Assembly (NCBI GenBank): GCA_902788785.1
Contig: CADALT010000023.1
Coordinates: 1-47,784 of the forward strand
Source: an uncultured Ruminococcus sp.
GTDB lineage: Bacteria > Bacillota > Clostridia > Oscillospirales > Ruminococcaceae
Reading direction: 5' to 3'
Length of the DNA stretch: 47,784 nucleotides
Shown: one piece after another, positions 1 to 47,784 of the stretch
Position numbering within the stretch: the first letter of the stretch is position 1
Layout of the letters: each line of letters begins with the position of its first letter
Made by a program: the position numbers and the translations under genes
The notes under the pieces: generated by a model
What the model saw: only the letters and a program-made list of their open reading frames with translations
Told to the model about the DNA's origin: nothing
The model's database searches: none

Positions 1-166
1 ATGCCTTTTTTATTCCCATTTCATCAATCACTTTCAACAAAGCTGCACTTTCAACTTTGGCTGTTTTGCCTATTGATTTTTCTTAGCAGGTTTCATAAAT
101 ACCAATTTATTTCAGTAGCGATTATAGCACGTTATAGCTGCACCGTTAGAAAAACTCCCGAATGCT
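1..166. other. Left window edge, no confident gene
   Basis: No complete gene is visible here. On the minus strand a short AT-rich open stretch (about positions 70 to 1) runs off the window edge and reads like coding sequence (IGKTAKVESAALLKVIDEMG). It follows a stop with no convincing start or ribosome site in frame, so it may be the beginning of a truncated or frame-broken gene. A TATAAT-like hexamer lies on the minus strand near 122-127. The plus-strand frame across the region looks non-coding. Confidence 0.3.
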
Positions 167-1585
167 TTATTTCCAGAAGCTTAACAAATTGGTATCGAGC
201 CCTATATCCTTTGCCATGAAGTGAGGGTCTTTGCCGTCCTTCTTCTGCTTTTCGTAATCAGCAAGCGCTGCGAATACCTGTTTTGAGAGCATGAAGCAGC
301 AGGGGATATTGATGAGCGTCATGAATCCCATGGTGATATCCGCTATCGTCCAGGCGAAACTCATCTACATCAGAGTGCCTGCAAAGATTATGATGACGCA
401 CACGATGTAAAATCCCGTCATGAAACGCTTTGAGGGCTCTTTTTTGCCGTTGAGGTAGATGAGTGCGTTATCTACGTAATAAAGATTTCCCAGCAGAGTC
501 GTGAAAGCGAACAGTACCATCGCCGCAGTTATGAAGACAGGACCTGCACTGCCGAAAACGGTGGAGATAGCGTTCTGCACGTACATCGCACCCGAGACTT
601 TTTCATTGTAAGGCGTACCCGAACTCAGGCACATGAAGGCTGTTGCGGTACAGAGAAGTATAGTGTCGATATAAACAGAAACGGTCTGTACAAGACCCTG
701 TTTTACGGGGTGAGTCACATCTGCGGACGCCGAAGCGTTAGGCGCTGAGCCCACGCCTGCCTCGTTTGAATAGAGTCCACGCTTGATGCCCATGACCATG
801 CAGCTGCCTGCAAGTCCGCCGAAGATGGAACGCAGATCGAAAGCATCTTTGAATATCAGCATAAACATATGGGGAACATTCTTGACGTTCGCAAAAATGA
901 TTATCAGCGAGATGAGCACGTAAGCTATACCCATGAAAGGCACGACTTTTTCGGTCAGCTTTATTATGCGCTTTCCGCCGCCCATGATGCAGTAGCCCAC
1001 GGTTATCGCCAGTATGATGCCTACGACGATGGGAGTCACCTGCTTGTCGTAAAAGCTGTATACCTCAAAGGACGATTGCAGGTTGAATGAGCAGAGCAGG
1101 TTGAAGCCCACAGCGTAGGTCGCTATGAGGAATATGCAGAAAAGCCTGGAGATAAGCGGCTTTTTCAGTGCCTGCTCGATATAGTATGCAGGACCGCCGT
1201 AGCAGCTGCCGTCCTGATTTTTGCGCTTGTATATCTGTGCAAGGGTACTTTCCACAAATGCCGAAGCTGCACCTATTATGCACATTAGCCACATCCAGAA
1301 ACAGGCGCCCGGTCCGCCCAGACAAATGGCGGTGGATACCCCGACGATGTTTCCTGTGCCGACTCGTGAAGCGGTGGAAACTATCAGCGCCTGGAACGAT
1401 GAAACTTTCTGTTCGCCCTTGGGCTTTTCGACTATAAGTCTGCAAGCCTCTTTAAACATTCGCAGCTGCACGAACTTAGTTCTGCACGAAAAATAAAGCC
1501 CTGCCGATGCCAGGATGATTATGAGCACAGGGTAGTACATCACGTCGTCGATCTTGTTGAAAATATTCATTATTGCGTTTAGCAT
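167..1585 (-). pseudogene. AGCS sodium:alanine/glycine symporter, interrupted by an in-frame TAG
   Basis: Amino acid carrier protein of the AGCS family, a cytoplasmic-membrane cotransporter of small neutral amino acids with Na+ or H+. The polytopic protein carries family sequence such as ASRVGTGNIVGVSTA near residue 52 and the NEAGVGSAPNASA segment near residue 270. The start at 1585 has a GGAGGTG site just upstream. After residue 406 the frame meets TAG at 365-367 and continues open in the same frame for 65 codons to TAA at 167-169. The continuation (SFAWTIADITMGFMTLINIP) is the normal C-terminal helix of the family, so 167-1585 was one gene. A single base change (for example AAG to TAG) would explain it. 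It could be a recent nonsense mutation, a sequencing error or, less likely, amber read-through. The truncated product lacks only the last helix and tail. Confidence 0.85.
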
Positions 1586-1616
1586 AGTGCACCTCCGGGC
1601 GTTGTGTAGTTATTTT

Positions 1617-1645
1617 ATTATATCATAATATATGCAAGGCGTCAA
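1617..1645 (-). promoter_or_regulatory. Sigma-70 promoter of the AGCS symporter
   Basis: Minus strand: TTGACG at 1640-1645 and TATAAT at 1617-1622, 17-bp spacer. It lies about 30 bp upstream of the start codon at 1585. Confidence 0.75.
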
Positions 1646-1653
1646 CCGAAAAA

Positions 1654-1677
1654 AGACCTCATGCGGCGATGAGGTCT
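1654..1677. terminator. Bidirectional hairpin between the symporter and tRNA genes
   Basis: AGACCTCAT (1654-1662) pairs perfectly with ATGAGGTCT (1669-1677) around a 6-nt loop. There is a T run on one side and an A run on the other. On the minus strand it is a second terminator behind the tRNA genes. Confidence 0.75.
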
Positions 1678-1693
1678 TTTTATGCAAAATAAA

Positions 1694-1720
1694 AAAGTTC
1701 CACAGTTTATGTGGAACTTT
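1694..1720 (-). terminator. Terminator of the tRNA-Thr/tRNA-Tyr unit
   Basis: AAAGTTCCACA (1694-1704) pairs with TGTGGAACTTT (1710-1720), an 11-bp stem with a 5-nt loop. On the minus strand a T run follows. It starts 3 nt after the tRNA-Tyr CCA end. Confidence 0.85.
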
Positions 1721-1722
1721 TC

Positions 1723-1807
1723 TGGTGGGAGAAGATGGATTCGAACCATCGAAGCTAGAAGCAACAGATTTACAGTCTGCCCCCTTTGGCCGCTCGGGAA
1801 TTCTCCC
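1723..1807 (-). tRNA. tRNA-Tyr (anticodon GTA)
   Basis: Class II tRNA with a long variable arm. The minus strand folds with acceptor stem GGGAGAA/TTCTCCC (1801-1807 with 1727-1733), anticodon loop CTGTAAA giving GTA, and T-loop GGTTCGAATCC. The 3' CCA is encoded at 1723-1725. It is the second tRNA of a unit with tRNA-Thr, transcribed from the promoter at 1989-2017. Confidence 0.95.
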
Positions 1808-1838
1808 ATATTCACCCGGAATATTTCCCGAATGAATG

Positions 1839-1914
1839 TGGAGCTGGTGGACGGACTCGAACCCCCGACCTGCTGATTACAAATCAGCTGCTCTACCAAC
1901 TGAGCTACACCAGC
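1839..1914 (-). tRNA. tRNA-Thr (anticodon TGT)
   Basis: 76-nt cloverleaf on the minus strand. Acceptor stem GCTGGTG/CACCAGC (1908-1914 with 1843-1849), D-loop AGTTGGTAGAGC, anticodon loop TTTGTAA giving TGT, T-loop GGTTCGAGTCC. CCA is encoded at 1839-1841. It lies 31 bp upstream of tRNA-Tyr. Confidence 0.96.
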
Positions 1915-1988
1915 ATTCTTCATCTGAAATATTCCGATTGATTTGTTTTCGTCTGAACAATGCGTATCGTTCATCTGACGACTTATAT

Positions 1989-2017
1989 ATTATATCACAG
2001 AAGCCGAAGCTTGTCAA
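1989..2017 (-). promoter_or_regulatory. Consensus promoter for tRNA-Thr and tRNA-Tyr
   Basis: Minus strand: perfect TTGACA (2012-2017) and TATAAT (1989-1994), 17-bp spacer, about 75 bp upstream of tRNA-Thr. Such perfect promoters are typical of stable RNA genes. Confidence 0.9.
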
Positions 2018-2074
2018 GCGATTTTTTTAATGTTTTTTATTTGTTAACATTTTGACCGTTTTGCTGTGATACGA

Positions 2075-2148
2075 TCGAGACGACAGGACTTGAACCTGCG
2101 GCATCTTGGTCCCAAACCAAGCACTCTACCAAACTGAGTTACGTCTCG
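2075..2148 (-). tRNA. tRNA-Pro (anticodon TGG), CCA not encoded
   Basis: Minus-strand cloverleaf. Acceptor stem CGAGACG/CGTCTCG (2142-2148 with 2076-2082), D-arm AACTCAGTTTGGTAGAGT, anticodon loop TTTGGGA giving TGG, T-loop GGTTCAAGTCC. Unlike its two neighbours the gene does not encode CCA: the discriminator A is followed by TCG, so CCA must be added by nucleotidyltransferase. It has its own promoter at 2180-2208. Confidence 0.95.
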
Positions 2149-2152
2149 TTAC

Positions 2153-2176
2153 AAGGCAATACTGAAATATTGCCTT
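2153..2176 (-). other. Perfect hairpin in the tRNA-Pro leader
   Basis: AAGGCAATA (2153-2161) pairs perfectly with TATTGCCTT (2168-2176) around a 6-nt loop. It fills almost all of the short leader between the -10 box (2180-2185) and the mature tRNA 5' end (2148). It could guide RNase processing, or be a relic of the TAAGGCAA-ended element described at 9036-9213. Confidence 0.6.
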
Positions 2177-2179
2177 AAT

Positions 2180-2208
2180 ATTATACCACTACAGCCTGCG
2201 ATTGTCAA
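2180..2208 (-). promoter_or_regulatory. Consensus promoter for tRNA-Pro
   Basis: Minus strand: TTGACA at 2203-2208 and TATAAT at 2180-2185, 17-bp spacer. Confidence 0.9.
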
Positions 2209-2267
2209 GAGCAAAATTCCATTTTCTTGACTTTTAACAATGTTTTTACATATTGCAGTATAAGCAC

Positions 2268-2296
2268 AAAAATATCCCCCCACAGGGTGAGGGGAT
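2268..2296 (-). terminator. Terminator of the membrane-protein operon
   Basis: On the minus strand ATCCCC (2291-2296) pairs with GGGGAT (2274-2279), followed by ATTTTTG. It lies just downstream of the stop codon of the 1612-residue membrane protein. Confidence 0.75.
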
Positions 2297-2306
2297 AGAT
2301 CTCAAA

Positions 2307-5300
2307 TTACCATTTCCAGTCAACAAAGAAACGTGCTTCGTTGTTTGAGCCTTTCTGACGGTGGTATTCCGTGATGGCTGCGACGATGATAAGGATAAGT
2401 CCTGCCAGCAGCAGGTATGCCCACCATGCAACGGTAGCCAGGAAATCACCTGTGGTGTACAGTGTCAGCAGCAGTAATGTGGCTGCCGATATGAGGAACC
2501 AGCGGCGGCTCTTGATATGGAATGAGTAGATAAGCAGTGCAAGTGATGTACACAGAACTATCAGCGAGTTTGCCAGCGACTGGTTCATGAGTCCATCGAC
2601 TATGAGCAGTACGAATGCTGCCATGAATACTGCCTGACTGAGTTCGGAGCTTACCTTTGCTTCATCACGCCAGATGCGCTTTACTGCCAGACCGAACAGT
2701 ACGATTATCACAAGTATCACCTTTGTTGTTACGGTGGCATTCTGGAATACCATGAACGGACGCAGTATGAGTGCCAGTGATGCCAGTGCTGTCGCAGCGG
2801 TAAACACACCACGGTTCATGGCTGCGCTGTTATTGCGGCGGTAGAAGTTTGCCGCAAATGCCGTCATTTCCAGTATCGCTATGAACAGCCTTGCTCTCGG
2901 CGAGAACATCATGCTCTCCGATGCACAGAATACTATGCACAGCAGTATGCCGAGATGGGGTACATCCCAGTGATATTTGCCGTTGTCATTGCGTACTGTG
3001 AAGCTGTTGGGGAATCTGAGCTTTGAGATCACTATTTGCAGTGCTGTCATGACTATCGAGAATATTATAGCCGCATTTCCCGAACGCATGGGGTCTGCCC
3101 AGATGGCTCTTGCCGCCGAGGTCGCACCGAGGAACACGCCTATCGTGGGCAGCAGCGAATGCATATTTTTCTTTGAGCTCTGCATTACCGAGAACAGCGC
3201 AGCGCTCACTATGACCGCTATGATGCCCACAGCAAGGTCAGCCCTTGCGGTGAACAGGCTCATAAGGCAGATGCCCGATGCAGTCTCAAGACTGTACTTC
3301 ATTCTTGCGAACTTCTTGTCCTCACGTCTGCCAAAGCTTGTCATGAATGCTGCCGCACAGAGTACAGCCGCACATATCGTCATTGACATACCCAGGCAGC
3401 GCATCGAGTATTCTATAAGGAGGAAGTTTGCCAGCATATAAGCTGTCAGCATTGCAGGTACAGGCATAACTATCTGCATACCCTTTGCAAGGAAGTTCTT
3501 TTTGCTGAAAGCGTCCAGTACAGTGAATGCCATGAAGAATGCCATTATGATGATGCCGTAGGGCACTGCCGCATAGTGCATAAGGTATATGCCCAAGCCG
3601 AATATCATTATCATGAACAGGCCGTCTGTGGTCTTTGTGTAGAGGCTGTCATAGATATGGTAGATGACCAGACAAGCCGAAAGCAGGATCGCAAATATGA
3701 ATACGCCTGTGTAATAGCCGGGTATCACTGTGCTCAGCATATAAGCGGCGATACCGCTGAGTGCCATCATCGAAACACCCTGTGCTCTGAGCATGAGCCT
3801 GTTTTTCTTGGTCAGACCGTGGTAGGTCAGCTCTATTGCAGTTATGGCTGCGATGACCATCGACTGCCAGCTCCATTTCAGCCACTCGCCCGTAAGCAGC
3901 GAGATGCAGATCGCTCCGTATACTGCACGCATAACAGGCAGTAAATTCGGGGTATTGAAGCTGAGTTTGTTTTTTTTGCCGAGATAGGTGTAAGCAAAGG
4001 TACCCGCAGCTGCCACGATGCAGCAGAACAGTGCAAAATACCTGAAGCTGTTAGTCAGCAGACCGAGCTCAAACAGTACACCTGTCAGCATTACAGCGTG
4101 TAAGCCTATGAGCAGCTCTCTCTTTTCCCGTATGCCGTAGTAGAGCAGCTCTGCTGCGAACACAGCCAGTATTGTCAGGCTTACGGGCGACCATACCAGC
4201 CCGTTCATCGTTACTGCGGTAAGGCATACCACGCCAAACAGCGACCTTGTACCTGCAAGTACCATATCTGTCCTGAACATGAGCTTGTCGGTGCTGCGCA
4301 GGTGATAGTATATCGCCGTTGTGATAGCTGTGAAAGCCAGACAGATGAGTGCGAAAATATCGTAGTCGTTTATAAGCAGTGCTATCTCGAAGAATACACC
4401 GCATAGGGACAGAACATGGAAGCCCACCAACAGCTCTTTTCTTTCACGTATGCCGTAGTAGAGCAGCTCTGCCGAGGTCACAGCGAAGATTATCAGGCTT
4501 GTGACAGACCATTCAAGTCCGCAGTTGAAAATATGTCCAAGGCAAACTATGCCGAATATCGTCCTCATTGATGCGACGATGATATGGCAGTTGACTCTCA
4601 GCTTGCCTGCCTTTGCGAAGTGGTAGTAGGCAAGCGTTCCTATGGTCATAACAGCCAGGCATATGAGCGAGAACGCTGCATAGTCTTCCAGCAGGAAGTA
4701 TGACTCGAACAGTATGCCCGAGATAAACAGTGCGTGTACACCAATAAATATCTGATTTTTGAAGAGTATGCCGTAGAAGAGAGTTTCTGCGGCGATGAGT
4801 GAGCAGAGCAGCCATATAGCTGTGCTCCATGTGGGGTAAGCCTCTATGCAGAAGCCCACGCACATTGCAGTTATCACCGATTTCACAGCGATAACAGTAT
4901 AGTCCGCATTAAATCTGAGCTTGCCCTTCTGCCTGAGGTAAACATATACCGCAGCCGCCAGTGCATAGCCTGCACAGCTTATCAGAACGAAAACGTCCAT
5001 ATTATCTGCTTCTATGAAGAAATGTGCCAGCAAGCTGAATATGAAGATATTCTGGAAAGAAAGCTCACGCCTGCGATTATTGAGTATGCTGTATACGGTA
5101 AGCTCGGCTATGTACGCAGCTGCCGTTATCAGGCAGGGTACATTCTCATCCCACTCAAAACCGAAGAAAGGAAAGATCACCAGTGCCAATGCAGGCAGTC
5201 CCAGCATTATCCTTACGAATACGCAGATCGCATCTGCATTGAAGATCATAAGATCTTTCTTCTTGTATTTTTTCAGGAAGTTGTATACCGCTGTGCCGAC

Positions 5301-7145
5301 CATACCTATGATCGCAGGTACCAGCATTATCAGAGACTCATCTTCGATACTTGTGTTATCACCTATGGTTATCACCAGTTCCAGCACAGTCAGCAGGAAC
5401 ATTATGCTCTGCGGTATCAGCAGAGGCTGTTTTTTATAGTATACCGCAAGGGCGGTAAAATCGAGGATAAAGAGTATTGCGGTTATCCAGTCGATGACTT
5501 CAAAGTCTCTGTCGATGCCGACGAAGACCGCCGCAAAGGATATGGCTGCGAATAATATCTTGAATAGTATGAGTAATTTATCGCCTTTTACTTTCAGCTT
5601 GTTATTGTGTTCAAGATACAGGTATATCCAGCCGGAAGCGGCGGAGAATACAGTGAGTATCACCGCATAAATGCTCATATCGTCGATGGCGATGCCGAGG
5701 CTTATCACGCCTGCCAGCAGGATAGCGCCATGTGCATAGAGCCATTTTTCTTTGCCTGTGCGTACAGCGTGCCAGATCGATTCGCCCATATAGATGATGC
5801 ATATGATCCAGCCTGATACCGTTGCGCCGTCGGTGCCGAAGAGGTCTGCAAGCAGTATCGGTATAGTGATCGCTGCAAACAGTATCCTTACGATGAACAG
5901 GCACATTCTCACAGCTTTTGAGATCTCTGTGCCTTTGCTCTTCAAATAGAAGTATGCTGCCGCAGCACCTGTGCCTGCAATGGTTATGAACATCGCAAAG
6001 GCGGACAGCTTGTTCTCAAAATATGTACTGAACTGCCCCAGCATCAAAGTGCCCGATAACGCCAGCGAGATGCAGGCGATGTATTCGCACAGGGGCTTTT
6101 TGAACAGTTTGAGCGCTCTTCCCGAGAAGAACGTTATCATCAGTGCGCCAAGGGACAGGAATGCCATCATGCCCTTGCCCTCAAAACCGAACCATGCACC
6201 AAACAGACCAAAGTAGCCTGTGGTCAGGTAGGAGATGACTGAAAAAACCGAACCTAAAAGGTACATTACCGAGGACGTGCCCTCGATCTTCAGCTTTTTG
6301 CCTGTGAAGCGGTGCATTGCGAAGAATACCACGGCTTCAAATACGAGCACGCCGACTCTTGCTACATAGCCTATATCTACCCAGTAAGCGGTAGAGAAGA
6401 TGATACCCGTTAGTATCATGAATATTATGCCTATGCCGAAAAGTATCGTGGTCGAATTGAACTCGATCTTGGGGAACGCAAACTTTTTCTCAGGCTTTTT
6501 AGCAAGCTGCTCGGGAGGCTGTATCCATTTGGGCTGTGCGCCGTTAGCAGCCATTTGCTGTTGTGCAGCGATACGCTGTTTCATCAGTTCGTTCTGCTGT
6601 GCAATGTTAGCAGGCTTTGGCGTCGTATTCTGCGAGACTGCCGCAGCCACGGGTCTGACGGGTGCAGGCGTTTTGTTTATATCAGCCGCAGGTGCAGCTG
6701 TCTGCTGTGCAGCATTTTTCTTTGCTCTGTCTTCGGGTTTGAGAAGATCCACGCCGACCTTTTTAACAGGTGCAGCGGCTGCCGCAGCAGTTTTTACAGG
6801 CTGTGCCGCAGGCTTGGGCTGAACAGGTGCCGGCTGAACGGTCTTCTTATTATCCGCATACAGCCCGGGATAGTTGAGTGCGCCTGTATTTTGGGGCTGC
6901 TGAGGCGGACGCTGAACATACCCGCCCTGTGTGGGCTGATCTGTTTTTAAGCCCGGATAATTCAGGGCGCTGCCTTGTTTGTGATCGGGATAAAGGTTTT
7001 GCTCCTCACTCAGGGAGATCCTGTTTTGTCGTCTCAGCTCTTGGAGAAACTGCTTATATTTTTTGGCTTTGTTGCTGTTTACGATAGCTACAGGTATCAG
7101 TACAAATGGTGATAGGATCCAGCATATCAATAATAGCCAACCCAT
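2307..7145 (-). CDS. Giant polytopic membrane protein with tandem ~106-residue repeats
   Basis: About 1612 residues, function unknown. It opens with a membrane segment (residues about 3-25), followed by a basic stretch and a cytoplasmic-type region to about residue 225. That region is rich in Ala, Pro and Gln and repeats the motif ALNYPGL. From about residue 230 the rest is a long run of transmembrane helices. Several tandem units of about 106 residues recur, with landmarks like AELLYYGIREKRELLIG; at least four (around nucleotides 3700-4950) are obvious by eye and two or three earlier ones are diverged. Large proteins of this kind resemble the 'SCO7613 C-terminal domain' or DUF2157-like membrane families, a tentative match. 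The start was chosen at ATG 7145: AAGGAG lies 9 nt upstream, whereas an in-frame TTG at 7154 overlaps that site. It is the last and largest gene of a four-gene operon. Confidence 0.85.
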   Translation of the reverse strand: MGWLLLICWILSPFVLIPVAIVNSNKAKKYKQFLQELRRQNRISLSEEQNLYPDHKQGSALNYPGLKTDQPTQGGYVQRPPQQPQNTGALNYPGLYADNKKTVQPAPVQPKPAAQPVKTAAAAAAPVKKVGVDLLKPEDRAKKNAAQQTAAPAADINKTPAPVRPVAAAVSQNTTPKPANIAQQNELMKQRIAAQQQMAANGAQPKWIQPPEQLAKKPEKKFAFPKIEFNSTTILFGIGIIFMILTGIIFSTAYWVDIGYVARVGVLVFEAVVFFAMHRFTGKKLKIEGTSSVMYLLGSVFSVISYLTTGYFGLFGAWFGFEGKGMMAFLSLGALMITFFSGRALKLFKKPLCEYIACISLALSGTLMLGQFSTYFENKLSAFAMFITIAGTGAAAAYFYLKSKGTEISKAVRMCLFIVRILFAAITIPILLADLFGTDGATVSGWIICIIYMGESIWHAVRTGKEKWLYAHGAILLAGVISLGIAIDDMSIYAVILTVFSAASGWIYLYLEHNNKLKVKGDKLLILFKILFAAISFAAVFVGIDRDFEVIDWITAILFILDFTALAVYYKKQPLLIPQSIMFLLTVLELVITIGDNTSIEDESLIMLVPAIIGMVGTAVYNFLKKYKKKDLMIFNADAICVFVRIMLGLPALALVIFPFFGFEWDENVPCLITAAAYIAELTVYSILNNRRRELSFQNIFIFSLLAHFFIEADNMDVFVLISCAGYALAAAVYVYLRQKGKLRFNADYTVIAVKSVITAMCVGFCIEAYPTWSTAIWLLCSLIAAETLFYGILFKNQIFIGVHALFISGILFESYFLLEDYAAFSLICLAVMTIGTLAYYHFAKAGKLRVNCHIIVASMRTIFGIVCLGHIFNCGLEWSVTSLIIFAVTSAELLYYGIRERKELLVGFHVLSLCGVFFEIALLINDYDIFALICLAFTAITTAIYYHLRSTDKLMFRTDMVLAGTRSLFGVVCLTAVTMNGLVWSPVSLTILAVFAAELLYYGIREKRELLIGLHAVMLTGVLFELGLLTNSFRYFALFCCIVAAAGTFAYTYLGKKNKLSFNTPNLLPVMRAVYGAICISLLTGEWLKWSWQSMVIAAITAIELTYHGLTKKNRLMLRAQGVSMMALSGIAAYMLSTVIPGYYTGVFIFAILLSACLVIYHIYDSLYTKTTDGLFMIMIFGLGIYLMHYAAVPYGIIIMAFFMAFTVLDAFSKKNFLAKGMQIVMPVPAMLTAYMLANFLLIEYSMRCLGMSMTICAAVLCAAAFMTSFGRREDKKFARMKYSLETASGICLMSLFTARADLAVGIIAVIVSAALFSVMQSSKKNMHSLLPTIGVFLGATSAARAIWADPMRSGNAAIIFSIVMTALQIVISKLRFPNSFTVRNDNGKYHWDVPHLGILLCIVFCASESMMFSPRARLFIAILEMTAFAANFYRRNNSAAMNRGVFTAATALASLALILRPFMVFQNATVTTKVILVIIVLFGLAVKRIWRDEAKVSSELSQAVFMAAFVLLIVDGLMNQSLANSLIVLCTSLALLIYSFHIKSRRWFLISAATLLLLTLYTTGDFLATVAWWAYLLLAGLILIIVAAITEYHRQKGSNNEARFFVDWKW

Positions 7146-7177
7146 GCATCTCAACTCCTTGCAGTTATTATTTTATA

Positions 7178-7675
7178 TCAGAAAAACAGACTTGTCGGCA
7201 CCAGGAAAAGTATAGGTGTGGTAAACACCGCAAGACTCATTGCCAGTTTTTTCTTTTGCCCATCGTCAAGTTCAGTTTTATTGAAAGCAAATCGTTTATC
7301 AAGTTTGTATATCACGAATGAAGCCAGTACCATACAGAGTATGCATATTATTACTGCCGCAGGGTGATCCCAGGGGGCATACATCATTGCGAATGATATT
7401 TTATGCGCCCCTATCACTTCATCGAGCAATAGATCGCTCGCCAGCATTGCGGCTGATCCTGCGATGTCTCCGAGAAATCCGAATATTACCACACGGATAA
7501 TGCTTTTTTTCCAGACGGGCTTTTTCGGTGTGATGCCCAGATGTTTAAGTGTCAGCAGCACCACCAGTGAATCTATACCGAAGTTCAGCGCCGCCGCAGG
7601 GACTATAGCTATCGGAAAAAACATCAGCAGCCATATGGGGAATATCAGGTTATATAGCTTAACATCCTGTTTCAT
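7178..7675 (-). CDS. Hypothetical membrane protein, four predicted helices
   Basis: 165 residues. Hydrophobic segments at about residues 8-30, 63-83, 107-127 and 145-163 suggest four membrane helices. The linkers are short and charged, with a Lys/Asp-rich loop (residues about 128-145) before the last helix. A good ribosome site (AAGGAGAG) precedes the ATG at 7675. I recognise no enzymatic motif. It sits 32 bp upstream of the giant membrane protein and 15 bp downstream of the small membrane protein, in one operon, and may be an assembly partner of these (inference). Confidence 0.8.
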   Translation of the reverse strand: MKQDVKLYNLIFPIWLLMFFPIAIVPAAALNFGIDSLVVLLTLKHLGITPKKPVWKKSIIRVVIFGFLGDIAGSAAMLASDLLLDEVIGAHKISFAMMYAPWDHPAAVIICILCMVLASFVIYKLDKRFAFNKTELDDGQKKKLAMSLAVFTTPILFLVPTSLFF

Positions 7676-7690
7676 GTGTCTCTCTCCTTA

Positions 7691-7840
7691 TCAGCGGAAT
7701 GCCGTAGGGATCTGTATATCCATTTTCTTGAGTATCAGCTGTGCCACGGTCAAGAGGAAAAGTGCGACCCATACCACAGCGTGAGTAACTATGTTCGTTA
7801 TACCAAAAGGTATTTTGAGCGCCTTTTTCTTGCTTTTCAT
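7691..7840 (-). CDS. Small membrane protein (49 aa)
   Basis: A 49-residue protein: basic N-terminus MKSKKKALKIPFG, one hydrophobic helix at about residues 14-36, then a short tail. The ATG at 7840 was chosen because AAGGAGTGG lies 6 nt upstream; a longer in-frame extension to 7888 overlaps the preceding gene and has no ribosome site. It lies 16 bp after one membrane protein gene and 15 bp before the next. Function unknown; probably an accessory subunit of the complex encoded by the operon. Confidence 0.7.
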   Translation of the reverse strand: MKSKKKALKIPFGITNIVTHAVVWVALFLLTVAQLILKKMDIQIPTAFR

Positions 7841-7856
7841 ATTGTCCACTCCTTTG

Positions 7857-8309
7857 TCATGCAGCGGATCTTGAAGCGTGCCTTGCATTCAGGAATTTTA
7901 CCAGTCTTACTATCAGGGTCAGTAAAAATGCTATGCCGAGGAACGCAGCAAAAACGATATATTCCACGCCGTCAAGCATTCCCGATTTTTGTTCTATCAG
8001 CATGAATTCGCTATCTAATGCCAAAAATGAGAGCATTCCACCGATAAATGCGACAGCGAACCATATAAGGTGCTGTAGGATAGCCGTGACCACGGGACGG
8101 TCGGTCTTGAAATGCTTATCGAATACGAAGTACAGCACCACGGGTATTATCGGTATAGCATAGAAAACTACAGTGCCGAATACATCGGGGAAAAGATCAA
8201 GCTCATCAAATAAAAGGTCCCATATAAGGAATAATATCCATGTGATGAACTGTGCGCCCAAAGTGAATAGCATAAAGTTTTTATAAGGATGCTCGGGTGT
8301 GTTTTTCAT
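7857..8309 (-). CDS. Hypothetical membrane protein, first gene of the operon
   Basis: 150 residues with about four membrane helices (residues about 12-32, 40-62, 75-97 and 115-137) and a basic C-terminus. Its length and helix layout resemble the 165-residue protein downstream, so the two may be distant paralogues (inference). AAGGAGACAACATC precedes ATG 8309. No known catalytic or ligand motif is visible. It heads the four-gene minus-strand operon that ends with the giant repeat membrane protein; I could not find a convincing promoter in 8310-8557. Confidence 0.8.
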   Translation of the reverse strand: MKNTPEHPYKNFMLFTLGAQFITWILFLIWDLLFDELDLFPDVFGTVVFYAIPIIPVVLYFVFDKHFKTDRPVVTAILQHLIWFAVAFIGGMLSFLALDSEFMLIEQKSGMLDGVEYIVFAAFLGIAFLLTLIVRLVKFLNARHASRSAA

Positions 8310-8557
8310 GATGTTGTCTCCTTTTCTTTATACCAAGTGCAGCTGACCACAGCACATTTATATATACGTTTTTATTGCCGTATTTTTATGGGATATGTTG
8401 CACAAAGTTTCCTGCGGATCTTTGTTGTTTGATACAAAACGTGCTACGTTCGGACTTTGGTATGATACTGCCCGAACCATTGCCGCTGTCATAAGGGCTT
8501 TCGTTGTCTGTATCCTCGTTTACTGTTCTGCATAGTTTCCCGTCTTATCTTTCGCTT

Positions 8558-9013
8558 TTATACTTCTTTTTCGTACTCCTGTGCAGCCTTTCTCACCTTG
8601 TCCAGATGGAAGGACGAGTACACGCATCTGTTGCTGGCTGTCAGCAGACGATAGTGCTGTGAGATATAGTTCTGCTGTATCTTCCACTTGTCCGTTACCT
8701 CTATCTGTCTCCAGAATACCTTGCCGCCGTGGGTCTGGCGGAAGTTTATGCCCATTTCGTCAAAAGCCATAGCCTTTATCATATCGTCCACATCACCGCC
8801 GAAGGTGTTCTGAAGCACCGTGCTTTCGGAGAAGATCTCCGCTAAAGTTACTGCCACAGACCAGCCCATGGGAGTTCTGCCTTTTTCTATCTCGACCAGT
8901 GTTTTTTTGGAAATACCCAGACAGAACGCCATACGCTCCTGTGTCAGGTCATATTCTGTGCGTACCAGTTTAAGTTCTTTGCTCATTACGCTAATAAATT
9001 CGTCTCTTTTCAT
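8558..9013 (-). CDS. XRE-family transcriptional regulator
   Basis: 151 residues. An N-terminal helix-turn-helix of the Cro/C1 (XRE) type spans residues about 12-65, with the characteristic LTQERMAFCLGISKKTLVEIE recognition region. The C-terminal half (residues about 85-150) is unrecognised, with aromatic residues (KVFWRQIEVTDKW) that could form a sensor or dimer domain. The start was set at ATG 9013 with AAGGAG 7 nt upstream; a TTG at 9028 overlaps that site. The promoter (9241-9269) carries a palindrome over its -10 box, suggesting autoregulation. A MITE-like element lies between promoter and start codon. The membrane-protein operon 248 bp downstream on the same strand is a plausible target. 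Confidence 0.88.
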   Translation of the reverse strand: MKRDEFISVMSKELKLVRTEYDLTQERMAFCLGISKKTLVEIEKGRTPMGWSVAVTLAEIFSESTVLQNTFGGDVDDMIKAMAFDEMGINFRQTHGGKVFWRQIEVTDKWKIQQNYISQHYRLLTASNRCVYSSFHLDKVRKAAQEYEKEV

Positions 9014-9035
9014 ATTATACTCCTTCAAAATACCT

Positions 9036-9213
9036 TAAGGCAACCCCGCACAACCACCGGCTAACGCCTTTGTATGTCATCTGATTGCATATTTTCCGTC
9101 ATAGCAACCAAAAACTCCTTGAAATACATCAAGTATTCCTGCGTCGTTTTTAGTTGCTCTGACGAAAAATATGACTTCCAGCTGACACACAATGGTCATG
9201 CGGTGTTGCCTTA
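9036..9213. mobile_element. MITE-like inverted-repeat element in the 5' leader of the XRE gene
   Basis: About 178 bp bounded by imperfect terminal inverted repeats: TAAGGCAACCCCGCA at the left and, read inward from the right, TAAGGCAACACCGCA (one mismatch). The interior is a long imperfect palindrome: the arm from about 9083 to 9123 pairs with the arm from about 9131 to 9172 around a short loop. It has no coding capacity, and TA at each end fits a TA target site. This is the structure of a miniature inverted-repeat transposable element. It lies wholly inside the transcribed leader of the regulator gene, ending 22 bp before the start codon. Confidence 0.75.
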
Positions 9214-9235
9214 GGATTGCAATTATTCTTTACTA

Positions 9236-9249
9236 GTGTAATTTTACAC
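9236..9249. promoter_or_regulatory. Palindromic operator over the XRE promoter -10 box
   Basis: GTGTAA (9236-9241) and TTACAC (9244-9249) form perfect arms around 2 bp and cover the minus-strand -10 hexamer (9241-9246). A symmetric site at this position is typical for autorepression by an XRE dimer (inference). Confidence 0.55.
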
Positions 9250-9269
9250 GAAAATTTCTGAAATGTCAA
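9241..9269 (-). promoter_or_regulatory. Promoter of the XRE regulator
   Basis: Minus strand: TTGACA (9264-9269) and TAAAAT (9241-9246), 17-bp spacer. The implied transcript starts near 9234 and crosses the whole MITE-like element, giving a leader of about 220 nt. Confidence 0.75.
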
Positions 9270-9325
9270 TAGGTATATAAATTTTTCATCTTTTTTTCAC
9301 AAAAGTTAAGTTTTCGGAAGCTTTG

Positions 9326-9361
9326 CAAAAAAGCACTTCCGCCCGATAAAAGCGGAAGTGC
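9326..9361 (-). terminator. Terminator of the GH2/YitT operon
   Basis: GCACTTCCGC (9352-9361, minus strand) pairs perfectly with GCGGAAGTGC (9333-9342), a 10-bp stem followed on the minus strand by a T6 run. Confidence 0.92.
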
Positions 9362-9400
9362 CCTTTATACTATATTAAATAAAACGCTGTGAATAATAGA

Positions 9401-10261
9401 TCATCGTTCTTTTGGCTGATAGAATCTGCCTGTCAGTTTCTGGGTCTTGACCACATTGATGAAGGCTTTTTCGTCTGCCAGCCTTATCTCGGTTATGACC
9501 TTTTTCTCCTGCGCCGCCGAAACTACCGAGTATACCACATTTCTCTCGCAGTGTTCGTAGCTGCCCTCGCCCTCAAGTATAGTTGCACCGTGGTGAGTAA
9601 GTGCGTATATCGCCCTGCATACTTCTTGGGGCTTTTCGGTGACGATGAAAAATGTGCTTTGCTGGAATTTCTTGTAGAATATATGCAGTACCGAGGTGGA
9701 CGCATACTGGAAAATTATGGAGTAAAGTGCCTTGTCCCAGCCGAACATTATGCCTGCGATGCAGATTATCACCGCATTGAATCCCAGTATGATGTTGAAG
9801 GAGTCTATCCCACGGCGCTCTGAAAGAAATATCGAAATGAAATCCGTGCCGCCCGAGGTCGCACCTGCGTTCAGGCAAAGGCTGATGGCGGCGCCGTTTA
9901 TGATGCCGCCGAAAATGGCGATAAGCAGTATATCCTCGGTTATCTTGTGGGCAGGTATCAGGTCGGTGAACACGCTGTTCAGGATTATCATAAGGCATGA
10001 ATACAGCGTGAAGTTGCGTCCGATGAACTTAAAGCCGATATAAACGGGCAGTGCGTTCAAGGCGACATTCACCGCCGTGAACGGCAGCTTCAAGCCCATG
10101 GCATTATCGAAAAGCCGCTGTATCAGTATGGTCAGCCCCGTAACGCCCCCGGGATATAGTCCGCCCGTGCTGATGAAAGTCTTGTTGTTCAGTGCCATTA
10201 CAAATGCAGATACACTGACCGCCGCTATGGAGATAAGCGGTGCTTTTATGCTGTCCTTCAC
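9401..10261 (-). CDS. YitT family membrane protein (DUF161 plus DUF2179)
   Basis: 286 residues. Five or six membrane helices occupy residues about 8-195, with family landmarks GGLYPGGVTGLT (residue ~35) and NAGATSGGTDFIS (residue ~135). A soluble C-terminal DUF2179 domain (residues about 205-285) contains the motif HHGATILEGEGSY. The family is widespread in Firmicutes; its exact substrate is not established. The GTG at 10261 was chosen because GGAGG lies 8 nt upstream; the in-frame TTG at 10282 lies inside that site. It begins 13 bp after the GH2 glycosidase stop and is cotranscribed with it, which may hint at a link to sugar uptake or export, but this is weak. Confidence 0.9.
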   Translation of the reverse strand: MKDSIKAPLISIAAVSVSAFVMALNNKTFISTGGLYPGGVTGLTILIQRLFDNAMGLKLPFTAVNVALNALPVYIGFKFIGRNFTLYSCLMIILNSVFTDLIPAHKITEDILLIAIFGGIINGAAISLCLNAGATSGGTDFISIFLSERRGIDSFNIILGFNAVIICIAGIMFGWDKALYSIIFQYASTSVLHIFYKKFQQSTFFIVTEKPQEVCRAIYALTHHGATILEGEGSYEHCERNVVYSVVSAAQEKKVITEIRLADEKAFINVVKTQKLTGRFYQPKER

Positions 10262-10274
10262 AGCAGTCACCTCC

Positions 10275-13200
10275 TTACTCAAATCTGAATGACATCATGT
10301 CCATATCGCAGTCTTTGAGAAATACAAAGCTTACCGTACCTCTGCCCTTTATGCCATGTATGCGGAAGCTCTGCTCGCTGTATTTCTGCGAGCCTTCAAA
10401 TCCCAGAGTAATGCGTTTTTCACTGCCGTCCTCGGTGATGAAGCTTAGTCTTATATCGTTGTACTCTGCCTTCGAACGCCCCCTGATCATGAGTCTTTCG
10501 GGAGACCTTGATGTAAAATCGAATTCGCCGAAGTCAAGGCACGCATTCTCTTTCAATCCCGTGACAGCTTCGCTCTCCACAGTAAGTCCCTTGCCCGAGA
10601 TATCCTGTGCAGCCGCCGCAGCTATCTGTGCAAACTCCTTGGGGTGCTGCCCGAAGAAGAAGCCCTCCAGTTCCATGCCCTCATCAGCCAAGAAGCTAAT
10701 GGTATGTACCCCACGCAGAGGTCTTATCAGCTTGTATGATGCACGCTGAGGTGTCATGGGCACTCGCTCTTCAAAGAATTGCAGGTCTCCTATCATCTCG
10801 CCGCTGTCGGGCGTGCCGTCAAATACTTTAAAGCGTATGGGCTCGTCACTTTCCGTGAATATTGATACAGTCAGCGTATGCGTGCCGTTCTGCCCGAAGT
10901 CAAGATCCTCGAAACCGCACCAAGCACCGCCTGCAATAGATGCACCTTTCCTGAAACCGTGCAGTACCCTGCCGCCGCTAAGTGAGAAAAGTCCGCCCTT
11001 TACCATGCGGTACGGGTCTCTGTATACTTTGCCGATCCCCTCTGCTGTCAGTGTCAGCGAGGACATGATGTGGTATTTTTCAGTGCCGTTTTTTGCCAGC
11101 GCCCTCAGTACAGATACCCCGTCGCCCAGCGCCTCCACAGTGACCTTGTCCTTGTCTGCGTATATTATATGTGCGTTTTCGGCGGCAATACCTCTTTGGT
11201 CCACTACTCTGAACTCCACTTCGTCATAGGTGGTGTTTTCGGGCAGCAGCTTTATGGTGAAGTCCAGCTGTCTGACCTCGGCAGTGAACTTTCTGCGCTT
11301 GCCTTTAAGGACCATCCTGCGTATGGGTATCTCATCGGGCGGTACATTGCAGTCGGGCGGTGCAGGCTTGTTCTCTTCGCTGAACGGAAAGCCCGTGGCA
11401 ATGAATTCCTCGGGGCTTATCTCTACCGCACAAAGTTTTATCTCCGCATCGTCAAGCCCTCTTGATGTGACTTTGACATCTATATCTCCGCCAATGCTTT
11501 TTGCGGCTATCATCGCCAGAAGTTTTCCCGAGAACAGCCGCCTTGATGTGCCTTTGTAGCTGTCATAGTCCGTGGAGTCGCCGTTGTCGAGCCCCACCAG
11601 TCTGCCTGCGCCCGTGACCTGTACACTGACCCTGTTGTTTGCATTGGCAACGAAATTGTCTTCAACGTCAAGTGCAGATATCTCCAGGAATATCATATCT
11701 CTGCCGTTGGCTTTCAGGGTGGTCTTATCGGGTGAAAGCTGTAGTTTTACAGCATCACCGAAGCTTTGCACGCTGTCCCTTGCTATCTCGGTACCATTCT
11801 CGTCATAGGCGACTGCTTCAAGCACCCCACGGGAGTAGGGAAGTCTTGCGTCCAGCGTCAGCTTGGTGCCGTGGGCATGGTCGAACTCCTCCACCGCTAT
11901 GCGCTCACCGTTGAAGAAAAGTGCGGCTCTCGGTGCATTGGTCGCAGCACGCACATCTATCAGCTCGCCATCATTGAAGTCCCAGTAAGGGAAAAGGTGT
12001 ATGAACGGCGAAGTCCTGTAGTCCGTCCAGGCGGCTTTGAATATATACGCACCGTCTTTCTCGAATCCTGCGGTGTCGAATTGTCCGAAATAGCTGTTCT
12101 TCGTATAATACGGCGAAGGCTCGCCGATGTAATCGAAGCCCGTCCATATGAATTGCCCTGCACAATATTCAGCGTCCCTGTCAGCAAATATGCAGTCCTC
12201 TAACCGTCTTGCCGCCCAGGGCGGTGCGATGTTGCCCAGTGCCGAGCACTGCTCGTCGTCTTCGCACAGCATGGGCTCTGAATACGGAAAATGGTATATG
12301 CCCCTGCTTGCCACCACAGAGGAAGTCTCGCTGCCGAATATCGCCCAGTCGGGATGTGCAGCGTGCTGCTCGTCATAAAGCCTTTCCAGATAATTATAAC
12401 CCGCTGTCTTCAATATATCCGCACATTTCTGCGCACTGTTGGTCATCATGTAATTCGATGCCTGCGTCACGAGACCGTTGTGCTCGGGGTCGTGCTGTTC
12501 CACCAGCATTTTCAGCTTTGAGGTTATCTCCTGCCCTCTTTCGGAACGTGCGGTATCCGCTATCTCGTTGCCTATGCTCCAGCCTATGACACATGGGTGG
12601 TTCCTGTCACGGCGTACCCAGGCAGCCACATCACGCTCTGCCCATTCATCAAAGAACCTGCTGTAGTCGTATTCCGTCTTAGCAAGCTCCCACATATCAA
12701 AGCCTTCGTCCAGTACGAGAAAGCCCATTTCGTCCGCCAGTTCAAGAAGCTCCACCGAAGGCGGATCGTGCGATGTGCGTATGGCATTGACACCCATCGT
12801 GCGCAGCTTTTCCAGCTGCCTGCGCAGAGCCTTTTCGTTCACCGCAGCACCCAGTGCGCCCAGGTCATGATGAAGGCAGGCACCGTGCAGCTTGACATGG
12901 CGCTCGTTTAAGAAAAAGCCTTTGTCGGGGGTCATCTCGGTCTTGCGTATGCCGAAACTGCCGCTGACCACATCGACCATCTCACCGTCCAGATATAGCG
13001 CTGCGCTGTAGGTGTACAGATATGGGTGGCTTATATCCCAGAGTATAGGTTCTTTTACCTGCATGGTCAGGGTGTTCACCGAATACTTGCAGCCCTCTCT
13101 GACCACAGGGGCAGGCAGGGTACACGTATCCACAGCGGTGCAGGAATAAAAGCTTTCTGCCATATCCTGCTTAGCGCCGTGCTCGCTGCGGTCTGCGATG

Positions 13201-13739
13201 ATGGCTTTCAGCGACAGCCTGTCCACGGTCATGTTTTCGGGGCGCTCGACCTCTGCGGTGAGCCTTACTGTGCCGTCGTTGTCGGTGCATACGTAAACTC
13301 CGTCGGGCAGTATATGCGCCGCATGGTATTCGCACAACCATACTTTTCTGTAGATGCCTGCGCCCGAATACCATCTGGAATTTGGCGCACGGTGGTCTGC
13401 ACGCACTGCGATAAGGTTCTCGCCCTCGTGGAGAAAGTCGGTTATATCCGCCTCGAAAGTGGTGTAGCCGTATTTCCATTCAAAAGCTAGCACACCGTTC
13501 ACATATATGCGTGGCTCCATATAAACGCCCTCGAACCTGAGCGAACGGTGCAGCCCGTCCGCAGGCACGATGAGTTTTCTGCGGTACCAGCCCGTGGAGT
13601 TCTCATACAGGTCATGGGCATTGTATATGAGCCAGTCGTGGGGCAGATCGGTCTCTTGCCAGTTTTTCACGTTTTCGTACTCTGTGCCGGTGGGAACTTT
13701 TGCAAATTCCCAGTGGTCACACAAAAGTGTTTGTTTCAC
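10275..13739 (-). CDS. Glycoside hydrolase family 2 beta-galactosidase/beta-glycosidase
   Basis: 1154 residues without a signal peptide, so probably cytoplasmic. Order: GH2 sugar-binding jelly roll (about 45-150), Ig-like domain (about 150-265), TIM barrel (about 265-570), a DUF4982-like Ig segment (about 585-650), further beta domains, and a C-terminal CBM6-like module (about 1070-1154). The acid/base Glu is in WSIGNEIAD (near residue 392) and the nucleophile Glu in FGSETSS (near 471). It cleaves beta-linked sugars (galactosides are the commonest substrate of this architecture) taken up from plant polysaccharide. GTG 13739 was chosen as start with AAGGAG 8 nt upstream; the GTG at 13748 overlaps that site. 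It is the first gene of a two-gene operon with the YitT protein. Confidence 0.93.
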   Translation of the reverse strand: MKQTLLCDHWEFAKVPTGTEYENVKNWQETDLPHDWLIYNAHDLYENSTGWYRRKLIVPADGLHRSLRFEGVYMEPRIYVNGVLAFEWKYGYTTFEADITDFLHEGENLIAVRADHRAPNSRWYSGAGIYRKVWLCEYHAAHILPDGVYVCTDNDGTVRLTAEVERPENMTVDRLSLKAIIADRSEHGAKQDMAESFYSCTAVDTCTLPAPVVREGCKYSVNTLTMQVKEPILWDISHPYLYTYSAALYLDGEMVDVVSGSFGIRKTEMTPDKGFFLNERHVKLHGACLHHDLGALGAAVNEKALRRQLEKLRTMGVNAIRTSHDPPSVELLELADEMGFLVLDEGFDMWELAKTEYDYSRFFDEWAERDVAAWVRRDRNHPCVIGWSIGNEIADTARSERGQEITSKLKMLVEQHDPEHNGLVTQASNYMMTNSAQKCADILKTAGYNYLERLYDEQHAAHPDWAIFGSETSSVVASRGIYHFPYSEPMLCEDDEQCSALGNIAPPWAARRLEDCIFADRDAEYCAGQFIWTGFDYIGEPSPYYTKNSYFGQFDTAGFEKDGAYIFKAAWTDYRTSPFIHLFPYWDFNDGELIDVRAATNAPRAALFFNGERIAVEEFDHAHGTKLTLDARLPYSRGVLEAVAYDENGTEIARDSVQSFGDAVKLQLSPDKTTLKANGRDMIFLEISALDVEDNFVANANNRVSVQVTGAGRLVGLDNGDSTDYDSYKGTSRRLFSGKLLAMIAAKSIGGDIDVKVTSRGLDDAEIKLCAVEISPEEFIATGFPFSEENKPAPPDCNVPPDEIPIRRMVLKGKRRKFTAEVRQLDFTIKLLPENTTYDEVEFRVVDQRGIAAENAHIIYADKDKVTVEALGDGVSVLRALAKNGTEKYHIMSSLTLTAEGIGKVYRDPYRMVKGGLFSLSGGRVLHGFRKGASIAGGAWCGFEDLDFGQNGTHTLTVSIFTESDEPIRFKVFDGTPDSGEMIGDLQFFEERVPMTPQRASYKLIRPLRGVHTISFLADEGMELEGFFFGQHPKEFAQIAAAAAQDISGKGLTVESEAVTGLKENACLDFGEFDFTSRSPERLMIRGRSKAEYNDIRLSFITEDGSEKRITLGFEGSQKYSEQSFRIHGIKGRGTVSFVFLKDCDMDMMSFRFE

Positions 13740-13774
13740 TCCGTTCACTCCTTTATATAATGATTATTATATAT

Positions 13775-13803
13775 AGTATACAATACAAATGGTTAAAATT
13801 CAA
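13775..13803 (-). promoter_or_regulatory. Promoter of the GH2 operon
   Basis: Minus strand: TTGAAT (13798-13803) and TATACT (13775-13780), 17-bp spacer, about 35 bp upstream of the start codon. Confidence 0.65.
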
Positions 13804-13881
13804 GCGATATTATTGAAAATAAAGTATTGTTTATCACAAAATAAGCAATGTATAATTGTGTACTTTGCCATCGAAAAATCG

Positions 13882-13910
13882 TTGACACGGTCAGACTGCT
13901 GTGGTAGAAT
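13882..13910 (+). promoter_or_regulatory. Promoter of the LRR-like/dockerin protein
   Basis: TTGACA (13882-13887) and TAGAAT (13905-13910), 17-bp spacer, 38 bp upstream of the start codon. It is divergent from the GH2 promoter. Confidence 0.85.
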
Positions 13911-13948
13911 GATATTAGCGTATTTTTATTTTTTAGGGAGGTATTACA

Positions 13949-14899
13949 ATGTATAAGAAGATAGTTGCAGTCGCACTGGCATTTGCGCTGGTTTTCGGCA
14001 TCGTCGGAACTTTCGGCGGTGTTGATAAGGGTGTGTTCGCTGTAAATGCTTCGGCGGATAGTTTAATACCGGAGATAAAAACATATGAAGATTTCATGCA
14101 GAATATCCATAGCTTCAGCCGAGAAGAACTTCTGGATTACTTTGAGAAACTCAACGATAAGATATATGTAAAAGAACAATCATATTCCGATGATAGTATA
14201 ACTGTTAGTTGGTTTTTATGCAAACCAACTAATGAGAAGTTCGATATTGATTGCTTTGTTAAACAACAGGATGGCATTTTGTATAGTGTAGATAATGGCG
14301 AAGTATCTATATGTGGTTACGCAGGAAATGATCCACTTGTAATTATTCCGAGTGAGATCGAGGGTTTTCCTGTAGCATCTATCAAAGTAATTCGGAGTTA
14401 CGGCTCTGTGGTTTATGATAAGGAAACCGGAAAGATCATTGGTGTTGCAGGAGATGCGAAAGGCGATTTTTCAGTATTCTATGCAAAAGAACTGACTATT
14501 GTGGTTCCTGACAGCGTCAGAGAATTCGGCTACAATTTTGAGATAGATGGAAAAACAGACTATTGGTGGCAAATAAGTCCGGTAGAAAAACTTAGATTTG
14601 AATATAACAAAGGCTCAGAGGCTCAGAAATTCTTTGAGGGAGACGGTGGTAAATCTGTCACGAAAGAAAATGGTGATAGTGTTACTTGGGGGATAAGAGA
14701 GAACATACCGGGCGATGCCAATGGTGACAATGAGATAAATGTATCGGATATTGCAGTATCGGCTGCTCATATAAAGGGTATCAAACCTCTGACTGATGAA
14801 CAGCAAAAAGCAGCCGATGTAAACAATGACGACAAAGTAAACGTCACCGATATCGCCATGATAGCTTCGCACATAAAGGGCATAAAAGCTTTGTCATAA
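13949..14899 (+). CDS. Secreted dockerin protein with a BspA-like leucine-rich segment
   Basis: 316 residues. Signal peptide (residues 1 to about 36, ending near NASA). The middle contains a segment typical of BspA/LRR_5 repeats: GYAGNDPLVIIPSEIEGFPV, then LTIVVPDSVREFG about 65 residues later. C-terminal type I-like dockerin (about 255-316) has two EF-hand-like calcium loops (DANGDNEINVSD and DVNNDDKVNVTD) each followed by a helix ending HIKGIK. The dockerin should attach the protein to a cohesin-bearing scaffold or surface protein outside the cell. No catalytic motif was found, so the role may be binding. A strong GGGAGG site precedes the ATG, with its own promoter upstream and terminator downstream. 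Confidence 0.88.
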   Translation: MYKKIVAVALAFALVFGIVGTFGGVDKGVFAVNASADSLIPEIKTYEDFMQNIHSFSREELLDYFEKLNDKIYVKEQSYSDDSITVSWFLCKPTNEKFDIDCFVKQQDGILYSVDNGEVSICGYAGNDPLVIIPSEIEGFPVASIKVIRSYGSVVYDKETGKIIGVAGDAKGDFSVFYAKELTIVVPDSVREFGYNFEIDGKTDYWWQISPVEKLRFEYNKGSEAQKFFEGDGGKSVTKENGDSVTWGIRENIPGDANGDNEINVSDIAVSAAHIKGIKPLTDEQQKAADVNNDDKVNVTDIAMIASHIKGIKALS

Positions 14900-14907
14900 G
14901 ATCTTTC

Positions 14908-14937
14908 GCAGGATACCCCGTGGTGTCCTGCTTTTTT
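14908..14937 (+). terminator. Terminator of the dockerin gene
   Basis: GCAGGATACC (14908-14917) pairs with GGTGTCCTGC (14922-14931), one G-T pair, followed by T6. Confidence 0.9.
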
Positions 14938-14941
14938 GTGC

Positions 14942-14970
14942 TTTACAATTTAAGATTTTTGTGTTATACT
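14942..14970 (+). promoter_or_regulatory. Promoter of the lipoprotein gene at 15008
   Basis: TTTACA (14942-14947) and TATACT (14965-14970), 17-bp spacer. Confidence 0.75.
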
Positions 14971-15007
14971 ATGTTAAACAGGATTTTCTATCAAGGAGGA
15001 AACCGTT

Positions 15008-15796
15008 ATGAAAAAGATCATATTGGCAATGGCGATAACTGCTGTGTTCGCAGGTGCTATGGCAGGCTGCGGACAGGTGGGTCAGAACAGCCCTGCTGTT
15101 ACGATAACTGAAAAAACTTCGGCAGAACAGGAGGAGAGCAAGGCAGAGGAAACCACTGCTCCCGAAACTGACACCGAAACAACGGCGGAAACTTCTGCGC
15201 CCGAGGAGTCGAAGGCAGAGGAGACCACCGCTGACTCATCTAAGGCTGACAAGACCACGACTACCACCACCACTGCGGCGACCACACAGCCTTCGGAAAA
15301 TGCAGTATCCGATACAGCTGTTGATTATCAGGTACAGCACGCAAAGGGTCTTGCAAATACAGCTTCCGACGGAAGAATGTACTGCCTTGTCCCATCGGAC
15401 GGCGGCGCAGGTCATAGGTATTATTACACGTATTTCAGCAGCGACAGCGGTGCGACCTGGACAGAGGGCGACACCTATGACGAGATAAACGGAGATAATA
15501 CCCATATCGCAATGGATAACGGCGATATACTGCTGTTTACGAACCACACCCCAAGGGGCGAGACTTATCCGAGAGTATACAGGCTGACACCGTCTGGCAA
15601 TGCTGTGTCGAGCGTTCAGCTGGCTGACATCTTTGAGGGCGTATATCTCCCCGATGGCAGAGTTATAAATTCCGAGGTCGATGTGAACTGCACAGTCACC
15701 TATCTTGGCGGCACACAGTTCAGCATAAGTTTCAATGACAATAACAGCGGCGAATATATCGGCGATGTCGAGATAGATATCGGCAGCGTCCTGTAA
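15008..15796 (+). CDS. Lipoprotein with Thr/Glu-rich linker and unknown C-terminal domain
   Basis: 262 residues. Lipoprotein signal peptide with lipobox AMAGC (Cys near residue 21), so the mature protein should be anchored to the outer face of the membrane. A low-complexity linker (residues about 30-105) of Glu, Thr, Ala and Ser, ending in a run of threonines, resembles a flexible wall-spanning, possibly glycosylated spacer. The C-terminal part (about 110-262) is a beta-rich domain that I do not recognise; aromatic and Asp/Gly-rich turns (HRYYYTYFSSDSGATW) suggest a sialidase-like or propeller-type fold, but this is a guess. AAGGAGG precedes the ATG. It is monocistronic. Confidence 0.85.
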   Translation: MKKIILAMAITAVFAGAMAGCGQVGQNSPAVTITEKTSAEQEESKAEETTAPETDTETTAETSAPEESKAEETTADSSKADKTTTTTTTAATTQPSENAVSDTAVDYQVQHAKGLANTASDGRMYCLVPSDGGAGHRYYYTYFSSDSGATWTEGDTYDEINGDNTHIAMDNGDILLFTNHTPRGETYPRVYRLTPSGNAVSSVQLADIFEGVYLPDGRVINSEVDVNCTVTYLGGTQFSISFNDNNSGEYIGDVEIDIGSVL

Positions 15797-15816
15797 GCGA
15801 AAAATAAGCTTATACC

Positions 15817-15847
15817 AAAGCGGAGTCTCTCGTTAGGCTCTGCTTTT
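15817..15847 (+). terminator. Terminator of the lipoprotein gene
   Basis: AGCGGAGTC and GGCTCTGCT form an imperfect stem around a short loop, followed by T5. Confidence 0.75.
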
Positions 15848-15850
15848 TGC

Positions 15851-15879
15851 TTGCAAAAAAATCGGCTGTGTGGTATAAT
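15851..15879 (+). promoter_or_regulatory. Promoter of the two-component operon
   Basis: TTGCAA (15851-15856) and TATAAT (15874-15879), 17-bp spacer. A second in-frame start upstream of 15913 would lie inside this promoter, which supports the ATG at 15913. Confidence 0.8.
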
Positions 15880-15912
15880 ATCAGAAGTATTATTTCAGAA
15901 AGGAGAGCTCTG

Positions 15913-16614
15913 ATGCGAATTGCCATATGCGATGACGAGCGAAAGACCGCAGAGGGTCTTAAAGCTATTATAGAAAGTGTCTGTGTGAGCCTTGACCTGG
16001 TGACGGACGTGTTCACCGAGGGCGGCGAGCTTTTGCGCAGCTTTTCTCTGAAAAGCTATGATATAGTGTTCCTTGACATCGAGATGCCCTCAATGGACGG
16101 GCTGACTGCCGCAAGAAAACTCAGGGAACTGAGTGCAGAGGTTTATATAGTTTTCCTGACTTCTCATGTGGAATATGCCATAAAGGGCTATGAGGTCAAT
16201 GCGCTCAGGTATCTTACAAAGCCTCCCGAGAAGTCGGCGGTGCATGAGATAATCGAGTACGTCAAAAAGAAGCAGTCAGGCGAAAAAGCCCTGTGGATCA
16301 AGAATTCGGAGGGAGAATTTAAGATAAAGCTCTCTGAGATAGTCTATATCGAAGCCCTCAACCAGAAGATGATAATACATACAGTCTCACAGCAGTATGA
16401 GGTCTGGGGAAAGCTTGGCGACTATGAGGAAAAGCTTGACGGCGAAGGATTTTTCCGCATACACCGAAGTTTTCTGGTGTCGCTCTCAAAGGTCAGCGGC
16501 ATAAAGGGGAAGTATATAACTGTGTATGGCGGCGATGAACTGCCTGTGGGCAGGACGAAGGAAAGCGCATTCCGTGCGGCGCTGGTAGCCAATGCAGATA
16601 AGGAGGCTTTCTGA
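15913..16614 (+). CDS. LytTR-family response regulator
   Basis: 233 residues. Receiver domain (1 to about 118) with acidic pair D7/D8, phosphoacceptor D55 in VFLDIEMP, and the conserved Lys in RYLTKPP. C-terminal LytTR DNA-binding domain (about 130-228) contains IVYIEALNQK and FFRIHRSFLVS. This is the AgrA/VirR class, which binds DNA as a beta-fold domain and typically controls peptide-signalling, surface or bacteriocin genes. ATG 15913 is preceded by AGGAGAG. The stop overlaps the kinase start (TGATG), so the pair is translationally coupled. The CPBP protease gene just downstream is a plausible regulated target. Confidence 0.95.
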   Translation: MRIAICDDERKTAEGLKAIIESVCVSLDLVTDVFTEGGELLRSFSLKSYDIVFLDIEMPSMDGLTAARKLRELSAEVYIVFLTSHVEYAIKGYEVNALRYLTKPPEKSAVHEIIEYVKKKQSGEKALWIKNSEGEFKIKLSEIVYIEALNQKMIIHTVSQQYEVWGKLGDYEEKLDGEGFFRIHRSFLVSLSKVSGIKGKYITVYGGDELPVGRTKESAFRAALVANADKEAF

Positions 16615-17930
16615 TGGATGTGCGCAGTGCTCTTGAAAATGCAGTAGAGATGTCTGTGTTCGCCTTTACCGGCGGTATGGTTGTACATTGTTTCTTCGAT
16701 GACAGGGTAAAGGTCACGCTGAAAAAAGTCGGGCTCGTGTTTGTGCTGTTCATATTGCTCTCGCTCGCCGATGATCTTATGGCAAAAATTCTGGGTTTTG
16801 AATTTCTCATGATGCCCGGCATATTTTTTGTGCCGCCTGTGGTGATGCAGTTTGGCGCAAAACAAGGCTTAGCCGGATTTTTTAAAGGCTTGCTGAATTT
16901 TTTGCTGATAGATCTGCTCCTGATAGTGTATTACTATGAGATGGTGGCGCTGTCAGCTTATGTGTTGGATATAAAAAATGCCGAAGATACAGATGTTTTC
17001 TATTATGTGCTGATAACGCTGATATTCCTTATGGGAGCGGCGCTGTGGTTTATTATGGTGCGCCGTGGTACGACGATGCCTTTCCGCCGCAGCGACAAAC
17101 TGCTGACAGTCTTGCTGTTCTTTATAACTATGCTGAATATGTCAACGATCGTCGATCCCGAGGAAAACAATGTTGAGCTGCTCGATAAACAAACCGTCTC
17201 TGTCATGATGCTGCTGCTTTTGCTGGTCATGCCCGTGATGATATTCAAGAACCGTCAGAGCGCTTATTTCAGCGAGAAGAGCGCCTATAACGAAAGCTAC
17301 CTCGAAGCGGAACTCGCAGCATCGAGGCATTACCGTGAATCTCAGGAGGAGACCAGAGCCTTCCGCCACGATATGCGCAATAATCTCAATCTGCTGGCAA
17401 GTCTTATGAAAGAGCATGACTATGAGGCGGCAGAGCAGTATATAGCTGATCTTGCAGGCGGATTGGCGGAGCTTTCACCCAGGATAGTCACAGGTGACGA
17501 TATGCTGGATTCGCTCATATCCTCAAAGCTTGCAGACTTTGACCGACAGGGGATAGAGCTGACTGTAAAGGGCGTTATAGAGGGCGGACTGGACTGGAAG
17601 CCCATAGACATATGTGCGGTGTTCGCCAATGCTATAGATAATGCCGCCGCAGCCTGTAAGGAAGTGCCCGAGGGCATGGATAAGTACATAAGGCTGTCAT
17701 TTCGCAAGACCGAGCTGCAAAGGGTCATGACCATAACCAACAGTACCGCAGGCAAGGTGGACTGCGCAAAGCTCATGTCGGGCGAGGGCAGGTATACCAC
17801 TAAGAAAGATAAATCGCAGCATGGTTTCGGTATGCGCAATATCAGGCGCACAGTGGAGAGATACGGCGGTGTAATGCAGATATCCTCCGAGGAAAACGAA
17901 TTCCGTATGACTATAGTTCTTACGCAGTGA
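16614..17930 (+). CDS. AgrC-like sensor histidine kinase (GHKL ATPase)
   Basis: 438 residues. The N-terminal half holds about six membrane helices (to about residue 212), followed by a coiled linker. The dimerisation region has the phosphoacceptor His252 in RHDMRNNLN. The C-terminal ATPase domain (about 330-438) is of the HATPase_c_5 type, with the N-box NAIDNAAAA and a G-box HGFGMRNI. This architecture is the quorum-sensing/peptide-sensing group of kinases that pair with LytTR regulators. No small signal-peptide gene was found nearby, so the ligand is unknown. AAGGAGG lies upstream within the preceding gene. Confidence 0.94.
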   Translation: MDVRSALENAVEMSVFAFTGGMVVHCFFDDRVKVTLKKVGLVFVLFILLSLADDLMAKILGFEFLMMPGIFFVPPVVMQFGAKQGLAGFFKGLLNFLLIDLLLIVYYYEMVALSAYVLDIKNAEDTDVFYYVLITLIFLMGAALWFIMVRRGTTMPFRRSDKLLTVLLFFITMLNMSTIVDPEENNVELLDKQTVSVMMLLLLLVMPVMIFKNRQSAYFSEKSAYNESYLEAELAASRHYRESQEETRAFRHDMRNNLNLLASLMKEHDYEAAEQYIADLAGGLAELSPRIVTGDDMLDSLISSKLADFDRQGIELTVKGVIEGGLDWKPIDICAVFANAIDNAAAACKEVPEGMDKYIRLSFRKTELQRVMTITNSTAGKVDCAKLMSGEGRYTTKKDKSQHGFGMRNIRRTVERYGGVMQISSEENEFRMTIVLTQ

Positions 17931-17950
17931 CAGTAAATAAATATCATATA

Positions 17951-17981
17951 CAGCATCGTTAAATAAACGGTGCTGTTTTTT
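17951..17981 (+). terminator. Terminator of the two-component operon
   Basis: CAGCATCGTT (17951-17960) pairs with AACGGTGCTG (17966-17975), with one G-T pair and a 5-nt loop, then T6. Confidence 0.9.
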
Positions 17982-17983
17982 AG

Positions 17984-18004
17984 CATTTCACACGATGTGA
18001 AATG
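17984..18004. promoter_or_regulatory. Perfect 9-bp inverted repeat upstream of the CPBP protease gene
   Basis: Arms CATTTCACA (17984-17992) and TGTGAAATG (17996-18004) flank CGA. It lies about 40 bp upstream of an extended -10 box, a position suited to an activator. It sits after the kinase terminator, so it belongs to the downstream gene. Confidence 0.5.
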
Positions 18005-18042
18005 TCGTTTGCACGATAAAGCCGCAATTGTCATTCGGAATG

Positions 18043-18051
18043 TGCTATATT
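18043..18051 (+). promoter_or_regulatory. Extended -10 promoter of the CPBP protease gene
   Basis: TG-C-TATATT, with TG at 18043-18044 and TATATT at 18046-18051, lacks a recognisable -35 at proper spacing. That fits an activator-dependent promoter. Confidence 0.45.
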
Positions 18052-18080
18052 GGATACATCGAAAGAAAGGAGAGAGCATT

Positions 18081-18920
18081 ATGTTCAAGAAGAAGGAAAA
18101 ACAAGCAAAAGAGAAAAAACTTACAAGGAAGAAGTGCATAGGGCTGGTGCTGCTCTGTTTGATAGTTTGCTTGGCTTTCATGATAATTGGCGCTGTTATA
18201 GCAGAGATAGCACATTGGAGCGATGCGCTGATGTACTTGGGCGAGATCGCAGGTGTAGTGCTGTGCATATTTATGATAAAGGAACAGACTGGTGAAAAGC
18301 TGAGTTCTAAGCTGAAGTTCAAGGGCTTTGATTTTTCGGTGCCCGTGATGATAGTGCTGTTTGACTGGGGCTTCAACCATATATTCACCCACCTGATAGG
18401 TCTTATAGGTTCACATTTCACCACCGTCAAGCCGAACGGTTCGGAAGAAGACCTCATCGAATTTATTCTCACGGGAGTGATCTTAGCACCCATCTGTGAA
18501 GAACTGCTTTTCCGCTTCTGCAATATCTCGATACTCAGGCAGAAGTTCGGCAGAGTATTTACGATCATAGCGACCGGAGTACTTTTCGCAGCAGTTCATC
18601 TTTATAATATCCAGGGCTTTGCAGAAGTTATGGTGGGCGGTATTTTATATGCATATATCTTCATGAAGACGAATAATATCCTGTATACCATGGGCGCTCA
18701 TGCACTGCACAATGCTTTGTGCCTTATGCCCATGGAAAAGATCTGTATCAGCGGTGTGCCCATGTACTACGAGGTGAACGGCTTTTCACAGTACAGCGTG
18801 CCCTACCTTATCATATGCGCAGTGCTTGCGGCAGCAGCAATGGTATACTGTATAAAATATTTCAGACCAAAGTTCATCGGAGAAAAGAATGATCTGACCA
18901 TCGAATTGGTCACAGCATGA
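18081..18920 (+). CDS. CPBP family intramembrane metalloprotease
   Basis: 279 residues. A very basic N-terminus (12 Lys in the first 18 residues) is followed by about seven or eight membrane helices. The CPBP (CAAX protease/bacteriocin-processing, Abi) core has the three conserved motifs: EELLFR (Glu140, Glu141, Arg145), FAAVH (His173) and HALHNAL (His207/His210). Such glutamate proteases cut within the membrane and in Firmicutes are often linked to bacteriocin self-immunity or signal-peptide processing. ATG 18081 has AAGGAG 8-9 nt upstream. Its position after an AgrC/AgrA-type pair and the upstream palindrome suggest it is part of that response (inference). Confidence 0.92.
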   Translation: MFKKKEKQAKEKKLTRKKCIGLVLLCLIVCLAFMIIGAVIAEIAHWSDALMYLGEIAGVVLCIFMIKEQTGEKLSSKLKFKGFDFSVPVMIVLFDWGFNHIFTHLIGLIGSHFTTVKPNGSEEDLIEFILTGVILAPICEELLFRFCNISILRQKFGRVFTIIATGVLFAAVHLYNIQGFAEVMVGGILYAYIFMKTNNILYTMGAHALHNALCLMPMEKICISGVPMYYEVNGFSQYSVPYLIICAVLAAAAMVYCIKYFRPKFIGEKNDLTIELVTA

Positions 18921-19002
18921 ACATGATGTGTGATCTTCGGGTCACTGTAGAAGAAAATTAAAGTGAAGAATAAAAGAACCGATAACATATAAACGGATGA
19001 CA

Positions 19003-19033
19003 GCCCGAGGGTGACCTCGGGCTTTTGTGTTTT
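19003..19033 (+). terminator. Terminator of the CPBP protease gene
   Basis: GCCCGAGG and CCTCGGGC form a perfect 8-bp stem with a GTGA loop, followed by a T-rich tract. Confidence 0.92.
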
Positions 19034-19060
19034 TTATGCAGAATGTGAGCGAATCGTGTC

Positions 19061-19089
19061 TTGACAATGAACTAAGGCTGTGTTATAAT
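19061..19089 (+). promoter_or_regulatory. Perfect consensus promoter of the eight-gene phosphosignalling operon
   Basis: TTGACA (19061-19066) and TATAAT (19084-19089), 17-bp spacer. No other terminator or strong promoter was seen until 28666, so it should drive all genes from 19211 to 28651. Confidence 0.85.
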
Positions 19090-19130
19090 TTTTAAATAGG
19101 TATAATATCTTTAAAATATTTATATCAAAT

Positions 19131-19167
19131 GCCGAAAAGGGGACAGGCGTATCTTGTCCGCAACGGC
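19131..19167 (+). other. Structured leader RNA before the GNAT gene
   Basis: Within the ~115-nt leader, GCCG (19131-19134) pairs with CGGC (19164-19167), and GGACA (19141-19145) with TGTCC (19155-19159). This gives a two-tier stem-loop. No poly-T follows, so it is not a terminator. I do not recognise a known riboswitch class. Confidence 0.4.
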
Positions 19168-19210
19168 TTGAAATAAAGTTTTGATGTATTTACAGCTGAT
19201 AGGTGATAAC

Positions 19211-19678
19211 ATGATAAAATATGAAAAAGCAGGCATGGCTGATATATCTGTGCTGACAGAACTAAGGCTTGCCTATCTTACAGAGGATCACGGCGGACTG
19301 ACGGAAGCTGAAACACAGAAGATAGCATCGCAGCTGCCGTTGTATTACAGCGAACATCTTGATAAAGACCTGTTCGTGTACGTGTGCAGGGCTGATGGTA
19401 AGATAGTGAGCTGTGTGTTTTTGTATGTTTCACATATGCCGCCCAACCCCGATTTTATAAACGGCAGGACGGGCACAGTGCTCAATGTATATACCCTGCC
19501 CGACCACAGGCGCAGGGGCATCGCAGGCAGACTTATGCAGGATATGCTTGATGATGCAAAGGCAATGGGGCTTGACTATGTGGAGCTCAAAGCCACTGAT
19601 ATGGGTCGGGGACTTTATAAGTCACTGGGCTTTAAAGATGTGGTCTCTAAATATCATAGTATGAAGTATGTTTTATAA
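19211..19678 (+). CDS. GNAT family N-acetyltransferase
   Basis: 155 residues covering a single GNAT fold. The acetyl-CoA pyrophosphate-binding motif is PDHRRRGIAGRLM (near residue 101), and the C-terminal YKSLGFKDV motif is typical. Substrate unknown. ATG 19211 was preferred to an upstream in-frame ATG because AGGTGAT lies just before it, although this site is weak. It is the promoter-proximal gene of the operon; only 23 bp separate it from the coiled-coil protein gene. It may acetylate a component of the system, such as the conserved N-terminus of the next protein, but that is speculation. Confidence 0.9.
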   Translation: MIKYEKAGMADISVLTELRLAYLTEDHGGLTEAETQKIASQLPLYYSEHLDKDLFVYVCRADGKIVSCVFLYVSHMPPNPDFINGRTGTVLNVYTLPDHRRRGIAGRLMQDMLDDAKAMGLDYVELKATDMGRGLYKSLGFKDVVSKYHSMKYVL

Positions 19679-19701
19679 GTTATAAGAAAGCAGGTCATGT
19701 A

Positions 19702-20973
19702 ATGAGCGGACCTAAGGTCGATACGGCAGAGCTGCGCCGTCAGGAGCTTATGAGGCTCGAAGCAGCAAGAGAAGTTCGCCAGAAGCTCTGCGAAGAGATA
19801 ATGGATACCATCAGGCGTATAGATAAGCAGTGTGCTGAGGTCTGCGGTCTGCTTGATGAGGACGGCGGCTATGCGGATAATTCAAGTGAGATAAAAAAGC
19901 ACAGAGAGGTCTGCAAGAAAAAGCTGGACAAGCTTTATGACCGTGTGCGTGCAGGCAATGAGATGTTCGATACAGATGAGGCACGGGCTGAGCTTAATGA
20001 GATAAAGCGTGAGTTTGATCTGCAGGACGATATAAAACGCAGCATGGAACTTATTGAGCACAGTGAAAGACTGCAAAGCATAAAACGTCAGAACGAAGCC
20101 ATGGCAGGCACAAGGCGCAGGATACTTCAGGATATAAAGGAAAATACCGTCGCTGTCGATGATATGTATGAATTTGATACAAGGGCTGATGCCTTCGAGC
20201 AGGAGCTCACCCAAATGATGAACGAGGGTGAGATGACGGGTATGCATAAAAATTCCATACTGCTGCTTTTGCAGGATCTTCACGAACTCAGGCGCAGCGG
20301 TATGCCTGCGGATACTTCCTGCAAAAGGCTGCAAAGGCTTTACGGGCAGTATGAGAAGGTAGGTGCGCTCATACACAGCGAGATGGACGTTATGAGGGCG
20401 GTATACAAGGAATACTGCACACAGTGCTTCGACCTGGAGGGTGGACCTGCGGCAATGTCGGATTTCTCCTCGGTGGCTGAACTTAAAGAGGCGGCAGAAA
20501 AAATGCGTGAGCGTGCAAAGTGCAGGCTTTCGAGCGAATATATCAAGCGCCAGATAGACGATGTTATGAAAAAGCACGGCTACGATGTGGTCAATTCCGA
20601 ACTTCTGCATGAAGCGGATGCTAAGGGTCAGGCGCTTTACGGGGTGGATAAGGACTCCGCCATAAATGTGTTTGTCTCCGATGAGGGACAGGTCACTATG
20701 CGAGTGGTGGGTATAGGCTTTGATGAGGACATCAGCGAGCAGGAGAGCGAAAGGCTCTATCAGCAGCAGTGCGCCTTTTGCAGCCTTCATCCGCAGCTCA
20801 CAAAGGAACTTGAGATGCGTGGGGTGATACTGCATACCAAAAAGCATAATCCCCCCGATAAGAAATTCAATAAAAAGATAAAGACCCGTGTGCGTACCGA
20901 GAACGCCGCTGCGGACCGCAGGAAGAAAGAGCTCAAACGGCAGGGTCTGCGTATGATGCATAAGGAGAGTTGA
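19702..20973 (+). CDS. Coiled-coil protein with MSGPKVD N-terminus, unknown function
   Basis: 423 residues, highly charged, no membrane segment. It starts MSGPKVDTAELRRQE; I recall MSGPK-type N-termini from other uncharacterised bacterial proteins, usually followed by helical heptads, but I know no function. Heptad-rich helices (Arg/Glu/Leu) cover most of residues 8-310. A more globular part (about 310-375) includes DSAINVFVSDEGQVTMRVVG, which looks like a small beta domain. The C-terminus (about 380-423) is strongly basic. The weak ribosome site AGCAGG precedes the ATG. It lies between GNAT and FHA genes in the operon and could be a structural adaptor or substrate of the AAA+ ATPase (inference). 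Confidence 0.85.
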   Translation: MSGPKVDTAELRRQELMRLEAAREVRQKLCEEIMDTIRRIDKQCAEVCGLLDEDGGYADNSSEIKKHREVCKKKLDKLYDRVRAGNEMFDTDEARAELNEIKREFDLQDDIKRSMELIEHSERLQSIKRQNEAMAGTRRRILQDIKENTVAVDDMYEFDTRADAFEQELTQMMNEGEMTGMHKNSILLLLQDLHELRRSGMPADTSCKRLQRLYGQYEKVGALIHSEMDVMRAVYKEYCTQCFDLEGGPAAMSDFSSVAELKEAAEKMRERAKCRLSSEYIKRQIDDVMKKHGYDVVNSELLHEADAKGQALYGVDKDSAINVFVSDEGQVTMRVVGIGFDEDISEQESERLYQQQCAFCSLHPQLTKELEMRGVILHTKKHNPPDKKFNKKIKTRVRTENAAADRRKKELKRQGLRMMHKES

Positions 20974-20978
20974 TAAGG

Positions 20979-21659
20979 ATGGCGACCATCATATGTCCGC
21001 AGTGCGGATTTGAAAATCCCGTGGGAAGCAGTATCTGCGAGATATGTGCAGAACCTTTGGCAAAAAGCACTGATGAAAGAGCGCAGGAGAATGTTCGGAT
21101 ATCGCAGCCTGCCGCACCGCTGCCTACAGTGGCACAGTCGGCGATAACGCCCGAGAGCACCAGAGAGTATTTCGTGTTCTGCCCCGAGTCACAGACCAAG
21201 ACCGTGCTGCCAAACGGCAGCGTCAGGAAGTTTTTCTGCGAGGGCTGCAAGATAGAGCATGAGATAGATGATTTTCTCTGGCAGATAGAGATGCGTGACA
21301 AAGAGACACCTCCTGAGCAGGCAGCTTTTGAGGAAGATACAGGCACAGTGGGCGACGAACTCTGGCTGGAGGAAGTAAATACCCATGCCAGGATAGATAT
21401 AGCAAAGCCCGGCGGAACTCTGGGAAGATACGGCAATTTCGGCTCGGACTTTTTCCTGTCAAGGAATATGCATACGGTGTCGGGCGAGCATTGCCGCATA
21501 ACCTATGAGTACGGCTCGTGGGTATTAAGACATATCAGCCATACCAACAATACGGTGTATAACGGTATGGAGCTTGAAAGGGAAGCGCCTAATCTTCTGG
21601 AAAACGGCAGACAGCTGACCTTGGCAGGCACAGTCACCTTTACGGTGCGCATAGGCTGA
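20979..21659 (+). CDS. Zinc-ribbon and FHA-domain protein
   Basis: 226 residues. An N-terminal zinc ribbon has Cys6-x2-Cys9 and Cys20-x2-Cys23. A second Cys set (Cys68, then Cys87-x2-Cys90) suggests another zinc-binding unit. The C-terminal FHA domain (about 140-226) shows its hallmark residues: GR at 149-150, SGEH at 168-171 and the NTVYNG turn at 190-195. FHA domains bind phosphothreonine peptides, so this is the likely reader of marks set by the kinase and erased by the PP2C protein encoded downstream. ATG 20979 was chosen (AAGGAG 11 nt upstream); the in-frame TTG at 20970 lies within the preceding gene's stop region. The stop overlaps the next start (TGATG). Confidence 0.92.
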   Translation: MATIICPQCGFENPVGSSICEICAEPLAKSTDERAQENVRISQPAAPLPTVAQSAITPESTREYFVFCPESQTKTVLPNGSVRKFFCEGCKIEHEIDDFLWQIEMRDKETPPEQAAFEEDTGTVGDELWLEEVNTHARIDIAKPGGTLGRYGNFGSDFFLSRNMHTVSGEHCRITYEYGSWVLRHISHTNNTVYNGMELEREAPNLLENGRQLTLAGTVTFTVRIG

Positions 21660-22231
21660 TGTATCTGGACAGGATGATATTCCCCATAGAAACGCTGGGA
21701 CCGGGACAGCGGCTGGTCATCTGGACGGCGGGCTGCACAAAGCACTGCAAGGGCTGTGCTAATCCCGAGCTTTGGGAGACCCGTGGCAGGCGGCAGCGCA
21801 GTACGGGGGAGATAGCAGGCATGATACGCCGCATAGCCGCAGAACATCATATCGACGGCATCACCATAAGCGGCGGCGACCCTCTGGAACAGGCGCATGA
21901 ACTGCTTGAACTGCTGGATGAGATAGCCGGTATTACCGAGGATATCCTCGTATATACCGGCTTTACATATGATGAGCTGGACTCGGTGCTGACAGTGGAA
22001 GAGCTTGCGCACCTGCGCAGCCGTGTCGGCGTGCTGATAGACGGCAGGTATGTGGAGGACCTCAATACGCCCGATACAGCGCTCAGGGGTTCATCGAACC
22101 AGGATATCATATTTTTCAAAGATGAACTGCGTGAGCGCTATGAACAGCATATGGCGCAGGGACGCAGGATACAGAACGTTTATATGGGCAGCCGACTTAT
22201 CTCGGTGGGCATACATGACAGAGAACAATAG
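21659..22231 (+). CDS. NrdG-like radical SAM protein (4Fe-4S single cluster domain)
   Basis: 190 residues. The radical SAM cluster motif is Cys26-x3-Cys30-x2-Cys33 (CTKHCKGC), followed by the SAM-binding SGGDPLEQA motif (near residue 78) and an NrdG-type C-terminal half with VLIDGRYVEDL. The family includes activators of anaerobic ribonucleotide reductase. Here no nrdD lies next to it; the gene is overlapped by the FHA gene stop and followed 10 bp later by the AAA+ gene. It may install a radical or modification on a component of this system rather than on NrdD, or serve NrdD encoded elsewhere. I am sure of the fold, not of the substrate. Confidence 0.92.
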   Translation: MYLDRMIFPIETLGPGQRLVIWTAGCTKHCKGCANPELWETRGRRQRSTGEIAGMIRRIAAEHHIDGITISGGDPLEQAHELLELLDEIAGITEDILVYTGFTYDELDSVLTVEELAHLRSRVGVLIDGRYVEDLNTPDTALRGSSNQDIIFFKDELRERYEQHMAQGRRIQNVYMGSRLISVGIHDREQ

Positions 22232-22241
22232 GAGAAAAACT

Positions 22242-24104
22242 ATGAAAAAGCACAGTGTACCAAAATGGCAGCAGGAGATATCCAGCTTCAAGGGCATAAA
22301 GAGCACATTTATAATAGAGGGCAACATCAACGATTTCTACCCGCTTTATGACGGCAAGGAACTGCCCGTGGCATTCGTTGACCTCAATATGACCTTGCTG
22401 CGCCTTTTTAATGAGCGCAGGGAGGATACGGATTTTGAGTTCATGTTCTGCGACCCCGCAACGGGTATATATAATAAATTCGGCGACAGGTACGGTAATA
22501 TCGAGGAGATGCTCAATAAGTATTCGGTATCGAACGATGAAGAACCTCTGCCCTTCGGTGTGGACAGGCTGTTCAAGAAATCCTGCAAGCTCGATGACAT
22601 CGAACAGCTTTCAAATGTCATCAGGAATGCTATGGTGGATACCGACAGGCAGAAGCCCGTGGCGGTGGTAATGAACTTCGTATCGAGATATATCTCGTCA
22701 CCCACTACCCTCGAACCTGCGGAGAACAAAATGTTCCTGAACCTGCTGTTCGCATCGCTGAATGCCGCAAGGATAAACGATGACTTCAATACACTGATAA
22801 TGATAGTGGAGAAGTTCAACGACCTGCCTGCATGGTTCTTCTACAATAACCCGAATGTAAGGACTATCTCCATACCTAATCCCGATAAGGATATAAGAAC
22901 GATATTTATAGATAAGGAGTATCTGGAATTTCGTGATGACCCGTCGCTTGTTAAGATCAAGGATAAGTTCATAGATGTTACGGAAGGGCTCAAGCACAGA
23001 GAGCTCAAGGAACTTAGGAACCTCTATCAGCGCCTGCTGGTGAGAAAGCCGGGTACAGAGCTGCTTGATGCGGTGTCCATATACAAGTACGGCATCATTG
23101 AGAATATGTGGCACTCCATAGATAGGGAGAAGATAGCAGACCTTGAAGAACTGCTCAAACAGCGTGTAATGGGACAGGATCAGGCAGTCAGCAAGACGGT
23201 GAATATCGTAAAGCGTGCAGTGTCGGGACTTTCGGGCTTGCAGCATTCATCGGGACAGAACAAGCCAAGAGGTGTGCTGTTCTTTGCAGGACCCACGGGC
23301 ACAGGTAAGACCGAGCTTACAAAGGCGCTCTCGGAACAGCTTTTCGGTGATGAGAACAACTGCATACGTTTCGATATGAGCGAATTTTCCGAGTCCCATG
23401 CGGCACAGAAGCTTTTCGGCGCACCTCCCGGATATGTGGGCTACGAGGCAGGCGGTCAGCTGACCAATGCCATCAAAGAGCGCCCATTCTCGATACTGCT
23501 TTTTGATGAGATAGAAAAAGCTCACCCATCTATCATGGATAAATTCCTGCAAATACTGGAAGACGGCAGAATGACAGATGGTCAGGGCAATACCGTGTAT
23601 TTCTCGGAAACTCTGATAATCTTCACCAGCAATCTGGGTATAACAAGGCAGTATACCGATGCATCGGGCAGAGAGTGCAGGGAACAGCTGGTATTCCCAA
23701 GCGAACCCTATGAGGAGATAAAGCCCAAGGTACTCAGCGCTATAAAGGATCATTTCAAGCCCGAGGTGCTCAACCGTATAGGCAATAATGTGATAGTATA
23801 CGATTTCATCAGACCCGAGGCGGCTAAGGCTATAGTGCGTGGTCAGCTGAAAAAGATAAATGCAAGGATACTCAAACAGAACAAGATAACCGTCAATGTC
23901 ACCGATGGACTGTTAGAGCATTTCTATGAGCTGGCAGGCAGAGATGAGGTGCTGGAAATGGGCGGCCGAGGTATCGGCAACCTGATGGAGGAGCAGTTCA
24001 TAAATCCTCTGGCGGAGTATATATTTGAAGCTTCCTGCGATGCAGGCGATACTGTCACAGCTGACTGCGAGGGCGGCAGCGTGGCTTTTCATAAGGGAGA
24101 ATGA
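22242..24104 (+). CDS. ClpB/ClpA-like AAA+ ATPase with degenerate first AAA domain
   Basis: 620 residues. The C-terminal half is a complete class 2 Clp/Hsp100 AAA module: Walker A GPTGTGKT (350-357), pore loop GYVGYE (397-402), Walker B ILLFDE (419-424), sensor 1 FTSN (near 461), Arg finger in VLNRIG (512), sensor 2 GGRGI (near 575). The N-terminal ~300 residues start with FIIEGNINDFY and end with a VRTISIPNPDKDIRTIF segment. Together these look like an AAA+ domain that has lost its P-loop (moderate confidence). There is no Clp N-domain and no IGF/IGL ClpP loop that I can identify. It probably threads or remodels a partner in this operon. AGGAGA precedes ATG 22242. Confidence 0.93.
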   Translation: MKKHSVPKWQQEISSFKGIKSTFIIEGNINDFYPLYDGKELPVAFVDLNMTLLRLFNERREDTDFEFMFCDPATGIYNKFGDRYGNIEEMLNKYSVSNDEEPLPFGVDRLFKKSCKLDDIEQLSNVIRNAMVDTDRQKPVAVVMNFVSRYISSPTTLEPAENKMFLNLLFASLNAARINDDFNTLIMIVEKFNDLPAWFFYNNPNVRTISIPNPDKDIRTIFIDKEYLEFRDDPSLVKIKDKFIDVTEGLKHRELKELRNLYQRLLVRKPGTELLDAVSIYKYGIIENMWHSIDREKIADLEELLKQRVMGQDQAVSKTVNIVKRAVSGLSGLQHSSGQNKPRGVLFFAGPTGTGKTELTKALSEQLFGDENNCIRFDMSEFSESHAAQKLFGAPPGYVGYEAGGQLTNAIKERPFSILLFDEIEKAHPSIMDKFLQILEDGRMTDGQGNTVYFSETLIIFTSNLGITRQYTDASGRECREQLVFPSEPYEEIKPKVLSAIKDHFKPEVLNRIGNNVIVYDFIRPEAAKAIVRGQLKKINARILKQNKITVNVTDGLLEHFYELAGRDEVLEMGGRGIGNLMEEQFINPLAEYIFEASCDAGDTVTADCEGGSVAFHKGE

Positions 24105-24107
24105 TAT

Positions 24108-24866
24108 ATGTTCAGATATGCAGGTCTTGTGGATATAGGCGTACATGAAGATCATAACGACGACCGTGCGCTGATAGACGGCAGAGTGCTGGCTGACGGA
24201 AAGGCAGAGGGCAGCACCGACAGCAGTGTGTTCCATGCGGCAGTGTGCGATGGTGTCGGCGGCGCAAAACAGGGCGCAAGGGCGGCACAGCTCACAGCGG
24301 AAAAGCTGGGCACGCTCGATGCTGAAAACGCAGGGATACCCGAGATAAAAAACCTTATAGAAAAAATAAACCTCGAACTTCTGGAAATACAGAACGCCGA
24401 GGGTACGGACGGCGAGCTTATAACCACCGTGGCAGGTATGGTCGCAAACGGCGATGGGCTGATAGTCTACAATGCAGGTGACAGCAGAGTGTACCGCCAG
24501 CGTGGACGGTTCATAAGGCTGCTTTCCAAAGACCATTCGTATGTACAGCTTATGGTGGATATGGGCAAGCTTGATGCCGGGGACGCAAAGTTTCATCCCA
24601 AGCGCAATATCATAAACAAATGTATCGGTTATGAGATAAAGGCAGCTCCGAGGGTGGTCGAGTTCGATGACCTGCTTGCGGGCGATGTCATAATGCTGTG
24701 CTCCGATGGTATCAGCGATGTGCTGGAAGATAAGGAGATAAGCGAGATGATCTCGCAGCATACCGACCTTGCAGAGTGCTGCGGCGCACTGCGTGATGCG
24801 GCGGTATCCAAAGGGAGCTTTGATAATATGACTGTACTGCTTGTACGAAAGGAAGGTGCAGAGTAA
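24108..24866 (+). CDS. PP2C-family serine/threonine phosphatase
   Basis: 252 residues, a full PP2C/PPM catalytic domain. Metal- and phosphate-binding motifs are in order: HNDDR (residues ~16-20), CDGVGG (~47), TTVAGM (~105), NAGDSRVYR (~121), CSDGISD (~203) and FDNMTVLLV (~240). It removes phosphate from Ser/Thr, here most likely on proteins marked by the kinase gene that starts the base after its stop codon. It lies 3 bp after the AAA+ gene. The fixed phosphatase-kinase adjacency matches the Stp/Stk pairs of Firmicutes and the PppA/PpkA pair of type VI secretion. Confidence 0.95.
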   Translation: MFRYAGLVDIGVHEDHNDDRALIDGRVLADGKAEGSTDSSVFHAAVCDGVGGAKQGARAAQLTAEKLGTLDAENAGIPEIKNLIEKINLELLEIQNAEGTDGELITTVAGMVANGDGLIVYNAGDSRVYRQRGRFIRLLSKDHSYVQLMVDMGKLDAGDAKFHPKRNIINKCIGYEIKAAPRVVEFDDLLAGDVIMLCSDGISDVLEDKEISEMISQHTDLAECCGALRDAAVSKGSFDNMTVLLVRKEGAE

Positions 24867-27275
24867 ATGGACAGCGAACGCATACCGACTATGCCCCAGG
24901 GAGCGGAGCGCATACCGACTATGCCCCAGGGCGCAGAGCGCATACCTACAATGCCCCAGGGAGCAGAGCGCATACCGACTATGCCCCAGGGAGCGGAGCG
25001 CATACCCACCATGCCCCAGGGAACGGAGCGCATACCCACTATGCCCCAGGGAGCAGAGCGCATACCCACAATGCCCCAGGGAGCAGAGCGTATACCGACC
25101 ATGCCCCAGAACGGGGGTCATATACCCACTGTGCCGCAGGGCACAGGCAGCGCATCAACAGTTCCACAGGGGACAAGCGCTGCATCTGCTGATAATACGA
25201 GAACTCCGCTGGTAGTGGGAAAGGTAAGCTTTACGGGAACTCACGGCGGCGAATTTGAGATAGACGGCAGCGACATGATAAGCAATGACAGCGGCGAATC
25301 ACAGATATACGGCTGTACGATGCAGGGCAGTGATGAAAAATACGTGGCAAGGATACTCACAGCAATCACTCCCCTTGACAGTGTAGAAGTCCGCAGAGTG
25401 CGTGATAAGGTGCTGGAATTTCTGGATAAAGTCAGCCGCAGCGAGAGCGCCCATATACTGCCCCTTATCGACCACGGTACGATAAAACTCGGCAATTGTG
25501 AGAAGTACGTGGAGATATATCCTTTCTGTGAGGGCGGCGACTTGGGCAGGCGCAGCGGCAGCATAGATTACGATACCCTGTGCAGAGATGTTATACCTGC
25601 GGTGAATACTGCACTGCATAAATTCCACGAAGCAGGCTTTGTCCACAGGGACATAAAGCCCGATAACCTCTATTATTATAAGGGCAGCGTGGTGCTGGGC
25701 GATTTCGGCATAACCTGCGACCTGCGTGAGGACGGCTTTGCTACTGACCGTTTCAAGCGTGGCACGCTGGGTTACTATGCCCCCGAACTGATGTCTCAGG
25801 CAGCCATAGCAGCATCGGATTACTATTCCTTCGGACAGACCGTGTGGACACTTTACAGCGGTGAGATGATGTACCGTGACCTGCTCAGGATATACAAAAG
25901 CTACGGTATAGAGGAACAGCGCAACCAGATAAATTTCGCCATGATGCAGAACAACTACTTCGGGCTGGACGAGATACCCGAAAAGCAGTCGTTCTTCGAG
26001 GTGCTGATACGTGGACTGCTGCAATACGACCCCACTCAGCGTTTCGGCTATGAACAGGTGGTTCGCTGGCTCAACGGCGATAAGGCGCTTGCCAACGAAG
26101 TCAGGGGACTTGATAACGGCAAGACCTATTCAAGGGCATTCACCCTTCTGGGAGGAGAGTGCTGGGACGACAATGAACTGGCGCAGACACTGGGCAATAA
26201 CTGGGAGGACGCTTTGCAGCTGCTATACGATGGAACGCTGCGTGACTTCATCGCCATGGAAAGCTTTGAGACTGCCACGTTCATCAAGAACATAGTCTCG
26301 CAGTATGCCTATACCCCCGATGAGGATAAGCAAAGCTACTGGCAGGACGCAGGGCTTGCAAGGCTTATAATGTATCTTGAAAAGAACAAGCGTATTTGCT
26401 GGCACGGCAAGACAATATCAAGGATAAATGATATGGCTTTTCTTGATATGTCTTCGCCTTACTTTAACGGCTTGATGCGTTCAAGGCTGATCTGCGAGTG
26501 GTATCAGTCCCAGAAACCCCACAGCGACAGCTTGCTGGACGCTCTGTATGAAATGACCGATATGTACTGCGGCGATGTCATAGAGAACACCATATCCCTT
26601 TACTGGCTCATGCATTTTGCTCAGCTGGGCGGAGATATCCTGTTCATGGGCTGCAAGGATCTAGATACCCTTATCCCTGTGATACTTGAATCACCCTCGC
26701 TGGTCTACGGAAAATCTCATGGTACGACCAAGCCCGATGTAAATATCCCTCCCACACCGCTGGTCGAGAGGATAGACCTTCTGGGCGTGCTTTGTATGTG
26801 GGGATATTCCGATGCGGTGAGAACGCTGCATGATAACTGGGATAAGCCCTATAACGAACGCTTTGAGATGTTCTTTGAATTTCTTGACAATAACACCTCG
26901 GGCGAAGCGCAGGCAAGGGTACGCCGTTTCTATCACGATTACGGACCAAGATCTTATCTGGTGTGGTTCTCGGATAATCTGGATATGTACACCATCACAG
27001 GCGCAAAGTGCAGCGCACTGGCGGAGGATATAAAAGCATCTCTGCCCGACTCCGTTTCATCGGTAAGTCAGCAGTTTGCCGATCTGAGCGAGCTGGAGCT
27101 GAAAGTGGCTGAACTTATGGGTTATAACGAGAGCGACATCTATATGGCACAGCTGGGGCTTTCCCATACAAGACGGGATGAGAGCATAAGCTCGAATGTG
27201 CTGGGCGCTATGTGGTATCTGGATTTTCTGGGTCAGCCTGCACCGCTGGGCTTTAAAAACTATCTTGGGATATAA
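24867..27275 (+). CDS. Serine/threonine protein kinase with N-terminal IPTMPQ repeats
   Basis: 802 residues. Residues 2-101 are ten tandem 10-residue units, eight of them nearly identical (GAERIPTMPQ). The kinase domain spans about 115-420: HRDIKPDN (260-267), DFG (279-281), APE (305-307). At the beta-3 position the usual Lys appears to be Arg162 (YVARIL), and the Gly-rich loop is poor, so ATP binding may be atypical. The remaining ~380 residues have no transmembrane segment and look helical; I recognise no family. The repeats supply up to nine threonines in the same context, plausible autophosphorylation sites for docking the FHA protein. GGAAGGTG precedes the ATG, which directly follows the PP2C stop. 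Confidence 0.93.
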   Translation: MDSERIPTMPQGAERIPTMPQGAERIPTMPQGAERIPTMPQGAERIPTMPQGTERIPTMPQGAERIPTMPQGAERIPTMPQNGGHIPTVPQGTGSASTVPQGTSAASADNTRTPLVVGKVSFTGTHGGEFEIDGSDMISNDSGESQIYGCTMQGSDEKYVARILTAITPLDSVEVRRVRDKVLEFLDKVSRSESAHILPLIDHGTIKLGNCEKYVEIYPFCEGGDLGRRSGSIDYDTLCRDVIPAVNTALHKFHEAGFVHRDIKPDNLYYYKGSVVLGDFGITCDLREDGFATDRFKRGTLGYYAPELMSQAAIAASDYYSFGQTVWTLYSGEMMYRDLLRIYKSYGIEEQRNQINFAMMQNNYFGLDEIPEKQSFFEVLIRGLLQYDPTQRFGYEQVVRWLNGDKALANEVRGLDNGKTYSRAFTLLGGECWDDNELAQTLGNNWEDALQLLYDGTLRDFIAMESFETATFIKNIVSQYAYTPDEDKQSYWQDAGLARLIMYLEKNKRICWHGKTISRINDMAFLDMSSPYFNGLMRSRLICEWYQSQKPHSDSLLDALYEMTDMYCGDVIENTISLYWLMHFAQLGGDILFMGCKDLDTLIPVILESPSLVYGKSHGTTKPDVNIPPTPLVERIDLLGVLCMWGYSDAVRTLHDNWDKPYNERFEMFFEFLDNNTSGEAQARVRRFYHDYGPRSYLVWFSDNLDMYTITGAKCSALAEDIKASLPDSVSSVSQQFADLSELELKVAELMGYNESDIYMAQLGLSHTRRDESISSNVLGAMWYLDFLGQPAPLGFKNYLGI
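24870..25169 (+). repeat. Tandem 30-bp repeats encoding the kinase IPTMPQ array
   Basis: Ten in-frame 30-bp units. Units 1-8 encode xxERIPTMPQ with mostly silent third-position changes; unit 9 encodes NGGHIPTVPQ and unit 10 GTGSASTVPQ. Protein identity is held while codons vary, which suggests selection on the peptide. Copy number could change by slippage or recombination. Confidence 0.95.
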
Positions 27276-27289
27276 GGAGGCGGCTGTCG

Positions 27290-28651
27290 ATGGATAATAT
27301 ACCAACTATCAGTACGCAGAAAGTTGCAGACCGTTATGAAACGCTGGGCAACAGGCTGAATGAGCTTTTTGTCAAGCTTTATGAAGAGCACTGCAAAATG
27401 CTGGAGGCAAACACGCTCTACCGCAAATGCCATTTAGGCGATCTTATTCTTTCGCTGGCGGCGATAGCAGTCTCATTGTACTTTCTGGTGTTCAATGATA
27501 ATATGAAGTATTATTATATGTCTGCCCACGGTGCAGAGGATTCGCTTTTCAAAGGCATACTTGTGATGATAATATTCATGAATGCCGTGAGTATAGTGCG
27601 CTATGTATACAGCAAAAAGCTGGATGCCACAGGCAGGCGGATAAACTCCTGCAGGCGCACCGCCGAGAAACGCATGGAAACCATGAAAAACAACGACTTC
27701 TACGGTCAGGTGTCCCGTGCGGCAGAGAGCGGCGACTCAAAATTCTCCGCCGATCAGAAAAACGATCTTGGCGATAAGATCTGTGCGCTGCGTGACAAAA
27801 TGCATAAAGCCAACAAGTCGGCAGGCGCAGTGGGGCGCATAATTTCTCCGCTGCTGGCTGCGGTGTACTTCCTGTTCGGCTTTGTGCTGGTGATAATGAA
27901 CCGTGATGAGATACCGCACGGCTCGTATATGACCTGGATGATGATATTCGGGGTGTATACATATTTTGCCATAGATGTGGTCATGTGTCTGATAGGCGGA
28001 CATCTGGGCAAGTTTATGAGAGGTTTCGGTGTAGTGCTGGCTGCTGTGACCTGCGGCTTTGAACTCTGGGCATTCTCGGAGGCTTCACTGGATAATAATG
28101 CCTTTGATATAGGCATACCTGTGCTTGGCAGCATTACCGAGCTCCAGCTGGTGGTCATACTGCAATTTTTAAGTATGCTAATAGGCGTGCTCAAAGCTGA
28201 CTATCTGGGTATGAAAACCAAATGGAACAAGGGCTTTGAACTGGTGATGAGCTACGGCGAGCCTAAGTCAAAGACCTGTGGTTCGCTAATGCGCAGGGGC
28301 GCATTTTCGGGACTGATCGCTGTTATCAGCTGGTATTCGGGCAATTCGCTGATGGACGGCAATATGATGCAGATTATCACTTTTCCTCTGCTGTTCTGGC
28401 TGTCCATGCCGCTGATGAAGCCTTTCGGCTCGACCATATATGCTTTCTTCGGAAGAGCAAAAAGCATAAGCATAACTTTGTACAGTCTGGCAATGTTCGT
28501 GCTGTTCCATGTATCAAAAAACGGAAACTTTGATATAAAGCAGCTCACATATCTGGGCATATGCGCAGCAGTGTACTTTATAATAGGCGGAATAGTCAAG
28601 CACCTTAATGACAATACCATGACCTTTGATTTTATGCACCGCCTTACCTGA
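27290..28651 (+). CDS. Multipass membrane protein with IPT-motif N-terminus
   Basis: 453 residues. The cytoplasmic N-terminus MDNIPTISTQ shares the IPT core with the kinase repeats. A short helical region leads to two membrane helices (about 48-70 and 85-105), a charged cytoplasmic loop of about 80 residues (to about 190), and then about eight more helices to the C-terminus. No transporter or enzyme signature is recognised. A strong AAGGAGG site precedes the ATG and the gap to the kinase is 14 bp. It could be the membrane anchor or effector of the phosphosignalling operon. No clear terminator follows before the next promoter. Confidence 0.88.
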   Translation: MDNIPTISTQKVADRYETLGNRLNELFVKLYEEHCKMLEANTLYRKCHLGDLILSLAAIAVSLYFLVFNDNMKYYYMSAHGAEDSLFKGILVMIIFMNAVSIVRYVYSKKLDATGRRINSCRRTAEKRMETMKNNDFYGQVSRAAESGDSKFSADQKNDLGDKICALRDKMHKANKSAGAVGRIISPLLAAVYFLFGFVLVIMNRDEIPHGSYMTWMMIFGVYTYFAIDVVMCLIGGHLGKFMRGFGVVLAAVTCGFELWAFSEASLDNNAFDIGIPVLGSITELQLVVILQFLSMLIGVLKADYLGMKTKWNKGFELVMSYGEPKSKTCGSLMRRGAFSGLIAVISWYSGNSLMDGNMMQIITFPLLFWLSMPLMKPFGSTIYAFFGRAKSISITLYSLAMFVLFHVSKNGNFDIKQLTYLGICAAVYFIIGGIVKHLNDNTMTFDFMHRLT

Positions 28652-28665
28652 TATAAAAACAGGCA

Positions 28666-28694
28666 TTGACACTATCTGCGGTATGTGATATAAT
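28666..28694 (+). promoter_or_regulatory. Promoter of the EEP-family gene
   Basis: TTGACA (28666-28671) and TATAAT (28689-28694), 17-bp spacer. A TAAGGCAATACCGTA sequence similar to the MITE end (13 of 15 bases) lies just after the -10 at 28701-28715. Confidence 0.88.
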
Positions 28695-28770
28695 AAACGC
28701 TAAGGCAATACCGTATTTTTCGTGGCACTTTGCAGATTTACAAATATTTTATATGAAAGGTAGATCAATT

Positions 28771-29865
28771 ATGTCTGATAAAAGATCTAAAAAAAGGAAA
28801 AGACACCCTTTAAAGGCATTTTTCAAGTTCATACTGATACTGCTTCTGGTCGTTTTGGTCATAGTTGGCGCATATATAGCTTATGTGTTCATAGATTACC
28901 ACCGTGTACCCGATCATCAGCAGCTTGATGTTAAGGACGGTGCTTCTCTTGAAGCCAAAACAGGTGAGACTTATAAGATCATCTCGTTCAATACGGGCTT
29001 TGGTGCATATGAGCCTGATTACAGCTTCTTCATGGACGGCGGTACACAGAGCTGGGCATGGAGCAAGGAAAGGCTCACGGCGAATGTTGATAACATAAAA
29101 AGCTTTGTTGAGGCGCAGAATGCGGATATAGTAGTTATGCAGGAAGTTGATGAGGACGCTACACGTACCTATCATGTGAACGAGCGCAAGACATATGAAG
29201 ATGCTTTTTCCGACTTTGACACCTGTTTCGCACAGAACTGGGACAGCCCGTTCCTGTTCTATCCCGTACAGCAGCCCCACGGCAAGACTGTAACAGGCAT
29301 ACTCACTCTGTCAAGCTTTGATATGCAGAGTGCTGAGCGCCGCAGTGTACCTGTCGAGGATTCGGTCATGAAGATCGTTGACCTTGACCGCTGCTACAGC
29401 AAGTCCTATCTGACTGTTGAGGGCGGCAAGATTCTGGTGCTTTATAATCTGCACCTTTCGGCGTATACCTCCGATGGTACCATAGCAGATAAGCAGCTGG
29501 ATATGCTGCTTGATGATATGAACGAAGAGTATGAGAACGGCAGCTACATCATCGCAGGCGGCGACTTCAATAAGGATCTGCTGGGCGATTCATCAGAGTA
29601 TTTCGGCATAAGCGGCGAGCAGTATTCCTGGGCTAAGCCCATAAAGATGGAGTCCTTCGAGGGTAAGCCCTTCAAGCTGGTGGCAGCCTCGAACGTCCCC
29701 AGCAACCGTAATGCTGATGCTCCCTATAATCCCGATCAGTTCGTAAATGTGCTGGACGGTTTCGTAGTATCCGATAATGTGGAGGTAGTAAGCAACACTA
29801 ATATTGATATACAGTTTGCTTATTCCGACCATAATCCCGTAGAGATGGAGTTTAAACTGAACTGA
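28771..29865 (+). CDS. Membrane-anchored endonuclease/exonuclease/phosphatase family protein
   Basis: 364 residues. A very basic N-terminus (KRSKKRKRH), one membrane helix (about 16-40), then an extracytoplasmic EEP (DNase I-like) domain from about residue 65. Catalytic motifs in order: SFNTGFG (~72), MQEVDE with the metal-binding Glu (~128), NLHLSA (~230), GGDFNKD (~268), YSDHNPVEM (~353). Members hydrolyse phosphodiesters or phosphomonoesters; possible substrates outside the cell include nucleic acids, inositol phosphates or lipid head groups. ATG 28771 has GAAAGGTAG upstream. It is single, with its own promoter and a strong terminator. Confidence 0.9.
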   Translation: MSDKRSKKRKRHPLKAFFKFILILLLVVLVIVGAYIAYVFIDYHRVPDHQQLDVKDGASLEAKTGETYKIISFNTGFGAYEPDYSFFMDGGTQSWAWSKERLTANVDNIKSFVEAQNADIVVMQEVDEDATRTYHVNERKTYEDAFSDFDTCFAQNWDSPFLFYPVQQPHGKTVTGILTLSSFDMQSAERRSVPVEDSVMKIVDLDRCYSKSYLTVEGGKILVLYNLHLSAYTSDGTIADKQLDMLLDDMNEEYENGSYIIAGGDFNKDLLGDSSEYFGISGEQYSWAKPIKMESFEGKPFKLVAASNVPSNRNADAPYNPDQFVNVLDGFVVSDNVEVVSNTNIDIQFAYSDHNPVEMEFKLN

Positions 29866-29881
29866 TTTACCGCATCATAAA

Positions 29882-29919
29882 GGCGCAGTACACCACGGTG
29901 TGCTGCGTCTTATTTTTTA
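29882..29919 (+). terminator. Terminator of the EEP gene
   Basis: GGCGCAGTACACC and the GGTGTGCTGCGTC arm form a long stem with a very short loop and two G-T or mismatch positions, followed by TTATTTTTT. Confidence 0.9.
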
Positions 29920-29979
29920 TAACACGTTTTTTCAAAAAAGGTTGCAGTGATTTTTTACGAATATAATTTTATTTTTTGA

Positions 29980-30027
29980 ACAAATGGTTCTCATATGCCG
30001 AAACTTATTGATATATGAACCTTTTGT
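29980..30027. promoter_or_regulatory. Inverted repeat just upstream of the metallopeptidase promoter
   Basis: A 17-bp arm (29980-29996) and its imperfect complement (30011-30027), about 13-14 of 17 matching, share the core GGTTC/GAACC. The right arm abuts the -35 box at 30029. This is a candidate regulator-binding site. Confidence 0.45.
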
Positions 30028-30028
30028 G

Positions 30029-30058
30029 TTGACAATATGTTTTTTTATATGGTATAAT
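30029..30058 (+). promoter_or_regulatory. Promoter of the dockerin-metallopeptidase gene
   Basis: TTGACA (30029-30034) and TATAAT (30053-30058) with an 18-bp spacer, 245 bp upstream of the start codon. Confidence 0.8.
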
Positions 30059-30302
30059 TTACGTGCTATATAAATATTTTAATATGACTGTACGATGGGG
30101 GTCGTGCAGATCATACTGTGATAATGACCATAAGCCTATCCTGCCAAAAGCTGCATGGCAGAGATGGGTATGTGTTGTTATAAAAAAAGTATACTTTAAA
30201 GTAAAAAAATTATAACCAAACGATGAGTTCGGACGACTAAGGTATGCTTGAACAAAAAAGCAGAATAACAAAACGCAAAATAATACAAGGGGGCATTTAA
30301 AA
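30059..30302 (+). other. Long structured 5' leader of the dockerin-metallopeptidase gene
   Basis: This is a 244-nt untranslated leader with three hairpins. The first is GTACGA/TCGTGC near 30090-30108. The second pairs the CCTATC-CTGCC side with GGCAG-A-GATGGG near 30136-30169. The third is a long AT-rich palindrome with GTTATAA/TTATAAC arms (about 30177-30216). The compact GC-rich middle hairpin resembles a folded regulatory RNA rather than spacer. It does not match a riboswitch class I know. Confidence 0.4.
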
Positions 30303-32441
30303 ATGTACAAAAAAAGAGGTAACATCATGGGGCGCATATCTGCGCTGACGTTGGGTATCATGCTGGCTGCAAGTTGTTTGACAGGTTTTGCCGAGGCAGC
30401 AAGTGTGAGCGGTGATGTGAACTCGGACGGCAAAACGGATGTAACAGATATAGCTGTTACAGCAGCACATATCAAGGGCATCAAGGCGCTTGATAAGGAA
30501 GCAGCAGCCAGGGCGGACGTAAACGGTGACGGCAGCATAAACGTTGCGGATATCGCTAATCTGGCAGCACACATCAAGGGTATCAAGGCTCTGAGCGAAA
30601 ACCAAACAGAGCCCGTGCGTGAGCTGAAGCTTGGCGATAAAGTATCATTGATCGGGGGATCACATGGTAAGCTTGTCACAATGGCAGGCAAAGTCGAGGG
30701 CGGAATGACAGGAAAGTTCAGTGCGGAGTACAAGGTGACAGATGCACTGTCAGGTAAGACAGAGCTTGATTTCACCAGCGAGAACAGCTACAATTTCGCA
30801 GGTTTGAAGAAGGACGGCACACTGATGCTGACCAGGATGGCACCCGAGGGTGGCTGCGAGATATACAGCTATGTTCCCGGTAAGGATAAGCCATCGGTCA
30901 TCAAGCTTGATAATGATGTGTACAGAACCTACTTCGATGAGCAGACGGAGAGCCTGTATATCGAGGAAGAAACAAAGCTGAACAGGCTGACAGCCGACGG
31001 CAAGCTTGAAGAGATCGTAAGCTTTGGTGAAGATGAGATGTTGAACGGTGTAGATGCATCGGGCATGACAGCGGCGCTCCAAGGTGATGCTATCAGCAAG
31101 GATCTTTCAAAGGTCAGCGTGATATCGCTTGCAGACGGCAAGAGTCTGTGGGAAACAGTCAGCCACGATGGCGGCGGAATTGTTTTCACACAGCATAATG
31201 CTGTGGCATATGACAATATTATCAAGGACGATAAGCCGATCGGCGCACTGCGTTGTTTTGATGCAAAAACAGGCAAGAAGCTGGGCGTCTATCAGCCCGA
31301 GGGTGATGTAGCTAAAGTTTATTCCTCGAGCATGACCGATAACTGTATCTTACAAAATTCGGATTCGGGCGATTTTATGACCGTATTCAATTCGACAACG
31401 GGCGAGACAGCATCTGTTGATCTCGGCATTAAGGATATGCGTTTGAATGGGGCATACTGTATTGATGAGAACACCTGGGCAGTAGACGTATCGACAGGTC
31501 TCGGTATGGACTCTGTGTCCAAAACATTCATCATCAGGACAGATAAGCTTGAATTCAAAAAACTCCCTACGGGTCAGGATATTGAGACCTATGAAGAATT
31601 TCAGCTGAAGACCTGCGGCGAAGCGCTCAAAGCACAGCGTGAAAAAGCAGATGAGCTGGAGGATAAATACGGTGTCACCATACTCATCGGTGATGAGGTG
31701 CTGAATATTGAGTTACTTGGTTGTGGTTTCAGTTCTACCGAGCAGGATATGGATGAAGGATATCCCGAAGAACTCGACCAGACTCTGGATGAACTTGATG
31801 ATTGGATGTCAGCTTATCCCGAGGGATTTTTTGAGAAGTTCAAAACACCCGAAAATAAAAACGGTTACAGGATACTTGCTGTAAATGATTTTTATGATAA
31901 TGCTAGTAACCCTATAGAAATGGCTGGTGCAACTGATGAAACCAAAGACTATATAAATGTAGCATTTATACGTTATCAAACTGATTTTAAATCTGTAATG
32001 GATCATGAGACATGGCACGCTGTTGAGGATCTTGTTGACGAGGAGTATCCTTTTGATGAGGAAGCATGGGACAAGCTCAATCCCGATGATTTTAAATATA
32101 TGACAGGAAATTACTTTGCAGGCGATGCACCCGATAAGAAATATGATAAGTATCTTGCCGGTTTACCAGGCAGAAACGAGAATTATGAAAATGGTTATTT
32201 TATAGAAGATTACAGTATAACGAATTCCAAGGAGGACAGGGCTACTTTAATAGAATTTATGTATCCGTCTTCCACTCAGTCGATATATTATACAATGGAC
32301 GAAGAGATAGAGAAATATCCTCACCTTAAAGCAAAGCTCGATTATCTGGGCGAGTGGAGCAAGCAGTATTTCGGCTATGTTTATTGGGACGAGATGATAA
32401 AGAATAAATATGTTCCCGCTCCCGGAGAGGCTCTGGGATAA
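30303..32441 (+). CDS. Secreted dockerin-bearing HExxH metallopeptidase candidate
   Basis: 712 residues. Signal peptide (1 to about 33); LAASC could also act as a weak lipobox. An N-terminal dockerin (about 36-98) has two calcium loops (DVNSDGKTDVTD, DVNGDGSINVAD) and HIKGIK helices. The middle (about 105-440) is a beta-rich region suggestive of a propeller. The C-terminal domain contains HETWH (568-572), a zincin motif, followed about 75-80 residues later by an acidic stretch (EDRATLIE) that could give the third zinc ligand. It would be a cellulosome-associated or surface peptidase. An N-terminal dockerin is less common than a C-terminal one. An alternative start is the internal ATG 8 codons downstream, which has AGAGGT upstream. 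Confidence 0.85.
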   Translation: MYKKRGNIMGRISALTLGIMLAASCLTGFAEAASVSGDVNSDGKTDVTDIAVTAAHIKGIKALDKEAAARADVNGDGSINVADIANLAAHIKGIKALSENQTEPVRELKLGDKVSLIGGSHGKLVTMAGKVEGGMTGKFSAEYKVTDALSGKTELDFTSENSYNFAGLKKDGTLMLTRMAPEGGCEIYSYVPGKDKPSVIKLDNDVYRTYFDEQTESLYIEEETKLNRLTADGKLEEIVSFGEDEMLNGVDASGMTAALQGDAISKDLSKVSVISLADGKSLWETVSHDGGGIVFTQHNAVAYDNIIKDDKPIGALRCFDAKTGKKLGVYQPEGDVAKVYSSSMTDNCILQNSDSGDFMTVFNSTTGETASVDLGIKDMRLNGAYCIDENTWAVDVSTGLGMDSVSKTFIIRTDKLEFKKLPTGQDIETYEEFQLKTCGEALKAQREKADELEDKYGVTILIGDEVLNIELLGCGFSSTEQDMDEGYPEELDQTLDELDDWMSAYPEGFFEKFKTPENKNGYRILAVNDFYDNASNPIEMAGATDETKDYINVAFIRYQTDFKSVMDHETWHAVEDLVDEEYPFDEEAWDKLNPDDFKYMTGNYFAGDAPDKKYDKYLAGLPGRNENYENGYFIEDYSITNSKEDRATLIEFMYPSSTQSIYYTMDEEIEKYPHLKAKLDYLGEWSKQYFGYVYWDEMIKNKYVPAPGEALG

Positions 32442-32574
32442 TATCTACAAAATAAAACGAAATAATGTCACTGTAATTGTTGAATATTTTGCCATAAAAA
32501 CTCGGCATCAGAAACGTATATATATTGAAGCCGATGAGAATGGCTTATATAAGACAAAAAAGGAGACATTAAAA

Positions 32575-33923
32575 ATGAAAACATCATTTATCAAGAGAAC
32601 GGTATGCGTCACTGCGGCGGCGGTAATTACGGCGGCTCTGGCAGCCTGCGGAGATACCGACCCTGTACAGACACACAGGGTCACCTCTGCACCGCTTGCT
32701 GAAGCAAATATCGAACCGCGAGCAGTTTCGGACGTTGTGACCACGGACGATACAGAGGTCACAACGGACAGCGAAGTGACTTCTTTCGTGACGGAGAAAT
32801 TTTCTGATGCATCTTATGTAGAAAAGATAGGCGACGGCAGGTATCTGTTATTGTACCGCAGTGATGATGTAGACTATGTAAAAATATATGATAAGCCAAG
32901 CGACAGCATCATCAATAAATGTCAGGTGGAGCGTGGCTCTGACAGCTATAATATGCCCATCATCTATCAGGACAAGGGCTTCGGATTTATAGTACATCAT
33001 GAAAAACAGCAATGCATAAACGGATATTATTATGATACCGCCGGAGAGCTTGTGAACAAATTTAGCATGGATACGGGCTCGCACTGGGGTACTGAAAGCA
33101 CTCTTGCACCCGATGGAAGTGCGATGTATGTGGTACTCAGCGACAAGACAGATTCTGACTTTATTGATTTTACAGATAACGACGGAGTTGCCGATATAAA
33201 ATTCAAGGATTGCATGACACAGGTATACGCAGTTAGTGCATCGGAAGAAAAGCAGATAGCTGAATTTGATGCCCATACTGATATCTATTCCATATATGCC
33301 ACAGCGGACGGAGAGCATTTAGCACTGAATTATTATTATCATCCACAGTTCCGCATGGGCTTTGACAACCTTGAAAAGGTTCAGGATATTGAGGGATTGT
33401 CTGTTGATACAGCTGATGAGAAGAAAGGTGACGAATTCGGTCTGGCACTTATCAGCACGGAGAAAAATGCAGATAATGAAATGGAGAAATTATATACAAC
33501 TGACCGATATATCGAAGACCTCGTACAGACAGGCAATGTGTTCACAGTGGTCGGCAAGGACAAAGTGGTGCGCATTGATCTTGATGAGAACGGAGAATAT
33601 CATCAGGAGAGCTACAGCATGGATATAGGCGACGGACAGTCTGTACCCGAGGTATATGTCAGTGCGAGCGGAAAATATATGGCATATCCCACTATACCTA
33701 TGACACAAATAACAGCAAAGATACTCTGGTGAACGTGGTGCGCTTCGATGACGGAGAAGCGGTCAGGATATATGAAAAACAGCACGATGGCTGGTTCGTA
33801 CACTTCCGACCCAGATACAATATTACACTGATAGATGAAGATGAAGGAACTCTCATTACAAGATATGATGATCTCACAACATCGGGCAAATGCGGACAGA
33901 CCTACACCGCAGATATCTTCTGA
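32575..33923 (+). pseudogene. Propeller-like lipoprotein, split by a -1 frameshift near 33690
   Basis: The first frame runs 32575-33732 (385 residues). It has a lipoprotein signal with lipobox ALAAC (Cys near 25), a Thr/Val/Asp-rich linker, then a beta-rich region resembling a propeller. After GKYMAYPTI the frame gives PMTQITAKILW and stops. In the -1 frame the DNA from about 33690 reads YDTNNSKDTLVNVVRFDDG and continues in good coding style to TGA at 33923. The full gene would encode about 449 residues. The lesion lies between about 33660 and 33700, where short A and C runs occur; it may be a base miscall or a real mutation. AAAGGAG precedes ATG 32575. It lies 133 bp after the metallopeptidase gene with no terminator between. 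Confidence 0.8.
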
Positions 33924-33967
33924 CATATCCTGAAACGAACAAAAGAAAGATAAAATAAATAGAACAA

Positions 33968-34001
33968 GAGGCTGTTGCATTACGCAGCAGCCTCTCTTTT
34001 T
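33968..34001. terminator. Bidirectional terminator between convergent genes
   Basis: GAGGCTGTTGC (33968-33978) pairs with GCAGCAGCCTC (33984-33994), one imperfect pair and a 5-nt loop, followed by TCTTTTT. It serves the lipoprotein on the plus strand and the APH-like gene on the minus strand. Confidence 0.9.
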
Positions 34002-34022
34002 GTTTGCTTTATGATATATGGC

Positions 34023-34781
34023 TTAGGAATAGTCAACAACGTCGATCCATCTCATGAGGAATTCCTTTTCCTCTTCCTTGCCCTTGATGAGCTGTGCAGC
34101 AGCCACGATCGGCAGCCAGCCCTGTACATACTGCTTGGATGTACCGCTCTTCAAGCAATACTTATCAAGATAAGCATCAGCAAGTGTGGGGTTGTGCAGG
34201 CAGAACAGCAGATATGTTCTTGCAACGTCGGCAGAAGCATTACCCTGTCTTGCAGCAGACCAGTTGATAACATATGTGCCCTCATCATTTATAATGATGT
34301 TCTTGGGCTCAAAATTGCCGTGGCAGAGCTTGATGTGCTTGGGCATTGAATCCAGTCTGGTGAGCAGTTCGTATTTCTTGATCTCGTCGATAGCGCCCAG
34401 AGATTTGATCTGTCTTGCCATCTTGTCCTTCAGCTTCGAGAGCAGGGGCATATACTGTGCGTGTATCTCGCACTGGATGTCGATGAGCTGATTAAGGTAA
34501 ACATCAGCCTTCTCGGGGTTTTCATCTATCATCTGCTGCATGGTCTTGCCCTTGATGAAATCAAAGGTGTTTGCCCACTTTCCGTCGATAACGGAAACCT
34601 CGTGAAGAGTAGGTGTCTTGATGAAGGAATTCACCATAGTCGTCTCGCACCTTGCGTGGGTCAGTGCAGCATAAAGGCACTTCTCCTTATACTCGGGTTT
34701 GAGGTAAACGTTGATGGATTTTCCCTCGCTTTCGTAAATGTCATAAATGTCGCCGTGAGCGATAAGATTTTTGAGCTCCAT
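34023..34781 (-). CDS. APH-fold phosphotransferase family protein lacking both catalytic Asp
   Basis: 252 residues, related to the aminoglycoside phosphotransferase/choline kinase superfamily. The Brenner-type motif normally HGDxxPxN appears as HGNFEPKN (near residue 168), and the metal-binding motif normally IDW appears as INWSAA (near 186). Both key aspartates are thus asparagine, so normal kinase chemistry is doubtful; it may be a pseudo-enzyme or binding protein. The following GNASADVARTYLL is typical of the family in Clostridia. The start at ATG 34781 has AAGGAGG 8 nt upstream, and its own promoter (34853-34881). It is monocistronic. Confidence 0.88.
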   Translation of the reverse strand: MELKNLIAHGDIYDIYESEGKSINVYLKPEYKEKCLYAALTHARCETTMVNSFIKTPTLHEVSVIDGKWANTFDFIKGKTMQQMIDENPEKADVYLNQLIDIQCEIHAQYMPLLSKLKDKMARQIKSLGAIDEIKKYELLTRLDSMPKHIKLCHGNFEPKNIIINDEGTYVINWSAARQGNASADVARTYLLFCLHNPTLADAYLDKYCLKSGTSKQYVQGWLPIVAAAQLIKGKEEEKEFLMRWIDVVDYS

Positions 34782-34852
34782 ATCATTTCCTCCTTGGATA
34801 AATAATCTATACAAAACAGACCAATCAATCGATCGTTTTTTGTACTGTCTAT

Positions 34853-34881
34853 ATTATACTACAACTTCAACAAAAATGCAA
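34853..34881 (-). promoter_or_regulatory. Promoter of the APH-like gene
   Basis: Minus strand: TTGCAT (34876-34881) and TATAAT (34853-34858), 17-bp spacer. Confidence 0.75.
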
Positions 34882-35180
34882 GAGTTTTTCGTTATTTTCA
34901 CAAACGTTTAGAAAGTGTACATTTGATGTTAATGAAATAGTCAAAAGTAAGCCCGTTTTTTATCGACGTTCTATAAACAACGGTTGAAAGCCTTGTATAG
35001 TTTGCACAATGTATGTGCGTTAATATATGGGTCATGTGATAAATTTCAGCCCGTTGTATAAAAAAGCTTTAAAATAAGCGAGTTTAGAGATATGTTCGGT
35101 AATAATATACCAATGAACAGTACAAATGTTGCGAAAATATGAAATGACACGATTGATTTCGTGAAATAATGCAGATGGTG
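34882..35180. other. AT-rich intergenic region, no gene
   Basis: About 300 bp between divergent promoters. I see no coding sequence or RNA gene. Small inverted repeats occur: GCACA/TGTGC near 35005-35019 and CACGA/TCGTG at 35148-35163; the second lies just upstream of the -35 box at 35181 and could be a regulator site. Confidence 0.5.
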
Positions 35181-35209
35181 TTGAAATCTCTTGTGAAATA
35201 TGTTATAAT
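35181..35209 (+). promoter_or_regulatory. Promoter of the Ig-repeat surface protein gene
   Basis: TTGAAA (35181-35186) and TATAAT (35204-35209), 17-bp spacer, about 115 bp upstream of the start codon. Confidence 0.8.
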
Positions 35210-36137
35210 ATGGCAGATAGCGTGCGAAAAGGAAATTTATCAGACAGCTGAAAGGATCGGGGGATATTGAGGCTGTTTGTTGTGATCTGGGTATGATAGG
35301 GATATTTGAAACGGAGGTCATTATATGAAGAAAGTGATAGCCGGGCTTCTGGCGCTTACGATGACGATGTCATCGGTGCCGTTTGCGCAGCTTGGTGATT
35401 TTAGCGGTGTGCTGGCAGCATCGGCGCTGACGATAGAAACAGCGACCGTGATAAGCAACAATGTTACTTACGATGGTCTTGTGCTGAACAGCGACCTGAC
35501 CGTTACAAACGGTGCGACCGTAACAGTCAACGGAGATATGATCGTTGATGGCGGCAAACTGGATATACAGAACGGTAAAGTCATAGTTATGGGAAATTTT
35601 GCCCAAAACAGCCAGTATACAGGTGGTTCGACCGATGTGAGCGGCGGTACGCTCGAGGTAAGGGGCGATCTGTGGATCGGCGACAAGGAATTCAATGTCG
35701 GTGATGGTAATGTCATCGTAGGGAATAATCTATATCTGGCAGGCGGTCATAGTACGGGTACACCGATAATGGGCTACGGCAAGCTTGTCATGAGCGGAAG
35801 CGGCACGGTCGATGTGCAGAATAATATGGTAATAAAGCTGCCGTCTGTGGCACGCTATGGCAAACAGCTGATACTTACAAGCGGTACACTGTCGGTGGGC
35901 GGCGACCTCACATCTACAGTATCGGGAAGTCAGTCTGCCGGTACAACATATTATAACAGTATCACCAGCGTATCCGATGAACATAAAACTGTTCTGGACG
36001 GAAACAGTGCGCAAAAGGTCTCACTGAGCGGTTTAAAGCTCGGTACAGTCGAGCTTCAGCAGAACGGCTCGAACTATACTGGCGATGACACGAGCACGAT
36101 CGGTCAGGTCGTTAACTATAATGCAGGCGGCGGAGAT

Positions 36138-38108
36138 GTTTCAAAAGCAACGGTGACGTTGAGTCAAAATACTGCCGCATACACAGGCAGTGAGATAAAG
36201 CCTGCGGCAACAGTCAAGATCGGCAGTAAGGTACTGACCCAGGGCACAGACTATACGGTTTCATATTCAAATAATACTGCCCCGGGAACAGCTTCCTGTA
36301 CTATTACAGGTATAAATAATTATGAAGGTACAACTGCAACGGTTAATTTTACGATCAATGCGGCTAATATTTCGGGTGCGATAGTTTCACTCAGCCAGAC
36401 GACCTATACCTACTCGGGCAGCGAATGTAAGCCTGCACCGACCGTTACATTAGCAGGCAGAACTTTGAAAAATGGGACCGATTATACAGTTTCATACAGC
36501 AAAAATGTCGATAAGGGAAATGCTGTCTGCACCATCACAGGCAAGGGCGGCTACACAGGCACAAAGAGCGCAAATTTTACCATCGGTGCGCAAAGCATCT
36601 CCACGGCAGATGTGACAGTCAGTCCATCTTCCTATACATATTCGGGCAGTGCATTTTCGCCTGATGTTACGGTGAAAATGGGCACTAAAACACTAACTAA
36701 GGGCACGGATTATTCGGTCACATACAACAACAATATCAAAGCAGGAACTCCGACCGTGACCATAATTGGCTTGGGCAATTATAACGGCAGCAAGACCGCC
36801 ACATTCAAGATCGAACCCCTGAGCCTTTCAAAGGCAACAGTTACCCTCAGCCCGACTTCATTCACCTATTCGGGAACGACCTGCACGCCAACACTCACAG
36901 TAAAGCTTGGTAGCAAAACACTGACCAAGAATACCGATTACAAGGTTACATATGACAACAACAATAAGGCAGGCACAGCGTCATACACCATAACGGGTAT
37001 AGGTAACTATTCAGGCGAGATCAAAGGTACATTTACCATTGCACCGCAAGATGTTTCGTCGGCGACCGTTACCCTCAGCCAGACGACCTACACCTACTCG
37101 GGAAGCGAATGTAAGCCTGCTCCAACGGTGAAAGTCGGCGGTAAGACCCTGACAAACGGCACTGATTATAAAGTTTCATATTCCAACAATAACAAGGCAG
37201 GTACAGCCACCTGCACAATCACGGGCATAGGCAACTACACAGGCACAAAGAGCGTGAACTTCACGATAAAAGCGCCTGCAAGTTCCAGCACAGCATCAAA
37301 AACAAATATCAGCGGTGCGACCGTTACCCTTAGCCAGACGACCTACACCTACTCGGGAAGCGAATGTAAGCCTACCCCAAACGTGAACTTCACGATAAAA
37401 GCACCTGCAAGCAGTTCCAGCACAGCATCAAAAACAAATATCAGCGGTGCGACCGTTACCCTTAGCCAGACGACCTACACCTACTCGGGAAGCGAATGTA
37501 AGCCTACCCCACAACAATAACAAAGCAGGCACAGCTACCTGCACCATCACGGGTATGGGCAACTACACAGGTACGAAGAGCGTGAATTTCACGATAAAAG
37601 CGCCTGCAAGTTCCAGCACGGCATCAAAAACAAATATCAGCGGTGCTACCGTTACCCTCAGCCAGACGACCTACACCTACTCGGGAAGCGAATGTAAGCC
37701 TGCCCCAACGGTGAAAGTCGGCGGTAAGACTTTGACAAACGGCACAGATTATAAAGTTTCATATTCCAATAATAACAAGGCAGGCACAGCCACCTGCACC
37801 ATCACGGGTACGGGCAACTACACAGGCACAAAGAGCGTGAATTTCACAATAAAAGCGCCTGCAAGTTCCAGCACAGCATCAAAAACAAATATCAGCGGTG
37901 CGACCGTTACCCTCAGCCAGACGACCTACACTTACTCGGGAAGCGAATGTAAGCCTACTCCAACGGTGAAAGTCGGCGGTAAGACCTTGACCAACGGCAC
38001 GGATTATAAGGTTTCATATTCCAATAATAACAAAGCAGGCACAGCCACCTGCACCATCACGGGTATGGGAAATTACACAGGCACAAAGAGCGCAACATTC
38101 ACGATAAA
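36138..38108 (+). repeat. Ig-like modules 1-9 of the surface protein
   Basis: Nine tandem modules of about 225-260 bp. Modules 5-9 are almost identical at DNA level, with a linker encoding KAPASSSTASKTN after each. Modules 1-4 are diverged. Modules 6 and 7 are shortened, from about 37375 and 37508 respectively. Confidence 0.85.
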
Positions 38109-38398
38109 AGCACCTGCGGCATCGAGCAGCAAGGCTCCGACCGCTTCGAGCAAGGCGCCTGCGGCATCAAGCAGCAAGGCTCCGACCACTTCAAGCAAGG
38201 CGCCTGCGGCATCAAGCAGCAAGGCTCCAACTGCTTCGAGCAAAGCACCTGCGGCATCGAGCAGCAAGGCTCCGACTGCTTCGAGCAAGGCACCTGCGGC
38301 ATCGAGCAGCAAGGCTCCGACTGCTTCGAGCAAGGCACCTGCGGCATCAAGCAGCAAGGCTCCGACTGCTTCGAGCAAGGCACCAACGACCTCAAGCA
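38103..38398 (+). repeat. Low-complexity KAPAASSS/KAPTASS linker repeats
   Basis: About 300 bp of tandem ~48-bp units encoding KAPAASSS-KAPTASS alternations. They are nearly free of bulky residues, giving a flexible linker between module 9 and module 10. Such Ser/Ala/Pro linkers are common in cellulosomal proteins and often glycosylated. Confidence 0.9.
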
Positions 38399-38410
38399 CT
38401 GCATCTAAGA

Positions 38411-40040
38411 CTGATATAAGCGGTGCAAGCGTAAGCGTCGGCGGTCCTTATGCTTACACATCGGCTGCCATGAGCCCCGAGCCTACGGTCAAGCTTGGCG
38501 GAAAGACTTTAAAGAAAGGCACGGACTACAAGGTTTCCTACACAAACAACCGTGTGCCGGGCACAGCCACCTGCACCATCACAGGCACAGGCGACTACAC
38601 AGGCAAAGCCACAGGCAAATTCACCATCGCCAAGCGTGATCTCTCCACTGTGACCCTGACACTTTCGCAGACCGAGTTCACCTATACGGGCGGTGCTTGC
38701 AGACCTGCGGTAACTGTTAATGTGGGCGGTATAGATCTTCCTGCGAGCGGAAATTATACAGTTTCGTATAAAGACAACATACAGGCAGGCACAGCGGTCT
38801 GCACGATAACAGGTTCGACCAACTGCACGGGCAGCCAGAGCAAGACCTTCACTATCAATAAGGCTGACCTGTCATCGGCAAATGTTTCGCTGGCGACTTC
38901 GACATACAAATTCAACGGCAATGCTGTAGAGCCTGTACCGAGAGTCTCGCTGAACGGCCGTGTACTGACATTCGGTAAGGATTTCACGGTTTCATATCGC
39001 AATAACGACAGAGTGGGCGAGGCTTCATATACCGTTGAGGGCATAAACAGCTACATGGGAAGAGTTTCGGGCAAATTCACACTGACCAAGGCACAGACCA
39101 TCACCACCAAGACCTCTATCAGCGGCGCATCGGCTGAGTTTGCAGAGGGTTCGCTGACCTATACGGGCGAAGAACTGACACCTTCACCTGTTGTTAAAAT
39201 GGGTGATGTTGTCCTGACAAAGGGCGTTGACTACACAGTTTCATATAGCAGCAATACAGCACCCGGTACAGCTTACTGCACCATCACAGGTACAGGCAGC
39301 TATACGGGAACGAAAAAGGTATCCTTCAAGATCGAAAAGATAGATGTGAACACCTGCACGGCTGTGCTTGAAAAGACCATGTACACCTACAACGGCACGG
39401 CACAGACTCCTGCGGTCACTGTGACTAACGGTGGTCAGATAATGTCGGAGGGTACAGATTATAAGGTACAGTACACCGACAACGTTCAGGTCGGCAAGGC
39501 GAGCGTGGTAATAACAGGTATGGGCTGCTTTACGGGTACGAAGACCGTTGCGTTCGATATCGGCAAGATATCCCTGAACAATTGCAGTGTGACACTCCCC
39601 CAGACCAGCTATACCTATGACGGCAGAGAGAAAAAGCCTGTGCCGCTGGTCAAGCTTGACGGCGAAAAGCTCACTAAGGACGTGGACTACACAGTTTCAT
39701 ATACAAACAATACGCAAGTCGGCACAGCTAATGTCATTATCAAGGGCATAGGCAACTGTGAAGGCGAGAAGAGCATGGCATTCTCCATCGTCAAGAGAGG
39801 TGCGACCGTAACCTCGATATCAAGGTGCACTATCAGTATTGAGCCTGTGGTATACTTCGACGGCACTGAAAAAACGCCAAAGGTCACTGTTACTCACGGC
39901 GATATTCAGCTGGAAGAGGGCGTTGACTTTACAGTGAACTACGTCAATAATGTGGACGAAGGCGTGGCTTTCGCACTTATCTCGGGTCTTGGAGCATATA
40001 CAGGTTCTGCGGACAGGACCTTCATCATTGAACCCGATGA
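38411..40040 (+). repeat. Ig-like modules 10-16 of the surface protein
   Basis: Seven further modules of about 225-245 bp. They keep the Y-[ST]-G, D-[YF]-x-V-x-Y and G-x-G-x-[YC]-x-G landmarks but are well diverged from each other, in contrast to the near-identical modules 5-9. Confidence 0.85.
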
Positions 40041-40405
40041 CGGAACGCACAATGTTGATGACAGCTCGGAGGACGAGGGCGACAGTTCCTCTGATAACAG
40101 CACGACCGACAGCAGACCCGACAACAGCTCTCAAAGCGGCAGTGATGACAGCTCTAAGGGCGGCGGAAAAGATAAGATCTCCCGTGGCGATGTAAATGCG
40201 GACGGAAACATAAATGTTACCGATATTGCATTGGTAGCGGCACACATCAAGGGTATCAAGGCGCTTGACGCAGATGCGGTAAAGCGTGCGGACGTAAACA
40301 ATGATGATTCTGTAAACGTTACAGACATTGCAATGATGGCATCTCACATCAAGGGCATCAAGCCTTTGGCGTGAGCGGAGATAAGGGTCTTCCCCTAAAA
40401 GAAGC

Positions 40406-40438
40406 AAGGCGGACAGTTCGTAATGAGCTGTCCGCCTT
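40406..40438. terminator. Hairpin between convergent genes
   Basis: AAGGCGGACAG (40406-40416) and CTGTCCGCCTT (40428-40438) form a perfect 11-bp stem with an 11-nt loop. The T tract is weak on the plus strand. It probably terminates both the surface-protein and the aminopeptidase transcripts. Confidence 0.7.
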
Positions 40439-40466
40439 AATTATATATTCATTATACTAAGTGTTC

Positions 40467-41543
40467 TCAGAGTATCATAAGTTCCTTGGGGGCAAGGGTC
40501 ATGTTTTCGCAGCCGTCAGCCTTGACCACTACGAAATCCTCTATACGCACACCAAACTCACCCTCGATGTATATGCCGGGTTCAACGGTGACAATGGAAT
40601 TCTCCTGCAAAACTGCCTTTGATGATGGCGATGCATAGGGCATCTCATGTATCTCCACACCAACACCGTGCCCCAGCGAGTGTCCGAAGCATTCGCCGTA
40701 GCCCTCGGTGGTGATGATGTCTCTTGCTATTCCGTCAAGCTCCTTGCCTGTGATGCCTGCACGCACGTTATCGAGTGCCGCAAGCTGGGCTTTCAGGACT
40801 ATATCATAGACCTTGCGCATCTTGTCCGATGGCTGACCTACGCATACTGTTCTGGTCATGTCGCTGTGGTAGCCGTCCACCACCGCACCGAAATCCATCA
40901 GCACGAAATCACCGTTTTTCACCTTGGCATCCGAGGGGACTCCGTGGGGCAGGGAGGTGTTCTTGCCTGTGAGGACGATGGTATCGAAGCTGAGTGCCTC
41001 CGCACCGTGGGAGAGCATGAAATAATCCAGCGCCAGCTGAAGCTCACGCTCGGTCTTGCCCTCTTTGATGGTGGAGAACATATATTCCAGACCGCTTTCG
41101 GCAATGCGCTGTGCAGCGATCATCTTGTCTATCTCTTCACGGTCCTTTATCATTCTTATCTTGCGTATCAGACCGCCGAAACGTCCGTCGGCAGGTATCT
41201 CGGCATCGAGGAAATTGCGCATAGTCGCCAGTTCAGCCACGGTAAGTGTCTGGCTGTCTATGGCGATGGTCTTTGCACCGTGCTTGCTGATGAGGTCGTT
41301 GAGCTGAGCATATTTCGCCTCAGCCCCCGAAGCTTCGAGTATGACCTCGCAGTTTTTGACAGTGTTCCTTGCTTTCTCGATGTATCTGAAATCTATTATA
41401 AGGAAGCTTTCCTCGGGAAAAACCAGCACCGTGCCTGCGCTTGATCTCATTCCCGTGAAATATCTTCTGCCCACCTCATCGGTTATAATGGCGCAGTCTG
41501 CTATGTTTTTAAGACCTGCCTGTAATGTTTCGAGCCTTGTCAT
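40467..41543 (-). CDS. M24 family Xaa-Pro aminopeptidase
   Basis: 358 residues. N-terminal creatinase-like domain (1 to ~125) and C-terminal pita-bread catalytic domain (~130-358). The five metal ligands are visible: Asp in [10 protein letters not shown], Asp in YHSDMTRT, His in GHSLGHGVG, Glu in VEPGIY and Glu in RIEDF. It removes N-terminal residues before proline in cytoplasmic peptide turnover, the YqhT/PepP type of Firmicutes. GAGGGTG precedes ATG 41543. In many relatives it lies next to efp; here the next gene upstream is a SUKH-like protein. Confidence 0.95.
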
Positions 41544-41560
41544 AATTTACACCCTCATTC

Positions 41561-41589
41561 TATTTAATAAAAATACAGCTCATAAGCAA
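41561..41589 (-). promoter_or_regulatory. Possible promoter of the aminopeptidase gene
   Basis: Minus strand: TTGCTT (41584-41589) and TAAATA (41561-41566), 17-bp spacer. It is a weak match and the gene may instead be read from aroQ upstream. Confidence 0.4.
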
Positions 41590-41608
41590 AATATCCTTTT
41601 TCGATCAT

Positions 41609-42055
41609 TCACACTTCATAGAATGAATACAGCAATTCGATAAACGAATCAAATGATCCGAAGCGCTCCATTGTTCCATTGCTGAGTATCTTATATTTCT
41701 TTTCGCTGATATTGTAAACGATGTGATCTATACTTGATTTTCCCAGCAGGATATAGTCGGTAATATCTGTCGTATCCCTGAATGATGAATTGGATCGTAT
41801 TATATCCATGCTCTTTTTTCTCGGATATTCGGCAAGGAACACTTCATCATACACACCGCAGATGTTGCGCCCGTCATATGACAAACCATTTGTACAGTGC
41901 AGAAATTCGATGTAATCATCAGGCAGTCCGACATTAAATAAAGAGCGGAACTCATTTCGGATATCGTTTATCTTTTCCTGTGTCGGCTTTTCGTATGTCG
42001 CCGTATCGGGCAGCTTTGTAAGAAATTCTGCATACGTACTATTCTGCCTGTTCAT
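41609..42055 (-). CDS. SMI1/KNR4 (SUKH) family-like protein
   Basis: 148 residues, cytoplasmic. The pattern of an N-terminal helix, [19 protein letters not shown] (near residue 50), and a C-terminal [14 protein letters not shown] fits the SMI1/KNR4 or YrhA-like fold. Many bacterial members of this superfamily act as immunity proteins against contact-dependent or polymorphic toxins. No toxin gene is next to it, so the role here is unknown. ATG 42055 was preferred to an ATG 12 codons upstream. It overlaps the aroQ 3' end by 17 bp, so the two are translationally coupled. Confidence 0.72.
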
Positions 42056-42500
42056 TTTCGTCTTCTGCTTTCCATCTGTAAGCCAGTGCATCTATGCCCA
42101 TGAGATAGGAATATTTTCCGAATCCCGAGATCTGTCCTGCGCAAACGGGCGCTATGACTGACTTTGAACGGAACTCGTCCCTTGCGTGTATATTGCTCAG
42201 ATGAACTTCCACCACGGGTATCTTTATGGCGGCTATGGCATCACGTATAGCGTAGCTGTAATGGGTATACGCACCTGCGTTTATGACCACACCGTCAAAC
42301 TTCTTGCGAGCCAGATGCAGCTGGTCGATTATCTCGCCCTCATGGTTGGACTGAAATACCTCGCAGTGCATACCCAGCGCCATAGCGTGCTCGGTTATCT
42401 CATCATTGATGGTCTCGAAAGTATCCGTGCCGTATACGCCCGGTTCTCTTTCTCCGAGAAGATTGAGATTCGGTCCGTGTATCAAAAGTATTTTTCTCAT
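42039..42500 (-). CDS. aroQ: Type II 3-dehydroquinate dehydratase
   Basis: 153 residues, close to the usual ~145-150. It converts 3-dehydroquinate to 3-dehydroshikimate in the shikimate pathway and forms a cytoplasmic dodecamer. Motifs: GPNLNLLG at the N-terminus, REPGVYG with the loop Arg and catalytic Tyr, [22 protein letters not shown], and EVHLSN with the catalytic His. No other aro gene lies alongside. AAGGAG precedes the ATG, and a hairpin at 42527-42551 separates it from the L,D-transpeptidase gene. Confidence 0.97.
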
Positions 42501-42526
42501 ATAAAAAACTCCTTCTTATATAAAAC

Positions 42527-42551
42527 GGCGGACGAGCACAGCCTGTCCGCC
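42527..42551 (-). terminator. GGCGGAC hairpin upstream of aroQ
   Basis: GGCGGAC (42527-42533) and GTCCGCC (42545-42551) form a perfect 7-bp stem. On the minus strand GTTTTATA follows. It could terminate transcripts from the upstream gene or attenuate aroQ. Confidence 0.55.
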
Positions 42552-42790
42552 TATTTGATCCGTGTTATTTGCTTTGCTCTCCAGTGTTTGTGGAGAACGC
42601 TCTTTTGTGCCTTGATGTGAGGGCTCTGCCCTCACACTCCCGCAAGCCTTTCTGTGAACAATATCAAAATCAAAGATTTTGATATTTGCTTGACCGAAAA
42701 CTCCCCTCGTCACCTCTTTTTGTTTTGGTGCATGGTTTTGCGCTCGGAGCGTTTTTGGTCTTTGCGGCTCTGTGTTCGCTCGATCATGCT
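42552..42790. repeat. Intergenic repeat-like region with two strong hairpins
   Basis: No gene was found. There are two perfect palindromes: TGTGAGGGC/GCCCTCACA with a TCT loop (42616-42636), and ATATCAAAATC/GATTTTGATAT with an AAA loop (42661-42685). The GAGGGCTCTGCCCTCACACTCCCGC context resembles a dispersed intergenic repeat I recall from Ruminococcaceae genomes (recollection, not verified). Confidence 0.5.
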
Positions 42791-44599
42791 TTATTCCGAC
42801 CAATATGCGAATACGGGCGTGCCGTAGTCTACGTTCTCATAGATATATTCTGCTTTATCGTAGGGCAGGTTTATACAGCCGTGGCTGCCCCATGTGGCTG
42901 ACTGGTACTTTGTTCCACCGAATACGCCCTCCTGCCATGAAGCATCGTGGAAACCTATGCCGATGGTACTTATATAGTTCCAGAATTCAACGTATGATGC
43001 GTAAGACTGTCCGTCCGAACTGCCCACCAGTGTCTTGCCGCGCTCCTTTATCCAGAGCTTGTATACGCCTGCGGGTGTGTTTCTCGACTCGCTGGGATAG
43101 CCCGAAACGAAGTCGCTCTCCATCATCAGCTTGCCGTTCTCGTAGTACCACAGATGCTGTGCGCTAAGGTCAACATCGAAATATGTATCCGAGAAATCCT
43201 TTGTGGGTGTCAGCCAGTCAGGGTTGCAGGTATACTGGTAGTGCGAATCGGGATTCTCGTACCATACAGGCTCGGTATCCAGCGACTCGCCGCTTTCGAT
43301 GGTACGTACTATCAGGTTTATCATGCCGTCCTCGTCCAGCCACCAGCCGTAACAGCCGTCGCCCTGGGGAACTGTGATGGTGCCCCTGTTGGTGGACTCA
43401 AATTCTCTGTCTTTGCCGAAGGTATTGTACTTGTCCTCCAGCGTTTTTACATAGCTCCTGATAGCCTCACGGTCGATCTGCAGACCGCTTACGGGGCTTT
43501 CTATATCGAAATCTGTCCATTCCATTATCTGCTTGCCGTCGATCAGCTCCTTGCCCAGCTTGAACTCGAAGGTGATCTCCATATTGTGCAGATTATTGAG
43601 CTTGTTGCAGTCCTCCATAAGCTCCTTGGAATTTACTCTGGGCAGCTTATAGCAGTCCAGCGAACTGATGGCGATATCGAAATTCATGTTATCCAGCTCA
43701 TTTTCCACGTACTCGTAGATGAGCGCTATCTTCTTGTCGTCGATAGTGTTTCCCTCGACCTCGTTCACCACCGTGAAGCTGCCGTTATCGTTCTGGGCGA
43801 TGTACGCATCCTTGGGCGGTGTAGCTTTGGGGTCGTCTATCAGCTTATGCGCAAGCTGAGCCTCAAGCTTGTCCTTGTCGTAGCTGAAAGCGCTGTTTAT
43901 GGTGAATTCTTCTTTGCCGAACTGTGCCGAGAGCCACTTATCGTGGTTCTGCTCGCTGTAGTATTGCTCGACCATTTTCTCGGTATCATCGACATAGCCT
44001 ATATCGCTGAGCTTTATGGCGATACTTGTGCCGTCCTTCTTGGTTACCAGCAGGTTCTCGGGAATGACCGCAGCCTTTTTCAGCTCCTCGATGGCTCTCG
44101 CCTTATCCATGCCGCCTACGTTTACCTCGCTCACGTAGGTGTTGGGCAAAAACTTGTTCTCGTAATTCTTTTTTCCCGTGAAGAATATGCCCAGTCCGCA
44201 GCCTAAGCCTGCAAGCACTATCACCGTGCAGATAGCTGCGACCTTAGTGCCGTTGAGCCTTAACTTCTTCTTGGCCTTCTTCTTTTTAACAGCTGCCGCA
44301 GTAGCCTTTTTACTGCCGCTCTTTGACTTTGCAGAGGTGCTGCTTTTCTTTGATGAAGCGCTTTTTGCGCCTGTACTCTTTGAACTGCTCTTTTTCTTTG
44401 TGCCGCCCGAGCTTTTGCTTGTCTGTGCTGCCGGACGTTTTTTCTTTACAGTCCTCACGGGTGCATAGTCATCGTAATAAGCGTCCTCACCGAAATCGGT
44501 GACACCCCCGACGGGCTCATACCTGTCCTCCGCACTCTCCGATGCAGCCATGTTCCGTGCTATCATCCTTGCAAGATCTTCTTTGCTCCTGTTCTCCAT
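42791..44599 (-). CDS. L,D-transpeptidase (YkuD) with PG_binding_4-like domains
   Basis: 602 residues. A cytoplasmic N-terminus with a long Lys/Ser/Ala-rich stretch (~50-115), one membrane helix (~120-142), then extracellular PG_binding_4 (YoaR-like) domains (~145-450) and a C-terminal YkuD catalytic domain (~475-602). The catalytic motif includes GFHDA and SHGCINLP with the active Cys. It forms 3-3 (meso-DAP to meso-DAP) peptidoglycan cross-links at the membrane-wall interface and is insensitive to most beta-lactams. AAGGAG precedes ATG 44599, and a clear promoter lies at 44688-44716. The transcript leader contains an ATCTGTC/GACAGAT hairpin (44648-44676). Confidence 0.93.
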   Translation of the reverse strand: MENRSKEDLARMIARNMAASESAEDRYEPVGGVTDFGEDAYYDDYAPVRTVKKKRPAAQTSKSSGGTKKKSSSKSTGAKSASSKKSSTSAKSKSGSKKATAAAVKKKKAKKKLRLNGTKVAAICTVIVLAGLGCGLGIFFTGKKNYENKFLPNTYVSEVNVGGMDKARAIEELKKAAVIPENLLVTKKDGTSIAIKLSDIGYVDDTEKMVEQYYSEQNHDKWLSAQFGKEEFTINSAFSYDKDKLEAQLAHKLIDDPKATPPKDAYIAQNDNGSFTVVNEVEGNTIDDKKIALIYEYVENELDNMNFDIAISSLDCYKLPRVNSKELMEDCNKLNNLHNMEITFEFKLGKELIDGKQIMEWTDFDIESPVSGLQIDREAIRSYVKTLEDKYNTFGKDREFESTNRGTITVPQGDGCYGWWLDEDGMINLIVRTIESGESLDTEPVWYENPDSHYQYTCNPDWLTPTKDFSDTYFDVDLSAQHLWYYENGKLMMESDFVSGYPSESRNTPAGVYKLWIKERGKTLVGSSDGQSYASYVEFWNYISTIGIGFHDASWQEGVFGGTKYQSATWGSHGCINLPYDKAEYIYENVDYGTPVFAYWSE

Positions 44600-44687
44600 T
44601 AGGTCCTGCTCTCCTTCTTGAATCGTCTAATACTTCTCCTTGCCCCTATCTGTCTGACCAAACTGTGCCGACAGATATCCATTTTCT

Positions 44688-44716
44688 ATTATACAACATT
44701 TTTCGCCCGATTTCAA
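44688..44716 (-). promoter_or_regulatory. Promoter of the L,D-transpeptidase gene
   Basis: Minus strand: TTGAAA (44711-44716) and TATAAT (44688-44693), 17-bp spacer. The 348-bp gap 44600-44947 otherwise holds the two leaders and the divergent Na/Pi promoter. Confidence 0.8.
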
Positions 44717-44841
44717 TAGGTGAATGTATTATTTTTTTGACTCTTTGCCCGACATTATCATTTTTTAAAATAACGTCAAAAAATTCAATAGAGCTTGATG
44801 TTAAATTGTTAAAATAACTTCGTTTTTTTACGGGAAATTTA

Positions 44842-44870
44842 TTGACAATCATGTTATAATAAGGTATAAT
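44842..44870 (+). promoter_or_regulatory. Consensus promoter of the Na/Pi cotransporter gene
   Basis: TTGACA (44842-44847) and TATAAT (44865-44870), 17-bp spacer. A second TATAAT lies within the spacer at 44855-44860. Confidence 0.88.
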
Positions 44871-44947
44871 TTAAGATGTACGGATATAATGTTTTATCAT
44901 ATAAAGTGCAGTCAGGGAGGCTGCAAGGGAAAGGAATTGGAAGTAAA

Positions 44948-46741
44948 ATGTCGGTTTTTTTTAACATCTTAGTGGCGCTGGGCGGTCTCGCCATGTTCAT
45001 GTACGGAATGAAGACCCTCAGTTCGGGACTTGAAAAGGCAGCAGGCGGTCTGATGGAGAAAATACTTGCCAAGGTGTCAGGCAATATTTTTACGAGTATC
45101 CTGTTCGGTGCGATAGTTACCGCTGCGGTACAGTCCTCAACAGCTACGACCGTAATAGTCATAGGCCTTGTTAATGCAGGTCTGCTGAAGCTGCGTGGTG
45201 CGGTTGGTATCATCATGGGTGCCAATATCGGTACGACCATGACCGCACATATATTAAGACTAGCAAGTGTGGGCCAGTCGGATAATTTCCTGATAAATCT
45301 GATAAACCCCATAAATCTTTCAGCCATGCTTGCGGTGGCAGGTATGGGTGTACTGATGTTCGCAAAGAAGAACAAGTATAAGACTGTCGGCGAGATACTG
45401 CTGGGCGTGGCTATACTATTTACAGGTATCACCACGATGAAGGGTTCCATAGGACCTCTGTTCAAGGACCCCGACACAGTTCGTTCGATATTCAGCCTGC
45501 TGAAAAACCCTGCGCTGGGTATACTGGTAGGTATAGTTGTTACTATCTGCACTCAGTCCAGTGCGGCTGCGGTAGGTATACTCCAGATAATCGCCAAGGA
45601 GACAGGCGGTGCGGTGCTGTTCGCATCAGCATTCCCTATAATAATGGGTACTAATATAGGTACCTGTGCGACACCTCTGCTGTCGTCGCTCAATTCTTCA
45701 AAGAACGCTAAGAGGGCGGCTCTGCTGCACTTCTACTTCAACTTCATCGGCACGATACTGTTTTTGATAGTCATATATGCAGTACAGTTCACCATAGGCT
45801 GGGCTTTCTGGGATAAGGGCTTTGACGATGGCGACATCGCAAATTTCCATACACTGTTCAATGTGATCGTTACAGCTATATTCATCCCCTTTGCAGGTCT
45901 GCTGGAGAAGCTTGCCTGCCTGACCGTTCGTGATAAGCCCGGTGAGGAGGACGATGTGTTCACCAAGGAAGATCTGCTGGACGAGCGTTTCCTGGTGACA
46001 CCAAATGTTGCCATAGCCCAGACCAAGGAAGCTGTGGTGCAGATGGGTATATATGCACGCAAAAATTTTGAGACAGCCTGCGAACTTCTGGACAGGTACG
46101 ACCTGAAAGAAGTGGAGAAGCTCAACGAGCGTGAGGAACTGCTCGACAGGCTGGAGGACAGAGTGGGTCAGTACCTTATAAAGCTTAATGACTGCGACCT
46201 CAATGAGGACGAAGCCAGAATGGTGACCACACTGTTCCACCTTATATCGGAATACGAGAGAATAGGCGACTATTCTGTAAATATAAGCGAGACTGCTGCG
46301 GTGCTCTATGAGGAGGAGGCACACTTCTCTGACAGAGCGAACAGCGAGCTTGCAGTGGTAAACGGTGCGATAGGCGAGATAATCGACCTGGCTATCGAAG
46401 CTACCAAGACTATGGATATGGATATCCTCACGGAGATAGAACCTCTGGAGGAGGTCGTGGACAGATTGGTCGAGGAGCTCAAGGCGGTGCATATCGACCG
46501 TTCAAAGAAGGGGCTGTGTGCCATCGAAGTTGGTATACATTTCCTGGATATACTTACCAATGTGGAGAGGATATCCGACCACTGCTCAAATATCGCTATC
46601 TACCTGATATCTCAGAAACAGCAGTATGAGACACTGAAAAAGCACGAGTATCTTGATGACCTGCATAAGCACGGCACAAGGACATATGAGACCAAGCTTG
46701 AGGAGTATACCGAGAAGTATTCGCTGAAAGCATTGGCGTAA
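44948..46741 (+). CDS. Na/Pi cotransporter family protein with PhoU-like domain
   Basis: 597 residues. Two inverted NaPi_cotrn halves: the first carries QSSTATTV (near residue 62) and GANIGTT, the second TQSSAAAVG (near 202) and GTNIGTC. These QSS repeats bind sodium and phosphate. About eight to nine membrane helices lead to residue ~325. The cytoplasmic C-terminus (~350-590) is a PhoU-like helical domain, probably linking transport to phosphate status. ATG 44948 has AAGGAATTGG upstream; an earlier in-frame ATG would start close to the promoter. A small unknown protein gene follows 35 bp downstream. Confidence 0.94.
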   Translation: MSVFFNILVALGGLAMFMYGMKTLSSGLEKAAGGLMEKILAKVSGNIFTSILFGAIVTAAVQSSTATTVIVIGLVNAGLLKLRGAVGIIMGANIGTTMTAHILRLASVGQSDNFLINLINPINLSAMLAVAGMGVLMFAKKNKYKTVGEILLGVAILFTGITTMKGSIGPLFKDPDTVRSIFSLLKNPALGILVGIVVTICTQSSAAAVGILQIIAKETGGAVLFASAFPIIMGTNIGTCATPLLSSLNSSKNAKRAALLHFYFNFIGTILFLIVIYAVQFTIGWAFWDKGFDDGDIANFHTLFNVIVTAIFIPFAGLLEKLACLTVRDKPGEEDDVFTKEDLLDERFLVTPNVAIAQTKEAVVQMGIYARKNFETACELLDRYDLKEVEKLNEREELLDRLEDRVGQYLIKLNDCDLNEDEARMVTTLFHLISEYERIGDYSVNISETAAVLYEEEAHFSDRANSELAVVNGAIGEIIDLAIEATKTMDMDILTEIEPLEEVVDRLVEELKAVHIDRSKKGLCAIEVGIHFLDILTNVERISDHCSNIAIYLISQKQQYETLKKHEYLDDLHKHGTRTYETKLEEYTEKYSLKALA

Positions 46742-46776
46742 CAACCGATAATAACATGAAAGGGGAGGAAGGCAGT

Positions 46777-47592
46777 ATGTATTATACGGAAGAACGGCTG
46801 AGAGAGGCTGTCGAGGAAGCAAGGGAGCTTATCAGGGTGTATTGCGACTGCTATTCCGACCTGAAAATACCATCGGATGACGGCAGCGACGAACAGCCTG
46901 CTGCGCTTTCGGTGGAGCATTACGAGAAAATGGTGGCTGAGAAGAAGCTTTCGGGCTACAGCATGGTCTGGGGCGAAAGTCCCTTTGAGCCGTATAACAG
47001 CTTCTACATCACTGAGATAGCTGACAGTACAGTGCTGCCCCGTAAGATATACAAGGGCGCTGTGCGCAAAAGGGCAGGCAAGGCGGCACACTATTACTGC
47101 GACGGCGAGCCTGAGTATTCGGCTTACTATGGCAAGAATGACAGCGTTGTGCGTGAAGAGTTCTTTGTCAGGCGTGATGATATGCGCATAGGTATGCTTT
47201 TCCCCTCGGGCGGCGGAGATATGAACCGTATCACCATAGAACATTTTGATGAAGAAAACAAGCCTGTGAGCTTTTTGTGGATGTACGTAAACAGTATGCT
47301 GGGCGGTGCCTGCGGTCATTATGAATATGAGGACGGCAGGATAGTCGGGGCTGAGTACATCATGAGGCTGTACCTCGACCGAGAGGTCATAGCGTATGAG
47401 CACGATGACGGTCTGACAGTGCCGGGCGGCTTGCAGAGGTATACCTTCATTTATCCCGAAGATGGCGGACTTGTAAAGAGCTGCATCAGGGAGGAATACA
47501 CCTCCAGAAAGTGCGAGAGCACCAAGCTGAGAGTTCCCGTATCGATAGTCAGACATCTTGATGATTACGGCATAAAGTGGTTTACAAAGTGA
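46777..47592 (+). CDS. Hypothetical protein, 271 aa
   Basis: Soluble and acidic, with no signal peptide or membrane helix. It begins with a helix (MYYTEERLREAVEEAREL) and continues as a beta-rich, Tyr- and Gly-rich sequence with repeated short strands (EYEDGRIVGAEYIMRLYLDR). I do not recognise a family. GGGGAGGAAGG precedes ATG 46777; an upstream in-frame ATG at 46756 precedes that site. It lies 35 bp after the phosphate transporter and is probably cotranscribed, with a terminator at 47605-47629. Confidence 0.8.
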   Translation: MYYTEERLREAVEEARELIRVYCDCYSDLKIPSDDGSDEQPAALSVEHYEKMVAEKKLSGYSMVWGESPFEPYNSFYITEIADSTVLPRKIYKGAVRKRAGKAAHYYCDGEPEYSAYYGKNDSVVREEFFVRRDDMRIGMLFPSGGGDMNRITIEHFDEENKPVSFLWMYVNSMLGGACGHYEYEDGRIVGAEYIMRLYLDREVIAYEHDDGLTVPGGLQRYTFIYPEDGGLVKSCIREEYTSRKCESTKLRVPVSIVRHLDDYGIKWFTK

Positions 47593-47604
47593 TGAAATAA
47601 AATA

Positions 47605-47629
47605 AACGGACCGCTAAGCACGGTCCGTT
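47605..47629 (+). terminator. Terminator after the last gene
   Basis: AACGGACCG (47605-47613) and CGGTCCGTT (47621-47629) form a perfect 9-bp stem with a 7-nt loop. The T tract is poor. Confidence 0.75.
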
Positions 47630-47784
47630 AAGATAGCTTTGTCAGTATCCCGCATAAAAAAATCAATACCCGTTTCTTATCGGCTTGAAACAGGTATCGA
47701 TCTTCTTATAGAATTATGAAAGGGATTTGATTGATAATTGGCAAAGCCTGCAAGTTTCGGCGTTTTGTAAGCTCTGCCAAGTAT
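47630..47784. other. Right window edge, no confident gene
   Basis: 155 bp. On the minus strand a frame open from the edge to about 47710 (YLAELTKRRNLQALPIIN) could be the C-terminal end of a gene lying outside the window, but it is too short to call. TTTCTTATCGGCTTGAAAC-type short repeats are seen but no defined element. Confidence 0.3.

Follow-up and report, generated by a model that had tools for sequence, protein, structure and literature searches.

The question raised by this locus is whether a run of closely spaced genes, lying within a stretch of 47,784 nucleotides of uncultured Ruminococcus DNA (the window), encodes a single protein system, and what such a system might do. The following features were recognized:

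19061..19089, + strand: TTGACA-17-TATAAT promoter-like site, the second hexamer preceded by TG, 12/12, by consensus match only
19211..19678, + strand: GNAT acetyltransferase, by family match
19702..20973, + strand: MSGPK scaffold, long helices and a small C-terminal alpha/beta domain
20979..21659, + strand: zinc-ribbon (by eye) and FHA protein with GR and SxxH patterns
21659..22231, + strand: radical SAM protein with CxxxCxxC retained, its clade distinct from that of NrdG
22242..24104, + strand: AAA+ protein; the N-module lacks Walker A, and the ClpB-type D2 after it carries Walker A and Walker B as well as a GYVGY pore loop
24108..24866, + strand: PP2C phosphatase (Stp1-like)
24867..27275, + strand: Ser/Thr kinase-like protein, IPTMPQ repeats at its N terminus
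24879..25109, + strand: 30-bp tandem repeat, 7.7 copies, encoding the core of the IPTMPQ array
27290..28651, + strand: multipass membrane protein with six hydrophobic windows

All eight genes called in the window's operon are located on the forward strand, and the ORF ends agree with the spacing of -1 to 23 bp given in a preliminary description of the locus. The GNAT and MSGPK genes are separated by 23 bp, the MSGPK and FHA genes by 5 bp (taking the ATG at 20979 as FHA start), the FHA and radical SAM genes overlap (-1), and gaps of 10 bp (AAA+ start taken as 22242), 3 bp, 0 bp and 14 bp follow up to the membrane gene. The single consensus promoter of that description is indeed present at 19061, downstream of a terminator-like hairpin (19002-19023); a second 12/12 site at 28666, just past the last gene, had not been mentioned. 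Consensus scans yielded 15 promoter-like sites against 14.1 expected, and for that reason only the perfect 12/12 score stands out. As had been described, the scan of the window listed no terminator-like site on the + strand inside the operon. The proposed eight-gene unit held for seven of its members: ORFs from the other loci gave the GNAT protein no counterpart at E<=10, and the conserved unit therefore runs from 19702 to 28651 and comprises seven genes. The GNAT gene was thus rejected as a member of the system and is perhaps cotranscribed with it in the window.

In total, 38 loci from Bacillota and from plasmids of Rhizobium and Caballeronia were examined, among them at least eight distant loci drawn from 197 genomes; three of nine plasmid records carrying relatives were read, and 10 of 12 phylum matches besides the window's genome. 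The order scaffold-FHA-radical SAM-AAA+-phosphatase-kinase is kept in all 11 named relatives as far as the contigs reach, so that the comparison with other Clostridia, on which the preliminary description had staked its proposal, came out in favor of a co-conserved set. More distant bacteria likewise have FHA, radical SAM and AAA+ genes grouped together; the plasmid relatives at the same time take the system beyond the Gram-positive anaerobes in which it had been placed. The loci fall into five gene-order classes (A, the window's type, to E), each of which occupies one side of a branch in the AAA+ and radical SAM trees, class C weakly in the latter, both cross-class trees being quick ones with a long-branch warning. 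Presence is patchy: one of 29 genomes of the genus, six of 391 of the class and 13 of 398 of the phylum, the window's genome counted each time. The closest copies (AAA+ proteins 90-91% identical) have different neighbors on both sides. The operon DNA matched none of the plasmid records searched, and a phage origin was rejected since matches were found neither in phage records nor in viral contigs. The gene system itself is well supported by its gene set, its order and the shared descent of its main parts, with conserved active-site motifs; it is widespread, and the window holds one copy of it.

The best explanation, to which we assign a probability of roughly 0.55, is that the seven genes specify one protein system with a role in conflict or stress, accessory and horizontally moving. 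Its core would be an unfoldase of ClpB type, in which one ATPase module alone keeps Walker A, together with a dedicated radical SAM protein and a coiled-coil scaffold; around it, the zinc-ribbon FHA protein, the PP2C phosphatase and the kinase-like protein would form a phospho-switch. The output would be exchangeable, a multipass membrane protein in the window's class and a helicase or helicase-nuclease in some others. For its working, including the direction of the switch and the purpose in conflict or stress, we infer the following steps. A threat or stress would be sensed and threonines in the IPTMPQ repeats of the kinase phosphorylated; the FHA protein would dock on them and recruit scaffold and unfoldase; the unfoldase, pulling the scaffold, would free or switch the membrane output, and the PP2C phosphatase would reset the switch. 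The radical SAM enzyme would mature the scaffold at an invariant cysteine.

With regard to the output, a membrane gene stands at the same place in all nine other class A loci that reach that far (six recognized by the window's profile, three by a second profile), and family profile searches gave no convincing family for the window's protein. A helicase or helicase-nuclease is part of the cluster in 9 of the 38 loci, which suggests a role in conflict, most likely directed against phages or other elements if conflict it is. Five of these loci encode a DUF4011-type helicase, in two cases fused to a kinase domain, akin to Hhe/PDC-S37 (DUF4011 helicase-MTES_1575 nuclease), which are PADLOC anti-phage candidates; in contrast, the window's class has no DUF4011 helicase-nuclease in the operon. 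No helicase or nuclease was seen in the window or in the 11 named class A loci, and the one DUF4011-type helicase of the window's genome is unlinked to the operon. Of the core proteins, no more than the AAA+ and kinase domains are matched by PADLOC models. The helicase-bearing loci lie beyond what the sequence underlying the preliminary description could show.

The same machine might instead serve housekeeping or stress-related protein quality control, its ClpB-like motor, under phospho-control, repairing or dismantling membrane or coiled-coil assemblies that have been damaged, with no part in conflict. We regard this as the most serious competitor, possible and clearly less probable than the conflict or stress system. 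The surroundings of class A speak for it: among ten flanking genes of six loci, the window's included, none had a convincing PADLOC match, seven have a Pfam family, mostly of transport or of sugar or nucleotide metabolism, and in three of the 11 named loci the next genes are SbcD and SbcC (named by eye). That no helicase was seen in class A fits as well. However, housekeeping accords poorly with the very patchy presence even within the genus, with relatives on plasmids and beside helicase-nucleases, and with the differing neighbors of the closest copies.

The motor of the proposed conflict or stress system matches AAA_2 with 179 bits. It resembles the ClpB disaggregase (294 bits) in its D2, where both Walker motifs and the GYVGY pore loop are present, but differs from it in the missing second Walker A, in a score far under the cut-off of 1232 and in that no Clp N domain was matched. 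One Walker A per protein, in the C-terminal module, was found in 37 of 38 loci, the remaining protein being cut by a contig end. The N-module could perhaps be a degenerate D1, but this reading is weak: its model reached a pLDDT of 61, PDB profiles gave E values of 0.27-0.85, and Clp D1 gave 0.3 (5 rows) and, with no profile match, 0.7-0.8 (21 rows), whereas D1 against D2, the positive control alongside the 21-sequence comparison, gave 1.5e-7. Against D2 the N-module obtained 0.0025-0.014, and 0.004 and 0.11 in a later comparison.

Phosphothreonine control, as claimed at the outset, appears plausible from the FHA motifs, the IPTMPQ repeats and the PP2C enzyme. The FHA domain scores 31.9 bits against a Pfam cut-off of 20.7 and carries the GR and SxxH patterns, a loose combination found in 29 of 30 FHA proteins including the window's, and the protein is therefore a putative phosphothreonine reader; its zinc ribbon is a CxxC...CxxC pattern read by eye, with Pfam matches below cut-off. 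Family matches of 48 bits (PP2C) and 78 bits (Pkinase) were obtained for the two enzymes. The kinase-like protein, whose C-terminal half has no Pfam match, keeps HRD, DFG and APE, but the ATP-binding lysine of beta-3 is replaced by arginine, as in all 10 class A kinases checked, and phosphorylation may therefore come from another kinase. Its repeats, about ten in number and likely an FHA docking array, have counterparts of the IPTMPQ type in all 10 class A kinases whose N-terminal part is complete. Threonine enrichment in the kinase tails reached p<0.01 in only six of 30 kinases tested, three proteins having been left out for want of a recognized HRD. PP2C, FHA and kinase genes went undetected in 15, 8 and 9 of the 38 loci, respectively, some of them on short contigs, and classes D and E have no separate FHA and PP2C genes. 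Due to these gaps the phospho-switch is not regarded as essential to the core.

Type VI secretion is controlled through threonine phosphorylation by the set PpkA, PppA, Fha and ClpV, and the analogy drawn to it in the preliminary description stands as far as kinase, PP2C, FHA protein and Clp-type ATPase are concerned. That the operon is the control set of a secretion or contractile device resembling type VI, with structural genes elsewhere, is nevertheless very improbable. There is a match of the FHA protein to the TagH model at 4.5e-07, with 30 bits where the cut-off is 120, and one of the AAA+ protein, over its D2, to ClpV1; however, the ClpV/TssH score of 242 bits is far from the cut-off of 885 and lower than that for ClpB, and radical SAM, scaffold and membrane output are additional parts. 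We know of no radical SAM counterpart in type VI secretion. Pfam and NCBIfam scans of ten window proteins revealed no sheath, tube, baseplate or membrane complex protein, and a type VI relative was rejected. TerY-P systems are composed of vWA, PP2C and kinase. The Pfam scan of the same ten proteins gave neither vWA nor TerD, again in accordance with the preliminary description, and the bpMoxR match of the AAA+ protein, below cut-off, reflects the generic AAA+ fold. Phospho-signaling, an AAA+ protein and exchangeable effectors are shared with TerY-P and the vWA-MoxR ternary conflict systems (eLife 2020 e52696). The text of that paper contains no MSGPK, and its sole mention of radical SAM concerns an FtsH-type vWA system.

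The radical SAM protein had been called NrdG-like, which is correct for its family (Fer4_12, 110 bits), its CxxxCxxC motif and its size, all shared with NrdG and other glycyl-radical activases. With 116.1-116.2 bits to TIGR02491 it remains under the NrdG cut-off of 126.1, however, and it takes one side of a branch (support 100/99) opposite all 30 NrdG sequences fetched, the window genome's own included. A same-family radical SAM gene on the same strand is part of the cluster in 38 of 38 loci. In 33 of them it directly adjoins the AAA+ gene; in two loci it is one gene away, and in three it is three genes away. That it is an extra NrdG serving anaerobic ribonucleotide reductase, grouped by chance with unrelated signaling genes, is hardly credible despite its 116 bits, given the separate clade, the AAA+ linkage and a true NrdG at 174 bits elsewhere in the genome, and a duplicate was rejected.

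No convincing family was found for the MSGPK protein in family profile searches, and the fold search with its model returned nothing at E<=0.001; faint RWD/UBC-like (FANCL) and helical-bundle matches were not trusted. In its C-terminal domain Gly293 and Cys360 are invariant in 31 of 31 sequences; Cys360 is the best candidate target of the radical SAM enzyme. In a reverse test the scaffold-domain profile, run against 398 genomes of the phylum, matched in 11; 10 of these carry the AAA+ gene, at 643-2144 bases in the nine cases measured (Fisher p 1.3e-16; 1.8e-7 with seed genomes left out: 4, 3, 1, 384). The class D coiled coil, with one cysteine kept in 4 of 4, aligned to MSGPK with a best hhalign E value of 0.009 against 0.13-0.54 for controls, and homology is accordingly not claimed. 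A bolder and tentative reading, in our estimation unlikely as it stands, is that the radical SAM enzyme has departed from ribonucleotide reductase activation and modifies the scaffold at the invariant cysteine, with the invariant glycine perhaps as radical site. The result would be an oxygen-sensitive, radical-modified structural protein, remodeled by a ClpB-like motor under phosphothreonine control and coupled to interchangeable membrane, helicase or helicase-nuclease outputs.

Bacillota, and plasmids from two proteobacterial genera, carry a system of six to seven genes to which the searched libraries and open literature gave neither a name nor a description. It unites a dedicated radical SAM protein, an unusual Clp-type motor and a repeat array seemingly made for phospho-docking, and it suggests what some DUF4011 helicase-nucleases answer to; its small parts lend themselves to testing. 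A role in conflict would mean that bacterial immunity also draws on radical chemistry and unfoldase control; otherwise the system would be a new regulated unfoldase. Should the scaffold prove to be modified by the radical SAM enzyme, the system as a whole would represent a new kind of bacterial machine.

ORF reading placed the eight plus-strand genes of the operon where the preliminary description had put them, neighbors being separated by -1 to 23 bases, and the GNAT, FHA, Fer4_12/radical SAM, AAA_2, PP2C and Pkinase families were confirmed with Pfam and NCBIfam. The AAA+ protein combines AAA_2 with a ClpB D2-small domain; for the coiled-coil protein (MSGPK scaffold) and the membrane protein of the window operon no convincing match was found in either collection. 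A consensus scan likewise recovered the proposed promoter as a perfect promoter-like site from 19061, and a scan from 19061 to 28666 gave no plus-strand terminator-like site, as had been claimed. A second perfect promoter-like site, absent from the preliminary description, was found directly 3' of the last operon gene. The features are:

19211-19678, plus strand: GNAT gene
19702-28651, plus strand: the seven genes from scaffold to membrane protein
28666-28694: second promoter-like site, 12 of 12 positions
28786-29865: endonuclease/exonuclease/phosphatase-family protein (Pfam), behind this site
30303-32441: protein, secreted by appearance, with two dockerin-like repeats (by eye)

A genome collection described as covering 84,980 species was scanned once with the N-module of the window AAA+ protein, which yielded 11 loci labeled Ruminococcus, Lachnospiraceae, Clostridium and others. 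The order scaffold–FHA–radical SAM–AAA+–PP2C–kinase is kept in all 11 up to the contig ends (L043 breaks off behind PP2C, L045 partway through the kinase), and in the nine remaining loci a multipass membrane gene follows the kinase. The seven genes from scaffold to membrane protein are thus co-conserved in other genomes and form a real unit. The membrane gene was recognized in six loci by a profile of the window protein and in three by a second one; the two profiles are linked by the L042 protein, to which the second matches as well (8e-10). A search of the other loci's ORFs gave no match (E<=10) to the GNAT gene, which had been counted as a member. Some of the 11 labels are doubtful, since near-identical loci carry different names; L039 (filed under Muribaculaceae) and L040 (filed under Blautia) are separated by branch lengths of about 0.01 in the AAA+ and radical SAM trees, and MAG record titles for such loci are unreliable.

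The window-type gene order, here class A, is shared by L051, L077 and L080. Within this class the kinase gene of L044 is broken into two frames (12643-14940), and an extra kinase gene pair preceded by an FHA-profile gene lies upstream of the operon in L038 (1852-5609) and L045 (1820-6221). SbcD and SbcC (by eye) are encoded downstream on the same strand in three of the 11 named loci (L036, L037, L039).

Altogether 38 loci were examined: the window, the 11 named loci, eight family loci, three of nine plasmids and 15 class or phylum matches. All of them carry, in a same-strand cluster with AAA+, a member of a single radical SAM family, which adjoins AAA+ in 33 and lies one gene apart in two (L085, L086) and three apart in three (L047, L048, L078). 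The scaffold was detected by profile in 30 loci, and the L076 and L091 proteins additionally keep the MSG start and the invariant Gly and Cys. FHA was found in 30, the kinase in 29 (two helicase-fused) and PP2C in 23 of the 38 loci, part of the absences being due to contig ends (L043, L079, L082 and L086 among these).

Searching from the scaffold, a profile of its C-terminal domain matched 11 of 398 phylum genomes, and ten of these belong to the 13 genomes that carry AAA+ (Fisher p = 1.3e-16); the 11th match is weak (2.4e-6) and lies inside a far longer frame. In nine shared genomes, the window's excluded, the two genes are 643-2144 bases apart. With the six seed-alignment genomes removed, four genomes had both genes, three AAA+ only, one the scaffold only and 384 neither (p = 1.8e-7). 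The four co-occurrences are tied to the seeds, three genomes being congeneric with seed genome G730 and one with G885.

The other gene orders are:

Class B: DUF4011 helicase–kinase–scaffold–FHA–radical SAM–AAA+–PP2C; L049 and L050 with DUF4236, plasmid L074 without it
Class C: AAA+–kinase–scaffold–FHA–radical SAM; L047, L048, L078
Class D: SF1 helicase–PIN protein–coiled coil–AAA+–radical SAM, without kinase; L052, L053, L081, L087
Class E: AAA+–radical SAM–kinase fused to DUF4011-type helicase–MSGPK scaffold; L075, L076
Class F: mixed order, other Bacillota; L085, L088-L091

L083 has the class B gene set, the helicase not being found in the stretch examined; L054, L079, L082, L084 and L086 were given no class or seen in part. 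Upstream of AAA+, class C carries a family matching the PADLOC type IV methyl-directed restriction model (61 bits, L048 copy alone scanned). QueH adjoins this gene in L047 and L048, and a DUF4236-like part is fused to the L078 copy. In quick AAA+ and radical SAM trees alike, each of the classes A to E is separated from all other sequences by a single branch, class C with a support of only 63 in the radical SAM tree; class F is not. From this placement of A to E, the operons seem to have descended as units while their outputs were swapped.

Full-length AAA+ relatives were present in one of 29 genus genomes, at least nine of 197 family genomes, six of 391 class genomes and 13 of 398 phylum genomes, the window's own genome being counted in each, and in nine plasmid records (seven Rhizobium, one Caballeronia, one Aristaeella). 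They were absent from the phage records searched, and a scan of viral contigs confirmed none. With PADLOC 2.0, AAA+ and kinase domains were the sole matches among the core proteins scanned. Full-text searches of open-licence papers gave no description of the system, the comparison including passages of PMC7159879, PMC10250203, PMC12278908 and PMC9391042; subscription reviews could contain it.

Against a role in conflict counts that no helicase or nuclease was found in class A, and that ten flanking genes of six class A loci, the window included, contain no convincing defence gene; the lone PADLOC match there (L042, 61 bits) is a glycoside hydrolase. The window genome encodes a DUF4011-helicase-MTES_1575-DUF3320 protein on another contig (L093:11191-16995; 1229 bits to PDC-S37, a PADLOC anti-phage candidate), near phosphoketolase and GGDEF genes and unlinked to the operon; a partnership of the two would be a guess. 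Helicase outputs nevertheless occur in nine of the 38 loci, as five DUF4011-type proteins and four SF1 helicase and PIN pairs. PADLOC scores cover two of the five, both with a nuclease domain: L050 (1213 bits to PDC-S37, 568 to Hhe, a further PADLOC candidate) and the L075 fusion, the class E copy scanned (462 and 217 bits; MTES_1575). We infer an accessory system in which an unfoldase and a radical SAM enzyme form one machine under a phospho-switch, with outputs that can be exchanged, and its patchy presence, plasmid carriage and helicase outputs make conflict its more probable purpose.
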